Shown: piece after piece, positions 1 to 61,062 of the stretch
How the letters are laid out: the number at the start of each line of letters is the position of its first letter
How positions within the stretch are numbered: the stretch's first letter is position 1
Assembly: GCA_945897865.1 (NCBI GenBank)
Contig: CAMDHJ010000004.1
Location: 1-61,062, forward strand
DNA from: Tepidiphilus sp. J10
GTDB lineage: Bacteria; Pseudomonadota; Gammaproteobacteria; Burkholderiales; Thiobacillaceae
DNA length: 61,062 nt
Reading direction: 5' to 3'
The notes under the pieces: model-generated
Database searches by the model: none
Told to the model about the DNA's origin: nothing
Seen by the model: only the letters and a program-made list of their open reading frames with translations
Translations under genes and position numbers: made by a program

Positions 1-93
1 GATTATTTTGAGATGCGTCGCACGAAGGCTAGAATTCGCCGGTCCGGCACTTCTGCCACGAACCAACGCAAAACGCCGAAAAGAATAGCACAC

Positions 94-1113
94 ATGATTA
101 TTAGCCGTTTCTCCCTCGCCCTCCTCGCTGCGCTTTTACCCGCGCTCGCATATCCAACGATTGCTGATGCCGCCGTTTCGAGTGTGCAGGAAGCTAGCCA
201 GGCATTCCGGCAAGGCAATAACAAAGTCGCCTTGAAAAAAGTGGAAAGCTTTCTGACCGCAAACCCGAAGGATGCCCAAGGTCGGTTTCTGAAGGGCCTG
301 GTTTTGACGGAAATGAATCGCTATGCGGATGCGATCAAGATATTCACCGGACTGACCGAGGACTACCCCGAACTGCCGGAGCCGTACAACAACCTTGCCG
401 TTCTGTATGCCGCCCAGGCCGATTACGAGCGGGCCAAGAACAGCCTCGAAATGGCGATAAGAACACACCCAAGCTATGCCACCGCGCATGAAAACCTGGG
501 TGACATCTACGCCAAGATGGCTTCTCAAGCCTATGACAAGGCGATGCAACTCGATAAATCAAACACCTCCGCACAAACCAAGCTAGCCTTGATTCGCGAC
601 CTGTTCAGCCCGACACCCCGCCCGCAGGAAGCAAGCAAGATCGCCGATACCGGCAAAGTCACGCAAGTGCCTGAGGCCAAACCCGTCGCCGAAGCCACTG
701 CCACTGCAGAAAGCAAGCCGGAGAAAAAACCCGCTGCCTCGGCTAGCAAGGAACCAAACAAATCGTTGGTAGAAGTCATTGAGCCCAAAGCACAGATAGA
801 ACGTACTTTGCGCGCCTGGGCCGCCGCCTGGAGCGCTCGCGATGCGGATGCTTACCTGAGGTTCTACAGTCCTGAATTCAAAGCGCCCGGTAACAATAGT
901 TTTGCCGCCTGGTCAGAAGAACGCAGGATCAAGATCACCCGGCCCGAGTACGTCAACGTGAGCATTGACCGCTTGAAGATCAGCATCAAAGGAAACACAG
1001 CCAAAGCCAGTTTTGCTCAAAAATACGAATCAAACATCGTCAAGGATTCAAGCACAAAAACCATGCAATTGGTGCTTGAAGGCAACAACTGGAAAATTCT
1101 CGACGAACGATGA
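94..1113 (+). CDS. Exported TPR protein with C-terminal NTF2-like (Cds6-type) domain
   Basis: The ATG at 94 is preferred over the in-frame ATG at 13 because it begins directly with a signal peptide (MIISRFSLALLAALLPALA, cleavage near ...IADAA). After this come TPR-type helices (about residues 30-160: RFLKGLVLTEMNRYADAIK, PYNNLAVLYAAQADYERAK), an Ala/Lys/Pro-rich linker, and a C-terminal domain of about 100 residues beginning RTLRAWAAAWSARDADAYL that resembles the NTF2-like domain attached to some L,D-transpeptidases. The stop overlaps the start of the L,D-transpeptidase by 4 bp (ATGA), and that protein carries a related C-terminal domain. I infer a periplasmic scaffold for cell-wall cross-linking. 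No catalytic motif is visible. Confidence 0.8.
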   Translation: MIISRFSLALLAALLPALAYPTIADAAVSSVQEASQAFRQGNNKVALKKVESFLTANPKDAQGRFLKGLVLTEMNRYADAIKIFTGLTEDYPELPEPYNNLAVLYAAQADYERAKNSLEMAIRTHPSYATAHENLGDIYAKMASQAYDKAMQLDKSNTSAQTKLALIRDLFSPTPRPQEASKIADTGKVTQVPEAKPVAEATATAESKPEKKPAASASKEPNKSLVEVIEPKAQIERTLRAWAAAWSARDADAYLRFYSPEFKAPGNNSFAAWSEERRIKITRPEYVNVSIDRLKISIKGNTAKASFAQKYESNIVKDSSTKTMQLVLEGNNWKILDER

Positions 1114-2453
1114 AAACCGCATTTAACGGCCTGAGGAATGCCGCTTATTCGACCGCCATTTCGGTTGTCATTTCGGTTGTCATTTCGGTTGCCATATCGC
1201 TGGCAGGTGTCGGCACGATGGTCGTGGCGTCCTCGCCATTCAATCTGGTTTCGGCAAATGACACTGTTTCCGTCGCACCAATCCGGCTTGCCGCCGCCGA
1301 CACCAACCGTCTGCTGCCCCTGACCAGCATTGCCTCACCCGACGCACTGATCTCGAAAGCGCTGCAAGACATCCGCGCCAGCCGCATGGATGATGCATTG
1401 AGAGAAGTGAATCGCGCCATCGCCTTGCGGCCGGACTTCAAGCTGGCCCATCTGATTCGTGGCGACCTGCTGACTGCCCGCATGCGGCCGCTGGCTGGCC
1501 TGGGCGCAGCCTCTAAAGCCCCCAGTGCATCACTTGACGATCTGCGTGACGAAGCCCGAGTCCGACTGCTGCGTTACATCGACCAACCCGCAAGCGACTT
1601 ATTACCGCGCCAGATTCTCCAGCTAGCGCCCCAACAGAAATACGCACTGCTTGCCGACACCTCGCGTGCGCGACTGTATTTGTTCGAGAACGTCGATGGC
1701 GTACCGCAACTGAAAGCCGATTTCTATATGACCATCGGCAAGAACGGCACCGACAAGCGGGTTGAAGGCGACAAGCGGACACCTATGGGTGTTTATCAGA
1801 TAACCGAGCAATTGCCGCGCGCCGGGTTGGCAGACCTATACGGCGATGGCGCCTATCCACTGAACTATCCGAATGAGTGGGATCGAATGCAAGGTCACGG
1901 CGGCCATGGCATCTGGCTACATGGCGTGCCATCCAACACCTACAGCCGCCCTCCCCGTTCCAGCGATGGCTGCGTAGTAGTCGCCAATCCCGACCTGAAA
2001 GAACTGGCGCGCTGGATCAAAGTAGGCTCGACACCGGTGATCATCACGGACCGCACCGACTGGATCAGTCTAAGCGAATGGGAAAAGAGCCGCGATGACC
2101 TGCTAGCCCAACTGAATCAGTGGAAACATGCTTGGGAAGCACGCGATCCGGATCGTTTCCTGCATCACTACAGCAGCAACATGACCAGCGGCAAGGGCGC
2201 AAGCTGGGCAAAGGATAAACGCCGCAACATCCTTGGCAAGGAATGGATACGCGTCGACCTGAGCGATATCAGCCTGTTCCTTTATGACAACGGCGACATG
2301 GCGTACGCCGAATTTACCCAGCACTACAGCAGCAACACAATATCCAGCGTGTCCAGCAAACGTCTGTATTGGCAAATGCAACAAGGCGCTTGGCGTGTCG
2401 CTCTGGAAAAAGCTCAAGACACCCCCATCTCCAACAAACTTGCACAGCGTTAA
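1110..2453 (+). CDS. L,D-transpeptidase (YkuD fold) with N-terminal membrane anchor and C-terminal NTF2-like domain
   Basis: The YkuD catalytic region is clear: HGIWLHG with His271, and SSDGC with the nucleophile Cys288. YkuD enzymes make 3-3 peptidoglycan cross-links or attach proteins to the wall. The N-terminus has an unusual repetitive hydrophobic segment (AISVVISVVISVAIS, residues 16-30) that probably acts as signal anchor, then a short TPR-like stretch (residues 76-125). The catalytic domain spans about 178-315, and a C-terminal domain (about 335-440) matches the one in the upstream TPR protein. The start codon overlaps the upstream stop (ATGA), so the two are probably co-translated. 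The layout resembles the LdtF/YafK and Cds6-type enzymes of Proteobacteria. Confidence 0.87.
   Translation: MKTAFNGLRNAAYSTAISVVISVVISVAISLAGVGTMVVASSPFNLVSANDTVSVAPIRLAAADTNRLLPLTSIASPDALISKALQDIRASRMDDALREVNRAIALRPDFKLAHLIRGDLLTARMRPLAGLGAASKAPSASLDDLRDEARVRLLRYIDQPASDLLPRQILQLAPQQKYALLADTSRARLYLFENVDGVPQLKADFYMTIGKNGTDKRVEGDKRTPMGVYQITEQLPRAGLADLYGDGAYPLNYPNEWDRMQGHGGHGIWLHGVPSNTYSRPPRSSDGCVVVANPDLKELARWIKVGSTPVIITDRTDWISLSEWEKSRDDLLAQLNQWKHAWEARDPDRFLHHYSSNMTSGKGASWAKDKRRNILGKEWIRVDLSDISLFLYDNGDMAYAEFTQHYSSNTISSVSSKRLYWQMQQGAWRVALEKAQDTPISNKLAQR
1158..1193 (+). repeat. Three tandem 12-bp repeats inside the L,D-transpeptidase signal anchor
   Basis: ATTTCGGTTGTC occurs at 1158-1169 and 1170-1181, with a one-base variant at 1182-1193. 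Each unit encodes Ile-Ser-Val-Val/Ala. Gain or loss of a unit keeps the frame but changes the hydrophobic segment by four residues. Confidence 0.85.
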
Positions 2454-2462
2454 CCAAATACG

Positions 2463-3074
2463 ATGAATCCAACTCGCCGCAATCTGTTGTTGCTCACCTT
2501 GCTCGCCCCCTGGGCCGGCCTAGTCAGCGCCGCTGCCACCAAACCCGCAAACAACCCCGCCAAACGAAAGGTAAAAATGGTCACCCTGCACACCAACTTC
2601 GGTTCCATCACACTCGAACTTGATGCCAAAGCCGCGCCGGAAACTGTCGCCAACTTCATCCAGTACGTCCAGGATGGTCACTATGACGGCACGATTTTCC
2701 ATCGCGTCATTGATGGATTCATGATTCAGGGCGGCGGCTTCACCGCCGATATGGACCAAAAACCGACGCGCGCAACGATCCAGAACGAAGCCCAGAACGG
2801 CCTCAAGAATGTGGCCTACAGCATCGCCATGGCTCGCACACCGGATCCGCACTCCGCCAGCAGCCAGTTCTTCATCAACATCGCCGACAACGCCTTCCTG
2901 GATTTCCGCGCCGCCAATTCACAAGGCTATGGCTACTGCGTGTTCGGCAAAGTGACCGAAGGTCAGGATGTGGTCGATCGAATTCGCAAGGTGCGCACCG
3001 GTTCGAAGGCTGGCCACCAGGATGTGCCGGTCGAAAACGTTATCATCGAACGCGCTGAAGTCACTGAAGGCTGA
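2463..3074 (+). CDS. ppiA: Periplasmic cyclophilin-type peptidyl-prolyl cis-trans isomerase
   Basis: It catalyses cis-trans isomerisation of Xaa-Pro bonds. The cyclophilin core follows an N-terminal export signal ([19 protein letters not shown], ending near SAAA), which argues for a periplasmic PpiA-like protein rather than cytosolic PpiB. Active-site motifs are intact: [15 protein letters not shown] with the catalytic Arg, and [16 protein letters not shown]. Length is 203 residues, normal for the family with a signal. The gene starts 9 nt after the L,D-transpeptidase stop and lies 26 nt before lpxH. In many betaproteobacteria PPIase genes precede lpxH. Which paralogue it corresponds to is an inference. 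Confidence 0.88.
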
Positions 3075-3100
3075 ACCTGGACGCTGCGCCACACAGCGCC

Positions 3101-3835
3101 ATGTCCAACCCGACCAGTTCACTTTTCATCTCTGATTTGCATCTGACGCCGGAGCGCCCGCTGCCGGTGCGGTTGTTCCTGCGGTTCATCATCGAAGTCG
3201 CCCAGAATGCGCAATCGCTTACCATTCTGGGCGATTTTTTTGAAGCCTGGGTCGGCGATGACAACTTGGCTGAAGCATTCAACCAAGACATTGCAAGTGC
3301 GCTGAATTCACTTGCAGCACGAGGCGTAAAGGTATTTTTCCTGCCCGGCAATCGGGACTTTCTGGTTGGCCCCACCTTTGCCAAAGCTGCCGGACTGACA
3401 CTATTGCCGGACCCAACCCAAATTGATTTGTACGGCATCGCGACCTTGCTCGCCCACGGCGATCAATTCTGCACCGACGACGACGCCTATCAGGCGTTTC
3501 GTCGACAAGTCCGCGATCCTGTCTGGCAACAGCAGTTTCTCGCCCAACCCCTGCCCCAGCGTCTGGCGCTGGCGACGGCACTGCGCGAACGCAGTGAACA
3601 CGCCAAGGCCGGCAAGAAACCGGAAATCATGGATGTCAACGCCGATGCCATTCGCTCGGCGTTGGAAACCCACCCGGTCAGCCGCATCATTCACGGCCAT
3701 ACGCATCGACCGGCACGCCACGAAATCTCCGTTCATGGCAAAACAGTAGAACGCTGGGTGCTGCCAGACTGGTATGAAAGTGGCGGTTATTTAGCCTGCG
3801 ACGAACGTGGTTGCCGCTTGCTTTCCTTTGCCTGA
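3101..3835 (+). CDS. lpxH: UDP-2,3-diacylglucosamine diphosphatase LpxH
   Basis: LpxH hydrolyses UDP-2,3-diacylglucosamine to lipid X and UMP, the fourth step of lipid A synthesis, at the inner membrane face. Metallophosphoesterase motifs are present in order: SDLHL near the N-terminus, GDFFEAWVGDD, GNRD, and the C-terminal HGHTHRPARH. The 244-residue length is typical. The gene follows the cyclophilin closely on the same strand, a common betaproteobacterial arrangement. Its last 49 bp overlap the 3' end of the convergent gene on the opposite strand. Confidence 0.95.
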   Translation: MSNPTSSLFISDLHLTPERPLPVRLFLRFIIEVAQNAQSLTILGDFFEAWVGDDNLAEAFNQDIASALNSLAARGVKVFFLPGNRDFLVGPTFAKAAGLTLLPDPTQIDLYGIATLLAHGDQFCTDDDAYQAFRRQVRDPVWQQQFLAQPLPQRLALATALRERSEHAKAGKKPEIMDVNADAIRSALETHPVSRIIHGHTHRPARHEISVHGKTVERWVLPDWYESGGYLACDERGCRLLSFA

Positions 3836-4590
3836 TCCGGCGCACGAATCAGCACTTGTCTGAACTGCTCAGGCAATTCGAACAATTCCGGCCTTACCGG
3901 CAGATATTGATGCCCCAAATAGACCCGGCTGCGACCATTCCAGTAACGAATCGCCAACGGCAAGCCGCTTTGATATTCAATGCCGGCCTTTTCCACATCA
4001 ACCGCAAGGGCGCATTGCTGGCGCTCCGTTTCCGGCAACGCCTGCCAAAGCCGAGCCTGATTCATCGCCAAAGTCTGACGGAAATCAGCCAGCAATTGCG
4101 CCTGCCTGACCAGCATCGGGGCGGATTTGAACTCGACGCATAAAGACCCGTTCAACCTGAGTTGTGTCAGAAGGTTCTGATCGCTCGGCATTTCATCCAG
4201 GCTCAGAGTCCAGTCCTTCGGCCAATCTAATTGCAAGGGTTTTTGTCCAGGTTTTGGCTCAACTTGCGCCACCCCACCCGCCTCGATAGCGGTCACTTTC
4301 CGATCCTGCGGCGACACATGCCAGACTGTCCTGGCGACTCGATCGAACAGCACAAAACCCTGATCATCCTGACCAAAATCCATCCGCATCCGGTCGCCCA
4401 GAATCAGAATCCGGCTGGTCATACTGGATTGTTCCGGCTCGCCATCGGCATACAGAATCTCAGTCATTCGCTGACCAACAGATCCCGACAATTTCAGGTG
4501 CAGCGAATCTGAACTTGCAGCAAATACCGGCGCTGGCACAGCACAGCTGACAAACCAGGCCAGTACAGCAAGCTTGCAAGCAGACTTCAA
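3787..4590 (-). CDS. Exported protein of unknown function
   Basis: I do not recognise the family. The start chosen is a TTG at 4590 because it is preceded by AAGGAAG (4595-4601) and begins a clean signal peptide (KSACKLAVLAWFVSCAVPAPVFA). Upstream in-frame ATGs at 4692, 4665 and 4644 would add a non-signal-like head. The mature protein has a beta-rich N-terminal half (ILILGDRMRMDFGQDDQGFVLFD, DRKVTAIEAG) reminiscent of LolA/DUF4412-like lipocalin-type folds. A C-terminal half follows with two cysteines, one in each of GSLCVEF and RQQCALA. It converges on lpxH with a 49-bp overlap. A periplasmic lipid- or ligand-binding role is only a guess. Confidence 0.7.
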   Translation of the reverse strand: MKSACKLAVLAWFVSCAVPAPVFAASSDSLHLKLSGSVGQRMTEILYADGEPEQSSMTSRILILGDRMRMDFGQDDQGFVLFDRVARTVWHVSPQDRKVTAIEAGGVAQVEPKPGQKPLQLDWPKDWTLSLDEMPSDQNLLTQLRLNGSLCVEFKSAPMLVRQAQLLADFRQTLAMNQARLWQALPETERQQCALAVDVEKAGIEYQSGLPLAIRYWNGRSRVYLGHQYLPVRPELFELPEQFRQVLIRAPDQAKESKRQPRSSQAK

Positions 4591-4751
4591 GCAACTTCCT
4601 TGTTTGAAGCGGTTATGGCTGGTCAACGAAGTTATGCGCAGCATTGATTGAGCAAAGGTCCGCATGGCGTAGCCTATTGAACTACAGGCCACCTGGGAAC
4701 ATCGAGGACGACTTGACGCATGTGATATCGAAACGTAACAAAGCCCTATTG

Positions 4752-4775
4752 AAAAAGCCCCTGCATGAGGGGCTT
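4752..4775 (-). terminator. Rho-independent terminator for the 4802-5674 gene
   Basis: A perfect 7-bp stem (AAGCCCC 4755-4761, GGGGCTT 4769-4775) with a 7-nt loop runs into a run of T on the minus strand, 27 nt beyond the stop of the exported-protein gene. Confidence 0.85.
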
Positions 4776-4801
4776 CCTATTCCGGCTGGCACCACCCCAG
4801 A

Positions 4802-5674
4802 TCAGGGCGCGCCGCCAGCAACCACGGTCAACGTATTGTGAATCACGCTCGGCGCTTCAACGATGCGCATGAAGCTGCCCATGCCCACTGCCGGCCAGCC
4901 CAGCGCAATGCGGAAACGCGCAAACAAATGACCTGCCTTGTTGTTCACCACATAGATTTCGTAAGGCAACGCGGCAATATTATCGACACCAACGGTTTTC
5001 ACCCACCAGCCTTCGCCTTCCTTCGGGTCGTTCATCGCCACACCAAATACCGCGATTTGTTTGTCCGGCATGATGATCTCGTAAACCTTGCTGGTCTTGC
5101 CTACGCCACGAGCCAGATTTTCCTGAATCGACTTGACCGCATCTTCAAAGGACACATTCTCGATCAGCACGTTCTTGTCCGATTCAAAACCTTCCATGCC
5201 GAACATGTATTGGTAATCGGCAAGATCCTTGGTATCGACATCACCACCAAACGGCTTGCCGGCACCCAACGCCTTGCGCAACTTGGCTTGCGTCGCTTTG
5301 ACTGATTTTTCTGACATTGGATACTGTTTACGGAAATAGGCGCGCAACCAATATTCCAGATTCATGTAAGACACAGAACCATCCGCTTTAACACCAATCC
5401 GGATTGGCGCACCGACGATATTGTTGCCGCCCAGTTTGCGCACGGTATCGAGTAAAGCCTTATCGGTCACAACCAGAACGCCCACCCCGGGAAGCCCTGC
5501 CGGCATATATTTACCAACGACATTAAACCCAGCCTTGCTCAGCTTGCGTTCAACCTGAGCCATCACAGCCGGAACATCCCCCGCCGAAACCTTGCTCGCC
5601 TGAACATAAGGCGACAGCGCCCAGGAAAGGGGCGCCCAGAACAGCAATACCGCTAAAGCAAGAATTCGTTTCAT
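4802..5674 (-). CDS. Exported protein of unknown function
   Basis: Not recognised. The ATG at 5674 is chosen over 5701 because GGAAACCACG sits just upstream and the product then begins with a standard signal peptide (MKRILALAVLLFWAPLSWA). The mature protein has two alpha/beta halves. The first (about residues 25-100) contains VERKLSKAGFNVVGKY and a GVGVLVVTD strand, a pattern seen in DUF302-like folds. The second ends with ALPYEIYVVNNKAGHLFARFRIALGWP. It has no cysteine or heme motif. It is monocistronic, divergent from the FadL-like gene and followed by a good terminator. A periplasmic role is inferred from the signal only. Confidence 0.78.
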   Translation of the reverse strand: MKRILALAVLLFWAPLSWALSPYVQASKVSAGDVPAVMAQVERKLSKAGFNVVGKYMPAGLPGVGVLVVTDKALLDTVRKLGGNNIVGAPIRIGVKADGSVSYMNLEYWLRAYFRKQYPMSEKSVKATQAKLRKALGAGKPFGGDVDTKDLADYQYMFGMEGFESDKNVLIENVSFEDAVKSIQENLARGVGKTSKVYEIIMPDKQIAVFGVAMNDPKEGEGWWVKTVGVDNIAALPYEIYVVNNKAGHLFARFRIALGWPAVGMGSFMRIVEAPSVIHNTLTVVAGGAP

Positions 5675-5873
5675 CGTGGTTTCCGAAGGAATATGGAACA
5701 AGGCAACATTTTAAACAAAAAAGGCATCAAGACCTTGCCTTCTCTGTAGTTCAGGCTAATTCGGCATGGTTTCACCTTGCGAGCCAAGTAATACCCGGAG
5801 TAGAGTCCGCCAGCCCGTTTTTCAACGGAGCGTTCATGACATCGAAAACTGCACATCCCACGACGGAGACAAT

Positions 5874-7100
5874 ATGAAACTCAACAAGCTTTTAGTCGCT
5901 TTGGCGGCATCCGGCATCGCCACCTCGGCATTCGCGACCAACGGCGACAACCTGATTGGCCTCGGCGCGCAAGCTCGCGCACTTGGTGGTACCGGAACAG
6001 CCGCATTTTTTGGCTCCGAAAACGCACTGACCAACCCAGCCCTGCTGGCCAAATCGAAAGGCACCGAATTTGCCTTTGGCGGCACGGTGTTCATGCCGGA
6101 TGTGAAGGCGACTGCAACAACAGCCGGCGCAGGCAGCCAAACCAGTGAAGCTGACCTGAGCGTCATCCCGGAAGTGTCCTTGTCAAATCGTATCAACGAC
6201 AAGTGGACCCTTGGCATCGGGATGTATGGCAGTGCCGGCATGGGCGTGGACTACCGCGATACTGACGCTTTGTTTAATGGTTACACCAACTTGCAGATGA
6301 TGAAGTTTGCCCCCACGGCGGCCTACAACGGCAACGGCTTTGGCTTCGGCATCGCCCCCGTGATTCAATATGGCGCGCTGGATATCAACTATCGCCAAGA
6401 CACTGATGCTAATGGTCAAACTGACACCACGTTTGGAAGTGGCACTTCCTCAGACATAGGTTTTGGTTTCAACATTGGCGGTTATTTTGATGTTACCAAG
6501 GACCTGACCCTGGGCCTGTCATACCAGTCCGCGATTGACATGGAATACGATCGTCAAATCACCACTGCGGCTGCAGGCTTTCAGCTTCCTGCATTTGGTT
6601 TGAATCTTACTGATAATCTTGAGCAGCCCGCAGAAATCAAATTGGGTGTGGCTTACGCAACTGGCCCCTGGATGGTCACAGGTGACTACAAGCAAATCAA
6701 ATGGGGCAGCGCCAAAGGCTATAAAGATTTCAACTGGGATGATCAGAATGTCTTCGGCTTGGGCGTGAAATACAGCGGCAATAGGTTCTGGGTGGGCGCC
6801 GGATACAACTATGGTAAAGACCCGATCAAAGTTCTTCCTTCAACCAGCTATCCCAATCAAGCTATTAATATGTTCAACAACCACTTCTTCCCTGGCATTG
6901 TTGAGAAACATTTCACGTTTGGCGGTGGAGTCACTTTAGGCAAGAACTCCATGCTTGACATGGCAGTTGTATATGCCGATGAAGTCGACAAGACCATTGA
7001 AACTGGCTTTGTTAGCCAATCAGCAAATCCTGCGCTCACATCGCATACCGTTACCCACTCCCAACTCGGTTACACAATCTCCGTCCGTATGAATTTCTAA
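5874..7100 (+). CDS. FadL/OmpP1-type outer-membrane transport protein
   Basis: FadL-family 14-strand barrels carry hydrophobic compounds (fatty acids, aromatics) across the outer membrane. The start at 5874 has GGAG at 5865-5868 and gives a typical signal peptide (MKLNKLLVALAASGIATSAFA). The mature N-terminus, TNGDNLIGLGAQARALGGTG, contains the family hallmark hatch motif, and the protein ends in the outer-membrane signature ...SVRMNF with terminal Phe. Length of 408 residues fits. The in-frame ATG at 5766 adds a head with no signal sequence. It stands alone between the divergent exported protein and a terminator. The substrate cannot be told from sequence. Confidence 0.9.
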   Translation: MKLNKLLVALAASGIATSAFATNGDNLIGLGAQARALGGTGTAAFFGSENALTNPALLAKSKGTEFAFGGTVFMPDVKATATTAGAGSQTSEADLSVIPEVSLSNRINDKWTLGIGMYGSAGMGVDYRDTDALFNGYTNLQMMKFAPTAAYNGNGFGFGIAPVIQYGALDINYRQDTDANGQTDTTFGSGTSSDIGFGFNIGGYFDVTKDLTLGLSYQSAIDMEYDRQITTAAAGFQLPAFGLNLTDNLEQPAEIKLGVAYATGPWMVTGDYKQIKWGSAKGYKDFNWDDQNVFGLGVKYSGNRFWVGAGYNYGKDPIKVLPSTSYPNQAINMFNNHFFPGIVEKHFTFGGGVTLGKNSMLDMAVVYADEVDKTIETGFVSQSANPALTSHTVTHSQLGYTISVRMNF

Positions 7101-7167
7101 ATGGAAACTAGTTTATACCGGCTAACTGACCAGTAAAACTGTCAGCAACACCGAAAGCGAAATCGAA

Positions 7168-7193
7168 AACGCCCCGGCAATGGGGCGTTTTTA
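7168..7193 (+). terminator. Rho-independent terminator of the FadL-like gene
   Basis: An 8-bp perfect stem (AACGCCCC 7168-7175, GGGGCGTT 7182-7189) with a 6-nt loop is followed by TTTAT, 67 nt after the stop codon. Confidence 0.85.
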
Positions 7194-7392
7194 TTTCTGC
7201 AACGTTTTGCACCGGGATGATGGTGCAATCCAAATCACCAACCATCTGCATTCTTTCACCCATCGTGTTGCCGACCCCGTTCGCACAAGCTGTTTACGTT
7301 CAACGTTTACGCATCTCCAAATATGCAAGCTGTTGAACATGATGTAATCCGCTTCCAAACCGACACCCTGGTATCACAATGATTCATAAATG
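7194..7392. other. Intergenic stretch without a visible gene
   Basis: Between the FadL terminator and the hairpin downstream of tRNA-Thr I see no reading frame with coding character and no convincing promoter. Confidence 0.6.
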
Positions 7393-7424
7393 ACAAACGG
7401 CTTGCAGTGATACAAGCCGTTTGT
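7393..7424. terminator. 12-bp perfect hairpin downstream of tRNA-Thr
   Basis: ACAAACGGCTTG (7393-7404) and CAAGCCGTTTGT (7413-7424) form a perfect 12-bp stem with an 8-nt loop, 7 nt past the tRNA CCA end. The T-run ATTTTT lies on the plus-strand side. On the minus strand, the direction of the tRNA, only a short ATTT follows. It may work as a transcript end or processing barrier for the tRNA. Confidence 0.65.
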
Positions 7425-7431
7425 ATTTTTC

Positions 7432-7507
7432 TGGTGCCGACACCCGGATTCGAACTGGGGACCTACCGCTTACAAGGCGGTTGCTCTACCAACTGAGCTA
7501 TGTCGGC
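7432..7507 (-). tRNA. tRNA-Thr (anticodon TGT)
   Basis: The minus strand folds as a 76-nt cloverleaf. The acceptor stem is GCCGACA paired with TGTCGGC, the D-arm region is AGCTCAGTTGGTAGAGC, and the anticodon stem ACCGC/GCGGT carries loop CTTGTAA (anticodon TGT, reading ACA). The T-arm contains GTTCGAATC, and the CCA end is encoded at 7434-7432. It lies 30 nt upstream of the sspB stop-side boundary on the same strand. Confidence 0.97.
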
Positions 7508-7536
7508 GAAAAGAGATGTTCAAATGATGAAATAAA

Positions 7537-7968
7537 TTACTTCACCACCGTCAGATGTGGCCTGCCCTTGGGCTGGGCGGGGGTGGAGGCCTCTGTTGCC
7601 GGTTCAGAGACATCCGATTCCTGTTCAACCGCATCGCCGCTCATACGGGCAGGAGGCTCCAGACTTTCAAAAGCCATGCCTTCGCCTGTCTCGCGAGCAT
7701 AAATCGCTATCACATTGCCGACCGGGATTTCGATCGAATGCGACATGCCACCAAAGCGCGCAGAGAAAGTGACCCAATCGTTATCCATATGGATATTGCG
7801 TACCGCACTCGGGCCGACATTCAAAACGATCTGCCCATCTTTGACAAAGGCTTGCGGCACTCGGGTTTGCTTGTCAACGCGGACGGTCAGATAGGGAGTG
7901 TGACCGCTATCAACGCACCAGTCGTACAGGGCGCGCAGAAAGTAAGGCTGTTGCGACAGGGTGTTCAC
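7537..7968 (-). CDS. sspB: ClpXP protease specificity-enhancing factor SspB
   Basis: SspB is an adaptor that binds ssrA-tagged and some other substrates and delivers them to ClpXP. The conserved N-terminal substrate-binding domain (QQPYFLRALYDWC ... TPYLTVRVD ... ARFGGMSHSIEIPVGNVIAIYARETG) is followed by a variable linker and the C-terminal ClpX-tethering tail GRPHLTVVK. I prefer the GTG at 7968, with GAGAG about 9 nt upstream, over the TTG at 7974. It is downstream of sspA, the standard sspA-sspB order. Length of 143 residues is normal. Confidence 0.92.
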   Translation of the reverse strand: MNTLSQQPYFLRALYDWCVDSGHTPYLTVRVDKQTRVPQAFVKDGQIVLNVGPSAVRNIHMDNDWVTFSARFGGMSHSIEIPVGNVIAIYARETGEGMAFESLEPPARMSGDAVEQESDVSEPATEASTPAQPKGRPHLTVVK

Positions 7969-7988
7969 GTTCAAACGCTCTCAAATAC

Positions 7989-8588
7989 TCACTTGCGCAT
8001 GGCTTTTTCGATCGGCGTCAGCGCCTCGATGAAAGCCGGGCGTGTAAACAGACGTTCTGCATATTTCAGCAACGGCGTGGCCTGCTTGGGCATCTGAATA
8101 CCGTAATGGTCAAGCCGCCACAACAAGGGGGCGATGGCGACATCAAGCATTGAATACTCGTCGCCCAGCATGTATTTCTGCTTGTTGAAGATGGGTGCGA
8201 TCTGGGTCAGGTTGTCACGCACGATCATGCGGGCCTTTTCAGCTGCTTTGGGGGTGCCATTCACGACATCGTTCAAATGCGAAAAGAGATCGCGTTCGAA
8301 GTTGTGCAGGAACAGGCGCGCGCGCGCGCGCATCACCGGGTCGGCCGGCATCAGTTGCGGATGCGGGAAGCGTTCGTCGATGTATTCGTTGATGATGTTG
8401 GATTCATACAACGTCAATTCCCGTTCAACCAGAATCGGAAGTTGGCTATAGGGATTCATAGCCGCAATGTCATCGGCCTTCTCGGTTGGATCAATATCCT
8501 TGATCTCGAAGTCCATGCCTTTTTCATGCAGAACGATACGACAGCGCTGGCTGAAGGGACAGGCGGCGCCTGAATAGAGAAGCATCAT
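7989..8588 (-). CDS. sspA: Stringent starvation protein A (GST-fold RNA polymerase-associated factor)
   Basis: SspA binds RNA polymerase and modulates transcription in stationary phase. It has a glutathione S-transferase fold without transferase activity. The N-terminal thioredoxin-like domain begins MMLLYSGAACPFSQRCRIVL and contains NPYSQLPILVERELTLYESNIINEYIDE. The helical C-terminal domain includes YSMLDVAIAPLLWRLDHYGI. The longer frame reaching 8648 overlaps petC and is rejected, with ATG at 8588 or 8585 fitting the family. It lies between petC and sspB on the same strand, a layout common in betaproteobacteria. Confidence 0.93.
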   Translation of the reverse strand: MMLLYSGAACPFSQRCRIVLHEKGMDFEIKDIDPTEKADDIAAMNPYSQLPILVERELTLYESNIINEYIDERFPHPQLMPADPVMRARARLFLHNFERDLFSHLNDVVNGTPKAAEKARMIVRDNLTQIAPIFNKQKYMLGDEYSMLDVAIAPLLWRLDHYGIQMPKQATPLLKYAERLFTRPAFIEALTPIEKAMRK

Positions 8589-8604
8589 GATGGGTACCGC
8601 GTGC

Positions 8605-9336
8605 TTAGTGCACGTCCTTCCAGAATTCCTTCTTGAGATAGAAGGCAATTACATAAAATACGCCGAGAAACAGGAGTACCACGAGACCAATCCGCATGCG
8701 ATCGCCTTTTGCGGGTTCACCCACCCAATTCAGATAATTGGTCAGATCACCCACCAAGGCATCGTACTCTGCTTGCGTCAACTTGCCGGGTTTGATCAGT
8801 TCAAAGCGTTCGATGACATGATGTTCTTTACCGTCCTCACCCGTTTCCACCCGATACACCGGCGCCAGGTGGCCTTGCAATTCCTGCATCACATGCGGCA
8901 TGCCGACCTTGTCGAAAACGGTGTTGTTCCAGCCGGTGGGACGGCTATCGTCGCGATAGAAACTGCGCAGATAGGTGTATACCCAATCCGGGCCGCGTGA
9001 ACGGGTGATCACCGACAAATCCGGCGGCGGTGCACCAAACCAGGCTTTGGCATCGGCGGTGCGCATCGCCACCGTCATGGTTTCACCCGGTTTGTCGGCG
9101 GCAAACAACAAGTTGTCCTTGATCTGCGATTCAGTCAGTCCGATATCCTGCATGCGGTTGTAGCGCATGTAGGCGGCACTGTGGCAATTGAGACAGTAGT
9201 TAACGAAGACCCGAGCACCGCGCTGCAGAGATCCATGATCATTCAGGTTGATCGGGGCGGTATCCAGATGGACACCCGCGCCAGAAGCGATGGCCAGTGA
9301 AGGCAACGCCAAGATCAGAAAAAACAGCTTTTTCAT
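8605..9336 (-). CDS. petC: Cytochrome c1 subunit of the bc1 complex
   Basis: This is the membrane-anchored c-type heme subunit that passes electrons from the Rieske protein to soluble cytochrome c. A signal peptide (MKKLFFLILALPSLAIASGA), the single heme-binding motif CLNCH within NYCLNCHSAAYMRYNRM, and a C-terminal membrane anchor (IGLVVLLFLGVFYVIAFYL) are all visible. Length is 243 residues. Its ATG overlaps the petB stop by 4 bp, indicating translational coupling in the petABC operon. Confidence 0.95.
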   Translation of the reverse strand: MKKLFFLILALPSLAIASGAGVHLDTAPINLNDHGSLQRGARVFVNYCLNCHSAAYMRYNRMQDIGLTESQIKDNLLFAADKPGETMTVAMRTADAKAWFGAPPPDLSVITRSRGPDWVYTYLRSFYRDDSRPTGWNNTVFDKVGMPHVMQELQGHLAPVYRVETGEDGKEHHVIERFELIKPGKLTQAEYDALVGDLTNYLNWVGEPAKGDRMRIGLVVLLFLGVFYVIAFYLKKEFWKDVH

Positions 9337-10556
9337 TGGGTCACCCTTTCCGGAACCGGCTTGGTCGTGTCATTTTTGGTGTACCAAGGCATCAACAGGA
9401 AGAACGCGAAATACACCCCGGACAGAATTTGCGAAATCACGGTGTACAGCGGTGTCGAAGGCAGGACGCCGAGGATGCCGAGGCCGATGAAGGCAATCAC
9501 GAACAAGGTCAGTGCGATCTTGAACTTCGGGCCGCGATAGCGGATTGACTTGACCGGCGACCTGTCCAGCCAGGGCAGCGCAAAGAAGATCATTACCGCA
9601 ATACCCATCGCCGCTACGCCAGGGAACTGCGAGCCGAAAATCGGTGGAATGGCACGCAGGATGGCGTAGTAAGGCGTGAAGTACCAGACTGGGGCAATAT
9701 GTTCCGGCGTCTTCAGCGAATCGGCAGGCACAAAATTGTTGAATTCCAGGAAGTAACCGCCCATTTCCGGCGCAAAGAAGACGATGGAGGCAAACACGAT
9801 CAGGAACACCACCACACCGAGGATGTCCTTGACCGTGTAGTAGGGATGGAAAGGAATGCCGTCCAGCGGATGTCCGTCCGCGCCCTTCAACTTCTTGATT
9901 TCGACACCATCGGGGTTGTTCGAACCCACTTCATGTAACGCGACCAGATGCGCCGCGACCAGGCCGAGCAGGACCATTGGCAAAGCGATGACATGGAAGG
10001 CAAAGAAGCGGTTCAGCGTGGCATCGCCGATCACGTAATCACCACGAATCCATTCGGACAAGGCGCCACCGATAAAGGGTACGGCAGAGAACAGGTTGAT
10101 GATGACCTGAGCGCCCCAGTAAGACATCTGGCCCCAAGGCAACAGGTAGCCCATAAAGGCTTCGCCCATCAGCACCAGATAGATGATGACGCCGAAGATC
10201 CAGATCAATTCGCGCGGCTGACGATAGGAACCGTAGATCACGCCACGGAACATGTGCAGATAGACCACCACAAAGAACATCGAGGCGCCGGTAGAGTGGA
10301 TATAGCGAATCAACCAGCCGTAATCGACATCGCGCATGATGTACTCGACGGAAGCGAAGGCCAGCGCCGCATCCGGTTTGTAATGCATGGTCAGGAAGAT
10401 ACCGGAAACGATCTGAATCACCAGCACGAGCAGCGCCAGTGAACCGAAGAAATACCAGAAGTTGAAATTCTTCGGCGCGAAGTATTCCGACAGATGCGCT
10501 TTGTAGGAGCTGGTGAGCGGAAAACGCTCATCGACCCAATTCATTAACTTTTCCAT
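9333..10556 (-). CDS. petB: Cytochrome b subunit of the bc1 complex
   Basis: This subunit carries hemes bL and bH and the quinol and quinone sites. The sequence has the expected multiple membrane helices, the helix-B histidine context (RYIHSTGASMFFVVVYLHMFRG), helix D (FFAFHVIALPMVLLGLVAAHLVALHE) and the Qo-loop motif in the variant form PVWYFTPYYAILR. In that variant Glu of PEWY is replaced by Val, as in other beta/gammaproteobacterial enzymes. The start at 10556 gives the standard MEKLMNWVDERFPL start. It is flanked by petA upstream and petC downstream. Confidence 0.96.
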   Translation of the reverse strand: MEKLMNWVDERFPLTSSYKAHLSEYFAPKNFNFWYFFGSLALLVLVIQIVSGIFLTMHYKPDAALAFASVEYIMRDVDYGWLIRYIHSTGASMFFVVVYLHMFRGVIYGSYRQPRELIWIFGVIIYLVLMGEAFMGYLLPWGQMSYWGAQVIINLFSAVPFIGGALSEWIRGDYVIGDATLNRFFAFHVIALPMVLLGLVAAHLVALHEVGSNNPDGVEIKKLKGADGHPLDGIPFHPYYTVKDILGVVVFLIVFASIVFFAPEMGGYFLEFNNFVPADSLKTPEHIAPVWYFTPYYAILRAIPPIFGSQFPGVAAMGIAVMIFFALPWLDRSPVKSIRYRGPKFKIALTLFVIAFIGLGILGVLPSTPLYTVISQILSGVYFAFFLLMPWYTKNDTTKPVPERVTQ

Positions 10557-10576
10557 TGCTTAACTCTCCGTCGCTA

Positions 10577-11176
10577 TCAGGCGGCTGCGCCCTGGTCATC
10601 GCCAATCAGCACCCGGGTATCGGACAGGTACTTGTGGGGCGGGATAACCAGATTGGTCGGAGCCGGAGAACCATTGAAAACACGCGCCGCGAGATCGAAG
10701 CGGGAACCGTGACAGGGGCAGAACCATCCGCCCACCCAATCCGGGCCAAGGTCAGCGGGAGCGACTTCGGAGCGATAGGAGGGGGAGCAGCCAAGATGCG
10801 TACAAATACCGACCACAATCAGATATTGCGGCTTGATCGAGCGGGTCGGGTTCTGACAGTAATCCGGCTGCTGGCTTGCATTTTCGGAAGCAGCATCAGT
10901 CAACCTGGGATCATTCGTAGCCAGGGAATCCAGCATTTCCTTGGTCCGATTAACCACCCAGACTGGCTTGCCGCGCCATTCGACAGCTAATTGCATGCCC
11001 GGCTCGACCTTGCTCAGATCAACTTCGATGGGAGCGCCAGCAGCTTTTGCCCGGGCACTGGGCAACATGCTCATCACAAAAGGCGTTGCAACGCCCAGCG
11101 CGGCTACACCCCCGACTGCGGAAGTCATCGTCACCAAAAAGCGGCGTTTGGAAGGGTCAACACTTAAGCTGCTCAT
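10577..11176 (-). CDS. petA: Rieske iron-sulfur subunit of the bc1 complex
   Basis: This subunit carries the 2Fe-2S cluster that takes the first electron from quinol. Both cluster motifs are present (CTHLGC and CPCHGS). The N-terminus contains a twin-arginine-like KRRFLVT before a hydrophobic anchor (AVGGVAALGVATPFVMSML). The ATG at 11176 has AGGA 9 nt upstream and is preferred to the ATG at 11254, whose extra 26 residues precede the Tat-like motif. It is the first gene of petABC, transcribed away from the divergent protease gene. Confidence 0.95.
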   Translation of the reverse strand: MSSLSVDPSKRRFLVTMTSAVGGVAALGVATPFVMSMLPSARAKAAGAPIEVDLSKVEPGMQLAVEWRGKPVWVVNRTKEMLDSLATNDPRLTDAASENASQQPDYCQNPTRSIKPQYLIVVGICTHLGCSPSYRSEVAPADLGPDWVGGWFCPCHGSRFDLAARVFNGSPAPTNLVIPPHKYLSDTRVLIGDDQGAAA

Positions 11177-11540
11177 AACATCTGTCCTGCCTGTTCGATT
11201 GAATTCATGTACTAGCGCCCGATGTATAACTTGAACGTCATGCAATTCAGACATTCCGGTCGAGTAAACAACTTAGCCAGTTAAACAAAAGCCGGCATTT
11301 TACAGATAAAAGGCAACAGACTTAAAGCCTGACAGCTCATTAAACCTTGAAAGAATGAAGCGACGATCCAAAACAAGCTTGATTCTGACCTGACTCTGGC
11401 AAGCTGGCGTTCCACAAAATCAACTTCGAAGCCCCTTCGTTGACGCGGTCTTAAACCGCGCAAACCCTGCAAGCTGAATTTTCAGGCTGGGCCGTGCGTT
11501 AGAATCCCGTATTTGCGAATGATCTTGCTAAAGTCCCTCC
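11177..11540. other. Divergent intergenic region petA / degS-like
   Basis: 364 bp separate the two divergent starts and must hold both promoters. I see no convincing open reading frame. A -10-like TATACA near 11221 on the minus strand could serve petABC, but its -35 match is poor. No clear Shine-Dalgarno precedes the protease ATG at 11541. Confidence 0.5.
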
Positions 11541-12716
11541 ATGTATCGGTTTTGGCTGTTATTTTCCCAATTTGTTGCCGCCATCGCGGTTGTTGTAGCC
11601 GCCCTGTTTGGGCTTGATCGAATCGCACCCGGACTGCTGCCTTTCGATGGCGCCGCAGTCACCATTCGTGAAGCCGCCAACGAAGTTGCCCAGTCCAGAG
11701 CCCCTTGGCAAGTCGCCTCCTATGCCTATGCGGCCAGCAAATCACAGCCTTCGGTGGTTAACATTTTCACTAGCAAAGAGATTCGCAGCCAGCGCAATCC
11801 TTTGATGGATGACCCACTGTTTCGACGCTTCTTTGGCGACCGTTTTCCAATCGACAACCGGCCACAGCGGGTTTCCAATCTGGGCTCTGGCGTCATCGTC
11901 AGCGAAGACGGTTTCATTCTGACCAATCATCATGTGGTCGAGGCGGCCGACGAAATTCAGGTGGCACTTTCAAATGGGTTGACCCTGGATGCAAAAGTTG
12001 TCGGCACCGACCCGGAAACCGACCTCGCCGTTCTTAAAGTCAAGCGCGACCAGTTGCCGGCGATCACCTTTGCCAATAGCGATATGCAGCGGGTGGGTGA
12101 TGTCGTGTTGGCGATAGGCAACCCATTCGGGGTGGGCCAGACCGTCACCATGGGAATCATATCCGCGCTCGGACGCAGTCATCTCGGCATCAACACATTT
12201 GAAAACTACATTCAGACCGACGCCGCAATCAATCCGGGCAACTCAGGCGGCGCCCTGGTTGATGTTTCGGGCAATCTAGTTGGTGTCAACACCGCCATTT
12301 TTTCCCGCTCCGGCGGCAATCTGGGCATCGGCTTCGCAATTCCCATATCAATCGTTCGCCAAGTGATGCGGGAAATCATTGCCAACGGCACGGTGACACG
12401 TGGCTGGGTTGGCATTGAAGTGCAGGAAATCACGCCTGAAGTTGCCGAATCGTTCGGCCTTAAATCGACAGATGGCGCGCTGATCGCTGGCGTGTTGCGC
12501 AGCGGGCCGGCGGATCGTGCCGGCATTCGTCCTGGCGACGTTCTGATTGCGGTGGGGGGCAAACCCGTCAAGGACTCCTCATCACTTCTTAACCTGATCG
12601 CCGCATTGCCGCCGGATAAAGTCGTCCTCCTCAACCTGATCCGCGCGCAGAAGGAGATGAAATTGCCGGTCACCATTGAGAAACGTCCGCCCATGCAGCG
12701 TGACGTTCAGGAATAA
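11541..12716 (+). CDS. Membrane-anchored DegS/HtrA-type serine protease with one PDZ domain
   Basis: HtrA-family periplasmic protease. The catalytic triad is visible as His131 (LTNHHVV), Asp161 (TDLAVL) and Ser235 (NPGNSGGALV). A single PDZ domain occupies about residues 290-380 (GVLRSGPADRAGIRPGDVLIAVGG). The N-terminus is an uncleaved-looking membrane helix (FWLLFSQFVAAIAVVVAAL) rather than a signal peptide. One PDZ plus an anchor is the DegS layout, which cleaves RseA to activate sigma-E. Betaproteobacterial members are often annotated Do family or AlgW. It is monocistronic, between petA and the signalling operon. Confidence 0.9.
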   Translation: MYRFWLLFSQFVAAIAVVVAALFGLDRIAPGLLPFDGAAVTIREAANEVAQSRAPWQVASYAYAASKSQPSVVNIFTSKEIRSQRNPLMDDPLFRRFFGDRFPIDNRPQRVSNLGSGVIVSEDGFILTNHHVVEAADEIQVALSNGLTLDAKVVGTDPETDLAVLKVKRDQLPAITFANSDMQRVGDVVLAIGNPFGVGQTVTMGIISALGRSHLGINTFENYIQTDAAINPGNSGGALVDVSGNLVGVNTAIFSRSGGNLGIGFAIPISIVRQVMREIIANGTVTRGWVGIEVQEITPEVAESFGLKSTDGALIAGVLRSGPADRAGIRPGDVLIAVGGKPVKDSSSLLNLIAALPPDKVVLLNLIRAQKEMKLPVTIEKRPPMQRDVQE

Positions 12717-12761
12717 CCTCCGATCGAGTCAAAGCATTTTTTGTAAGCACTATTTCTCGCC

Positions 12762-12788
12762 TCAAGTTATAAGTTAGGCATCCGATAA
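12762..12788 (+). promoter_or_regulatory. Candidate sigma-28 (FliA) promoter of the signalling-flgMN operon
   Basis: TCAAGTTA (12762-12769), an 11-bp spacer, then TCCGATAA (12781-12788). The enterobacterial FliA consensus is TAAAGTTT-N11-GCCGATAA, so spacing is exact with 6/8 and 7/8 matches. A start near 12795 would give a leader of about 22 nt with AGGAG at 12803-12807 nine nt before the ATG at 12817. This fits flgM and flgN at the distal end. Confidence 0.62.
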
Positions 12789-12816
12789 AGGCTCCTGTTT
12801 GCAGGAGTCTTGCCTT

Positions 12817-13881
12817 ATGCGGATCGTAATTGTTGACGACAACCCGGTTAACCTGAAGCTGATGGAGAGCCTGGTTAAACGTGCCAGTCCGGAATATCAG
12901 CCAATCACCTTTCAAGACTCGGCCGAAGGTTTGGCCTGGTGCCTGAGCAACGTCATCGATTTGTTGATTGTGGACTACATGATGCCAACGCCTGATGGGC
13001 TGGAATTTATCCGGCTCTATCGAGAGCCGCCCGAGAATGCCGACATCCCGGTATTGATGATCACAGCCGATCACGAAAGGGAAACCCGTTACGCGGCGCT
13101 TGAATCGGGTGCCAATGACTTTCTCACCAAGCCAATCGATAACGCCGAGTTTCGCGCCCGGCTGCGCAATATGGTTTCTCTGCGGCGCAGTCAACGAGCT
13201 CTTGCCGACCGTGCCGCCTGGCTGGCGGAAAAGGTTACCGAGGCGACCAAGGCCATCCTCGATCGTGAGCACGAAATGATTACCCGCCTGTCGCGCGCGG
13301 CCGAATTTCGCGACCCCGAGACGGGTGCACATATTCAACGCATGTCGAACTACTCGCACCTTATCTCGCAGCAATTGGGTTTGCCGCTGGAAGAACAGGA
13401 ACTCATCCTGCGCGCAGCACCGATGCACGATGTGGGCAAGATCGCCATTCCAGACAACATTCTGCTGAAGCCGGGAAAACTCGACGACGCCGAGTTCACC
13501 ATCATGAAAACGCATGCCGAGAAAGGCTGGGAAATCTTGCGCGGAAGCCAGTCGCATCTGCTGGATATCGCCGCCATCATTGCTCGTTCACACCATGAGA
13601 AATTTGATGGTAGCGGCTACCCGCTCGGTATCAAGGGTGAGGAAATTCCATTACATGGCCGCATTGTCGCGGTAGCTGACGTATTTGACGCGCTGACCAC
13701 CGAACGCCCCTACAAAAAAGCCTGGGAAGTGGAGCGGGCATTAGATTTCCTGCAAACCGGCGCGGGTTCGCATTTCGACCCGATCTGCGTCGCGGCCTTC
13801 CTCTCCCGCCTGGAAGATGCCTTGGTGATCCGAGCCAGTTACCAAGACCCGGGACCGCACCCGGCTCACCTCGACGACTGA
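12817..13881 (+). CDS. Response regulator with HD-GYP cyclic-di-GMP phosphodiesterase domain
   Basis: The receiver domain (residues 1-125) keeps the phospho-acceptor Asp53 (LLIVDYMMP), the acidic pair DD at 7-8 and Lys105. A coiled linker follows, then an HD-GYP domain with His204-Asp205 ([12 protein letters not shown]), HH at 259-260 and the GYP triplet at 267-269. HD-GYP enzymes hydrolyse c-di-GMP, lowering which usually favours swimming. The ATG at 12817 is used because AGGAG is 9 nt upstream, so the in-frame ATG-like start at 12799 lies before the ribosome site. It is the first gene of a co-directional operon through flgN. All active residues needed for hydrolysis appear present. Confidence 0.9.
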
Positions 13882-13903
13882 CTCGCTCCCTGAAGACCAA
13901 CCC

Positions 13904-14728
13904 ATGCTGATTCGCTTATTTCTTTTGCTCAATCTGCTCGCTTCATTGCCGGCGCTTGCCCAGACAAATCTGCAAACCTTCACGCTGTCGGTCGTACCGC
14001 AGTTCACTCCGGTCGATATTGGTCAGCGATGGACACCTTTGCTGCGCCAACTGGAAGCTGAAACAGGATATCGCTTCCAACTTCGTCTGCTCGACAAAAT
14101 CCCCAGATTTGAATTCGACTTTCTAGCTGGCATTCCTGATCTGGTTTTCTTGAATCCGTATCACATGCTGATTGCCGCCGATGCGCAGGGTTATATCCCG
14201 CTGGTACGCGGGACAGATCCGCTGATTGGCATCCTGGTTGCCGCACAGGACGGCCCGATCAAAAAGTTGCAAGACCTGAATGGAAAGCGGCTCGCCTTTC
14301 CGGCGCCCAATGCATTCGGCGCCTCGCTCTACCTGCGTGCTTTGCTGACTGAAAAGGAAGGGTTGCGCTTCAATAGCGATTTTGTCGGTTCACATCAGAA
14401 CGTTTATCGCCATGTCCTGATCGGCGACTCCGCCGCCGGCGGTGGCATTTATGCCACGCTGGAAAAGGAATCCCCGGCCATCCAGCATCGTCTACGTGTT
14501 TTGTACACCACCCCCGGGGTTGCGCCGCATCCGTTTGCCGCACACCCAAGAGTGACACAAGTGGCACGCGAAAAAATCCGCGACGCATTGCTCAAACTCG
14601 GCAGCACCCCCGCTGGCCGAAAGCTATTGGCCGATGTCGATCTGGATAAGGTCATCAGCGCCGACTTCGCGCGTGACTATCTGCCGCTGGCAAAACTCAA
14701 ACTCAAACATCACTCCGTCAGCCAATAG
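13904..14728 (+). CDS. PhnD-like periplasmic substrate-binding protein
   Basis: A signal peptide (MLIRLFLLLNLLASLPALAQ) precedes a domain of the phosphate/phosphonate-type solute-binding family: FTLSVVPQFTPVDIGQRWTP, PDLVFLNPYHMLIAADAQGY, LVRGTDPLIGILVA, and KKLQDLNGKRLAFPAPNAFGAS. No ABC permease or ATPase gene is adjacent. The protein is instead followed after 27 nt by a membrane hybrid kinase with a periplasmic domain. In other systems such orphan binding proteins present a ligand to a sensor kinase (compare TorT/TorS). I infer a sensory role. The ligand is unknown. Confidence 0.85.
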   Translation: MLIRLFLLLNLLASLPALAQTNLQTFTLSVVPQFTPVDIGQRWTPLLRQLEAETGYRFQLRLLDKIPRFEFDFLAGIPDLVFLNPYHMLIAADAQGYIPLVRGTDPLIGILVAAQDGPIKKLQDLNGKRLAFPAPNAFGASLYLRALLTEKEGLRFNSDFVGSHQNVYRHVLIGDSAAGGGIYATLEKESPAIQHRLRVLYTTPGVAPHPFAAHPRVTQVAREKIRDALLKLGSTPAGRKLLADVDLDKVISADFARDYLPLAKLKLKHHSVSQ

Positions 14729-14755
14729 GCAATCAAAATCGACAATCCATCGGCA

Positions 14756-17152
14756 ATGGACCATCCCAGCCTTCGCCAAAGGGTGCAACACCTGATCGGC
14801 AATCCCCCTCTTCGCGTCCTGACACGCCTGCTGCCGAGACAATTCACACTTCAGCTCAGTCTGTTCATGGCTGCGATGCTGGTTGCGAGCATCTCAGCGC
14901 ATACGTTTTACACCACGCTGGAACAGACCCGAGGCGAGCAGAACCGGTTGACCAAGCGGAGTGAGGATCTGTTGTCCAACCTCGCCAACTCCTCCGCAAA
15001 TCTGCTACTGACCCGCGACTATGCTGCGGTTGAACGCATGCTGCTACTGGCCGCGGACAACGATGAACTACGTTCGATCAGGGTTTTCAACAGCAAGGGA
15101 CAGTTGATCATCCAGATCGTCCATGCCCCAGGCAAACCCGCCGAGGCCGTATTCGACCTGAACACCCAGAAGCCACCGCAAGGCGCCACCACCCAGTTCT
15201 TCTGGATCGACGCCGCCGGCAACAGATTGCCGGGTAGCGACTTCTCCTGGCAGGCCGAACATCTGGTGATCTGGCGTGCGCTGGATGAGCTTGGCTATGC
15301 CGGCAGTCTGCAAGCCGAAGTGGATACCCAGGCACTCAAGCAAAATCTTTCACAAATTGTCATCAATGGTGTGCTGGCGGTCATCCTTGCCAGCACGTTG
15401 AGTGTGACATTGCTGCTGATGTATCTGCGGCGACCGGTCGCCACAATTCGTGCTTCCTCCCGCTTTGCCGAACAGTTGACCAGCAATCTGGGCGAAACAC
15501 TACCTGCCTTTGAAGGCCCACAGGAGATCGAATCGCTCGTCGCCGCACTGAATGAAACCTCGCTCTGGCTGTACACCAAGGAGATGTCGGTGACCGCAGC
15601 CCAGCAACGTCTGGAAGCCGTTTTCAGCAACATTTCCGACGCCCTGCTGACGGTTAATTTTGATGATGTGGTGGAAAGCGCCAACAGCGCCGCATGCGAA
15701 CTGTTCGGCTGGCGCGAGCATGAACTGGTCGGCTTGTCCGCATCGACTTTGTTGCCTGAATGGGGCGACATGACCGGCGACGACAGTCCCGACAAGCAAC
15801 GTCTGGAAACCTTGGCCAACCTTCGAGACAACGGCGACTTCCCGGCTGACATCACACTCTCCCGCTTCTATCTGCACGGTTTGCCGTATCGAATTCTGGT
15901 GGTGCGCGACATTACCGAGCGGAAACAGGTGGAAGCCGCGATGCGGCAAGCGCGCGACGTGGCTGAAAATGCCAACCGGATGAAAAGTGAGTTTCTCGCC
16001 AATATGAGCCATGAAATCCGCACGCCGATGAACGGCATCATCGGCATGACCGATCTGGCACTGGAAACCGACCTGACCGATGACCAGCGCGAGTATCTCG
16101 GCATGGCGCACAGTTCGGCGCAACACTTGCTGACGATCATCAACGAAATCCTCGACTTCTCAAAAATCGAAGCCGGCAAACTCGACATCGACATCGAATC
16201 CTTCCAGCTGAACGATCTTTTGCAGGGCGTCGTGCGCAACATGGCGGTACGGGCGCAGGAGAAAAACCTGTCGCTAAGCCTGAACCTGGCGCCAGATTTA
16301 CCCGCCAGCATCGAATCCGACTCGGGACGCTTACGCCAGGTGCTGATCAATCTGATTGGCAACGCGATCAAATTCACCCGGACCGGCGGCATTGAGGTCA
16401 GCGTTGATGGCTACCCGAACTTCGATCTTGCGAACGACCTGCAAGCGCGCTATCTGCATATCTGCGTCAGTGACAGCGGCATTGGCATTGCGCAGGACAA
16501 ACAGGCAGCGATCTTTGATGCGTTCACCCAGGCGGATGGCTCGATTACCCGCAGCTTCGGCGGCACCGGGCTCGGTCTGACCATTTCGAGCAAATTGATC
16601 GAATTAATGGACGGCAACATGTGGGTGGAAAGTGAACTCGGCAAGGGCAGCCGTTTTCATTTGCAAATCCCCTATCACCCTGCTGAAGTCGAGGCAGAAA
16701 ACAGCACAGAAGCCGAGAACGGCAACGAGATTGCTGAACCCGATTGGGATATCGCCGGCCTCACCGTACTGCTGGCTGAGCACAACCCGGTCAATCGCAA
16801 GCTCACGCTCGCACTGCTCGACAAACTGGGTCATCAAGTCACTCTGGCCGAAGATACCGAAACGCTCCTGAACAGATTCGCGCCAGGTCGGTTTGACCTG
16901 ATTCTGCTCGACTTGACACTGCCGGGGGGCAATGCGGAAGACAGCATCCAGTACATCCGCGAGCGAGAAGCGGATCGGGCGGCGGCAACGCCGATCATCG
17001 TCATGATCAGCAAGGCCAACGAGGGCGAATCCGACGTCTCACTTCCCGCCGACACGAATGGTCATATTCGCAAGCCGATCCAGTTTGCAGCGCTCAAGTT
17101 GACCATCAGCGCTGCCGTTAACGGCAACACTTCTATATCCGGAACACTGTGA
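14756..17152 (+). CDS. Membrane hybrid sensor histidine kinase (periplasmic sensor, PAS, HisKA, HATPase, REC)
   Basis: Two membrane helices (about 31-52 and 202-224) bracket a periplasmic domain of about 150 residues. This is followed by a HAMP-like region, a PAS domain (about 283-395: AVFSNISDALLTVNFDDVVESAN), HisKA with His419 ([12 protein letters not shown]), HATPase_c with DSGIGIAQDK and [10 protein letters not shown], and one receiver domain (about 665-790) with Asp in LILLDLTLP. It is predicted to autophosphorylate and pass phosphate via its receiver, possibly to the HPt of the next kinase. The periplasmic domain may read the PhnD-like protein encoded just upstream. The stop codon overlaps the next start (TGATG). 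Confidence 0.9.
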   Translation: MDHPSLRQRVQHLIGNPPLRVLTRLLPRQFTLQLSLFMAAMLVASISAHTFYTTLEQTRGEQNRLTKRSEDLLSNLANSSANLLLTRDYAAVERMLLLAADNDELRSIRVFNSKGQLIIQIVHAPGKPAEAVFDLNTQKPPQGATTQFFWIDAAGNRLPGSDFSWQAEHLVIWRALDELGYAGSLQAEVDTQALKQNLSQIVINGVLAVILASTLSVTLLLMYLRRPVATIRASSRFAEQLTSNLGETLPAFEGPQEIESLVAALNETSLWLYTKEMSVTAAQQRLEAVFSNISDALLTVNFDDVVESANSAACELFGWREHELVGLSASTLLPEWGDMTGDDSPDKQRLETLANLRDNGDFPADITLSRFYLHGLPYRILVVRDITERKQVEAAMRQARDVAENANRMKSEFLANMSHEIRTPMNGIIGMTDLALETDLTDDQREYLGMAHSSAQHLLTIINEILDFSKIEAGKLDIDIESFQLNDLLQGVVRNMAVRAQEKNLSLSLNLAPDLPASIESDSGRLRQVLINLIGNAIKFTRTGGIEVSVDGYPNFDLANDLQARYLHICVSDSGIGIAQDKQAAIFDAFTQADGSITRSFGGTGLGLTISSKLIELMDGNMWVESELGKGSRFHLQIPYHPAEVEAENSTEAENGNEIAEPDWDIAGLTVLLAEHNPVNRKLTLALLDKLGHQVTLAEDTETLLNRFAPGRFDLILLDLTLPGGNAEDSIQYIREREADRAAATPIIVMISKANEGESDVSLPADTNGHIRKPIQFAALKLTISAAVNGNTSISGTL

Positions 17153-17694
17153 TGAACGGCCTGTTATTTACCGAATTCATGGAAATGGTCGAGGCAACCT
17201 GGTCGTTCGACATGGTTGACACCCTGATCGATCGTTCCCAGGTCGATTCAGGTGGCATCTACACCGCAGTCGGCAGCTATCCGCAGGAAGAAATGGTTGC
17301 CTTGATCAACGCGTTGGCGGAAGAAACCCAACTCCCGATCGACCAGATCGAACGCACCTTTGGTCAATATTTGTTCAGCCGTTTTGTGCGTGAATACCCG
17401 CAATACTTCACCGACATCCGTGACAGCTTCCAGTTTCTCGCGCGTATCGACGAGATCCTTCGCACGCTCTTTCGCAAGCATTTTCCAGACAGCGAGCCAC
17501 CGACTATCCTCGTCGAGCAGTCACCTGGCCGTCTCAGTCTGAGCAACTTTTCTGCCCACGCTTTCATTCACCTGGCTCATGGCTTGATCGAAGGTTGCAT
17601 CAGCCATTTTGGTGGCAAAGAAGTCTTGCAACGCGAAACAGCGCCCGACTTGACCAGCGCCAAAGCGCGCTTTGTGATCACCCGATCGGCATAA
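17152..17694 (+). CDS. H-NOX-fold (HNOB) protein lacking heme-ligating residues
   Basis: The 180-residue product follows the H-NOX pattern end to end: MNGLLFTEFMEMVEATWSF, SGGIYTAVGSYPQEEMVALI, FGQYLFSRF, then FPDSEPPTI and LAHGLIEGCISHFGG. H-NOX proteins bind heme and sense NO or O2, modulating a partner kinase. Here the proximal histidine position (normally xHxEVxKLYP) is Arg104 in ILRTLFRKHFP, and the YxSxR porphyrin-binding motif reads Asn132-x-Ser134-x-His136. Heme binding is therefore doubtful. ATG at 17152 overlaps the upstream TGA, and a GTG at 17149 is also possible. It sits between two hybrid kinases, the usual partner type. Confidence 0.85.
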   Translation: MNGLLFTEFMEMVEATWSFDMVDTLIDRSQVDSGGIYTAVGSYPQEEMVALINALAEETQLPIDQIERTFGQYLFSRFVREYPQYFTDIRDSFQFLARIDEILRTLFRKHFPDSEPPTILVEQSPGRLSLSNFSAHAFIHLAHGLIEGCISHFGGKEVLQRETAPDLTSAKARFVITRSA

Positions 17695-17744
17695 GGACGT
17701 CTTGATGCCCCCCCTTCCCCTTCAGAGCAAGCCAATTCCCCAGC

Positions 17745-17766
17745 GAGTCAGGCAAGCGCCTGACTC
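17745..17766 (+). promoter_or_regulatory. Perfect 9-bp hairpin in the leader of the second hybrid kinase
   Basis: GAGTCAGGC (17745-17753), loop AAGC, GCCTGACTC (17758-17766). No T-tract follows, so it is not a standard terminator. It lies 27 nt before the kinase ATG, in the only gap near 100 bp within the operon, and could be an mRNA-processing or translation-control element. Confidence 0.5.
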
Positions 17767-17793
17767 CTGTCATGCAACGACGAGTCGCAAGCC

Positions 17794-20064
17794 ATGATTG
17801 AATCAGTCTGGCAGCGACGTTTTGAGCGTGAACGCAGTGCGCGCAAACAAGCCGAGCGGATCCTGCATGAAACCACGCAGGAGCTTCATCAAAACAATCA
17901 GAACCTGCGCCAGCTCGCTTCCGAGCTGGATATGATGATCAATAGCCGAACAGCCGAGCTGACCCGTGCGCTGAATGAAGCCGAACACCAGAAAAACCAG
18001 CTCAGCATCCTGAATCAGGAACTCTTCGCCGCACGCCAAGCCGCCGAATCCGCCAATCGCCTGAAGGGTGAATTTCTGGCCAACATGAGCCATGAAATTC
18101 GCACACCAATGAACGGCATCATGGGCATGGTCGACCTGACCCTGGAAACCGAACTCTCGCGTGAGCAACGAGAACATCTTGAACTGGTGAAAACCTCAGC
18201 CAACCACCTGCTCAGGGTAATCAACGACATCCTCGATTTCTCCAAAATCGAAGCCGGCAAGCTGGACTTTGAGGCAGTCGAATTCGACCTGATCGATTTG
18301 ATTGGCGACACCCTGAAATCACTCGCACCGCGCATCGAGTTGAAAAATCTGACGCTCGCCTGTGAGCTGGGTCCGGATACGCCACGCTTTGTCTTCGGCG
18401 ATCCCGTGCGGCTGCGTCAGATATTCATCAACCTGCTCGGCAACGCCATCAAATTCACCCAGAGAGGCACAGTCGGCTTGGCCTTCACCCGTTGCCAACA
18501 GGCCGCCGGGCAAACCAATCACTGCCTTGAATTCACAGTCCACGACACAGGCATCGGAATTGCGGCGGAACATCAGAGCGCGATCTTCTCCGCTTTCTCG
18601 CAAGCCGATGGCCAGATAACCCGCAAATATGGCGGCACCGGGCTGGGTCTAACGATCACCAAGCAACTGATCGAAATGATGGGCGGCAGCATTCGGGTAG
18701 AAAGTGAACCCGGACAAGGGTCTCGTTTCATATTTCAGGTCTGGCTGGGCCAAGCGGCTTGCCCGGAAGACATCCAACGCCAGGAAGCCGAACTGAAAAA
18801 CCAGCGTGTCCTGGTGGTGGACAACGACCCCGCCAATCAGCGTCAGTTGTCGGCTCTGCTTGAGCACTTGCAGATGCACTCGGAAAGCGAGACAAAAGGC
18901 GCCTTCGTGCTGACCCGGCTGGATCAAGCACGGATAGCAGACGCCCCGTACCGCGTTGTCTTGCTGAATACCCGGATGCCGGATATCGACAGCTTCGAAT
19001 TGGCTGCCCTCCTGCTCAATGAAGCGCGGCAGGAATCAAATCAGCCCGCCCCCCAATTGATCATGCTCGACGCCACCCAGCAGCATGGCGACACCGCCCG
19101 CTGCCAACAACTCGGTTTGGCTGCCGACGCTACGGCGGCGACTTCATCAACGTATCTTTCCTGTCTCAACCAACCCGTCGCCTTGAGCGACCTGCGCCAG
19201 GCACTGAAAATCGCACTCGGCGCAACTTGCCAGATCGATCCCATGGCCACCCGACAAAACCAGCAAGCGGCCGAAGCCCGATACCGAATCCTGCTGGCCG
19301 AAGACAACCCGGTTAATCAGAAACTCGCCATCAAGCAATTGGAAAAGCGGGGGCACTCCACCCACGTCGCGGAAAACGGCCAACTTGCGGTTGAAGCCTG
19401 GCAAACAGGCGAATTCGATCTGATCTTGATGGACATGATGATGCCGGAGATGGATGGCCTGGAAGCCACCCGTCGCATCCGGGAAATCGAGCTTGCCGCC
19501 GGCCACCACCACCGCATTCCGATCATCGCGATGACCGCGAATGCGATGACGGGAGATCGTGAACGCTGCCTGGAAGCCGGCATGAATGGATACGTCTCGA
19601 AGCCGGTCAAACCAGAAACGTTGTTCATGGAAATACAGCGGGTGTTGCAAGCCGATGCCGACTCCTCCAGCCAGAACACCCCATCCATCCCGAGCCAAGC
19701 GCCAGACGAGACCGCAAATGCACAAGCAGCCCCCATCTTTGACCGCGCAGATGCGCTTTCGCGGATTGATGGCGATAAAGAGCTCCTTGCCGTCCTGCTC
19801 GACATGTTCCTGGCTGACGCCCCCAACTATCTGGCCGAGATCGATAATGCACTGAGCAACCAGGACTGGCCACGCCTACACCGCGCCGGCCACACGCTGA
19901 AAGGCGTCTTTGCCACCTTTTCGGCGCGACGCGGCGAGAATGTAGCGCGACAAATGGAACACGGCGCCAAGGCGGCCGATGCGGCAACCTGCCGCGAGTT
20001 GGCGTTACGCATACATGCTGAAGTCCAGGCCTTCATCGAAATCATTCAACTGAAAACTGACTGA
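17794..20064 (+). CDS. Soluble hybrid histidine kinase with pseudo-receiver, receiver and HPt domains
   Basis: No membrane segment is present. A long coiled coil (residues 5-90, [19 protein letters not shown]) leads into HisKA with His100 ([12 protein letters not shown]) and HATPase_c ([20 protein letters not shown]). A first receiver (about 337-475) has Asn392 at the acceptor position (VVLLNTRMP) and Gln460 in place of the conserved Lys. A second, intact receiver (about 498-620) has Asp547 (LILMDMMMP). A C-terminal HPt carries His700 ([13 protein letters not shown]). Kinases with this coiled-coil head are typical H-NOX partners, so it is probably controlled by the adjacent H-NOX-like protein. 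The HPt could hand phosphate to the HD-GYP regulator. The spacing to the H-NOX gene is 99 bp. Confidence 0.9.
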
Positions 20065-20144
20065 GATCCAGGCCCGTGCTTGAAGCGAACAAGACCAACC
20101 AGCCCGACAATACAATCCTGGCTGCCACAACCGAGGAGATGCTG

Positions 20145-20462
20145 GTGAAAATTGACAACCTGATCAAAAGTCCGCCCATTACCCGGAGCAAAGACACGCG
20201 TTCTACCGCGACGCGGCGCACCCCAGAGGCGGAAACTGTCGCCATCAGCGACAACGTGAATCTCACTTCGACAGCAGAAAAACTGAGCCAACTGGAAGAA
20301 GCGCTTCGCGGCGTCAGCATCAGCGATAACGCCAAAATCGAATCGATCCGCCAGGAAATCGCCGAAGGCCGTTTCAAGGTCGATGAAGAGGCGGTTGCCG
20401 AAAGTCTGGTGCGGGAAAGCCTAGCCAACATCAGTCGGCGCGCAGGGCAAGTTGACGACTAA
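20145..20462 (+). CDS. flgM: Anti-sigma-28 factor FlgM
   Basis: FlgM binds and inhibits FliA until the hook-basal body is complete, when it is exported. A GTG start at 20145 is chosen because GAGGAG ends 6 nt before it and it yields the family-typical opening MKIDNLIKS. The ATG at 20139 would have no spacing to the ribosome site. The C-terminal sigma-binding region is recognisable (ISDNVNLTSTAEKLSQLE ... KIESIRQEIAEGRFKVDEEAVAESLV). It lies 80 nt after the hybrid kinase and 9 nt before flgN, so it appears to be part of the same transcription unit. Confidence 0.92.
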   Translation: MKIDNLIKSPPITRSKDTRSTATRRTPEAETVAISDNVNLTSTAEKLSQLEEALRGVSISDNAKIESIRQEIAEGRFKVDEEAVAESLVRESLANISRRAGQVDD

Positions 20463-20471
20463 ACTAGCGCG

Positions 20472-20924
20472 ATGATGCTGCTCGAAGCCAAACTCACCGC
20501 CCTGAACCAACAACTTGAGCGTTTTCTAGTGTTGCTCGAAGAAGAAGCCCTCGCCCTGTCCAGCGGCAACTCCGAACAACTTGAAACGCTCACCCAGCAA
20601 CGCCTGAACGTCAGCCTGCAACTCGCTGAAGACTGGCGCCAGCTAGCCGAGCAACTCGGACTGCCGGCCAATTCAGGCCTGCCGGCATTACGTCTGCGTG
20701 CATTCAGCGACAGTCAGCCGACAGACAACTGGCAGCGCCTGGAAAAACAGGTCCACGAAGCCAACCGCCTCAACCGCGTCAACGGTCGCCTGATCGAAGA
20801 ACAGATGCGCCGCACCCAGGCCGCCATGCAAGTGCTGCAAAGCGCCTCCAGCCGCGGGCTTTACGGCGCGGATGGCCGCATGAACGACCTTCTCAACACC
20901 ACTCGGAGCATCGACAGCGCATGA
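20472..20924 (+). CDS. flgN: Flagellar synthesis chaperone FlgN
   Basis: FlgN escorts the hook-filament junction proteins FlgK and FlgL to the flagellar export gate. The 150-residue product is nearly all helical with the FlgN pattern (LTALNQQLERFLVLLEEEALAL ... QRLNVSLQLAEDW ... VHEANRLNRVNGRLIEEQMRRTQAAMQVL). Position directly after flgM is diagnostic. Its stop overlaps the ATG of the following metal-binding protein by 4 bp. Confidence 0.92.
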   Translation: MMLLEAKLTALNQQLERFLVLLEEEALALSSGNSEQLETLTQQRLNVSLQLAEDWRQLAEQLGLPANSGLPALRLRAFSDSQPTDNWQRLEKQVHEANRLNRVNGRLIEEQMRRTQAAMQVLQSASSRGLYGADGRMNDLLNTTRSIDSA

Positions 20925-21130
20925 ATACCCTGACTCTCAACGTAACCGGCATGAGCTGCATGGGTTGCGTCAACAGCGTGAAAAACCTGGTTTCCGCCCT
21001 GCCCGGCGTGGCGAAAATCGACATCGATCTGGCCAGCGGCCGGGTCGAGGTGGAGCACGACCCGGCGCAAGCCGATGCCGCCGCCATCCGAGCCGCAATC
21101 GAAGACGGCGGCTACGGCATCGCCGACTGA
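20921..21130 (+). CDS. Small heavy-metal-associated (HMA) domain protein, copper-chaperone-like
   Basis: The 69-residue protein is a single ferredoxin-like HMA domain with the metal-binding motif GMSCMGC and the usual C-terminal GYGIAD. Free-standing HMA domains bind Cu(I) or similar soft metals and hand them to P-type ATPases. No ATPase or CueR-like regulator is nearby. Its ATG overlaps the flgN stop, so it is probably transcribed with the flagellar operon, an unexpected pairing that may simply reflect read-through. Confidence 0.9.
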   Translation: MNTLTLNVTGMSCMGCVNSVKNLVSALPGVAKIDIDLASGRVEVEHDPAQADAAAIRAAIEDGGYGIAD

Positions 21131-21150
21131 GTTGCAGACGGAACGGCCGC

Positions 21151-22353
21151 TCATGCGAGCGCGTTAAGCGCTTGCAACAAGTCGGCGCGAATATCCTCGA
21201 CCTCTTCCAGCCCCACCGACAAGCGCACCAGCCCCGGGCTGATGCCGTGTGTCGCTTGCTCTTCCGGCGTATAGGTCGAATGAGTCATTGAAGCCGGATG
21301 CTGCACCAGGGTTTCGGCATCGCCGAGACTGACCGCGCGGGTACACAGCTGCAGCGCATCCATGAAGCGACGACCGGCATCGAAACCGCCTTTCAGTTCC
21401 AGCGCAATCATGCCGCCGGGTAATGCCATCTGGCGTTGCGCGAGTTCATGTTGCGGAAAGCTGGGCAAGCCAGGGTAATCCACTCGCACCACCGCCGGAT
21501 GCGAGGCGAGGAACTCGGCCAACACCTGCGCGCTGGCGCAATGCGCGCGCATCCGCAAGGCCAGGGTTTTCAGACCGCGCAGCACCAGAAAGGCATCGAA
21601 CGCCGACATCGTCGCGCCGGTCATTTCCTTGACGCCGAAGAAACGCATGCGCTGGATCGCCTCCGCCGGACCGATCACCGCGCCGGCCAGCAAATCGCCA
21701 TGGCCGCCCAGATACTTGGTCGCCGAATGCACGACATAAGTCGCGCCATGTTCCAGCGGCCGCTGCAAATACGGCGTGCAATAGGTGTTGTCGACCATCA
21801 ACGGCACGCCATGCGCCTTGCCGAGATCGGCGATCGCGCGCAGATCGATCAGACGCATGTTTGGATTGGCCGGCGATTCGCAATACAGCAGTTTGGTGCG
21901 CGGCGTGATGGCGGCAGCCACCGCCTCCGCTTGCGTCATATCGACATGCCGGACAGTAATGCCCAGGCCGGCCAGACCATGCCGAAAAAAACCGAATGTG
22001 CAGCCATACAAGGTTTGGTCGGCAACGATTTCATCGCCGGCCTGGACCAGACTGTAGATCGCCGAGGTGATCGCGCCCATGCCGGAAGATGTGCACAGCG
22101 CCGCCTCGCCACCTTCCAGACTGGCCAGACGGCCTTCCAGCAAGGCGACGGTAGGATTGCCGACGCGCGAATAGATGTAACCGGGGTTTTCGCCGGCGAA
22201 GCGCTGCATGCCGACTTCTGTACTCTCGAAAGCGAAAGTGGAAGTCAGATACACCGGCGGCGCCAGCGCGCCCTCGCATTGCATCGGGTCGTAACCCAAA
22301 TGAATAGCGCGGGTAGCGAAGCCGAGAGAGGCAGATTCTGGGGTAGTTTTCAT
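21151..22353 (-). CDS. PLP-dependent Cys/Met metabolism enzyme (methionine gamma-lyase / cystathionine gamma-synthase family)
   Basis: Fold-type I PLP enzyme of 400 residues. The PLP lysine lies in HSATKYLGGHGDLLAG. Other family marks are YSRVGNPTVALLEGRLASLEGG, SSGMGAITSAIYSLVQAGDEIVADQTLYGCTFGFF, VDNTYCTPYLQRPLEHGA and GLVRLSVGLEEVEDI. The YGCTFGFF segment (a Cys after Tyr-Gly) resembles methionine gamma-lyase, but O-succinyl- or O-acetylhomoserine sulfhydrylase cannot be excluded. It converges on the HMA gene with 20 bp between stops and has a structured leader upstream. No met genes are adjacent. Confidence 0.88.
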   Translation of the reverse strand: MKTTPESASLGFATRAIHLGYDPMQCEGALAPPVYLTSTFAFESTEVGMQRFAGENPGYIYSRVGNPTVALLEGRLASLEGGEAALCTSSGMGAITSAIYSLVQAGDEIVADQTLYGCTFGFFRHGLAGLGITVRHVDMTQAEAVAAAITPRTKLLYCESPANPNMRLIDLRAIADLGKAHGVPLMVDNTYCTPYLQRPLEHGATYVVHSATKYLGGHGDLLAGAVIGPAEAIQRMRFFGVKEMTGATMSAFDAFLVLRGLKTLALRMRAHCASAQVLAEFLASHPAVVRVDYPGLPSFPQHELAQRQMALPGGMIALELKGGFDAGRRFMDALQLCTRAVSLGDAETLVQHPASMTHSTYTPEEQATHGISPGLVRLSVGLEEVEDIRADLLQALNALA

Positions 22354-22367
22354 GGCGCGGCGGACGC

Positions 22368-22416
22368 CCGGCCGTTTCCGGCCAGGCAGATCAATGAAGG
22401 ACCGCGCAATCTGCCT
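22368..22416 (-). promoter_or_regulatory. Structured 5' leader before the PLP enzyme gene
   Basis: Two neighbouring hairpins lie within 65 nt of the start codon. An 8-bp perfect inverted repeat (AGGCAGAT 22384-22391 with ATCTGCCT 22409-22416) is followed by a GC-rich stem with a GAAA tetraloop on the minus strand (22368-22374 with 22379-22385). The arms overlap at 22384-22385, so they are partly mutually exclusive. No recognised SAM or SAH riboswitch core was seen. Confidence 0.45.
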
Positions 22417-22581
22417 ACTAAATCAGCTCAATGCAAGCCGTTCAGGCTTGATCGATACGGCCCGATAGCTTGGGCTCAGTTGGCACTTCAAGCTATGCGG
22501 CCATTTCGAACTGTGAGTGGTACCGCGCCATACGTACTGTCGGCGTAATATCGGCGCCGTTGTAATCTGGAGAAGAACGCC

Positions 22582-22827
22582 ATGGACGCATCCGTCACCT
22601 TCCTGAATGGCCGTATCGTGATTGACCCGGCCGTGTGCAATGGCCGCCCGACCTTGCGCGGCAAGCGCATCACCGTGCAAACCGTTCTGGAGTATCTGGG
22701 CGCCGGCGATACAGAGGCGGACATCCTTTCCGAATACTCCACGCTGGAACCGGAAGACATCCGCGCCTGCCTAATGTTTGCCGGTCAGCTAATGAATCAG
22801 CGTTACGACTTGGTGAAGGTGGCTTGA
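22582..22827 (+). CDS. DUF433 antitoxin
   Basis: The 81-residue protein has the DUF433 winged-helix pattern: GRIVIDPAVCNGRPTLRGKRITVQTVLEYLGAGDTEADILSEY and LEPEDIRACLMFAG. DUF433 proteins are DNA-binding antitoxins commonly paired with DUF5615 PIN-like toxins. GGAG lies 11 nt upstream of the ATG. The next gene starts directly after its stop codon. The pair is likely autoregulated, as is usual for such modules. Confidence 0.9.
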   Translation: MDASVTFLNGRIVIDPAVCNGRPTLRGKRITVQTVLEYLGAGDTEADILSEYSTLEPEDIRACLMFAGQLMNQRYDLVKVA

Positions 22828-23169
22828 TTGGCACGGTTTCTTATCGATGCCAACCTGCCCAATCGGCTTGCGCTCTGGCGCAACCCGGACTTCGAACTGG
22901 TCGCGAATCATGACGATGCCTGGCCCGATGCGGTCGTCTGGGAATATGCCCGCATTCACAATCTGACCATCGTGACCAAGGATGCGGATTTCACCGACCG
23001 AATCATGTCGAGCACGCCGCCGCCAAGGGTCATTCACCTGCGCATCGGCAATCTGCGCCTGGCCGAATTACGCGCTTTTCTGCTGCGTGTTTGGCCTCAA
23101 CTGGACGAACTTTCCACCCGGCACAAATTGCTGATCGTGCATGCAGAGCACATCGAGTGCGTTTCATAA
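22828..23169 (+). CDS. DUF5615 PIN-like toxin
   Basis: The 113-residue product begins ARFLIDANLPNRLALW with the first PIN acidic residue, followed by AVVWEYARIHNLTIVTKDADFTDR with the conserved TKDxDF motif, and HLRIGN. DUF5615 proteins are PIN-fold putative ribonucleases. The start is a TTG directly after the antitoxin stop (TGATTG), which argues for tight translational coupling. It completes a type II toxin-antitoxin pair. Confidence 0.88.
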   Translation: MARFLIDANLPNRLALWRNPDFELVANHDDAWPDAVVWEYARIHNLTIVTKDADFTDRIMSSTPPPRVIHLRIGNLRLAELRAFLLRVWPQLDELSTRHKLLIVHAEHIECVS

Positions 23170-23333
23170 GCAACACGCAGCTGCGGGCTTAACTTGGGCA
23201 ACGAAATGCTCACATGTCGTGCTCACATAACGGAACTCACAGGCTGAATTCAGTCTTTTCGATACGATTGCCGCGCGGCGTTGCGCCGGGCTGCGGGCTT
23301 CCCGATCCAGTGCGGATATTGAAGCACTGAACT

Positions 23334-23352
23334 GCCGCCCAGCACGGGCGGC
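23334..23352. other. GC-rich hairpin downstream of sqr
   Basis: GCCGCCC (23334-23340) and GGGCGGC (23346-23352) form a 7-bp stem 14 nt beyond the sqr stop. No T-tract follows on either strand, so terminator function is uncertain. Confidence 0.4.
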
Positions 23353-23365
23353 CGTTCAGGCTGCG

Positions 23366-24634
23366 TTACTTCAGCTTCTTGATCCCCATCAGTCCAAGTA
23401 CGTACTTTTCATACAAAGGCTCGGTGGAGCCTTTCTTCATCTTGCGCAGGAAGTACTTCTCGAACGCCACCTTGGCCAGGTGCACCCACTTGCCTTCCTT
23501 GAACCAGTTGACGTTGCGCGGCGGAATCTGCGGTAGCGCGACGAAGGCAGCGCCGGTGTCGCCGAAGTCGGCCAGGCAGATGGCGTTCCAGGTGGCTTTT
23601 TCGTCCGGCTCCTGACCATCCATCACGGCGCGGATGTTGTGCGCAGTAGCAGTGACCATGGATTCGATCATGTAGCCGGTCTTCGGCGTGCCGGTCGGCA
23701 CCGGGGTGGCTTCCACCGGCGGGATGGCGACGCAGACGCCAACCGCGTAGATGTTGTTGTACTTGGGATTGCGCTGGAACGCGTCGATGGTGATGAAGCC
23801 GCGCGGGTTGGTCAGGCCTTCGATGCCGAACACCGCGTCGATGCCCTTGAATGCCGGCAACATCATCGAATACTTGAACGGCAGTTCATGTTCCTTCTTC
23901 ACCGTGCCGTCGTCGTTGTACTCGGCGACGAACATCTTGCCGGCTTCAACCTTGGTCACCTTGGCATTGCAGATCCATTTCACATGCCGGTCGCGCATGG
24001 CCGATTCCATCAGGCCTTTCGAGTCGCCGACCCCGCCCAGACCGAGGTGGCCGATATACGGCTCGGCGGTGACAAAGGTCATCGGCACCTTGTCGCGAAT
24101 CTTCCGGCGCTTCAGGTCAGTATCCATGATGAACGCGAACTCATAAGCCGGGCCGTAGCAGGAGGCGCCCTGCACCGCGCCGACGACGATCGGGCCGGGA
24201 TCCTTGACGAAGGCTTCCCACGCCTTGCCGGACTCGACCGCGTGCTCGACATGACAGACCGAACTGGTATGGCCTTTCGGTCCAAGGCCCTCGACCTCGT
24301 CGAAGGCCAACTTGGGGCCGGTGGCGATGATCAGGAAGTCGTATTCCAGTTCGCGCCCGTCGCTCAGTTCCAGCACATTGCGCTCGGGGTGGACGCGCTT
24401 GGCGCCGACCGGGATGAAGTCGATGTTCTTCCGCTCCAGCAGCGGTGCGATGTCCAGCGAGATGTCGTCACGCGTGCGCCAGTTGACGGCGACCCAGGGG
24501 TTGGACGGCGTGAAATGGAAATACGGCGCGTTGGATACGACGGTGATCTTGTCTTCCGCGCGGGCCTTTTCGCGCATTTCGTAGGCCATCGGCATGCCGC
24601 CGATACCGGCGCCGAGAATCAGGATACGAGCCAT
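23366..24634 (-). CDS. sqr: Sulfide:quinone oxidoreductase (SQR)
   Basis: Flavoprotein of the disulfide oxidoreductase superfamily that oxidises sulfide to sulfane sulfur and reduces quinone at the inner membrane. The N-terminal FAD motif is ILILGAGIGGMPMAYEM. The three cysteines expected in SQR are Cys127 (SSVCHVEHA), Cys159 (GASCYGPAYEF) and Cys301 (VGVCVAIPPVE). PTGTPKTGYMIESMV is typical of SQR. The C-terminus is amphipathic and basic (KVAFEKYFLRKMKKG), fitting peripheral membrane attachment. Length is 422 residues. It follows a 68-residue gene on the same strand and faces a FisR-like regulator across a sigma-54 promoter. FccB-like flavocytochrome subunits are related but normally have a signal peptide, absent here. 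Confidence 0.92.
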   Translation of the reverse strand: MARILILGAGIGGMPMAYEMREKARAEDKITVVSNAPYFHFTPSNPWVAVNWRTRDDISLDIAPLLERKNIDFIPVGAKRVHPERNVLELSDGRELEYDFLIIATGPKLAFDEVEGLGPKGHTSSVCHVEHAVESGKAWEAFVKDPGPIVVGAVQGASCYGPAYEFAFIMDTDLKRRKIRDKVPMTFVTAEPYIGHLGLGGVGDSKGLMESAMRDRHVKWICNAKVTKVEAGKMFVAEYNDDGTVKKEHELPFKYSMMLPAFKGIDAVFGIEGLTNPRGFITIDAFQRNPKYNNIYAVGVCVAIPPVEATPVPTGTPKTGYMIESMVTATAHNIRAVMDGQEPDEKATWNAICLADFGDTGAAFVALPQIPPRNVNWFKEGKWVHLAKVAFEKYFLRKMKKGSTEPLYEKYVLGLMGIKKLK

Positions 24635-24682
24635 TGAGTTTTCTTCCTTAGAGTGATTAAAACGGTTTTGGCAGACGTTCGA

Positions 24683-24889
24683 TTACCAAACAAATACGCG
24701 GGCCATCGCATCCAGGCCTTCCTCGACGATCTTCTGCAGGTCTTCCGGGCAATCTTCGCGTTCCATCGCGAAGGTGGTGTAGGCGGAAAGGCTCTTCAAC
24801 GCACAGGCGATTTTCGCCACCTCGTTGGCCACTTCCGGGCTCATCGCCACGTCGGGCTGCAGGTTCCAGTTCTTCTTGTCGACGGTCAT
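24683..24889 (-). CDS. Small protein of unknown function, first gene of the sqr unit
   Basis: The 68-residue product (TVDKKNWNLQPDVAMSPEVA ... CALKSLSAYTTFAMEREDCP ... EEGLDAMARVFVW) is soluble and mostly helical, with two cysteines. The ATG at 24889 has GGAGAC immediately upstream. The longer frame to 25012 would run through the promoter and is rejected. It lies directly downstream of the predicted -24/-12 promoter and 48 nt before sqr, so it should be made whenever sqr is. Function unknown; a partner or regulator of sulfide oxidation is conceivable. Confidence 0.75.
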   Translation of the reverse strand: MTVDKKNWNLQPDVAMSPEVANEVAKIACALKSLSAYTTFAMEREDCPEDLQKIVEEGLDAMARVFVW

Positions 24890-24923
24890 GTCTCCATCCT
24901 TGCAATATGAGGGGAACCACGTA

Positions 24924-24941
24924 TTGCAAAGGGCGTGCCAA
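24924..24941 (-). promoter_or_regulatory. Sigma-54 (-24/-12) promoter of the sqr unit
   Basis: On the minus strand the sequence TTGGCACGCCCTTTGCA matches TGGCAC-N5-TTGC exactly, with GG and GC at the required spacing. It ends about 35 nt before the ATG of the small gene at 24889. The divergent gene encodes a sigma-54 activator, which supports the call. Confidence 0.9.
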
Positions 24942-24986
24942 TCGCATAGCAGCGTTTTTCCCGGGCTCAGGGGCACTCGACAAGAA

Positions 24987-25033
24987 ATGTCATGACACAA
25001 TCGACATGACACCTTTACGATGTGTCATAACAC
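24987..25033. promoter_or_regulatory. Putative FisR enhancer (upstream activating) sites
   Basis: A perfect palindrome TGTCATGACA (24988-24997), a second CATGACAC (25005-25012) spaced 14 bp from the first copy, and a near palindrome GTGTCATAACAC (25022-25033). They lie about 45-90 bp upstream of the -24 element and just before the fisR start, suited to activating sqr and autoregulating fisR. Confidence 0.65.
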
Positions 25034-25047
25034 TTGCAAGGAAGACC

Positions 25048-26361
25048 ATGCTGCTCGCCGACCTGAACGCCTTGATCGAAACCCATGAGCGCCCGTTTGT
25101 CGTGATTGACGCCGCTTACCGCATCGTCGCTGCCAACAGCAGCTATTGCCGGCAATACAACATGTCACTTGAAGAAGTCGTGCAACGGCGCTGCCACGAG
25201 ATATCGCACCACTCGCCAACGCCTTGCCACGAAAACGGCGAATTGTGTCCACATCTCGCCCTGTTCGCCGGCGGCGAAGCCAGCGAAGTGTTGCACACGC
25301 ATTACGATGGCAACGGCATGACATCGCGCGCCCGCATCAAGGGTTATCCGATTCGCGGCGCCGACGGCCAGCTGTACCTGGGCGAAGTGGTTTACCCGCT
25401 GGAAGCCGAATTTCCGCTCGGCTGCGAAGAAATGCGCATGGTCGGCCATTCACCCGCCTTCCTGCGATGCATCGACAGCCTGGCGCGCGCCGCCGAGGCC
25501 GAGGCATCAATCCTGCTGTACGGCGAAAGTGGCGTCGGCAAGGAACTGGCGGCGCGCTTTCTGCATGAACGCTCGTCCCGCTCGAACGGCCCATTCATCG
25601 CCATCAACTGCGCCGCCGTACCGGAAGCCATGTTCGAAAACGAATTGTTCGGCCACGAACGCGGTGCCTTCACCGGCAGCGCCGCGCTGAAAAAAGGCCT
25701 CTACGAACTGGCCGATGGCGGCACCCTGTTCCTCGACGAAGTGGCGGAGATTCCGCTGACCCAGCAAGCCAAATTGCTGCGCGTGCTGGAATCCGGAGAA
25801 TTCCGCCGCGTCGGCGGCACCGCCACCTTGCGCGCCGATGTCCGCATCGTCGCCGCCACCAACCGCAACCTGCTCGACTGGGTCGATCAGGGCCGTTTCC
25901 GCGAAGACCTGTATTACCGCGTCGCCGGAATCGATCTAGCACTACCTGCGCTACGCGAACGCCGCGAAGACATCCCGGCGCTGGCCGAAGTGCTGCTCGC
26001 GCGCATGACCGGCAACGGTCGCCAGCAGGTTCGGCTGGACAAAGCCGCGCAACTGAAACTGAAGCACTACGACTTCCCCGGCAACGTGCGCGAACTGCGC
26101 AACTTGCTGCAACGTGCCCTGCTGCGCTGCGAGAAAGACCTGATCGGCGCCGACGACATCGTATTCCAGCAGGATGCGCCGCAACTCACACCCCGCGCGC
26201 CGCGCGCCAAACGCACTGATCCCAGCCTGAAAAACGCCGAAAAGGACTACATCCGCGACCTGCTTACCCGTCACGACGGCCACCGCCGCACCGTCGCCGA
26301 TTTGCTTGGCGTCAGCGAGCGCACGCTGTACCGAAAAATTGAGCGGCATGGACTGAAGTGA
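25048..26361 (+). CDS. fisR: FisR-type sigma-54-dependent activator (PAS-like sensor, AAA+, Fis HTH)
   Basis: The N-terminal sensor domain holds Cys49, Cys60 and Cys67 ([19 protein letters not shown]). The 11- and 7-residue spacings are those reported for the sulfane-sulfur-sensing cysteines of Cupriavidus FisR. The central AAA+ domain has Walker A GESGVGKE, the sigma-54 contact loop as GAFTGS (last Ala changed to Ser), and [10 protein letters not shown] Fis-type HTH ends the protein ([24 protein letters not shown]). ATG at 25048 follows AAGGAAGACC. The longer frame from 24907 would read through the operator. Divergent from sqr, it is predicted to activate it in response to polysulfide or persulfide. 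Confidence 0.9.
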
Positions 26362-26388
26362 AGGCGCTGTAATTGATCTGGCCCGAAT

Positions 26389-26415
26389 AAAAACGGCCCG
26401 ATTCGGGCCGTTTTT
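26389..26415. terminator. Bidirectional terminator between fisR and cynS
   Basis: An 8-bp stem (ACGGCCCG 26393-26400, CGGGCCGT 26404-26411) with loop ATT is flanked by A-rich and T-rich tails, so it can end transcription of both convergent genes. Confidence 0.9.
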
Positions 26416-26446
26416 CCTGCATCACCAGACCGCTGGCTTGCCGCGC

Positions 26447-26890
26447 TCAATACCGCTTGTAAGGCAAGAACTTGCCGTTCAGCACGATGTTGACGCGATC
26501 GCCTTTCGGATCTTCGACGCGCTGGATGTCCATTGAGAAGTCGATCGCGCTCATGATGCCGTCACCGAATTCTTCATGGATCAGCGATTTGATCGTGGTG
26601 CCGTAGACTTGGATCAGTTCGTAAAAGCGATAGATCAGCGGATCGGTCGGCACCGCGCTGGGCAGCGAGCCCTTGTACGGCACGACCTGCAGTTGCACGA
26701 CAGCGGCTTCCGGCAGATCAAGCAATTTGCCGATGGCGGCGGCTTCTTCGGCGCTGAAGGTCATCTGTCCCATGCAGCCGGCGGTGGTCCATTCCTTGCT
26801 CTGGCCGACGGCGTTGGCGATGTCTTCCCACTTGATGCCCTTGGCCAGTTTCTGGGTGATGATCAGTTCGGTCACTTCGTTGCGGTTCAT
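26447..26890 (-). CDS. cynS: Cyanate hydratase (cyanase)
   Basis: Cyanase converts cyanate plus bicarbonate to carbamate and CO2, with carbamate then giving ammonia. The 147-residue protein has the N-terminal HTH-like domain and the catalytic residues Arg88, Glu91 (LIYRFYELIQVYG) and Ser114 (IMSAIDFSM), equivalent to Arg96, Glu99 and Ser122 of the E. coli enzyme. The start at 26890 follows GGAG with appropriate spacing. It is the last gene of the transporter operon, giving an order cynA-cynB-cynD-cynS as in cyanobacteria. Confidence 0.97.
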   Translation of the reverse strand: MNRNEVTELIITQKLAKGIKWEDIANAVGQSKEWTTAGCMGQMTFSAEEAAAIGKLLDLPEAAVVQLQVVPYKGSLPSAVPTDPLIYRFYELIQVYGTTIKSLIHEEFGDGIMSAIDFSMDIQRVEDPKGDRVNIVLNGKFLPYKRY

Positions 26891-26913
26891 GCTGTTTCTC
26901 CTTGATGAAATAG

Positions 26914-27843
26914 TCAGGCGGCCACAGGCATGGCCGGTTGATGCAGATGGCGCACGCGCGCGTCCTGGTCGGGCAGTACATCGGTATCCGGTTCCAGGCC
27001 CGGCCGCACGTGCGGCGGATGCTTCGGGTCGTAGTCGGCGGGCACGTTGTTGCGGAATTCCTTCGAACGCGTCACCAGGAAATCGACCAGATGGTTGCGG
27101 ATGCGGTAGTAGTGCGGATGCTTGTGGACGTCGTGGCGGCTGCGGTCGCGCGGCAGCGTGTTGACCACGATCTCGGCGATCTTGGCGTGCGGTCCGTTGG
27201 TCATCAGCACGATCTTGTCGGCGAGCAGAATCGCTTCGTCAACGTCATGCGTGATCATGAACACGGTCTGGTGCGTTTCCGCGCAGATGCTCACCAGTTC
27301 ATCCTGAATCACGCCGCGGGTCAGCGCGTCGAGCGCGCCGAACGGCTCATCCATCAGCAGCATCTTGGGCTGGATGGCAAAGGCGCGGGCGATACCGACA
27401 CGCTGCTTCATGCCGCCGGAGAGCTCGGCCGGCTTCTTGTCCTCGGCGCCGGTCAGATGCACCAGATCAATGTATTTCTGGGCTTGCCCCTTCCACTGTT
27501 CGCGGCTGTATTCCGGCCAGCGGGATTTCACCGCGAAAACGATGTTCTGCATCACCGTCAGCCAGGGCATCAGCGCATGGCTCTGAAACACCACGCCGCG
27601 ATCCAGGCTGGGACCGGAAACTTCGCGCTCATCCATGATCACACTGCCGCGAGTGGCTTCATCGAGACCGGCCAGCACGTTGAGGATGGAGGATTTGCCG
27701 CAGCCGGAATGGCCGATGATGCAGACGAACTCGCCCTTGGCAATCTGGAAGTGGATGTTCTCAAATACCGTCAGCGGCTCGCCGCCGCGCATCGACGGGA
27801 ACACCTTGGCAAGGGATTCGATCTTGAGGAAAGCATTATTCAT
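26914..27843 (-). CDS. cynD: ABC transporter ATP-binding protein, cyanate/nitrate type
   Basis: This is the nucleotide-binding subunit of a NrtD/CynD/SsuB-type importer. Walker A is GHSGCGKSS, the signature [16 protein letters not shown], Walker [10 protein letters not shown] and the switch His lies in [11 protein letters not shown]-terminal extension of about 60 residues ([22 protein letters not shown] ... [13 protein letters not shown]) resembles that of NrtD/CynD proteins. It lies 23 nt upstream of cynS and 12 nt after the permease. The substrate is inferred from cyanase linkage, and nitrate, nitrite or bicarbonate transporters share this family. Confidence 0.9.
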
Positions 27844-27855
27844 GTTCTTACTCCA

Positions 27856-28707
27856 TCACTCGCGATACGCCACCAGCCGGGACACCCAGCCGAACATCAG
27901 GTCGAGCACCATGCCGACGACGCCGATGGACAAAATCGCGAAGATCACGTTGTTCAAAGACAGGTTGTTCCACTCGTTCCAGACGAAGTAGCCGATACCG
28001 GTGCCACCCACCAGCATTTCCGCCGCGACGATGACCAGCCAGGCGATGCCCATCGAGATCCGCATGCCGGTCAGAATGGTCGGCGCGGCAGCCGGCAGAA
28101 TCACCTGAAAAGCCTTGCGCAACGGGCTGACTTCCAGCGTCAGCGCGACGTTGAGCCATTCCCGCTTGACCGAGGCGACACCGTGCGCGGTATTGATCAG
28201 CATCGGCCACAGCGAGCAGATGAAGATCACGAAGATTGCCGACAGCGACGAATCCTTGATGGTGTAAAGCGCCAGCGGCATCCAAGCCAGCGGCGAGATC
28301 GGCTTCATCACTTGGATGAAGGGATCGAGCGCGCCGCGCATCACCGGCGACATGCCGATGACGAAACCGAGCGGAATCGCCACTGCCGCCGCCAGGAAGA
28401 AGCCGGCCAGCACCCGCGCCAGCGAAAAGCCGAGCTGAATGCCGATGCCCTTGTCGTTCGGCCCGTTGTCATAGAACGGATCGGACAGCTTCTCCCACAC
28501 CGTCACCGCGATATCAGCCGGGCCGGGCATGCCGGCCTTGGGCGCGGCTGCGGCGCCCATGCCCATCATCGCGGCATATTCATCGCTCATGCCGGCCGGC
28601 GCGCCACTGGATTTTTCCGGCAGCGCAGCGAGATGCCAGACGGACAACAGCACCACCAGAATCAGCAGCGACACCGCCGAAGATCGAACCCAGAGCGACT
28701 TGGCCAT
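27856..28707 (-). CDS. cynB: ABC transporter permease, cyanate/nitrate type
   Basis: Inner-membrane permease of the NrtB/CynB/TauC family, 283 residues. It has an N-terminal helix (AVSLLILVVLLSVWHLAAL), then several membrane segments. The cytoplasmic EAA-like loop appears as LEVSPLRKAFQVILPAAAPTILTGMRISMGIAW, which docks onto the ATPase. It starts 3 nt after the binding-protein stop. It acts with the products of the genes on either side. Confidence 0.92.
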   Translation of the reverse strand: MAKSLWVRSSAVSLLILVVLLSVWHLAALPEKSSGAPAGMSDEYAAMMGMGAAAAPKAGMPGPADIAVTVWEKLSDPFYDNGPNDKGIGIQLGFSLARVLAGFFLAAAVAIPLGFVIGMSPVMRGALDPFIQVMKPISPLAWMPLALYTIKDSSLSAIFVIFICSLWPMLINTAHGVASVKREWLNVALTLEVSPLRKAFQVILPAAAPTILTGMRISMGIAWLVIVAAEMLVGGTGIGYFVWNEWNNLSLNNVIFAILSIGVVGMVLDLMFGWVSRLVAYRE

Positions 28708-28710
28708 GAT

Positions 28711-30075
28711 TTACCCCTTCTTGATCTTGAACGACTTCAGGTAAGCCTCGGGCTTGGACGGATCGAACACCTTGCCCATGATGGTGTGCTTGGCATAGTT
28801 CGACGGCGGCGCCTTGTAGCCCATTTCCGCCATGCGTTTGCGCGCATCGGTGGCCAGGAAAACCTGTTCGGCGATCTGCTTGTAGTTCACATCACCCTTG
28901 ATGTAGCCCCAGCGTTTCATCTGGGTCAGCATCCAGACCGCCATCGACTGCCACGGGAAGGGATCGAAATCGACCCGGTCCGGCACATTCTTGATGTTGC
29001 CGAGGCCGTCGGCATAGCGGCCGGTCATCACCTGTTCCAGCACGATTTCCGGCTGGTTCAGGTAGTTGGCCGGCGCAATCGCCTTGATGATCGCCGGCCG
29101 GTTCTCCGCCTTGTGGGCGTATTCGGTAGCCAGCGCGATGGAACGGAACAAGGCGGCGAAGGTGTTCGGGTTTTCTTTAGCGAAATTTTCCGAAACCCCG
29201 AAAGCACAGCACGGGTGGCCGTCCCAGATATCACGTGACAGCGTGTGGATGAAGCCAACGCCCTCGAACACCGCGCGCTGGTTGAACGGCTCCGGCCCGA
29301 GGAAGCCATCGATGTTGCCGGCGCGCAGGTTCGCCACCATGTCTGGCGGCGGCATGATGCGCAACTCGACATCCTGATCCGGATCGATGCCATGCTCGGC
29401 CAGGAAATAACGCAGCAGCAGGTTGTGGATGGAGTAGTCGAACGGCAGGCCGAACTTCATGCCTTTCCAGCTCTTCGGGTCCATCTTGTCCTTGTGCTTG
29501 ATGTGCATCGTGATCGCCTGGCCATTGATGTTCTCGATCGCAGCTACGTCGGTCGGCGTCGCCTGCGAACCCAGGCCCAGGCTCATCGCCAGCGGCATCG
29601 GCGACAACATGTGGGAAGCGTCGTATTCCTTGTTGATCACCTTGTCGCGCACCACCGCCCAGCCGGCGGTTTTTTGCAAAGTCACGTTCAAACCCTGCTT
29701 GGCGTAGAAGCCCATCGGCCCCGCCATGATGATCGGCGTCGCGCAGGTAATTGGGATGAAGCCGATCTTCAGGTCTTTCTTCTCCAGCGGACCGGGTTCA
29801 GCTGCCATCGCGGTGGCGGCGGAGAGCGGGAACAGCGTCGACAGCGCGGCGTACGCAGTACCGGCACCGACGGCTTGCAGGAAGGCGCGGCGCGTGCTGT
29901 CTTGCGGGAAGATCGCGCGCATCAGCGTCGATTGCACAACACGTTCCATCACCGCATCTTCGCCGCTCGGCGCCACCGCCTTGTCATGTTCAGCCTGATT
30001 CTTGTGGTGACCGCAGGTGCAACCGCCACGGTTCAGTTTGATCTGGGAATTGAAGGGATTATCGAAGCCGGACAT
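28711..30075 (-). CDS. cynA: CmpA/NrtA-family substrate-binding protein (cyanate/nitrate type), Tat-exported
   Basis: The binding protein of the importer, 454 residues. A twin-arginine signal (DSTRRAFLQAVGAGTAYAALS) starts near residue 61, after an unusual N-terminal extension containing GGCTCGHHKNQAEHD, which has two cysteines and a His pair. The ATG at 30075 has GGAG 7 nt upstream, so the extension appears real. Mature-domain marks include KIGFIPITCATPIIMAGPMGFYAKQGL and GNIDGFLGPEPFNQRAV. It heads the cyn operon below a possible sigma-54 promoter. Cyanate specificity is inferred from cynS. Confidence 0.9.
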   Translation of the reverse strand: MSGFDNPFNSQIKLNRGGCTCGHHKNQAEHDKAVAPSGEDAVMERVVQSTLMRAIFPQDSTRRAFLQAVGAGTAYAALSTLFPLSAATAMAAEPGPLEKKDLKIGFIPITCATPIIMAGPMGFYAKQGLNVTLQKTAGWAVVRDKVINKEYDASHMLSPMPLAMSLGLGSQATPTDVAAIENINGQAITMHIKHKDKMDPKSWKGMKFGLPFDYSIHNLLLRYFLAEHGIDPDQDVELRIMPPPDMVANLRAGNIDGFLGPEPFNQRAVFEGVGFIHTLSRDIWDGHPCCAFGVSENFAKENPNTFAALFRSIALATEYAHKAENRPAIIKAIAPANYLNQPEIVLEQVMTGRYADGLGNIKNVPDRVDFDPFPWQSMAVWMLTQMKRWGYIKGDVNYKQIAEQVFLATDARKRMAEMGYKAPPSNYAKHTIMGKVFDPSKPEAYLKSFKIKKG

Positions 30076-30117
30076 TTTGTTACTCCAATCGAACAGGGTT
30101 CAGGTGTTCAATCAAGA

Positions 30118-30133
30118 GCAGCAATCATGCCAA
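30118..30133 (-). promoter_or_regulatory. Possible sigma-54 promoter of the cyn operon
   Basis: TTGGCATGATTGCTGC on the minus strand keeps GG and GC at -24/-12 spacing, with one mismatch in each half of TGGCAC-N5-TTGC. It ends about 40 nt before the cynA ATG. Nitrogen-source genes are often sigma-54/NtrC dependent, but no convincing NtrC box was found. Confidence 0.45.
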
Positions 30134-30150
30134 CTCGATAAATTGTTCAA

Positions 30151-30166
30151 TATTTGTCAACAAATA
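30151..30166. promoter_or_regulatory. Inverted repeat upstream of cynA, possible operator
   Basis: TATTTGTCAACAAATA is a perfect 7-bp inverted repeat with a 2-nt spacer, 76 bp upstream of cynA and 18 bp beyond the possible -24 element. It has the size of a dimeric regulator site; the regulator is unknown. Confidence 0.45.
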
Positions 30167-30646
30167 CGAACAGACCTGCGTGTCGTTACGGCATGAGAAA
30201 GCCGGCAAACAGGCCATACAGACCACACAGGGGACAGCTGCCTATATCAAAAGTCATACTGACAGCCATAGCCGGGACATCACATCGACGGGTCTTGCAC
30301 AATAACCTGACAATCACGCACCAATACAGAACAAGACAGTGCATTCATCACTGTCTGTGGGATTTGGATGGCTAACTTTGACTGGAAATAGTCAAAAAAA
30401 CACCCGTTCACAACCGGTTCAAAGTGCGGAGCCTGCCTTTGGTGGCGGGCTTTTCTGCACAAAAATCCAGCGCGCCATAAACTGGTGCGTCGGTACTTCT
30501 TATAGGATTATCAGCATCCGGCGTGCCGGCGAAAGATGATCGCGGCAAAACAATCATGCACACACATTGATAACAATTTGTCATACAGCCCATTCTCATA
30601 TCGAGTAACGGCTTCTATCCGACCGCGTTAGTCGGCACTGGCACAC
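30167..30646. other. Intergenic region between cynA and the histidine kinase gene
   Basis: About 480 bp with lower GC than its neighbours. Short open frames exist but none has a ribosome site or a family-like product. A GCC...GGC hairpin-like stretch near 30430-30452 is not followed by a clear T-run. The region probably contains distal cyn control sequences and the 3' end of the kinase transcript. Confidence 0.5.
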
Positions 30647-32026
30647 CTAGGTTGAAACGGGCAATTCCACGCTGACGGCCAAACCCTGAAGATCCAGTCC
30701 GGGACCAAACGCCACCCGACCATGGTAGTGCTCGACGATACGCAACACGATCGACAAACCGAGACCGACGCCGCTGGCATCGGCTTGATTCAGCCGGTTG
30801 AAACGTTGCCCCAGCGCCGCCCGTTGCGCCGCCGGCACACCCGGCCCACTGTCCGCCACCAGCATGCTGACCCGCTCTCCCTGCAAGGCGACGCTGATTT
30901 CGACCCGGCCACCGCGCGGCGTGTAACGCAGCGCATTGTCAAGCAGGTTGCGAATCAGAATGCGGAGTACTTCCGTATCCGCTCTCAGGGGCGCGCTCAA
31001 TGCATGCAGCGACAGGTCAATCTGTTTCTGGATCGCTCTCGGGCCCAGGTCCTGACATAGCTCGCGCACCAACACCGCCAGATCCGTCATGGTTTCGCTG
31101 GACTTCAGCGCAACATCAAGCCGGCTCAGCGTGAGCAACTGATTCACCAGCCTGGCCAGACGATCCGCCGAAACGGCCGCCTGCTGCTGCGCCAGCATGC
31201 GTGTTTGCTTGTCCCCCGCCAAGCGCAGCGCGTCGAGCTGGGCGCGCAAGGCCGCAATCGGCGTGCGCAGCTCATGTGCGGCATCTCCGGTAAAGCGCCG
31301 TTCCGATTCCATCGCAATATGCAAACGCATCAACAACGCGTTCAGCGCTTCGATCAACGGCATCAGTTCGTTTGGCACCGCATCGAACGACAGCGGCGTC
31401 AGATGACTCGATTCGCGCGATGACACTTCCGCCGTCAGCCTGCGGATCGGCGCCAGACTGTAGTAGATCAGGCCGACCATACTCAGTATGCCCAGCGGTA
31501 GAACAAGCAGATAGGGTCGTATGTTGCTGTGTGCGATACCTTCCACCATTTCCTGCCGATCCAGCAGATCCTGCCCGGCGATGACGCGATAGACCCCATC
31601 GGCCGAAGTCCTGGCCAGAATCCGGAAATTCCGTCCGGCAAAGGCATCGTCGCTGTAGCCGTCTCTCAGTTCGAAAGCGCGGCCGCTCTCCATATCGCCG
31701 GAGCGCAGAATCAAGCGAGGGAAGGGACGTGGATCGCTCGATACATGGGCACTGGCGGACGGCGGTGGCTGCTTGAGTTGCCAGATCTGGAAGGTGGTGT
31801 AGCTGTGGTCCGAATGCACTCCGGTACCGATATCGCCAATGCCACGACCTTCATTGATGCGACTCAGGAACAGCAGGCTCTGCACCAGTTGCGCCAGATG
31901 CGCATCAAGGATTTCATCCGCTTCGAGAATGGCGGCACGATAGCTGCCGACCGCAGCAAACAGGCCACAGGCGAGCAGCACGGCAATTGCCGCCGAGATC
32001 AACCTGGCCTGCAGCGATTTGAACAT
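30647..32026 (-). CDS. Sensor histidine kinase, QseC/PmrB/TctE-like
   Basis: Classical OmpR-class kinase of 459 residues. An N-terminal membrane helix (LISAAIAVLLACGLFAAVGS), a periplasmic domain of about 130 residues (EADEILDAHLAQLVQSLLFLS), a second helix (YLLVLPLGILSMVGLIYYSL), a HAMP-like linker, HisKA with His in DAAHELRTPIAALRAQLDAL, and HATPase motifs NLLDNALRYTPRGG, DSGPGVP and GVGLGLSIV. It follows its response regulator by 6 nt. The signal may be cationic compounds or a redox state, but this is not visible in sequence. Confidence 0.92.
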   Translation of the reverse strand: MFKSLQARLISAAIAVLLACGLFAAVGSYRAAILEADEILDAHLAQLVQSLLFLSRINEGRGIGDIGTGVHSDHSYTTFQIWQLKQPPPSASAHVSSDPRPFPRLILRSGDMESGRAFELRDGYSDDAFAGRNFRILARTSADGVYRVIAGQDLLDRQEMVEGIAHSNIRPYLLVLPLGILSMVGLIYYSLAPIRRLTAEVSSRESSHLTPLSFDAVPNELMPLIEALNALLMRLHIAMESERRFTGDAAHELRTPIAALRAQLDALRLAGDKQTRMLAQQQAAVSADRLARLVNQLLTLSRLDVALKSSETMTDLAVLVRELCQDLGPRAIQKQIDLSLHALSAPLRADTEVLRILIRNLLDNALRYTPRGGRVEISVALQGERVSMLVADSGPGVPAAQRAALGQRFNRLNQADASGVGLGLSIVLRIVEHYHGRVAFGPGLDLQGLAVSVELPVST

Positions 32027-32032
32027 CGCGGT

Positions 32033-32689
32033 TCAGGTTTCCATCATGTAACCAATGCCACGCAAGGTGACGATGCGGCTGCTCCCCAGCTTGCGGCGCA
32101 GATGATGGATATGGACCTCCACCGTATTGCTTTCCGCGCCCTCCCCCCAGCCATACAACGTGGCCTCAAGCTGCGACTTGGACAGCACGCGACCCAGATT
32201 CGACATCAGCTTCTCCAGCAAGGCGAACTCTCGCCCGGTCAAGTTGACCGGCATGCCGGACACCCTTACCCGGTGTGCTTGCGGGTCCAGTTCAATCTCG
32301 CCGGCGATCAGACATTTGTGCATCTGGCCCTGGGCGCGCCGGATCAACGCATGCAGGCGTGCGGCCAGTTCTTCCATATCGACTGGCTTGATCACATAGT
32401 CATCGGCCCCCGCCTTGAAGCCGGCCAATTTGTCACTTTTCCCATCACGCGCGGTCAGGATCAGTACCGGCAGCGTCCGCTGTTGCTGACGTAGACGCTG
32501 CAACAACGAGATGCCGTCTTCGCCCGGCAACCCGATATCCAGCACGGCCGCCGCATAGTCTTCACTGCACAGCGCGGGCCAAGCCAGGCTGGCCTCTTGA
32601 ACCCAGTCGGGCGCAAAGCCGAGCGAGCACAGCCCGCTGCGGAGGCCGTCGCCCAGGAGTGGGTCGTCTTCGATGATCAGGATACGCAT
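32033..32689 (-). CDS. OmpR-family response regulator, QseB/PmrA-like
   Basis: The 218-residue regulator has a receiver domain with acidic residues EDD, acceptor Asp in AAVLDIGLPG and Lys in DDYVIKPVD. A winged-helix DNA-binding domain follows (LTGREFALLEKLMSNLGRVLSKSQLEATLYGW, SNTVEVHIHHLRRKLG). The ATG at 32689 is preferred to a GTG at 32695. An array of four YTTAAG sites begins only 12 bp upstream, matching the PmrA-type recognition pattern CTTAAG-N5-CTTAAG, so it probably regulates its own operon and the divergent multiheme cytochrome. Confidence 0.93.
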   Translation of the reverse strand: MRILIIEDDPLLGDGLRSGLCSLGFAPDWVQEASLAWPALCSEDYAAAVLDIGLPGEDGISLLQRLRQQQRTLPVLILTARDGKSDKLAGFKAGADDYVIKPVDMEELAARLHALIRRAQGQMHKCLIAGEIELDPQAHRVRVSGMPVNLTGREFALLEKLMSNLGRVLSKSQLEATLYGWGEGAESNTVEVHIHHLRRKLGSSRIVTLRGIGYMMET

Positions 32690-32700
32690 GGGCACAGTGT

Positions 32701-32739
32701 CTTAAGGCGTTCTTAAGCTTGCCTTAAGACCTTGTTAAG
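32701..32739. promoter_or_regulatory. Array of four YTTAAG-like repeats with 11-bp period
   Basis: CTTAAG at 32701-32706, 32712-32717 and 32723-32728, and GTTAAG at 32734-32739, each separated by exactly 5 bp. PmrA/QseB-subfamily regulators bind two such hexamers with 5-bp spacing; here there are three consecutive pairs in the divergent promoter region. Confidence 0.85.
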
Positions 32740-32806
32740 AACAGGGGCTGATCATGGCGGCAACATGGAAGCGTTCCATGCCTTTATTCGGATCAAGGAG
32801 GAAGTC

Positions 32807-34954
32807 ATGCAGAGTATCTTCAATTTCAGGTGGCTCTTTTTGCCACTGCTTTTTCTGATCGGCGTGGTTTCCGCCGATGACGACAGAAGGACGTTATCTG
32901 TCACTCCATCAACACTGAGCGTCAAAGTTGGTGAACAGGCCTTTGCCAAAGTTGCCAATGCCAATGGCAGCGTCAAGGCCAAATCAGCCAATGAAAAAGT
33001 TGCCAGCGCAGAATTCACAGATGGCAAAGTGAAGGTCAAGGGCAAATCAGCCGGCAGCACAAAGATCAGCGTCACGGACAAAAAACGGACTGTCGAAGTC
33101 ATGGTACAGGTTGTCGCAACAGGCAACCCGCCGCCCAACCCGGGCTCAGGTCTTGCCATTTCACCGGGCAATCTGTTGTTGATTCCTGGCCAGAGTGGCG
33201 TCTTCAACATCAGCAACGCATCCGGGCGCGTCTCCATCACCAACCCCAACAGCAACATTGCCAGCGCCAGCCTGAGCGGCAACACCATCCAGGTGAAAGC
33301 CAAGGCGGTTGGCAACACCCAGATGACCGTGCGCGACAGCCGCAAGTCTGCTGTTGTGCTGATCACCGTACAGGCCGCCACCACGCCACCCGACGTTGGC
33401 TCTACGACAAGTGGTTACACCCTGCTGGCCTGGAACGATCTCGGCATGCACTGCATGGACGGCGACTACTCGGTGTTTGCCATCCTGCCGCCTTACAACA
33501 ACCTGCACGCACAACTGGTCAACAACACCTCCACCAAGGTGGTCACGCAGGGCGTAACGCTCACCTACGAAGCAACCGCCGATCCGGATTGGTCGGTCAA
33601 CAGCACTTCCTACAACAAGAGCAATTTCTGGCAGTTCGTCAAACCGCTGTTCGGCGTCGACCTGGCCACCGACACCGGGTTGACCGGCAACAAAACCCCG
33701 TCCTTCACGCCACAGACGATGGCCTTCAACACGGCAGACAAGATGTTCGTTGCCGACGGCATCCCCATCACACCCTACGACGACACCGGCAAGTTCAACC
33801 CGTATCCGCTGGTGAAGGTGGTGGCGCGTGACACGACCGGCAAGGTGTTGGCCCAGGCGCGTGTGGTGTTGCCCGTTTCCGACGAGATGAGCTGCGCCAG
33901 TTGCCACGCTTCCGGCTCCGCGAACGATGCCAAGCCGCAAGCCGGCTGGGTCAACCAGAGCAACAAGGAACGTGACTTCAAGATGAATGTGCTGCGCCTG
34001 CATGACCAAAAGCAGTTGGGTAAAGCGGCCTACACCAACGCCTTGCAGAGCATGGGCTATTCACCCACCGGGTTATTGGCTTCGGCAAATCAGGGCAATC
34101 CGGTTTTGTGTGCCGGTTGTCACGCTTCGAATGCGTTGCCAGGCACCGGCGTTGCCGGTCTGAAGCCGCTGACCGAAGTCATCCATGGTCACCATGCCAA
34201 GGTCAAGGATGCCAAGACCGGCATCTTGCTGGGCAATATCGACAACCGCAGCGCCTGTTATCAGTGCCATCCCGGCTCGGAAACCAAGTGTCTGCGCGGC
34301 GCCATGGGTAACGCCGTCGATGCGCAGGGCAAAGCCACCATGGATTGCCAGGCCTGCCACGGCACCATGTCAAACGTCGGCCGCAGTGGCCGGGTCGGCT
34401 GGCTGGATCAACCTGACTGCCAGGCCTGTCACCACGACGGCAAGCGGGAAACCTCGGCTGTCAGCAGTTCAGGTGTCTTGAAAAAATGGGTGGACACCCG
34501 TTACGCCAGCAATCCAAACACGCCGGCGTCCGGTTTCTCTCTCTTCCGCATGAGCCAGGGCCACGGTGGTTTGCAGTGCGAAGCCTGCCACGGCGCCACG
34601 CATGCCGAGTACCCCAGCTCGCATCAAAACGACAATCTGCAGTCCCTCGACGTTCAGGGCCGCACCGGCACCATCGGCGAATGTACGGCCTGTCACAAAA
34701 CCATGCCGGTCACCGCCACTGGCGGCCCACATGGCATGCATAGCGTGGGCAGCAGCTGGGTCAGCAAGCACGAAGACTATGCCGAGAAGAACGCCGCCGC
34801 TTGCGCCTACTGCCATGGCGCGGACTACCGGGGTAGCGCACTGTCCACGGTGAAGGCAGCCCGCAGTTTCAAAGCGGAAGGCAAGACGGTGAACTACGTG
34901 GCCGGGCAGAAAGTTGGTTGCTACGACTGCCACAACGGGCCGAAAGGTGACTGA
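32807..34954 (+). CDS. Exported nine-heme c-type cytochrome with two N-terminal Ig-like domains
   Basis: A signal peptide (FRWLFLPLLFLIGVVSA) is followed by two Big_2-like Ig domains (about residues 24-105: SVTPSTLSVKVGEQAFAKVA; and 111-193: ISPGNLLLIPGQSGVFNIS). A domain with the conserved LAWNDLGMHCMDGDYSVFAILPPYNN comes next, then nine CxxCH motifs (CASCH, CAGCH, CYQCH, CQACH twice, CEACH, CTACH, CAYCH, CYDCH). ATG at 32807 has AAGGAGG upstream. It is divergent from the two-component genes across the YTTAAG array and followed by a strong terminator. Probably a periplasmic or surface electron carrier. The partner oxidoreductase is not in the window. Confidence 0.9.
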   Translation: MQSIFNFRWLFLPLLFLIGVVSADDDRRTLSVTPSTLSVKVGEQAFAKVANANGSVKAKSANEKVASAEFTDGKVKVKGKSAGSTKISVTDKKRTVEVMVQVVATGNPPPNPGSGLAISPGNLLLIPGQSGVFNISNASGRVSITNPNSNIASASLSGNTIQVKAKAVGNTQMTVRDSRKSAVVLITVQAATTPPDVGSTTSGYTLLAWNDLGMHCMDGDYSVFAILPPYNNLHAQLVNNTSTKVVTQGVTLTYEATADPDWSVNSTSYNKSNFWQFVKPLFGVDLATDTGLTGNKTPSFTPQTMAFNTADKMFVADGIPITPYDDTGKFNPYPLVKVVARDTTGKVLAQARVVLPVSDEMSCASCHASGSANDAKPQAGWVNQSNKERDFKMNVLRLHDQKQLGKAAYTNALQSMGYSPTGLLASANQGNPVLCAGCHASNALPGTGVAGLKPLTEVIHGHHAKVKDAKTGILLGNIDNRSACYQCHPGSETKCLRGAMGNAVDAQGKATMDCQACHGTMSNVGRSGRVGWLDQPDCQACHHDGKRETSAVSSSGVLKKWVDTRYASNPNTPASGFSLFRMSQGHGGLQCEACHGATHAEYPSSHQNDNLQSLDVQGRTGTIGECTACHKTMPVTATGGPHGMHSVGSSWVSKHEDYAEKNAAACAYCHGADYRGSALSTVKAARSFKAEGKTVNYVAGQKVGCYDCHNGPKGD

Positions 34955-34989
34955 TCCGCACCTGTAACTGATCGTCAGTCTGTTTTTCG

Positions 34990-35021
34990 GGCCCGCAGTG
35001 CTGCACTGCGGGCCTTTTTTT
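34990..35021 (+). terminator. Strong Rho-independent terminator of the multiheme cytochrome
   Basis: A perfect 11-bp stem (GGCCCGCAGTG 34990-35000, CACTGCGGGCC 35004-35014) with loop CTG is followed by seven T residues. Confidence 0.95.
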
Positions 35022-35109
35022 GTCTATCAATTCCAGACAATTACCAGCAACCGAAGCAAAACTGTTTACACATTGTTATGATCCAGCGTCATCGCTCCCC
35101 GCCCCCATC

Positions 35110-36747
35110 ATGGAAGACACCAGCCTGCCCACTCGCGCCGCCCAGGAACGTCTGGCCGATGAAGAACTGCTGGTCGTCCGCGAAGCCGTCGCGCTGCTCG
35201 GCAAAAGCCAGGACGAAGCGTATGTGGTGCGTGAAATCCTGCATTTGCTGTCTGAATTCCTCGGCCTCAATCGCGGCCGCGTCGTGTTGCCCGACCCGGA
35301 AACCGGCGAGCTGCGCATCGTCCACGCCTACGGACTGACTCATGACGAAATCGCGCGCGGCAAATATCTGCCCGGCGAAGGCATTACCGGCCGCGTGATG
35401 ACCAGCGGCCAGACCGCCATCGTGCAGGATGTCGATGCCGAACCGCTGTTCCTGTTCCGCACCGTCGCGCGCGAAAACCTGCCGCCGGAAACCGTGTCCT
35501 ACATCGCCTTGCCACTGGAACAGGGCGGTCGCCAGATCGGCGTCCTCGCCGTGCATCGATTACGCGAACGGCCACGGCCGCTGGCGCGCGATCAACAGGT
35601 GCTGAAGATCGCCGCGACGTTGATCACCCACGTCATCCTGCTCAACGAATTCATCCGCGAACGCACCGGCCGCCTGGAATCGGAAAACCGCGAACTGAAA
35701 TGGGCGCTGACCAAGGATTTATCGACCTACGGTTCGTTCGGCATCGTCGGCGAATCGCTGCAACTGCGCCGCGCGTTGAAGCAGATCGAACAGGTCGCAC
35801 AGAGCGAAGCCACCGTGTTGCTGCTGGGCGAATCCGGCACCGGCAAGGAATTGTTCGCCCGCGCCCTGCACCTCTCCAGCCAGCGCCGCGACGCGCCCTT
35901 CGTGAAAGTGAACTGCGGTGCGATCCCGGAAAACCTGGTCGAATCGGAACTGTTCGGCTACGAGAAAGGCGCTTTCACTGGCGCCGTCGGCAGCCGCCCC
36001 GGTTACTTCGAACAGGCCGACAACGGCACGCTGTTCCTCGACGAAGTCGGCGACCTACCGCTGGCGATGCAGGTCAAGCTGCTGCGCGTGTTGCAGGAAC
36101 ATTCCATCCAGCGCATCGGCGCGCGCAAGGAAGTGCCGGTCAACGTGCGCATCGTCGCGGCCACCAATCAGGATCTGCAACTACTGGTCAGCCAGGGCAA
36201 ATTCCGTCTCGATCTGTTCTACCGCCTCAACGTGATTCCGGTCCGTCTGCCGGCACTGCGCGAACGCGCCGAGGACATCCGCCATCTGGTGCGCTACTAC
36301 CTGAACCAGCTCGACCAGGGCTACCAGCGCAACGTCAACATCACGCCGGAAGCCATGCTGCGCCTGACCGACCACCCCTGGCCGGGCAACATCCGGCAAC
36401 TGCGCAACGTGCTGGAACGGCTGATCCTGCTGGCCGAAAACGCCACCATCGGCGAACGTGAAGTCAGCGCGGTATTGCAGGCGGAAACGCATAGCCAGAT
36501 GCAGATGCAAACTCCACCGCCGCCACCGCCCGCTTTCGCCAGTCCGCCGATGCCTGGCGTCGCCAGCCCGCCAGCCGCTGGCGTGCGCGCCTACCACCCG
36601 GTGCAGGAAAGCGACCGCGCCGCAATCGAAGCCGCGCTGGCGGAAACCGGCGGCAACAAATCACGCGCGGCGCAGAAACTCGGCCTGACCTTGCGCCAGT
36701 TCAACTACCGGATGCAGGTGATGGGGATCGAAACAGCGCGGCGCTAA
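35110..36747 (+). CDS. GAF-domain sigma-54-dependent activator, NifA/VnfA-like
   Basis: The GAF domain (about 40-190) is NifA-like: [27 protein letters not shown] and [10 protein letters not shown]. The AAA+ domain has [15 protein letters not shown], the sigma-54 contact loop GAFTGA and [13 protein letters not shown] proline-rich linker ([16 protein letters not shown]) leads to a Fis-type HTH ([27 protein letters not shown]). The linker lacks the paired cysteines of oxygen-sensitive NifA. ATG at 35110 is chosen; a TTG at 35020 lies in the preceding terminator T-run. No nif, vnf or anf gene is in the window, so the regulon is unknown and the link to nitrogen fixation is only by similarity. Confidence 0.85.
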
Positions 36748-37036
36748 GACCGCGCCGCCGCATCGGTAGCCGAAACGGCAAGCGCAGCCTGAACATGGCA
36801 CAAGGTTTGCCCATTGATCAGGCACGATAGATCGGTCTCGGTTAATCCTGAATCCAGCAGTTGTCTAAGTCGCAGGAGCCTCCGCTTGCGGCTCAATCAT
36901 TGCAAGATCGCCCCGCAAGCGGCACGCATCTACTGCGTTCCTTTGAGCTCGAAATCGCCGACAAATGCGTTTTCGCCACGTCCTTTCAGGCGCAGGTTTC
37001 TGCGTCGGTTGAACATTTACAGAACATTGCACGGAC

Positions 37037-37332
37037 TCAGGCGATCAGATTCGCCGTCAAAACCCGATCACCCAGCAGGTATACCCGGCCGGCCTGGCGA
37101 TCATCACCAACACTGGAGTAGTCGAATGCGTACTCGCGATATATGCGGGCACGCTGGTTGTTGTCACGCCGCAAACGCATCTTGCTGAGGGCGACGCTGT
37201 CATCGAGAAACTGCACGCTGGCGCGTTCGCATTCGAAGCGGGCGGCGCGAACTGCAATTTCGCGCTTTTGCAGGCTATCCCACCAAAACCAGGCCACCGC
37301 ACCCAGGCCAACCAGCCAGAGCCAATCCGAGC

Positions 37333-37336
<4 letters not shown>
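37037..37336 (-). CDS. DUF3301 membrane-anchored small protein
   Basis: The 99-residue protein has an N-terminal helix (WLWLVGLGAVAWFWWDSL) and the DUF3301 core CERASVQFLDDSVALSKMRLRRDNNQRARIYREYAFDYSS followed by DRQAGRVYLLGDRV. Function is not established. Its start overlaps the stop of the helicase gene by 4 bp, suggesting co-translation as the last gene of the dapA-bamC-MBL-rhlE unit. Confidence 0.85.
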
Positions 37337-38711
<1,375 letters not shown>

Positions 38712-38712
<1 letters not shown>

Positions 38713-39476
38713 CAGATTTCCCGCCAATCAAGTCCAGTTTCCTGATCGGCGACGCCGATCCAGTCATGCGCACACCCGAGCGCCCCGGCCAAGGCGGCGC
38801 GGGCAAGTGCGGGCGAATTGTTATGTTCCGACAAATGTGCGGCTACAACATGTTTCAGGCCGCTGCCGGCAATTTTTTTCAGCAACACGGCAGCCGCTGT
38901 GTTGTCGAGATGCCCATAACGACCCAGGATGCGCCGCTTGAGTCCAATCGGGTAGTTGCCCGCTTCGAGGCGGGCAACATCGTGGTTGCATTCCAGCGCC
39001 AGCGCATCACAACCGCCCAGCACAGTTTCCATGTGCGGCGTGACATGTCCGGCATCGGTCAGCAAGCCGAAACGACTGGCACCATCAGAGAAGACGAACT
39101 GCATCGGTTCTCGCGCATCATGCGGCACCGTGTAGGGCGTGATTTCGAGATCGCCAATGGCGAATTGCTGCTGGCCTTCAACGATCTTGACGGCCAGCGG
39201 TGCGATGTCTATTGCCTCCAGCATGGCGTGCGTGCCATGCGTCAGCCTGACCGAACAACGCGCTTTGCTCGCCAGTTGAGCCACTCCACGACCATGATCG
39301 CCATGCTCATGAGTCACCAGAATGGCATCCAGCGCGTTCACATCAACGCCCAGTCGGGCCAAACGTTTGGCGGCATCACGCAGGCCGAATCCGCAATCGA
39401 CCATGACGCAGGTGTCTCCGGCTTGAACCAGCCAGGCATTGCCTTTGCTGCCGCTGCCGAGACATCCGAATCGCAT
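38712..39476 (-). CDS. MBL-fold metallo-hydrolase (YycJ/WalJ-like)
   Basis: Metallo-beta-lactamase fold of 254 residues. Metal-binding motif THEHGDH, with later LTDAGHVTPH, ALECNHDV, and the C-terminal VVAAHLSEHNN. The N-terminal [18 protein letters not shown] is typical of the YycJ branch, implicated as a 5'-3' exonuclease in some bacteria. It overlaps bamC upstream by one base and rhlE downstream (TGATG), within a tight operon. Confidence 0.88.
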
Positions 39477-40618
39477 TACTTCAATTGCTCGAACAACAGG
39501 CTGGCAATGCGCTTGCCGGTTTCATTATTCGCAGGAGCGCCGTCGTCCTGATATACGGCGAGCGCGGTCTCCGCTTCGGTGCCTTTCAGGCGTACCTGAT
39601 AGCGTAGCGCTTTGGCCTTGTTGTCATCCGAACGCCAGAAAGCCAGTTTCGACAACAAACCCTTTTCCTTCGTGGTATTGGCTTCCGGGTCGGCATAGCG
39701 GACAAAATAGATGCCACCGGCGCGATCGCGGTCTTCCACGACGAATCCGATCCGGTCCAGCGCCAGACCAACACGACGCCAGGCACGATCGAACGATTCC
39801 GGCAGACTGAGACTGGGCGCGGCATCCGGACTCCGGGTTTGAACCGCCTGTGGCGGCATAGCCTTATCGGCCAGCAGGCCCTGAGCGCGGGATTCTTCGA
39901 CGCCAAAACGAACCATCAGACGACGCAGCATTTCGGCTTCCAGCTCCGGGTTGGCCGGGCGCGGTTGCCAGATCGTCCGGCCCTGGCCTTGATCGCCACC
40001 ACTTTGGGTGCCTTCAAAAACTTCGACCATGCCGCGATGGCTAAGATAAATCTCGGTACTGCCCTCTGCTGCGGGTTCCAGGCGCGTACGAAATTTGTCG
40101 CGCTCTGCAGTGGAATAGACGCTGTCGAGCGCCTTGCCGAGAAAGCCACGAATCCCTCCTTGTGGCAGCTTGGCGCGGTTCTCCGCCCAATCGGTTTCCA
40201 TCAATCCAGCGTCCGGCATTTCCAGAGTGATGATGAAGCCGAGTTCCTGCCAGAAATCTTTCACCACCGGCCAGACTTCCGCCGCTGGCGCCTGCACGAC
40301 CATCCAGCGCTGCCCGCCGGCTCGTTCGATGCTGACCTTGTCAACCTTCGGCAACAAGGCTTGGGCTCCCGTTGTGATGGGCTTGGTGCTGCGGTCGCGG
40401 TCATAGGCGGAGTAGGTGGCCGCGCCCTTGGGATTGATGTCGGGCACGACAAAGCGGTTGTCTCCGGCAGGCATCACCAGATCAGGTGGCGCTTCCAGTG
40501 TGGGCAACTTGCCGGCCGACTTGTAATCTATTTTCTTGCCTTCAAACACCGAACAGCCGCTGGCTGTGACAACCAGAGCAACCCATGCGGCGACATTACG
40601 CGTGGCAAACTTTTTCAT
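39476..40618 (-). CDS. bamC: Outer-membrane assembly lipoprotein BamC
   Basis: BamC is a lipoprotein of the BAM complex that inserts beta-barrels. The lipobox ASGC ([20 protein letters not shown]) gives lipidation near residue 22. The unstructured N-terminal segment [19 protein letters not shown] and two helix-grip domains match the family. The start overlaps the dapA stop by 4 bp (ATGA), the standard dapA-bamC order. Confidence 0.92.
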
Positions 40619-41490
40619 AGCGAACCGGCTTCCTTCAAAGCAACACGCAAGGTGTCATGGTAGATGTCAGACATCGGAACCAGGGGCAAACGAATACCGG
40701 ACTCGATATGCCCCATTTCCGCCAACGCCCATTTGACCGGGATCGGATTGGCTTCGACGAACAATTTCTGGTGCAAGCCGAGCAATTGGTAATTGATGCC
40801 GCGCGCGCGCGGCAGATCGCCGCTCAGCGCAGCCACACACATTTCATGCATCAGTTTCGGCGCAACGTTACTGGTGACTGAAATGACGCCGGCGGCACCA
40901 AGCAACATCAGCACCATGCCGCTGGCGTCGTCACCGCTGTAAACCTTGAACGAGGCCGGCGCGGCCTTCAACAACGCGGAACCGCGTTCGATATTGCCGG
41001 TAGCATCCTTGATGCCGACCACGCCGTGCACTTTGGCCAGACGCAGCGCGGTTTCATTGCTGATATCAGCCACTGTACGGCCAGGCACGTTGTACAGAAT
41101 CAGCGGCAGATCGACCGCTTCGGCAATCGCTTTGAAGTGCTGGTAAAGGCCTTCCTGCGTCGGCTTGTTGTAATACGGCGCCACGGATAGACCGGCAGCG
41201 GCGCCGGCGGCCTTGGCGCAATGGGTCAATTCGATCGCCTCGGTGGTCGAATTCGCCCCGGTGCCAGCGATCACCGGCACGCGTCCGGCAGCCTGCTCGA
41301 CCGCAGTGCGGATCAGCAAGCAGTGTTCTTCGGTGCTGACGGTGGGTGACTCGCCAGTGGTACCGACGATGACCAGACCGTCCGTGCCCTGGTCGATGTG
41401 CCAATCGATCAATGCCCGGAAACGCGGCATATCCAAAGCTCCATCGGCAAGCATGGGGGTAACGAGTGCAACAAGGCTGCCAGTAAACAT
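40615..41490 (-). CDS. dapA: 4-hydroxy-tetrahydrodipicolinate synthase
   Basis: DapA condenses pyruvate with aspartate semialdehyde, the first committed step to lysine and diaminopimelate. Class I aldolase family. Schiff-base Lys in [10 protein letters not shown], active Tyr in [10 protein letters not shown], and TTGESPT near the N-terminus. Length of 291 residues is typical. It is the first gene of the dapA-bamC-MBL-rhlE-DUF3301 unit. Confidence 0.96.
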
Positions 41491-41587
41491 GGCGATCAGA
41501 ATTCGAGAAAAAAAAGGATTTTAGCTGAAACCAGCCAAACTGGACGGCCCCCCTCCACGCCCTCGCTTGCGGCGCTGCTGCTTGACC

Positions 41588-42373
41588 TCAAAGCCCGGCG
41601 ATACCGCGCATTGCAGCAGACCCGAGTTGCACCGCCCTCAGCCAGAATTCATCAAGTCGGGCCGGCAAATAGGCCAGCGCCAGATAGAGCACAACAAAGC
41701 CGACGCCGATTGTCAGCGGAAAACCAATCGCAAAGATGTTCAGTTGCGGCGAAGCGCGCGACATCATACCGATGGTCAGATTGGTCGCCAGCAAAGCAGC
41801 CGTCACCGGCAACGAAATATGCAGCCCGACCTCGAACAGCACTCCACCCCAGTGCGCCAGCATGGCAAAACCGTCAGACGACAGGGTGGCGCCAATCGGA
41901 ATGTCCTGAAAACTCTGCACCAGCGCAGCAATGACCAGGTGATGGCCATTGAAAGCGAACAGGATCAACGTTGCGGTCAGCACCAGCAATTGCGCCACTA
42001 CCTGGGTTTGCGCACCATTCACCGGGTCGAACAACGTCGCGAAGGAGAGGCCCATTTGCAGGCCCATCAACTGGCCGGCGTATTCAACTGTAGAGAACAC
42101 AATACGCATCGCAAAACCAAGGGCAGACCCGATTGCAATCTGTTGCAACAGAATCAGTACGCCATCGCCGGAGGTCAGTTGCAAGGGGGCATCGACAGGA
42201 AGAATCGGCGTGACCACCATGGCCAACACCATGGCCAGAGCAACCCTGACTCGTGTCGGCACCGCTTTGTTGCCGAGCAGAGGATCAAACGACAGCCAGG
42301 CAAGAATGCGGACAAACGGAAAAAAGAACAGCGCCAGCATCGCATCCAGGTCAGCCGAGGACAACGTCAGCAT
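41588..42373 (-). CDS. fliR: Flagellar export gate protein FliR
   Basis: FliR is the integral-membrane component of the flagellar type III export gate with FliP and FliQ. The 261-residue protein has the expected six or so membrane segments and characteristic stretches RVALAMVLAMVVTPILP, YAGQLMGLQMGLSFATLFDP and GHHLVIAALVQSF. It is last in the fliL-fliR operon and starts 5 nt after the fliQ stop. Confidence 0.93.
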   Translation of the reverse strand: MLTLSSADLDAMLALFFFPFVRILAWLSFDPLLGNKAVPTRVRVALAMVLAMVVTPILPVDAPLQLTSGDGVLILLQQIAIGSALGFAMRIVFSTVEYAGQLMGLQMGLSFATLFDPVNGAQTQVVAQLLVLTATLILFAFNGHHLVIAALVQSFQDIPIGATLSSDGFAMLAHWGGVLFEVGLHISLPVTAALLATNLTIGMMSRASPQLNIFAIGFPLTIGVGFVVLYLALAYLPARLDEFWLRAVQLGSAAMRGIAGL

Positions 42374-42378
42374 GGACG

Positions 42379-42648
42379 CTAGCCGATCAGCGTCGGGATA
42401 CTGCCGATCAGGCGCTTGATGTAATCGACCAGCAACTGGAGTGCCCAGGGACCGGTGACCACCAGCACGATGAACATCACCAGAATCTTCGGGATGAACG
42501 ACAGGGTCATTTCATTGATCTGCGTCGCCGCTTGAAACACCGATATCAACAACCCGGTCAGCAATGAAGCCAGCAACATCGGACCGGCGGCCAACATGGC
42601 AACTTCAAGCGCTTGGCGAATGATGGCGACGACGGTATCCGGGGTCAT
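42379..42648 (-). CDS. fliQ: Flagellar export gate protein FliQ
   Basis: FliQ is a small two-helix component of the export gate. The start at 42648 (MTPDTVVAIIRQALEVAM) is family-typical. The frame reaching 42708 overlaps fliP and is rejected. The two membrane helices are AAGPMLLASLLTGLLISVF and KILVMFIVLVVTGPWALQLL. 89 residues, normal. Confidence 0.94.
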   Translation of the reverse strand: MTPDTVVAIIRQALEVAMLAAGPMLLASLLTGLLISVFQAATQINEMTLSFIPKILVMFIVLVVTGPWALQLLVDYIKRLIGSIPTLIG

Positions 42649-42658
42649 CAGCTCAATC

Positions 42659-43402
42659 TCATATCTGGAATGTCTGCACCAGCGAGGCGATGAGCAGATT
42701 CCAGCCATCCGCCAAGACGAACAGCATGATCTTGAAAGGGAGAGAAACCAGCACGGGCGACAGCATCATCATGCCCATCGACATCAGAATGCTGGCGACC
42801 ACCATATCAATGATCAGAAATGGAATGAAGACAATGAAGCCGATTTGAAATGCGGTTTTCAGTTCACTGATGATGAACGCTGGCACCAACACCTTCAGCG
42901 GCGTGTCTTCCGGCGCATTCAGCGGCGGCACCTTGGCCAGGCCGATAAACAAAGCCAGGTCTTCCTGCCGGGTCTGTTTCAACATGAATGACTTCAGCGG
43001 CTGCACACCTAGGTCAGCGGCCTGCACCAGACTGATCTGGTTATCGGAATAGGGCTTCCAGGCCGTGTCGTAAATCTTGTCGAACACCGGCGCCATGATG
43101 AAAAAGGTCAAAAACAGGGATAGCCCGACGATCACCTGGTTGGGTGGCGAATTCATCGTGCCCATGGCCTGACGCAGCAACGACAGGACGATCACGATAC
43201 GGGTGAAAGCAGTCATCATCAGCAGCGCTGCCGGCAAAAAGGTCAGCGCGGTGAGCAACAGCAACGCTTCGATGCTGAATGTGTAATTGGTTGCGCCACC
43301 GGCGCCGGGCGTGCTGGAGAAAGCGGGGATTCCCGGTGCCGCGATGACCAGGGCCGGTGACAGCATGGCGACGCCAAGCAGGACACGCGATGCGAGCCTC
43401 AT
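42659..43402 (-). CDS. fliP: Flagellar export gate protein FliP
   Basis: FliP forms the core of the export gate. It has a cleavable signal peptide (MRLASRVLLGVAMLSPALVIA) and conserved FliP motifs TAFTRIVIVLSLLRQAMG and NSPPNQVIVGLSLFLTFF, plus FIVFIPFLIIDMVVASILMSMGMMML. The ATG at 43402, with GAGGTG just upstream, is preferred to the GTG at 43408. It lies 7 nt after fliO. Confidence 0.95.
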   Translation of the reverse strand: MRLASRVLLGVAMLSPALVIAAPGIPAFSSTPGAGGATNYTFSIEALLLLTALTFLPAALLMMTAFTRIVIVLSLLRQAMGTMNSPPNQVIVGLSLFLTFFIMAPVFDKIYDTAWKPYSDNQISLVQAADLGVQPLKSFMLKQTRQEDLALFIGLAKVPPLNAPEDTPLKVLVPAFIISELKTAFQIGFIVFIPFLIIDMVVASILMSMGMMMLSPVLVSLPFKIMLFVLADGWNLLIASLVQTFQI

Positions 43403-43409
43403 GACCACC

Positions 43410-43856
43410 TCAAGCCTGACGTTTTGACAAAAGCGCCTTCAGCTTGTCGGCGAAATCGGGCAAACCACCGGTCTGAAGATGGGGTGCCGCCGGTGTGTAA
43501 CCTTCAGGACGCGGCAAGGTATGCAATGTGTTGACCTGCCCACCACCGACGCCAAGCAACAACCAGGTATCCCCCACTTCCACCACCACCAGACGCTCGC
43601 GCGGTCCCAGCATGACACCGCCAACCACTTTCACGGCGCCCTGGGCAACGCTCTGACCGGGAGAAAATCGGCGTAAAAACCAGAAGAAGGCGGCCAACGC
43701 CACCAACACCATGCCCAATCCGAGCAAACCTTGCAGCAGGGCGCTGGAGGTTGACACCGGGGCTGGCTCGACTGCGGCATGAACAGCGGTCGTCGTCAGC
43801 GCAATCAAAGCAACGACGACGCAAGTCCGCTTGCGAAAAATGGAACGGAAATTCAT
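43410..43856 (-). CDS. fliO: Flagellar biosynthesis protein FliO
   Basis: FliO helps FliP oligomerise during export-gate assembly. Signal sequence (VVALIALTTTAVHA), one membrane helix (LLGLGMVLVALAAFFWFLRRF) and the cytoplasmic domain with VVGGVMLGPRERLVVVEVGDTWLLLGV typical of FliO. 148 residues, located between fliN and fliP as expected. Confidence 0.92.
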   Translation of the reverse strand: MNFRSIFRKRTCVVVALIALTTTAVHAAVEPAPVSTSSALLQGLLGLGMVLVALAAFFWFLRRFSPGQSVAQGAVKVVGGVMLGPRERLVVVEVGDTWLLLGVGGGQVNTLHTLPRPEGYTPAAPHLQTGGLPDFADKLKALLSKRQA

Positions 43857-43866
43857 GGCTGCAACG

Positions 43867-44397
43867 CTATCGATTCAACCGATGCAGACGTTCAGCCGGG
43901 CTGATGATATCGGTCAGTCGAATACCGAATTTATCGTTCACGACAACCACTTCGCCCTGTGCGATCAGACAACCGTTGACCAGCACATCCATCGGCTGAC
44001 CAGCGAGTCCATCCAGCTCGACCACCGAGCCTTGCGCCAACTGCAACAGGTTGCGAATGGCAATCTTGGTGCGCCCGAGTTCGACATTGAGCTGAACCGG
44101 AATGTCGAGGATCAGATCCAGATTCTTTGCCGGAGGTTGGACTTGGTCAGCGCTGAGATTCTGGAAAATCTGCGCGGAGCGACTTTCCGCATCGCTGGCA
44201 GCGGGCTTGCTCGCTGCGGCGGGTATGGCTGTCTCGGCCGGCACCTTTTCGGCCGCTTCCTGCTCGGCGAGCGCGGCGCCCCAATCGTCGTCAGCCCCGG
44301 CTTCGGCGGGGGTTGCGGCGGTCTCCTGCTCAGCCAGAGCAGCGGCCCAGTCGTCAGCGGAAATATCCTCTTCCTTCTGTTCCGCGTTTTCGCTCAT
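43867..44397 (-). CDS. fliN: Flagellar motor switch protein FliN with repetitive acidic N-terminal extension
   Basis: FliN is a C-ring protein that takes part in CheY-P sensing and export. The conserved C-terminal SpoA domain (about 95-176: LDIPVQLNVELGRTKIAIRNLLQLAQGSVVEL ... GEVVVVNDKFGIRLTDII) is intact. The first 80 residues are acidic/alanine-rich and contain a duplicated motif (DDWAAALAEQE, DDWGAALAEQE). The start overlaps the fliM stop by 4 bp. Confidence 0.94.
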   Translation of the reverse strand: MSENAEQKEEDISADDWAAALAEQETAATPAEAGADDDWGAALAEQEAAEKVPAETAIPAAASKPAASDAESRSAQIFQNLSADQVQPPAKNLDLILDIPVQLNVELGRTKIAIRNLLQLAQGSVVELDGLAGQPMDVLVNGCLIAQGEVVVVNDKFGIRLTDIISPAERLHRLNR

Positions 44398-45392
44398 CGC
44401 CTACCTCCCGCGCAGGAAATCCGATCCTGTTCCTGCAGAACCCGATCGACCTTGAGCGCCAACTGACCATTCTTCTGCCCATAATGGCACTGGAACAGCG
44501 GTACACCATCCACTTGGGCAATCACGGCTTCAGGCACTTCCAAGGAAATCACGTCACCCACCTTGAGTTCGACAATCTGACGCAATGTCACCGGCGCCTG
44601 CCCCAGATTTGCCACCAATTCCACTTCTGCGTCCTGCACTTGCAATGACATTTGCGTCACCCACCGCTCGTCCGCTTCGGCACGATCAGCTTGCATGGTA
44701 CTGGTCAACTGATCGCGAATAGGTTCGATCATACTGTAGGGGATGCAGACGTGAAAATCGCCGCCGCCGGCGCCAAGCTCGATATTGAAGGTGCTGACCA
44801 CGACAACTTCAGTCGGTGTCGCAATATTCGCAAATTGCGTATTCATTTCGGAACGAATGAACTCGAACTCGACGGGATAGATGCTCTCCCACGCCTTGCT
44901 CATTTCTTCGAAGACCACTTCGAGGATTTTCTTGATGATGCGTTGCTCGGTCGGCGTGAAATCGCGGCCTTCGACGCGCATGTGCTGACGACCATCGCCG
45001 CCAAACAGATTGTCCACCACCAGAAAAACCAGATTCGGATCAAACACAAATAACGCAGTACCGCGCAGCGGTTTGATGTGGACCATGTTCAGATTGGTCG
45101 GCACCACCAGATTGCGGACAAATTCGCTGTACTTGATGACGGTGACCGGCGCCACTGAAATCTCGGCGGTACGCCGCATCAGATTGAACAGGCCGATACG
45201 GAAATTTCGCGCGAAGCGCTCGTTGATGATTTCCAGCGTGGGCATCCGCCCACGCACAATGCGTTCCTGACGACCAATATCGTAGGCGCGAACTCCCCCA
45301 CCGCCCTCTTCAGCTTCGACATCCTCGGACTCGCCGGTGACACCGCGCAGGAGTGCGTCAACTTCTTCCTGGGAAAGAATGTCGTCCGCCAC
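44394..45392 (-). CDS. fliM: Flagellar motor switch protein FliM
   Basis: FliM forms the middle of the C-ring and binds CheY-P through its N-terminal peptide, visible here as MADDILSQEEVDALLRGV. The middle domain contains LEIINERFARNFRIGLFNLMRR and the C-terminal SpoA domain ends the protein (APVTLRQIVELKVGDVISLE). 332 residues, full length. Located between fliL and fliN in the expected order. Confidence 0.96.
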   Translation of the reverse strand: MADDILSQEEVDALLRGVTGESEDVEAEEGGGGVRAYDIGRQERIVRGRMPTLEIINERFARNFRIGLFNLMRRTAEISVAPVTVIKYSEFVRNLVVPTNLNMVHIKPLRGTALFVFDPNLVFLVVDNLFGGDGRQHMRVEGRDFTPTEQRIIKKILEVVFEEMSKAWESIYPVEFEFIRSEMNTQFANIATPTEVVVVSTFNIELGAGGGDFHVCIPYSMIEPIRDQLTSTMQADRAEADERWVTQMSLQVQDAEVELVANLGQAPVTLRQIVELKVGDVISLEVPEAVIAQVDGVPLFQCHYGQKNGQLALKVDRVLQEQDRISCAGGRR

Positions 45393-45406
45393 GTGGCTCC
45401 CGTCGG

Positions 45407-45949
45407 TTACTGAATGATGAAGGCTCCGAACAGCACTTTCTTCACCCCCTTGAGTTTGCCCTTGATACCCAACAAATCGTTGATTTGCTTCTGAACCTCA
45501 ATTGCCAACTTATCCTTGCCTTCTTGCTGAGAAAGCTCCTCGGCCGTTTTACTGGACAACAATCGAATCATCGCGTCACGCACTTCCGGCAAACGGGCAT
45601 TCATTTTCTCGCCTACCTTGGCATTCGCCACCAAGAGTTGCATCTCGGTTTGCAGATAGCTCTCCTGATCAGCCAGATTGACCGTAAAAGCCTCAAGTTT
45701 GACGTAGACCGGCGCATGCGCCTCATCCTCGCCTTCGTCTTCTTCAGACGCGTCTTCCTCGGCCGCCTCTCCGTCCCCGGCTTCATCGCCATGCTCAGCC
45801 GTCTTCTCGGCGGCAGGTTTGGAAAGCATAAGATAGGCAGCAACCCCGCCGCCAATCACCAACACCCCGACAACCGCCAGAATGATGATGAGCATCTTGC
45901 CCTTCTTCTTTGGCGCCACTGCCTCCGCTGCTGGTTCCTCTTTAGCCAT
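45407..45949 (-). CDS. fliL: Flagellar basal body-associated protein FliL
   Basis: FliL surrounds the stator and helps torque generation. Single N-terminal membrane helix (MLIIILAVVGVLVIGGGVAAYLML), an acidic linker (EDASEEDEGEDEAHAPVYV) and the periplasmic SPFH-like domain (VKLEAFTVNLADQESYLQTEMQLL). 180 residues. It begins a tight fliL-M-N-O-P-Q-R series. Confidence 0.94.
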   Translation of the reverse strand: MAKEEPAAEAVAPKKKGKMLIIILAVVGVLVIGGGVAAYLMLSKPAAEKTAEHGDEAGDGEAAEEDASEEDEGEDEAHAPVYVKLEAFTVNLADQESYLQTEMQLLVANAKVGEKMNARLPEVRDAMIRLLSSKTAEELSQQEGKDKLAIEVQKQINDLLGIKGKLKGVKKVLFGAFIIQ

Positions 45950-46302
45950 GTCGTCCTCAAATGAAAGTATCTTGTTGAAATGTCAAACAAAAACAGAACG
46001 TTCCTTGAAGAAGCTTATGTTCTTTATTATGAGATGACAAGCAGACAAACAAACCCACGCCCAACAATTAGCGTGGATATTATGAATTAGACCGCGAACA
46101 GGGAGTCAGGCCGGAAATTTCACAGATTTGCATGATGATCGCGCCGGCCTTTGTTTGCGTCGGGAATATCGCCAAGAAGTGGTCAGGATATCGATACGAG
46201 CGAGTATTTGGAGCCATTAACGCGCATTGCGGCTTACGCATCCGACCTGTCCCATGCTGCTGGAACCAGCAAGGGCACACGAGTATTGACGAAATTTGCG
46301 GG
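45950..46302. other. 353-bp gap between fliL and fliK
   Basis: The gap interrupts an otherwise compact flagellar series, so fliL-R probably has its own promoter here. I see no clear sigma-28 or sigma-54 promoter. A -10-like CATAAT (minus strand, about 46027-46032) is weak. Short frames on both strands give no family-like product. A palindrome GCTGGAACCAGC lies near 46256-46267. Confidence 0.5.
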
Positions 46303-47601
46303 TTAAATATAGAGATCAACCAAGCCAATGCCAGCCGAGCGAGTCCCGCCGACGCCAGCCATTACGGACGCATGGAGCGGGGTTTCAGCCTCTTGTGCAG
46401 AGCGCTGGCCACGCGGTTCAGATTGTTCGCCCCGCCCAAAAGCGTGTTCACGCACCTCCGCCTCACCCAGATTGATTCCGGCTTGCGCCATCATCTCGCG
46501 CAATCTCGGCAAAGCCGCATCGATCGCATCGCGCACGATTGGATTGGGAGAGAAAAACTGCGCGCTGGCATCGCCAGATCCGCTCAGATTCAAACGAACC
46601 TCAAGCGCGCCCATTTGTGCCGGATTGAGTGAAAGCTCGGCAAATTGCCCCTGTCTGGAAGCCAACCACACGACCTTGCCCCCTAGTTCCGCCGCAAAGG
46701 CCGGACTCCGAACCGAGGTTTCGATGGCTGCATTGATCTTGGTCTCGGCCTGCCTTAATGCCTGATCGAAGGGATTCGCCAATGCAATTGGATTATTTGA
46801 TGAGGTGACTGTGGCTGCAAGTGTCGCCGCCGGGGATGCACTGCTTGCATTACTGCCGTTGAGGCTGCTAGAGGCTGAGGTCGTACTTGCATCGGCGCGC
46901 GTACCAAATGGCGTAGCCACGTCGTTGGAAGCAGCATCTTCACGTTTCGATTGAAGACCCGGTGAATTCAAGTAGGCGCTCGCTTCCCCAGCCTTGTCGG
47001 CCTTGCCTTGCGGCAAGGTTTGCCCGGCAACGGCAGCAATTGCCGCCTCACCCGTCTTGTTTGCGACCTCCGGCTTGATGCCGACTTCCGCAGATGCACC
47101 GACATTTCCACTCGCTTGCGACGCGCTTGCGTCGGATTCAGCTTCTTGCGGCAACGCAGCATCCGTCTTCGGCAAAACCGAACTTGCCGACACGGTAACC
47201 ACACCCGCCGCAGCTGTAGTCATCGGCCCAGGCGCGACCGTCTGCAAGGCGTCTGCATCCTCATCCGAATCAGGCAACTGACCCTTTGTTACTTCTTCTA
47301 CCGCCCCCAGCAACTGGGCTTCGGTAGTGGGTTCAGGCGTGGTATCTGACGCAGAAAATGACGCCGAAGCCGATGAAAATCCGGAAACCAGCTCGGTCGG
47401 CATATTGGAGCGAATCCCCAACATGCCTTCCGGCAACGCATCCGGCTTGGACATCTGAGATTTCAGTACGCCTTGAAATGAATTTGCTTGAGGGCTCGCC
47501 GCTGTGCCAGCTTTGTCCGCCAACCCCTCTTTTGCCTTCAATTTGTTGTCTCCGGCAATTTGCAAAAACTTTGCCGGCATTGCCTCTTGAATATTCGCCA
47601 T
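46303..47601 (-). CDS. fliK: Flagellar hook-length control protein FliK
   Basis: FliK measures the hook and switches export specificity. The long low-complexity Ala/Ser/Thr-rich N-terminal region is typical. The conserved C-terminal domain is GGKVVWLASRQGQFAELSLNPAQMGALEVRLNLSG ... FFSPNPIVRDAIDAALPRLREMMAQAGINLGEAEV. Start at 47601 (MANIQEAMPAKF) has GGAG 10 nt upstream and is preferred to 47658. It follows fliJ. Confidence 0.92.
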   Translation of the reverse strand: MANIQEAMPAKFLQIAGDNKLKAKEGLADKAGTAASPQANSFQGVLKSQMSKPDALPEGMLGIRSNMPTELVSGFSSASASFSASDTTPEPTTEAQLLGAVEEVTKGQLPDSDEDADALQTVAPGPMTTAAAGVVTVSASSVLPKTDAALPQEAESDASASQASGNVGASAEVGIKPEVANKTGEAAIAAVAGQTLPQGKADKAGEASAYLNSPGLQSKREDAASNDVATPFGTRADASTTSASSSLNGSNASSASPAATLAATVTSSNNPIALANPFDQALRQAETKINAAIETSVRSPAFAAELGGKVVWLASRQGQFAELSLNPAQMGALEVRLNLSGSGDASAQFFSPNPIVRDAIDAALPRLREMMAQAGINLGEAEVREHAFGRGEQSEPRGQRSAQEAETPLHASVMAGVGGTRSAGIGLVDLYI

Positions 47602-47676
47602 GAGACTTCTCCATTCCATCTGGACGAAGACAAAGCAAATGGCGTGCCGAAAGAGCAAAACCCGGCCAAACCCAGA

Positions 47677-48129
47677 TCAGAACGACTCCTCATTCCGATT
47701 TGCGTGCTTACGCAGCGCGGTTTCGTCCGTTATCCGTTGGTCCCGTTTATCCTGTTTTTGAGTTTCCTGTTTGGCGTGTCGATCCGCCAATGTTTCAAAT
47801 GCTTTGACCTTCTGCCGCAGCGCCATCCAGTTTTCATGCGCGACTTGCCAATGCGCATGCGCGTTGGTCACTTCAACATCCTGATGTGCGATGGCGCTAT
47901 CCAGCTTGCCCAGGAAGACATAAAAATCACGTAGCAAAATGATGTCCATCACCACGGCGCGATCGCCGGACAGGCGCGCCTGATATTCCGACTTGAAGCC
48001 ATGCAATTCCTGCAGACGCTGTTGCGCCAAATCCTCTTTCCGCTTCAACGCACGCAACAAGCGCTCCGCCGCCTCCATCCGATGCCGCGAATGATCCAGC
48101 AAAGCCTGTAACGGGAATGCAGCAGCCAC
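47677..48129 (-). CDS. fliJ: Flagellar export chaperone FliJ
   Basis: FliJ is a coiled-coil component of the export ATPase complex that helps hand over substrates. The 150-residue product is helical throughout (FPLQALLDHSRHRMEAAERLLRALKRKEDLAQQRLQEL ... ENWMALRQKVKAFETLADRH) and precedes fliK, the conserved order. fliI is not in the window, so the operon is either split here or starts at fliJ. Confidence 0.88.
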   Translation of the reverse strand: MAAAFPLQALLDHSRHRMEAAERLLRALKRKEDLAQQRLQELHGFKSEYQARLSGDRAVVMDIILLRDFYVFLGKLDSAIAHQDVEVTNAHAHWQVAHENWMALRQKVKAFETLADRHAKQETQKQDKRDQRITDETALRKHANRNEESF

Positions 48130-48152
48130 TGCAACGGTCCTTCGGCCGAATT

Positions 48153-48335
48153 TCAGGCCACTTCTTCAGTTTCCTCAAGGCGTCGCGCCTCATCGACCAG
48201 CATGACCGGGATGCCATCGCGGATCGGGAATGCGAGGCGATCTGCCTTGCAGATCAGTTCATGCGCTTCCCGGTGATGTACCAGGGGGCCTTTGCACAGC
48301 GGGCAAACCAGGATTTCAAGCAGTTTTGGGTCCAT
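48153..48335 (-). CDS. ycaR: Trm112-family protein YcaR
   Basis: 60-residue zinc-ribbon-like protein with the start [18 protein letters not shown] and the motif [16 protein letters not shown]. Usually between lpxK and kdsB. Here lpxK is directly upstream with a 20-bp overlap, but kdsB is missing and flagellar genes follow. Confidence 0.92.
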
Positions 48336-49425
48336 TTGAAGTTCTCTTTCGTGTGTTTAGATGATCAATGATCAAGGTTTGTAGTCCGGCTTCGACATCG
48401 GCGTCAACCGCGAGAAACCAGAGATCCTGGCGTCCCAGTCGATTGCCAATGCTGGCACATTTGACGGCGTCCTTCTCCGTCATCAAAACTGTGCCGACCG
48501 GCAAATCGGAATCGACATAGGCATGATGATCGGGAAAAGCCCGCGTCGTCGCGTTGATCCCAAGCGCCGCGAGTTGATTGAAGAAGCGCTCCGGGTGACC
48601 AATGCCGGCAATCGCATGCGGCGGACTGGCGGCAAACAGATCGGCAAACTCAGCCGCGAAATCATGCGCTGCAATCCAACGTTCCGGGGCAGCCAGATTG
48701 ACAAAGCGCACGCCGGCAATCCGCATCTGGAAACGTCGGCACTCTGTCGGCAATGACAGGGCCTGGCTGCCATTGACCACTACCGCATCAATCTTGCTCA
48801 GCCGAGATAAAGGTTCGCGCAGCGGGCCGGCAGGCAGCAAATGGCGGTTGCCGAAACCACGTACCGCATCGACGACGACCAGCTCAATGTCGCGGCCGAG
48901 GGCAAAATGTTGCAGGCCATCATCGGCAATCAACACATCCACTTCCGGATGAAATGCCAGCAGTTGTCGTGCCGCGTCAGCCCGTTTTCGTCCAATCCAG
49001 AGCGGGCATCCGGCACGTCGCGCCAGCAAGACCGGCTCGTCACCCACGCTTGCCGGATCGCTATCCGGCAACACCGGCATTGGCGTTTTGGCACTGCCAC
49101 CATAGCCACGGCTGACGATAGCCGGCGAAAAACCAGCCTGCCGCAACCCAGCTACCAGAGCCAAGGTCAGCGGCGTCTTGCCGGCACCACCGACAGTCAG
49201 ATTGCCCACCACAATCACGGGCACCGGCAAATGTGTTACCCGCAGCCAGCCGAATTGAAACAGGCGACGTCGAAGTTTGACCAACGTCCCGAAGACCAGG
49301 CTCAACGGCAACGCCAGCAGCAGATGTATCGGAACAAACCAGGCTGGACAGCGCCCATACCAGCAGCGCAACAACGCGTCGATCAAAGCAGACTCGAAGA
49401 TCGATTGCGACGAGATGGATTGCAA
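48316..49425 (-). CDS. lpxK: Tetraacyldisaccharide 4'-kinase LpxK
   Basis: LpxK phosphorylates the lipid A disaccharide at the 4' position to give lipid IVA. P-loop [19 protein letters not shown], followed by SRGYGG and DDGLQH, all diagnostic. An N-terminal membrane-associated helix ([21 protein letters not shown]) fits its inner-membrane location. 369 residues. It follows exbB-exbD and overlaps ycaR. Confidence 0.95.
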
Positions 49426-49466
49426 CGATATGTCATGGAAAAATCATCGAGAATACCGGCGCCGTA

Positions 49467-49488
49467 TTGCCACCCAAGTGCCACCTAA
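49467..49488 (-). repeat. Short direct repeat at the exbD stop codon
   Basis: On the minus strand GGTGGCACTT is followed by AGGTGGCACTT and then GGGTGGCA, an 11-bp unit repeated 2.7 times. The exbD stop TAG falls at the junction of the first two units, so slippage would alter the C-terminus. Confidence 0.7.
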
Positions 49489-49907
49489 GTGCCACCATCG
49501 GCGCTCTGCGTCACGAAGGTCACCCTGGGATACCCCGCTCGCCGCGCCGCATCCATGACCCGAATGACCGCCTGGTGAGTCGCCTGGGCATCCGCAGAAA
49601 TCACCACGACCGGATCTTTCTCTCCGCCAGCCGCCGCCTGCAACGCTTCGACCAGCAGATCGACCGAAGCACCTGCGGCAGCGGCTTCATTGATCGAATA
49701 AGCGCCATGTTGGTCGACGCCCACATTGATCTGAAGCGGGGCTTCCTTGGCGCTATCGCCATGGGCTTCTGGCAGATTGATCTGCAATTCGGAAAAACGG
49801 GCGTAGGTCGTGGTGACCATCAAAAAAATCAGCACCACCAACAACACATCGATCAGTGGAATCAGATTGATTTCCGGTTCATCGCGCCGGCTGCGACGAA
49901 ATTGCAT
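49485..49907 (-). CDS. exbD: ExbD/TolR-type biopolymer transport protein
   Basis: Single N-terminal helix with the conserved proton-coupling Asp (INLIPLIDVLLVVLIFLMVTTTY) and a periplasmic domain with VVISADAQATHQAVIRVMDAARRAGY. Works with the ExbB-like channel 6 nt upstream to energise TonB or related systems. In betaproteobacteria this exbBD pair usually precedes lpxK. Its stop codon lies in a small direct repeat of GGTGGCACTT. Confidence 0.93.
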   Translation of the reverse strand: MQFRRSRRDEPEINLIPLIDVLLVVLIFLMVTTTYARFSELQINLPEAHGDSAKEAPLQINVGVDQHGAYSINEAAAAGASVDLLVEALQAAAGGEKDPVVVISADAQATHQAVIRVMDAARRAGYPRVTFVTQSADGGT

Positions 49908-49913
49908 GCTGAT

Positions 49914-50549
49914 CTACTTCCGCTCACTGTGGATCGTGTCAACCAGACGCACCGCCTGTTGTTCCATTTCCACCAAGAACGCGTCAACCCGACCGCGAAA
50001 GAAACGATAAGAAATCATGCTTGGAATGGCCACAATCAAGCCGAACGCGGTGTTGTACAAGGCGACCGAGATGCCATGCGCCAAAGCCGCCGGGTTGCCG
50101 CCAGTGGGTGCCTGCGAGCCGAAAATCTCCACCATGCCCACTACCGTTCCGAGCAAGCCCATCAACGGCGCCACCGAAGCAATCGTGCCCAAGGTCATCA
50201 GGTAGCGTTCCAGATCATGGGCCACCGCCCGGCCGGCTTCTTCCAGCGACTCTTTCATCAGATCGCGGCTATTGCCGACATTACGGATACCGGCAACCAA
50301 AACCCGCCCCAATGGCGACCCCTCAGACAAGGCCCGCATCAGATCAGGATTCGGCCCGTGTTGGCGCAGATTGCTCAACGCCTGGTCGAGCAGATTGGAA
50401 GGAATGACAATCGTGCGGCGCAAGCTGTAGGCGCGCTCGAAAATGATGGCCAGCGCCAGCACAGAGGCAAAGATCAGCGGCCAGATCGGCCAGCCAGCGG
50501 CTTGAATGAGAGCGAGCAAAGCAAAAAGTCCTTGGAAGCGAAAATGCAC
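49914..50549 (-). CDS. exbB: MotA/TolQ/ExbB-type proton channel protein
   Basis: Three membrane helices in the ExbB layout (AAGWPIWPLIFASVLALAIIFERAYSL; IASVAPLMGLLGTVVGMVEIF; GISVALYNTAFGLIVAIPSMISYRFFRGRVD). The channel residues and GLLGTVxGM motif are intact. The ATG at 50549 is used, but a TTG ten codons in (50519) has AGGA at suitable distance and may be the true start. Partner exbD follows after 6 nt. Confidence 0.92.
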   Translation of the reverse strand: MHFRFQGLFALLALIQAAGWPIWPLIFASVLALAIIFERAYSLRRTIVIPSNLLDQALSNLRQHGPNPDLMRALSEGSPLGRVLVAGIRNVGNSRDLMKESLEEAGRAVAHDLERYLMTLGTIASVAPLMGLLGTVVGMVEIFGSQAPTGGNPAALAHGISVALYNTAFGLIVAIPSMISYRFFRGRVDAFLVEMEQQAVRLVDTIHSERK

Positions 50550-50676
50550 ACAACAACAGCCGCACTAATGTAGCTTGCGAGGCGGGTCCGGGCAAGGCCG
50601 GCCGAGTCGGGACGATGTGTATAATCTCGCGCCTCAGGAGATCGCCAACCATGAACGAATATCTCTTCCGGCAACC

Positions 50677-52059
50677 ATGATTCGTCGGTTCATCAATAAA
50701 GTTTTCGGTAAATCCGCTGCCTCCAAAGCTGACAGTGGCCCCCGCATCATTCCAGTCGAAGTCCACGGCATCCGTCGCGAACAGATCCATGCCTGCGCCC
50801 TGAAAACCACGCGTGCGCTAAAGGAAGCTGGATATAGCGCTTTCGTCGTCGGCGGCGCAGTGCGCGATCTGTTGCTGGGGCGTGAACCCAAGGACTTCGA
50901 TGTCGCCACCGATGCCTTGCCGGAGCAGGTGCGCCAGGTATTCCGCCGTTCGCGTCTGATCGGTCGGCGATTCCAGATTGTGCACGTCTATTGCGGCGCC
51001 GACACCATCGAAGTCACCACGTATCGTGCCGCCTCGTTGCCGAAGGAAGACGAAAGCGACGAAGACGATGACTCCCGCGTCACCGCCGAGGACGGCATGT
51101 TGTTGCGCGACAACGTGTTCGGCAATCAGGCGGAAGACGCAGAACGCCGCGATTTCACCGTCAACGCGCTGTATTACGACCCGGAAACGGAAGAAGTCTG
51201 GGAATGGCATGGCGGCGTTGAAGACGCCAAGAAAAAGGTATTGCGCATCATCGGCGACCCGATCCAGCGCTTCCGCGAAGACCCGGTGCGCATGCTGCGT
51301 GCCGCCCGCTTTGCCGCCAAACTCGATTTCCACATCGACCCCGCCACACGCGCCCCAATTGCCGAACTCGCATCCATGCTGGAGCGCATCCCATCGGCCC
51401 GCCTGTTCGACGAAATGATGAAGCTGCTGCTTTCCGGTCACGCCGAGCGCGGCGTCCGCCAGTTGCGCGCGGAAGGTCTGCATCATGGCATTTTGCCGAT
51501 GCTCGACACCATTCTGGACGATCCGGAACGGCAGAAATTCCTCCATGTTGCGTTGCACGATACCGACGAACGCGTCCGCCAGGGCCATTCCGCTTCGCCC
51601 GCCTTCATGCTCGCCTGCCTGCTCTGGTACGACATGCAAGCCGAGCTGAAACGCAACCGCAACAGTGGTCAGAGCGATCAATCCGCGCTTTACGACGCGA
51701 TGGATACGGTACTCGAACGCCAACGCCGCGTACTGGCGTTCCCGCGTCGCTTCGACGGCACGATCAAGGAAATCTGGTCGTTGCAATCCCGTTTTGAACA
51801 ACGCAGCGGCGCACGCCCGTTCCGGTTGCTGTCACACCCTCGCTTCCGCGCTGGATACGACTTCCTGCTGATCCGCGCGAAAGGCGAAGATGCCGCCCAG
51901 GAACTGGCGGATTGGTGGACCCGTTTCCCGGATGCCAACGACAACGAACGCGAGGCGATGCTGATCAAACCGCAGCCAGGCGAAGGCAAAACCAAGCGAC
52001 GCAAGCGCGGACCGCGCAAACCCGCCGGCGAGGCAGCCATCGAGGCAAAGCTTGGCTGA
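50677..52059 (+). CDS. pcnB: Poly(A) polymerase I
   Basis: PcnB adds 3' poly(A) tails that mark RNA for decay. Nucleotidyltransferase signature AFVVGGAVRDLLLGREPKDFDVATDA, then the head domain RDFTVNALYYD, and RFREDPVRMLRAARFAAKL. The C-terminus is basic (KTKRRKRGPRKP), as in the family. ATG at 50677 is preferred to 50575, whose extension is not conserved-looking. The stop overlaps the folK start. Confidence 0.94.
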   Translation: MIRRFINKVFGKSAASKADSGPRIIPVEVHGIRREQIHACALKTTRALKEAGYSAFVVGGAVRDLLLGREPKDFDVATDALPEQVRQVFRRSRLIGRRFQIVHVYCGADTIEVTTYRAASLPKEDESDEDDDSRVTAEDGMLLRDNVFGNQAEDAERRDFTVNALYYDPETEEVWEWHGGVEDAKKKVLRIIGDPIQRFREDPVRMLRAARFAAKLDFHIDPATRAPIAELASMLERIPSARLFDEMMKLLLSGHAERGVRQLRAEGLHHGILPMLDTILDDPERQKFLHVALHDTDERVRQGHSASPAFMLACLLWYDMQAELKRNRNSGQSDQSALYDAMDTVLERQRRVLAFPRRFDGTIKEIWSLQSRFEQRSGARPFRLLSHPRFRAGYDFLLIRAKGEDAAQELADWWTRFPDANDNEREAMLIKPQPGEGKTKRRKRGPRKPAGEAAIEAKLG

Positions 52060-52570
52060 AATTGCCGCCTACATCGCACTCGGTTCGAACCTGAGCGACC
52101 CGATTGGTCAAATCGAGCAAGCCTGGTCGCAACTCGACAACCTACCCGAAACCCGCCTCATCGCTCGTTCCTCGCTCTATCAATCAAAGCCGGTCGGCTA
52201 CGCGGAACAACCGGATTTCATCAATGCAGCGGCAGCCATCATCACCCAGATGACACCCCGAGCACTGCTCGCCGCGCTGCTTCAGATCGAAGCGCGGCAC
52301 GGTCGCAACCGCACCTTCAAGAACGCGCCGCGCAGCCTGGATCTTGATCTGCTGCTTTACGATGGTCTGGTCATGCACGAGCACGGCCTGACGCTGCCGC
52401 ACCCACGCATGACCGAGCGCGCCTTTGTCCTGCTGCCGCTGGCTGAAATTGCTCCGAATGCACTCATCCCGGGACATGGTCGGGTCGCCGACTGTCTGAC
52501 CAGAACTGATATCAGCGACATCATCCCGCTGGCCGCCGAAACTGCACCGCACGCGACGCGCTATCAGTAG
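52052..52570 (+). CDS. folK: 2-amino-4-hydroxy-6-hydroxymethyldihydropteridine pyrophosphokinase (HPPK)
   Basis: HPPK transfers pyrophosphate from ATP to 6-hydroxymethyldihydropterin in folate synthesis. Motifs: YIALGSNLSDP, ETRLIARSSLYQSKPVGY, the RHGRNR-type loop RHGRNRTFKNAPRSLDLDLLLYDG, and LPHPRMTERAFVLLPLAEIAP. The start is a TTG overlapping the pcnB stop by 8 bp. 172 residues, typical. Confidence 0.95.
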   Translation: MAEIAAYIALGSNLSDPIGQIEQAWSQLDNLPETRLIARSSLYQSKPVGYAEQPDFINAAAAIITQMTPRALLAALLQIEARHGRNRTFKNAPRSLDLDLLLYDGLVMHEHGLTLPHPRMTERAFVLLPLAEIAPNALIPGHGRVADCLTRTDISDIIPLAAETAPHATRYQ

Positions 52571-52627
52571 TTTTCTCCGCTTTTTTCTCCGCTTCTTTCT
52601 GTTTCTTCCCGCTTCCGCACTGTCACC

Positions 52628-53266
52628 ATGTTCAGCCGTTTCCGCCACATCGTTGTTGAAGGCCCGATAGGCGCTGGCAAGACCAGCTTGGCGCGCAAGC
52701 TTGCGGCGCACCTGAGCGCTGAATTGATTCTGGAAAACGCCGACGAAAACCCCTTCTTGCCGCGTTTTTATGAAGATCGCCGCCGCTACGCCCTGCCGGT
52801 GCAACTTTTCTTTCTGGTTTCCCGCGTCGATCAGGCGCGCCCACTGCTGCAGAATGAATTGTTCGGTTCCGCCCGGGTCGCCGATTTCATGCTCGAAAAA
52901 GACCTGTTGTTCGCCAAGCTGCTGCTCGACGACGCCGAATATCGCCTTTATCACCAGCTCTATGAAGGACTGAAACCGCAAGCCAACGCGCCGGATCTGG
53001 TGATTTACCTGCAAGCCAAACCCAGCGCGCTGCTTGAACGGGTAAGAAAACGCGGCCGCAGCTATGAACGCCAAATCAACGAAACTTATCTAAACGAGCT
53101 ATCGAAGGCTTACAGCGAGTTTTTCTATCATTACGATGCCTCGCCACTTCTGATCGTGAATAGTGAGAACCTAAATTTCGCTGAAAAGGACGCAGATTTC
53201 GAATTACTGTTGCAGCGCATCCAGGACATGCGCGGCGCGCGTGAATTCTTCAATCTGGGCGCCTGA
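52628..53266 (+). CDS. Deoxynucleoside kinase (dAdo/dGuo kinase family)
   Basis: P-loop kinase of the dNK family: IVVEGPIGAGKTSLARKLA, then ENPFLPRFYEDRRRYALPVQLFFLVSR, the ERS-like region ARVADFMLEKDLLFAK, and LIDxK-type LVIYLQAKPSALLERVRKRGRSYE. It likely phosphorylates purine deoxynucleosides for salvage. folK-dNK-panB-panC is a recurrent betaproteobacterial cluster. 57 bp of pyrimidine-rich sequence separates it from folK. Confidence 0.9.
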   Translation: MFSRFRHIVVEGPIGAGKTSLARKLAAHLSAELILENADENPFLPRFYEDRRRYALPVQLFFLVSRVDQARPLLQNELFGSARVADFMLEKDLLFAKLLLDDAEYRLYHQLYEGLKPQANAPDLVIYLQAKPSALLERVRKRGRSYERQINETYLNELSKAYSEFFYHYDASPLLIVNSENLNFAEKDADFELLLQRIQDMRGAREFFNLGA

Positions 53267-53307
53267 ACACGGCCATTTTCAGCATTCAAAACACGGAAGA
53301 CTCCGAC

Positions 53308-54090
53308 ATGTATCTGCCGCAACTGCTTGCCCGCGCCGAGAAAGGCGAAAAACTCAGCGTACTGACCTGCTATGACGCCAGCTTCGCACGTCTGCTGGTG
53401 GAAAACGGCGTCGATGTTCTGCTCGTCGGCGACTCGCTCGGGATGACGGTACAGGGCCACACCTCCACCCTGCCGGTGACGCTGGAACAGATGATCTACC
53501 ACACCGACGCGGTCGTGCGCGGCACGGCTGGCGGCGCATTCGTGATGGCCGATCTGCCCTTCGGCAGTTACCAGAAAAGCCCGCAACAGGCCTTCGACGC
53601 CGCCGCCAGGCTGATGGCTGTCGGCGCCAACATGGTCAAGCTCGAAGGCGGCGCAATCATGCTCGACAGCGTGCGTTTCCTGACCCAGCGCGGCATCCCG
53701 GTGTGCGCGCATCTGGGCCTGCTGCCGCAATCGGTCAACGTCACCGGCTACCGCGCCCAGGCGCGTGACGCCAGCGCCGCGACCCAACTGCTACAGGATG
53801 CCAGCGACATGGAAAGCGCCGGTGCGCAAATGCTGTTGATGGAATCGATTCCCTCGGTGCTGGCGGAAGAGGTCACCCAACACCTCGGGATTCCAACAAT
53901 CGGCATCGGCGCCGGACCGCACTGCAATGCCCAGGTACTGGTTCTGCACGACATTCTCGGTCTGACCCCGAAACTTCCACGTTTCGCAAAGAATTTCATG
54001 ACTGGCGCCGGCGATCTAGCTGCGGCAATCCGGGCTTATGTCGCGGCGGTCAAATCCAACGACTTCCCCGGCCCGGAGCAAACCTTCTGA
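53308..54090 (+). CDS. panB: 3-methyl-2-oxobutanoate hydroxymethyltransferase
   Basis: PanB makes ketopantoate, the first committed step to pantothenate and CoA. Conserved start LSVLTCYDASFARLLVENGVDVLLVGDSLGM, then ADLPFGSYQKSPQQAFDAAARLMAVGANMVKLEGG and HLGLLPQSVNVTGGY-like region (LGLLPQSVNVTGYRAQ). 260 residues. Its stop overlaps the panC start by one base (TGATG). Confidence 0.96.
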   Translation: MYLPQLLARAEKGEKLSVLTCYDASFARLLVENGVDVLLVGDSLGMTVQGHTSTLPVTLEQMIYHTDAVVRGTAGGAFVMADLPFGSYQKSPQQAFDAAARLMAVGANMVKLEGGAIMLDSVRFLTQRGIPVCAHLGLLPQSVNVTGYRAQARDASAATQLLQDASDMESAGAQMLLMESIPSVLAEEVTQHLGIPTIGIGAGPHCNAQVLVLHDILGLTPKLPRFAKNFMTGAGDLAAAIRAYVAAVKSNDFPGPEQTF

Positions 54091-54920
54091 TGCGTCTGAT
54101 CCACACCGTCAGCGAACTGCGCAGCGCCCTCGCCAACGCGCACGAAACCGCCTTCGTGCCAACCATGGGCAACCTTCACAGCGGCCATATTTCGCTGATC
54201 GACCTGGCCCGCCGGCATGGTCGTCCCATCGTCGCCAGCATCTTCGTCAACCCGCTGCAATTCGGTGCCAACGAGGATTTCAATCGTTACCCGCGCACCC
54301 TCGAAGCCGACTGCGCGCAACTGGCCGCAGCCGGCTGCGACATCGTGTTCGCCCCGGACGCCAACGAGATGTACCCGGAAGCACAAACCTTCAGCGTGCA
54401 ACCCCCGCTGGCCGACGAACTCTGCGGCGCATTCCGCCCCGGCCATTTCCAGGGCGTTGCCACTGTGGTCCTGAAATTGTTCAACCTGGTGCAGCCGCAC
54501 TACGCCGCCTTCGGCAAAAAGGATTACCAGCAGCTCCTCATCCTGAAAAAGATGGTGCGCCAGTTCAACCTGCCCATCATCATGCTGGAAGGCGAAACCG
54601 GCCGCGCCGAAGACGGCCTGGCGCTGTCATCGCGGAATGGATTTCTGAGCGAAACTGAGCGTGCCGAAGCGCCACGTCTGCATCGATTGCTGCGCGCAGC
54701 GGCGCAACGCATCGAGACCGGTGACACCCACTTCGCCGACATCGAACAGACCGCCAGCGACGAACTCAGCCACAATGGCTGGCGCGTCGACTATGTATCG
54801 GTTCGCAGCCAGACCACGCTGCTATCCCCCAAGCCAGATGAACACGATCTCGTCATCCTCGCCGCCGCCCACCTCGGCCGCACCCGCCTGATCGACAACC
54901 TCGAATGCCGCCTTGCCTGA
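54090..54920 (+). CDS. panC: Pantothenate synthetase
   Basis: PanC ligates pantoate and beta-alanine using ATP. Nucleotidyltransferase motif PTMGNLHSGHISLIDLARRH (HIGH-like), then ASIFVNPLQFGANEDFNRYPRTLEAD, FGKKDYQQLLILKKMV, and LALSSRNGFL. 276 residues. Translationally coupled to panB. panD is not nearby. Confidence 0.96.
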   Translation: MRLIHTVSELRSALANAHETAFVPTMGNLHSGHISLIDLARRHGRPIVASIFVNPLQFGANEDFNRYPRTLEADCAQLAAAGCDIVFAPDANEMYPEAQTFSVQPPLADELCGAFRPGHFQGVATVVLKLFNLVQPHYAAFGKKDYQQLLILKKMVRQFNLPIIMLEGETGRAEDGLALSSRNGFLSETERAEAPRLHRLLRAAAQRIETGDTHFADIEQTASDELSHNGWRVDYVSVRSQTTLLSPKPDEHDLVILAAAHLGRTRLIDNLECRLA

Positions 54921-55246
54921 GGCAAATCGGCATCGATTTGTTTTTCGATGCGCAATGCATGTTGCATTATTGGCGCCTTTGCTGCCTTGTTGAAACGGAA
55001 CGACTTCTCGAAAAGTTACACAACGTAACCGATTCGCCGCCAGGTAACCCAATAGTCTCGGGCGGACGCTTTCATGTTGGGCTTCGTGCCTCAGCCCAAC
55101 CTACGGGCTGCTGAGTAGGGATATTGCGGGACTATCTGGCAGAGACAACAACCGTTGGCGTGTTTTGTTGATTCGGCCCGATTCATCCGAGATTGCCAGC
55201 CGGGTCGTAGAGTGCGTCGTGCGCACCATTCGTCCTTTCGGTGTGC
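54921..55246. other. Intergenic region between panC and the RTX island
   Basis: No gene seen. It contains a GGCATCGAT/ATCGATGC-type hairpin just after panC without a good T-run, an 8-bp inverted repeat at 55076-55100 and a GTGCGTCGTGCGCAC-type palindromic stretch near 55212-55226. The last two resemble short dispersed repeats common between proteobacterial genes. Confidence 0.55.
55076..55100. repeat. Short palindromic repeat (GTTGGGCT...AGCCCAAC)
   Basis: GTTGGGCT (55076-55083) and AGCCCAAC (55093-55100) form a perfect 8-bp stem with a 9-nt loop, followed by CTACGG. This is the form of a widespread intergenic palindrome in Proteobacteria. Confidence 0.6.
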
Positions 55247-58200
55247 ATGGCGCAACCTCCGGTTTTATGGATAAATCTGACCAGATCAAAAATATCCCTT
55301 TCCCTATCAACGCTTAGCCGCTTGGGCCCAATCGTGACTACCCCTACCGTCCTCATCACCGATAACCTGGCTGGAATCGCCAACCTCGCCACCGGCAACA
55401 TCGCCTACACACTGACCTTCAGCGAAGCCGTTACCGGTCTTGCTGCCGATGATTTCACCGTCAGCAATGGCGCGGTCAGCACGGTCTCCGGCGGTGGCAG
55501 TCTCTGGACGGTCAACATTACGCCCGCTTCCGGTGTAGCCGGCGGAACGATTGGCCTGACGATGAAGGCCGGCGCGGTGAGCAACGCCAGCGGCGACCTG
55601 AACGCCGTTGCCGCCAATACCAGCCAAGCCATCGACACCTTCGCGCCGGTGGCGCCGAAGGTGGTCACCGCTGCCGGGACGCATTTCGCGGCCGATCCCC
55701 AGGTCACGATACAAACCAACCTGGGTACGGTGGTTCTGGAACTACACCCCAAACAGGCGCCGGTCACCGTGGCCAACATGCTGGCCTATGCGGATGCCGG
55801 TTTTTATGACGGCACGTTGTTTCACCGGGTGATTGAGGATTTCATGGTGCAAGGCGGTGGTTATACCCCCGGCCTTGTTTACAAAACGCCGACTTACGCC
55901 GCCATTCCGCTGGAGAGCAGCAATGGTCTGGCCAACTTGCGCGGCAGCATCGCCATGGCGCGCACCAACGCGGCCGACACTGCCACCTCGCAGTTCTTCA
56001 TCAACCATGTCGACAACGCCTTCCTGAATTACAGCAGCGCCGCCTCACCGGGCTATGCCGTGTTCGGCCATGTGTTGTCCGGGCTCTCCGTGGTCGACAG
56101 CATCGCGGAGGTGGCCACCACCACACGCAACAGCACCGCCGATGTGCCGGTCACGGATGTCACCATCACGTCCATCCGCCAGAACACAGCGGGGAGTGCC
56201 GTCAGCAACGTGAATACCTTGCAGGTCAGCGGCCTGGAAGCCGGGGCACAGTGGTCGTACAGCCTGGATGGCGGCGCCAACTGGAATGCGGGCAGCGGTA
56301 GCAGCATCACGCTGCCATTGGGCGACTACGCGGCCGATGCCATCCAGGTCCGGCAGACCGACGCGGCGGGCAATGCCAGCGCCAGCGCCGGCACGCTGTC
56401 CAGCGCTCTGCTGATCACCAATCAAGTGGTAAGCGCGCCGAGTGTGAGCATCAGCGATAACCTGGCCGGCGTCGCCAACCTGAGCACCGGAAATATCGCC
56501 TATACGCTGACCTTCAGCGAAGCCGTCACGGGGCTTGCGGCCAATGACTTCATCGTAACCAATGGCGTGATCAGTTCGGTATCGGGCAGCGGCGCAAGCT
56601 GGCTTGTCAACGTCACCCCCAGCCCGAACGTGGCCAGCGGCAGCATCGGCGTGGTCTTGCGGACAGGCGCGGTGAACGATGCAGGCGGTAATGTCAATGC
56701 GCTCGCCGCGAACAGCGGCCAGTCCATCGACACCATTGCGCCGGTAGCGCCCAAGCTGGTGACCAGCGCGGCTTTCGATTACCTGGTCAATCCCCAGATC
56801 ACCATGGCAACCAACCTGGGTTCTGTGGTGTTCGAACTCCGCCCGGAACAGGCGCCGATCACCGTCGCCAACATGCTGGCTTATGTCGATGCCGGCTTCT
56901 ACGACGGCACGCTGATTCATCAAGCCATTCCGGGTTTTATCCTGCAAGGCGGCAGCTACACGCACGGGCTGGCGTACAAGGAGCCGCTCTATGGCGCAAT
57001 CGCCCTGGAGAGCAACAACGGCCTGACTCATCTGCGCGGCAGCCTCGCCATGGTGCGCAGCAGCAGCAGCGCCAACTCAGCCACCACCCAATTCTTCATT
57101 GATCTGGTGGACAACCCCAACTTGAACTACAGCAGCGCCAGTTCGCTCGGCTACGCCGTGTTCGGCCATATCGTCTCCGGCCTGACGGTCATCGACAGCA
57201 TCGCCCAGGTGCCCACTACTACCACCAGCCCCACCAACGTGCCGCTGACCGACGTCACCATCACCAGCATCCAGCAAACCGTCGCCGGCAGCGCGATCAG
57301 CAAGGTCAACACCGTGCAGATCAGCGACCTCGAAGCCGGCACGACGTGGTCCTACAGCCTGAATGGCGGCACCACCTGGCAGGCCGGTAGCGGTGGCAGT
57401 TTGCTGCTTGCAGATGGCAGCTACGCCGCCAACGCCATCCAGATCAGGCAGACCGATGCCGCCGGCAACACCAGCGCCACAACCGGAAAACTGACCAGCG
57501 CCCTGGTGGTGGATACCACCGCCCCGACAGTGTCAGCCTTCAGCCCGTCAGATGAAGCTGTCGGCGTGGCCTTGGCCAGCAACATCGTCATCACCTTCAG
57601 CGAAGCCATCGTCCGTGGCAGCGGCAGCATCGTGCTCAAAACCGCTGCCGGCAGCATCGTAGAAAGCTTTGATGCCGCCAGCAGCGCGCGCCTGACGATT
57701 TCGGGCGCCGTCCTGACCATCGACCCAACCATCAACCTGACTTACGCCCCCGGCTACCAAGTCGAATTCGCGGCCGGCACGCTCAAGGACCAAGCCGGTA
57801 ACAGTTACGTCGGCACGAGCAGCTACAACTTCACCACCAACACCCCACCCCGCGGCGCGGTCAGCATCAGCGGCATGGCGATACATGGGCAGACGCTCAG
57901 CGCCGGCAACAGCCTGGTCGATGCCGATGGTCTGGGTGCAATCAGCTACCAGTGGCAAGCCAACGGCAGCGATCTGAACGGCGCGACGGCCAGCACCTAT
58001 GTGCTCACTTTCGCCGACGTCGGCAAAACAATCACCGTCGTCGCCCGCTACACCGACGGCCACGGTATCGCGGAACAGGTCATCAGCAGCGCCACCGCCG
58101 CCGTCATCTGGGCCACGCAAGGCAGCGCCGGCAACGACACGCTCGCCGCCAACACGATTACAGACAACCTGGCAGGCGGCGAAGGCGATGATCGCTACAG

Positions 58201-59017
58201 CGTCCTCGCCGCAAGCAACAGCATCACCGAACACGCCAACGCCGGCACGGATACTGTCCTTGCTCCGCTCAGTTGGACGCTAGGCGCCAACCTGGAAAAC
58301 CTGGAATTGCTCGGCAACAAGAAATTCAGCGCCACCGGCAACAATCTGGACAACACCCTGACCGGCAACGCTGCCGCCAATATCCTCGATGGCGGCACCG
58401 GCGCCGATACGCTGATCGGCGGCGCAGGGAATGATGTTTATGTGGTGGAAAACACCGGTGACACGATTCAGGAAACCGGTACGGATGCCGGCGACAGCGT
58501 GCGCAGTTGGCTGGACTGGACGCTGGGCGACAACCTGGAGAGCCTGACGCTGCTCGGCACCAAAAACCTCAACGGCAACGGCAACAGCCTGAACAACACG
58601 TTGACCGGCAATGGCGGCAACAACACGTTCAGTGGCGGCGCCGGCAACGACTTCCTTGATGGCGCCTCCGGCAACGACACGCTGACTGGCGACGCGGGTG
58701 CCGACACCTTCGCCTTCACCACCCCGCTCAACGCGCTGCGCAACGTCGATACCCTCACCGATTTCGTCAGCGGCACCGACAAGATTCAACTCTCGCTAGC
58801 CATCTTCCGCGAGCTGGGTTTCAGCGGCGCGCCAAGCACGGATGCGTTCTTCCATGCCGGCAGTGCGGCGCACGACACGACAGACCGCATCCTTTACGAC
58901 CAGGCCAACGGCGCGCTGTTTTATGACGCCGATGGTACGGGCGCATTGGCGGCGGTGCAGTTCGCGGTGTTCAGTTCGGGACCGACGCTGCTTTACACGG
59001 ATTTTGTGGTGGGGTGA
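55247..59017 (+). CDS. Large RTX protein with duplicated Ig-like/cyclophilin modules
   Basis: About 1,256 residues with no signal peptide. Order: Ig-like domain, cyclophilin domain 1 (about 55704-56185), linker, Ig-like domain, cyclophilin domain 2 (about 56791-57280), a SwmB/Big_5-type domain (TVSAFSPSDEAVGVALASN), a further Ig-like domain, then RTX calcium-binding repeats (NILDGGTGADTLIGGAGND) and a serralysin-type C-terminal region ending LLYTDFVVG. Cyclophilin 1 keeps the catalytic Arg (FHRVIEDFMVQGGG), while cyclophilin 2 has Gln (IHQAIPGFILQGGS). Predicted type I-secreted surface or matrix protein. The start is uncertain: ATG 55247, GTG 55241 or GTG 55334, none with a good ribosome site. 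No secretion genes are in the window. Confidence 0.85.
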   Translation: MAQPPVLWINLTRSKISLSLSTLSRLGPIVTTPTVLITDNLAGIANLATGNIAYTLTFSEAVTGLAADDFTVSNGAVSTVSGGGSLWTVNITPASGVAGGTIGLTMKAGAVSNASGDLNAVAANTSQAIDTFAPVAPKVVTAAGTHFAADPQVTIQTNLGTVVLELHPKQAPVTVANMLAYADAGFYDGTLFHRVIEDFMVQGGGYTPGLVYKTPTYAAIPLESSNGLANLRGSIAMARTNAADTATSQFFINHVDNAFLNYSSAASPGYAVFGHVLSGLSVVDSIAEVATTTRNSTADVPVTDVTITSIRQNTAGSAVSNVNTLQVSGLEAGAQWSYSLDGGANWNAGSGSSITLPLGDYAADAIQVRQTDAAGNASASAGTLSSALLITNQVVSAPSVSISDNLAGVANLSTGNIAYTLTFSEAVTGLAANDFIVTNGVISSVSGSGASWLVNVTPSPNVASGSIGVVLRTGAVNDAGGNVNALAANSGQSIDTIAPVAPKLVTSAAFDYLVNPQITMATNLGSVVFELRPEQAPITVANMLAYVDAGFYDGTLIHQAIPGFILQGGSYTHGLAYKEPLYGAIALESNNGLTHLRGSLAMVRSSSSANSATTQFFIDLVDNPNLNYSSASSLGYAVFGHIVSGLTVIDSIAQVPTTTTSPTNVPLTDVTITSIQQTVAGSAISKVNTVQISDLEAGTTWSYSLNGGTTWQAGSGGSLLLADGSYAANAIQIRQTDAAGNTSATTGKLTSALVVDTTAPTVSAFSPSDEAVGVALASNIVITFSEAIVRGSGSIVLKTAAGSIVESFDAASSARLTISGAVLTIDPTINLTYAPGYQVEFAAGTLKDQAGNSYVGTSSYNFTTNTPPRGAVSISGMAIHGQTLSAGNSLVDADGLGAISYQWQANGSDLNGATASTYVLTFADVGKTITVVARYTDGHGIAEQVISSATAAVIWATQGSAGNDTLAANTITDNLAGGEGDDRYSVLAASNSITEHANAGTDTVLAPLSWTLGANLENLELLGNKKFSATGNNLDNTLTGNAAANILDGGTGADTLIGGAGNDVYVVENTGDTIQETGTDAGDSVRSWLDWTLGDNLESLTLLGTKNLNGNGNSLNNTLTGNGGNNTFSGGAGNDFLDGASGNDTLTGDAGADTFAFTTPLNALRNVDTLTDFVSGTDKIQLSLAIFRELGFSGAPSTDAFFHAGSAAHDTTDRILYDQANGALFYDADGTGALAAVQFAVFSSGPTLLYTDFVVG

Positions 59018-59086
59018 AAAGAAACGATTAACGGCAACCCGCGAGGCCGGACAACACAATTCGCGGAGATTATTCTGGAGTTAGTC

Positions 59087-59426
59087 ATGTTCAATGCAGA
59101 TACAAACCAGATCGTGTTTATCGACTCTGCCGTGCAACACCTCGAAACCATTCTCACCAGCCTTGCCCAGGGAACGGCCTCCAGCAAATGGCCGATGTTC
59201 TGGCTGATTACTCCGGGCTCGACGCCATCCACCTGATCTCGCGTGGTGGCCCGGCAGCCAGCAACTGGGGGTCACCACGGTCAATCAGCAGGCACTAAAA
59301 GATTACAATCTTAAGCTGGAGGCCATTGGTAACGTACTGACCGAGACGGCGGGTGATTTGCTGATTTATGAATGCAACGTCGCTCAGGGGGCAGGGGGTG
59401 GCCGAGGCGTGATGCCGATGTGTTGA
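59087..59426 (+). pseudogene. Frameshifted DUF4347-domain adhesin remnant
   Basis: It begins with a good GGAG and ATG at 59087 and reads MFNADTNQIVFIDSAVQHLE, the start of a DUF4347 domain. The continuation is in other frames: LQQMADVLADYSGLDAIHLI from about 59185, then LGVTTVNQQALKDYNLKLEA and GDLLIYECNVAQG to the TGA at 59424-59426. At least two frameshifts are needed. DUF4347 normally heads giant cadherin/RTX adhesins, whose remainder is missing. It lies between two RTX genes. Confidence 0.85.
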
Positions 59427-59459
59427 GTCGTCACTTGCTATAACCGAAGGGAGAAAAAC

Positions 59460-60743
59460 ATGGCAACGTTCAATCTGTATCGACCAATGGATTTAGCCGC
59501 CACAGAAGTGTGGTTTGGACAAGTTATTACTGCAAACTCATCGCAAATTACGATTTATGATGGTTTCAAAACAGGAACTTATCTGGGATCCTTTTATTAC
59601 GATTTTTATGGAAACCTGGCAGGAGGATCAGCTACTAAATACCAATATTATGAAGGGGGGGTACTGCAGTCTGAAGTTGGTAGTGCGAATGCCGACGCAC
59701 TGATTGTCATGAGCTACTTATACGCACTGGATCAGCAAGGTCTACAGGCCTATGTTTTTCGTAACAATGACACTATGACTGGCACTTCCTATGCTGATGG
59801 ATTGTTGGGGTATGGTGGCAACGACATTCTGGATGGTCAGGGCGGCAACGACACTATAGACGGCGGGGCAGGCGCGGACACCCTCATCGGTGGCCTCGGC
59901 AACGACACTTATTGGGTCGATAACCGCAGCGACAGCGTGAACGAAACAAGCGCACTTGCCGGAGAAATCGACAGCGTGCAAGCCACGTTGAGCTGGACCC
60001 TGGCCGCCAACCTGGAAAACCTGACGTTGCTCGGCAGCAAGAAATTCAGCGCCACCGGCAACGGCCTGAACAACGCCCTCACCGGCAACGAAGCCGCCAA
60101 CATACTTGATGGCGGAACGGGCGCCGACACGCTGAACGGCGGCACCGGCAATGATGTGTACGTCGTGGATCACGCCAACGACACAATTCAGGAAACCCAG
60201 ACCAGCTCGACGGAAATCGACAGCGTACGTTCCTTCGTCGACTGGACGCTGGGCGACAACCTGGAAAACCTGACGCTGCTCGGCACCAAAAACCTCAACG
60301 GCAACGGCAACAGCCTGAACAACACGTTGACCGGCAACGGCGGCAACAACACGTTCAGCGGCGGCGTCGGCAACGACCTCCTTGATGGCGCCTCCGGCAA
60401 CGACACGCTGACCGGCGACGCGGGCGCCGACACCTTCGCCTTCACCACCCCGCTCAATGCACTGCGCAACGTCGATACCGTCACCGATTTCGTCAACGGC
60501 ACCGACAAGATTCAACTCTCGCCAGCCATCTTCCGCGAGCTGGGTTTCAGCGCCAGCCCGAGCACGGATGCGTTCTTCCACGCCGGCAGCGCGGCGCACG
60601 ACGCGGACGACCGCATTGTTTACGACCAAAGCAACGGCGCGTTGTTTTATGACGCCGATGGCACGGGCGCGCTGGCGGCGGTGCAATTCGCTGTGTTGAG
60701 TTTGACGCCGACGTTGCTGTACACGGATTTAGTGGTGGGGTGA
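59460..60743 (+). CDS. RTX calcium-binding repeat protein
   Basis: 427 residues, no signal peptide, start with GGGAG 8 nt upstream. The N-terminal domain (about 1-105: MATFNLYRPMDLAATEVWF ... YDFYGNLAGGSATKYQYYEG) is visibly more AT-rich than the rest. It continues with RTX nonapeptides (GGNDILDGQGGNDTIDGG, ADTLIGGLGND) and a C-terminal serralysin-like region. From about 59990 the DNA and protein nearly duplicate the tail of the upstream RTX gene (NTLTGNGGNNTFSGG ... DKIQLSxAIFRELGFS). Likely secreted by type I secretion, with calcium-dependent folding outside the cell. Function unknown. Confidence 0.88.
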   Translation: MATFNLYRPMDLAATEVWFGQVITANSSQITIYDGFKTGTYLGSFYYDFYGNLAGGSATKYQYYEGGVLQSEVGSANADALIVMSYLYALDQQGLQAYVFRNNDTMTGTSYADGLLGYGGNDILDGQGGNDTIDGGAGADTLIGGLGNDTYWVDNRSDSVNETSALAGEIDSVQATLSWTLAANLENLTLLGSKKFSATGNGLNNALTGNEAANILDGGTGADTLNGGTGNDVYVVDHANDTIQETQTSSTEIDSVRSFVDWTLGDNLENLTLLGTKNLNGNGNSLNNTLTGNGGNNTFSGGVGNDLLDGASGNDTLTGDAGADTFAFTTPLNALRNVDTVTDFVNGTDKIQLSPAIFRELGFSASPSTDAFFHAGSAAHDADDRIVYDQSNGALFYDADGTGALAAVQFAVLSLTPTLLYTDLVVG

Positions 60744-60826
60744 CACGCCAAACCGACATGTGGATCGCTGCAATTCTGAGTTGAGGGCATGCGTGCTTAA
60801 GCGAAACACCGTGCAACCCATTAATT

Positions 60827-60903
60827 CCGTAGGGTGGATAAGCGCAGCGCATCCACCACAGTGACCACAAAAGGTGGATGCGCTGCGCTTATCCACCCTA
60901 CGG
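60827..60903. repeat. Perfect 31-bp inverted repeat
   Basis: Arms 60827-60857 and 60873-60903 are exact reverse complements separated by 15 nt. The arms begin CCGTAGGGTGGATAAGCGCA. This GTAGGGTGGAT-type sequence is a familiar dispersed repeat in proteobacterial genomes. Confidence 0.9.
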
Positions 60904-60990
60904 TCTACGGTTTCTTTGCCGTGCCTTTCGTTCAGCAACGATTACTTCGGCAAATCCGCGCTCACGTTGAAGCACGTAGGAAAAACGATA

Positions 60991-61030
60991 GCGCCTTCCG
61001 CCAAGGCTCGGTGCATCCGGCGGAAGGCGC
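60991..61030. repeat. 12-bp inverted repeat
   Basis: GCGCCTTCCGCC (60991-61002) and GGCGGAAGGCGC (61019-61030) pair perfectly with a 16-nt loop. It lies in the same non-coding tail as the 31-bp repeat. Confidence 0.8.
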
Positions 61031-61053
61031 CGGCAAGAAACCGCCGGCTTTTT
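61029..61053 (+). terminator. Possible terminator at the window end
   Basis: GCCGGC (61029-61034), 8-nt loop, GCCGGC (61043-61048) followed by five T residues. It overlaps the preceding inverted repeat and is 286 bp past the last RTX gene, so its role is uncertain. Confidence 0.5.
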
Positions 61054-61062
61054 CGCCCTACA

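Follow-up and report, generated by a model that had tools for sequence, protein, structure and literature searches.

PdeH (YhjH) of Escherichia coli is a FliA-dependent c-di-GMP phosphodiesterase, and both it and BifA are enzymes of the EAL type. HnoD is a degenerate HD-GYP protein, and the binding site of AioX uses cysteine. The cited papers describe the systems to which our locus comes closest. In Shewanella oneidensis and Vibrio cholerae, the H-NOX/HnoK/HnoB-HnoC-HnoD networks place a kinase beside H-NOX and employ response regulators that act on c-di-GMP (PMC8738867). The V. cholerae H-NOX is also described as a redox switch, where the heme-free protein acts on its kinase; the same paper reports a proximal histidine absolutely conserved in 598 H-NOX sequences and a zinc site with several cysteines (PMC7108781). 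BifA of Pseudomonas putida is a FliA-dependent c-di-GMP phosphodiesterase (PMC5300878). In the AioX-AioS, ArrX-ArrS, and TtrS systems, a PhnD-like binder feeds a membrane histidine kinase (PMC5908839, PMC5408782).

We analyzed a stretch of 61,062 nucleotides from Tepidiphilus sp. J10 (the window; its genome is G000, and that of the sister species is G016). Here, eight plus-strand genes lie collinear behind a sigma-28-type site: those for a REC-HD-GYP response regulator, a PhnD-like binder, a membrane hybrid kinase (HK1), an HNOB-family (H-NOX) protein, and a soluble HK-REC-REC-HPt kinase (HK2), followed by flgM, flgN, and a CopZ-like gene (Table 1). We read the locus as a sigma-28-driven (FliA, class III) operon in which a c-di-GMP phosphodiesterase relay is coupled to FlgM and the H-NOX protein has turned heme-independent, and we consider this reading probable, at roughly 0.68.

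As in the HnoK network, the H-NOX gene adjoins a kinase gene, and the HD-GYP regulator is predicted to act on c-di-GMP. Unlike that network, the window has intact HD-GYP motifs, a second input through the PhnD-like binder and HK1, a sigma-28 promoter, flgMN within the unit, and an H-NOX protein that lacks the heme ligand. The proposed heme-free action on a kinase recalls the V. cholerae redox switch, but the window protein has a single cysteine and no proximal histidine. The likeness to PdeH and BifA lies in a predicted phosphodiesterase under a sigma-28 site, which would keep c-di-GMP low during flagella production; the difference is that the enzyme is a REC-HD-GYP protein and shares one unit with kinases and flgM. 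The binder gene stands beside a membrane kinase gene, as in the AioX, ArrX, and TtrS systems, and the closest solved relatives of its product are ArrX and AioX. Unlike AioX, the binder has no cysteine anywhere in its sequence, which makes an AioX-like cysteine site impossible; the binding-site cysteine that an AioX-like arsenic-oxyanion binder would have is absent, and AioX-like arsenite sensing was rejected.

Table 1. Features of the signaling and flagellar gene unit and its upstream neighbor, in window coordinates.
Feature	Position	Strand	Basis
HtrA/DegP-family periplasmic protease gene	11541..12716	+	TIGR02037, 429 bits vs cut-off 416
Sigma-28 (FliA) type promoter, TCAAGTTA-N11-TCCGATAA	12762..12788	+	13/16 consensus positions
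REC-HD-GYP response regulator	12817..13881	+	Pfam PF00072, PF13487
PhnD-like periplasmic binding protein	13904..14728	+	PF12974, E 1e-52
HK1, PAS-HisKA-HATPase-REC membrane hybrid kinase	14756..17152	+	Pfam
HNOB-family protein	17152..17694	+	PF07700, E 2e-29, 102.9 bits vs cut-off 25.5
HK2, soluble BarA-like hybrid kinase, HisKA-HATPase-REC-REC-HPt	17794..20064	+	Pfam
flgM, anti-sigma-28 factor	20145..20462	+	TIGR03824, 68.6 bits vs cut-off 40.75
flgN, flagellar export chaperone	20472..20924	+	PF05130, E 4e-18
CopZ-like HMA metal-binding protein	20921..21131	+	NCBIfam CopZ-type models, scores below their cut-offs

A first-pass annotation of this DNA had proposed seven codirectional genes with short or overlapping junctions, ending in flgM and flgN. 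Gene calls together with Pfam and TIGR matches bear out the genes, strand, and order. The single unit it drew around the two kinases, the REC-HD-GYP protein, and flgMN is also supported, with a sigma-28-type promoter at its head and the CopZ-like gene, which overlaps flgN by 4 bp, as an eighth member. From the HD-GYP gene to the CopZ-like gene, the intergenic gaps are 22, 27, -1, 99, 80, 9, and -4 bp, the -1 being the 1-bp overlap of the HNOB ATG with the HK1 stop codon. The flgM gene is present and begins later than its open reading frame: the frame opens at 20076, and the true start is probably the GTG at 20145, which stands just 3' of an SD-like GAGGAG and gives a TIGR03824 match from residue 1.

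The order HD-GYP, HK1, HNOB, HK2, with HtrA upstream, recurs in all 12 HNOB loci uncut by contig ends (2 others are cut), a recurrence that places it beyond chance; PhnD also lies within the cassette in 11 of the 12. The HtrA gene, probably a transcription unit of its own, is likewise upstream in G018 and about 2 kb off in G107. We found the signaling cassette only in the window's family.

The promoter, the best-scoring site of the whole window, is separated by 28 bp from the start codon of the HD-GYP gene. A sigma-28-type site lies 25-34 bp 5' of the HD-GYP gene in 13 of the 13 loci that hold the region, with a mean pairwise identity of 0.85 in the -35 block and 0.70 in the -10 block, vs 0.30 in the spacer and 0.31 in the flanks. 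By chance, at least 12 consensus positions occur in 33 of 3000 random 300-bp pieces. A scan of 30 flagellin-family loci in one orientation showed the same consensus (at least 13/16, once 16/16) ahead of at least 11; the window's own flagellin-family match (L252; weak, perhaps FlgL), scanned the same way, has a site of only 11/16. FliA itself is detected above cut-off in G000. The locus has the FliA-type promoter of a sigma-28 (class III flagellar) operon, and a FliA-dependent transcript across the genes is predicted. Another sigma-28-like match, 30-31 bp before HNOB with a 12-bp spacer (G000, G016, G011, and G032), falls in the 3' end of HK1; we dropped it as evidence because it is inside coding sequence.

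The REC-HD-GYP protein is a predicted c-di-GMP phosphodiesterase: HDxGK and HHExxDGxGYP are intact, as they are in all 13 proteins covering that part (the loci of G025 and G029, cut by contig ends, are outside this comparison). Its phospho-acceptor Asp53 and the HPt His700 of HK2, the two residues that the first-pass annotation had singled out for phosphotransfer, exist as named. HK2 also keeps His100 and Asp547, and its relay residues are preserved in 15 of 15 genomes; its first REC carries Asn392 in place of Asp. Genome G018 lacks PhnD, HK1, and HNOB while retaining the promoter, HD-GYP, and HK2, and bears a scar of 22 aa that matches the tail end of HK1 (E 5e-4 against a very small set of proteins). 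This natural deletion points to HK2 and the HD-GYP protein as the core pair. The PhnD-like binder is the probable first component of HK1, a kinase with no Pfam match to an HPt domain and, in the window, an acidic pair of the REC reading E-H (a comparison covering neither G018 nor G028, G029, and G032). Since this pair and the first REC of HK2 are both degenerate, parts of the window relay may be decaying rather than specializing.

The H-NOX-like input proposed in the first-pass annotation holds for the fold and fails for the heme site. The AlphaFold2 model of the window HNOB protein (pLDDT 90.5) keeps the H-NOX fold, with H-NOX structures as the top PDB matches in Foldseek (E 5.9e-14), and sequence family and fold agree. 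Both the proximal heme-ligand histidine and the YxSxR heme-propionate motif are missing: compared with solved H-NOX proteins and relatives, Arg104 occupies the ligand position and N132-x-S134-x-H136 replaces the motif. Among 121 aligned rows, in which at least 7 genomes appear twice, the proximal position is His in 117 and otherwise R in G000, N in G016, and L in G029, which appears twice; the first motif position holds Y in 120 rows, the second S in all 121, and the third R in 97, with H in 23 more and P in the last one. The G029 change may be an assembly error, as that assembly is fragmented. For the window, sequencing error was rejected because the sister species has a different residue at the ligand position and the rewritten heme-ligating helix in common with it. 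Ten of the 14 positions altered in both genomes sit in segment 98-120 (hypergeometric 1.4e-5; scan 2/20000), vs 0-2 changes in six control pairs. As a caveat, both assemblies are in fragments and only partly complete (86% for G000, 71% for G016). With histidine and motif gone, H-NOX is doubtful as a gas-sensing input in the window genome. Redox sensing through cysteine and zinc was also ruled out: Cys149 is the only cysteine, and the zinc site of three Cys plus His/Gln is absent. HK2 lies directly 3' of HNOB, and in 68 of 73 named loci outside the family a kinase match starts at most 1.5 kb downstream of H-NOX. As a point against our reading, HNOB is dispensable for a flagellar system, given that 9 of the 10 congeners (of 23) without an HNOB match have flgM; G018, with its HD-GYP and HK2, is among the 10.

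Conserved synteny, which the first-pass annotation had named as a check, extends family-wide for the signaling genes and to a single clade for flgMN. Linkage of flgM to the cassette occurs in 6 of the 22 congeners where flgM was found (G000, G011, G016, G017, G018, and G032), which form one clade (UFBoot 94; rpoB, with matches in just 15 of the 23, was dropped as a tree marker). flgA adjoins flgM in 16/16 unlinked and 0/6 linked congeners, HK2 adjoins it in 6/6 linked and 0/16 unlinked, and flgN and then the CopZ-like gene follow flgM in all 22. Judging by gene order, flgM-flgN-copZ has moved away from flgA in the linked clade. Every unlinked genome has a sigma-28 site of at least 11/16 before flgM; the linked genomes score 12 (G011), 11 (G017), 10 (G032 and G018), and 9 (G016 and G000). 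The upstream scan found no recognizable sigma-28 site before flgM in the window and its two nearest relatives, so in these genomes flgM probably depends on the cassette promoter.

Alternatively, flgMN could be downstream by accident, with flgM read from a promoter of its own of unrecognized kind and the signaling genes uncoupled from FlgM. The 80-bp gap before flgM, the sigma-28-like site kept there by the linked G011 and G017, and the position of flgM behind flgA elsewhere in other cassette-bearing congeners all suit such an arrangement, and this gap and the 99-bp gap before HK2 could seat promoters of other types. Sigma-70 and terminator scans, however, returned no plus-strand site in either gap; G000, G016, G018, and G032 have no site above 10/16, in contrast to the unlinked genomes; and the linkage has been maintained across the divergence of six species. 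We therefore regard an accidental neighborhood as unlikely and prefer dependence on the cassette promoter. A slightly less unlikely reading is that the H-NOX protein is merely decaying: NO sensing is lost, the gene is leaving as it did in G018, and the operon amounts to the HK2/HD-GYP unit with leftovers. The deletion and scar in G018 fit this, as do the key residues lost from the HK1 REC and the first REC of HK2 in the same lineage and the HNOB dN between G000 and G016, at 0.178 the highest of eight genes compared (others 0.030-0.121). On the other hand, both frames are intact across 180 codons at a dS of 0.57, and dN/dS is 0.31 (95% CI 0.20-0.49), within the 0.18-0.34 of six His-type pairs; the HNOB gene is under purifying selection in both genomes. 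The concentration of changes mostly in one helix and the high-confidence predicted fold also argue against decay.

The protein might, finally, bind heme via another ligand or persist in a modified form of NO sensing, as its retained Ser134, Pro117, and hinge glycines G71 and G144 (mapped with a fixed numbering shift of 10 relative to V. cholerae H-NOX) and the Tyr132 kept by G016 would allow. We find this quite improbable: Arg at the ligand position and Asn at the motif Tyr are each confined to the window's row of the 121, and the lone His of segment 98-120, H110, is about two turns away from position 104.

In the operon that we favor, FliA would transcribe the gene for the REC-HD-GYP protein, those for its kinases, and, in the linked clade, flgM-flgN-copZ from 12762-12788. 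Phosphate would pass along a core route from HK2 His100 to Asp547, HPt His700, and HD-GYP Asp53, and this relay would lower c-di-GMP and promote swimming after the flagellar program has started. The binder and HK1 would supply a second, periplasmic input; lacking an HPt, HK1 would need to borrow the one in HK2. For most relatives, we envisage H-NOX tuning HK2 through NO and heme. In the window genome and its sister, H-NOX without heme ligation would probably be a ligand-independent, permanently set regulator of HK2. The end position of flgM and the lack of a sigma-28 site of its own would make FlgM appear late from the shared sigma-28 transcript and so build a negative feedback into the operon.

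If this is true, the circuit would bind the breakdown of c-di-GMP, the sensing of the environment, and the FlgM checkpoint to a single sigma-28 promoter. The genomes would offer living intermediates: the cassette alone, with flgM and its own site, with flgM lacking the site, and with sensors deleted. More tentatively, and short of an even chance, we propose a natural heme-independent H-NOX serving as a fixed kinase regulator in one betaproteobacterial lineage, the protein having given up its heme in the clade in which flgM passed from a promoter of its own to that of the relay; a single sigma-28 transcript would then set the c-di-GMP level as well as the amount of anti-sigma factor made. Engineered Shewanella H-NOX H103G, which reportedly traps a kinase-inhibiting conformation, would then be a laboratory copy of a natural state; its solved structure (2kil) is among our structure-search matches. 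Such a protein, heme-less by nature yet kept by purifying selection, would make a ligand-free signaling role for H-NOX testable.

Among the titles and abstracts listed from an open-access library for H-NOX with flgM, HD-GYP, heme-less, and FliA and for PhnD-kinase pairs, none describes this gene set, and H-NOX H103G gave no match there. The match for H-NOX with flgM was a Vibrio fischeri motility study. Six Paenibacillus loci (L133, L136, L163, L167, L169, and L173) hold HD-GYP, H-NOX, and kinase in the window's order, the REC-HD-GYP domains being verified for L133 only; the stretches fetched contain no PhnD, FlgM, or FlgN match at E 1e-4. The Rhodocyclales setting assumed in the first-pass annotation is not reflected in the 7 named same-family records, whose depositor labels are instead Hydrogenophilales, Thiobacillus, Tepidiphilus, or only Betaproteobacteria, Pseudomonadota, or proteobacterium.

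All seven genes that a first-pass annotation had joined into one signaling unit are present, at the position and on the strand claimed, and an eighth follows, overlapping flgN by 4 bp. In order on the forward strand, behind HtrA, they encode a REC-HD-GYP protein, a PhnD-like binder, a membrane hybrid kinase (HK1), an H-NOX family protein (HNOB), a soluble hybrid kinase (HK2), FlgM, FlgN, and a CopZ-like protein; the intergenic gaps from the HD-GYP gene onward are 22, 27, -1, 99, 80, 9, and -4 bp. The start chosen for FlgM, like that of the HD-GYP protein a revision, lies directly 3' of an SD-like GAGGAG and brings the protein into line with TIGR03824 from residue 1. The motile-sessile module then proposed, with two kinase inputs and a REC-HD-GYP output tied to flgMN, is supported at its core and can now be given a promoter and an evolutionary past; the H-NOX input must be recast, and the flgMN link is derived and belongs to one clade.

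Features of the cassette and of loci compared with it
Feature	Sequence	Coordinates	Remark
Sigma-28-type site	window	12762-12788	28 bp 5' of the HD-GYP start codon; first spotted by eye
HD-GYP start codon (revised)	window	12817	ATG
Sigma-28-like match	window	17094-17121	12-bp spacer; within 3' end of HK1, ~30 bp 5' of HNOB
HNOB-HK2 gap	window	17695-17793	contains 7-bp inverted repeat GTCAGGC/GCCTGAC
FlgM start (most likely)	window	20145	GTG
Two-component pair and cytochrome region	window	30647-36747
HD-GYP-HK2 gap of G018	L059	8663-8929	267 bp
Chromatiales locus	L181	10001-17346

HNOB occurs in 14 of 117 family genomes; 13 of these are congeners (of 23), and the last, G107, belongs to a different genus. 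The order HtrA, HD-GYP, (PhnD), HK1, HNOB, HK2 is kept in all 12 of the 14 loci that are uncut by a contig end; among these, the binder is absent solely in G107, where HtrA lies ~2 kb from the HD-GYP gene. Conserved synteny thus extends to the signaling cassette, whereas linkage to flgMN is confined to six congeners. At order level, HNOB, counted as presence of the gene alone, is found in 34 of 399 genomes. Among the named genomes scanned, the cassette appears in 7 of the best 80 of 532 relatives (one of the seven cut), all contigs of the window's family, labeled by depositors as Hydrogenophilales, Thiobacillus, Tepidiphilus, or unspecified proteobacteria. Of the remaining 73 loci, 68 have a kinase match that begins at most 1.5 kb 3' of HNOB; such a neighbor is the ordinary H-NOX arrangement. 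Also among the best 80, six Paenibacillus loci (L133, L136, L163, L167, L169, and L173) carry HD-GYP, HNOB, and kinase consecutively, and a Chromatiales locus carries HNOB, a hybrid kinase, a PhnD-like binder, a second hybrid kinase, and then a REC-sigma-54 activator; it shares the cassette's two inputs but its output is transcriptional. The comparison indicates that each part is of a known kind and that the full set, across the 117 family genomes and the best 80 of 532 relatives, is seen solely in the window's family; what is new is the combination, together with an apparently heme-less H-NOX protein.

Candidate promoters were scored against a textbook sigma-28 consensus of 16 positions. The site before the HD-GYP gene reaches 13, the top score in the whole window on both strands, and a comparable site (12 to 15) lies 25-34 bp 5' of this gene in all 13 loci, counting the window, that hold the region (those of G025 and G029 are cut short of it); G019 requires a 12-bp spacer, the standard 11 giving just 11/16. 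Only 33 of 3000 random 300-bp pieces from the same loci score at least 12. When the loci are aligned on the site, pairwise identity is 85% in the -35 block and 70% in the -10 block, against 30% in the spacer and 31% in the flanks, which argues for constraint on the blocks rather than shared ancestry alone. A one-orientation scan of 30 flagellin-family loci from the genus gives scores of at least 13 in 11, including one of 16; the window genome's own weak flagellin-family match has a site of just 11. FliA is encoded in this genome, scoring over the cut-off. The second match in the window, at the end of HK1, recurs in G016, G011, and G032 and could simply reflect the encoded protein or be a promoter inside the gene.

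flgM was detected in 22 of 23 congeners. In six (the window's genome, G016, G017, G011, and G032, all with HNOB, plus G018), flgM-flgN-copZ lies immediately 3' of HK2; HK2 adjoins flgM in none of the 16 others, where flgA invariably does (16/16, against 0/6). In linked genomes, flgA sits on a separate contig in five and was not found in G016. A tree of 1288 AlaRS and PurA columns, covering 21 of the 23 congeners (G027 and G030 were omitted for want of sequence), groups all six linked genomes as a single clade (UFBoot 94); within it, the window's genome and G016 are sisters (100) and G018 comes next (90). Because petABC-HtrA neighbors the cassette in linked genomes and likewise in unlinked G107 and G019, it was flgM-flgN-copZ that moved. 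All 16 unlinked genomes keep a sigma-28 site of flgM's own (scores 11-15; 27-30 bp away in 14, 76 bp in two). Best scores in linked genomes are 12 (G011), 11 (G017), 10 (G032, G018), and 9 (G016 and the window's genome), where 2.9% of random 200-bp pieces reach 11. Lacking a recognizable site of its own, flgM in the window, judging by sequence, probably relies on the cassette promoter, which lies 7.4 kb upstream.

All 15 genomes compared retain His100, Asp547, and HPt His700 in HK2; in the window, Asn replaces Asp in the first REC of this kinase. HD-GYP motifs are whole in all 13 proteins spanning that region. No HPt match was found in HK1, whose REC acidic pair reads E-H in the window, E-Q in G016, E-N in G017, E-E in G022, and E-D in seven others read. 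ArrX and AioX, the closest solved structures to the PhnD-like protein, are both binders feeding membrane kinases. G018, which looks like a natural deletion, lacks PhnD, HK1, and HNOB and retains in the gap 22 residues matching the tail of HK1; that promoter, HD-GYP, and HK2 are intact points to HK2 and HD-GYP as the core pair. The same gap holds a sigma-28-like match, TCAAGTCC-N12-ACCGTTAA, ~110 bp 5' of HK2.

The H-NOX identity of HNOB (PF07700) stands as regards the fold: it aligns over its full length with solved H-NOX proteins, and its AlphaFold2 model (mean pLDDT 90.5) finds H-NOX proteins as best PDB matches (TM-score up to 0.87). The gas-sensing role is what must be recast, since Arg104 occupies the proximal His position and N-x-S-x-H replaces the expected YxSxR. 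A published survey describes this His as absolutely conserved across 598 sequences (PMC7108781); we find it in 117 of 121 aligned rows, in which at least seven genomes count twice, the exceptions being the window's genome (Arg), G016 (Asn), and G029 (Leu, twice). The Leu of G029 (L048/L113) comes from a fragmented assembly and is possibly an independent loss or a sequencing error. A Zn/Cys switch as described for V. cholerae is excluded by the single Cys.

We consider the HNOB of the window most likely a heme-independent regulator of HK2; the main rival is decay. Among 70 positions invariant in 11 His-type cassette proteins, 14 are altered in both the window's genome and G016, and 10 of these fall within 98-120, a helix predicted at 99-110 plus the stretch after it (hypergeometric 1.4e-5; permutation scan 2/20000); among six control pairs, one of which contains G029 with its Leu, the number of such changes ranges from 0 to 2. 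Between the two genomes, dN/dS is 0.31 (95% CI 0.20-0.49; dS 0.57), by which the gene is still constrained; its dN is the highest among genes compared, so that partial relaxation is possible. Against 99 bp in the window, the HNOB-HK2 gap judged from match ends is 69 bp in G016, 263 bp in G026, and 6-21 bp in the other 11 of the 13 relatives. Elsewhere in the window, a two-component pair adjoins a protein whose matches are of MtrC/MtrF-like and cytochrome c7 type; a GAF-sigma-54 activator comes next.
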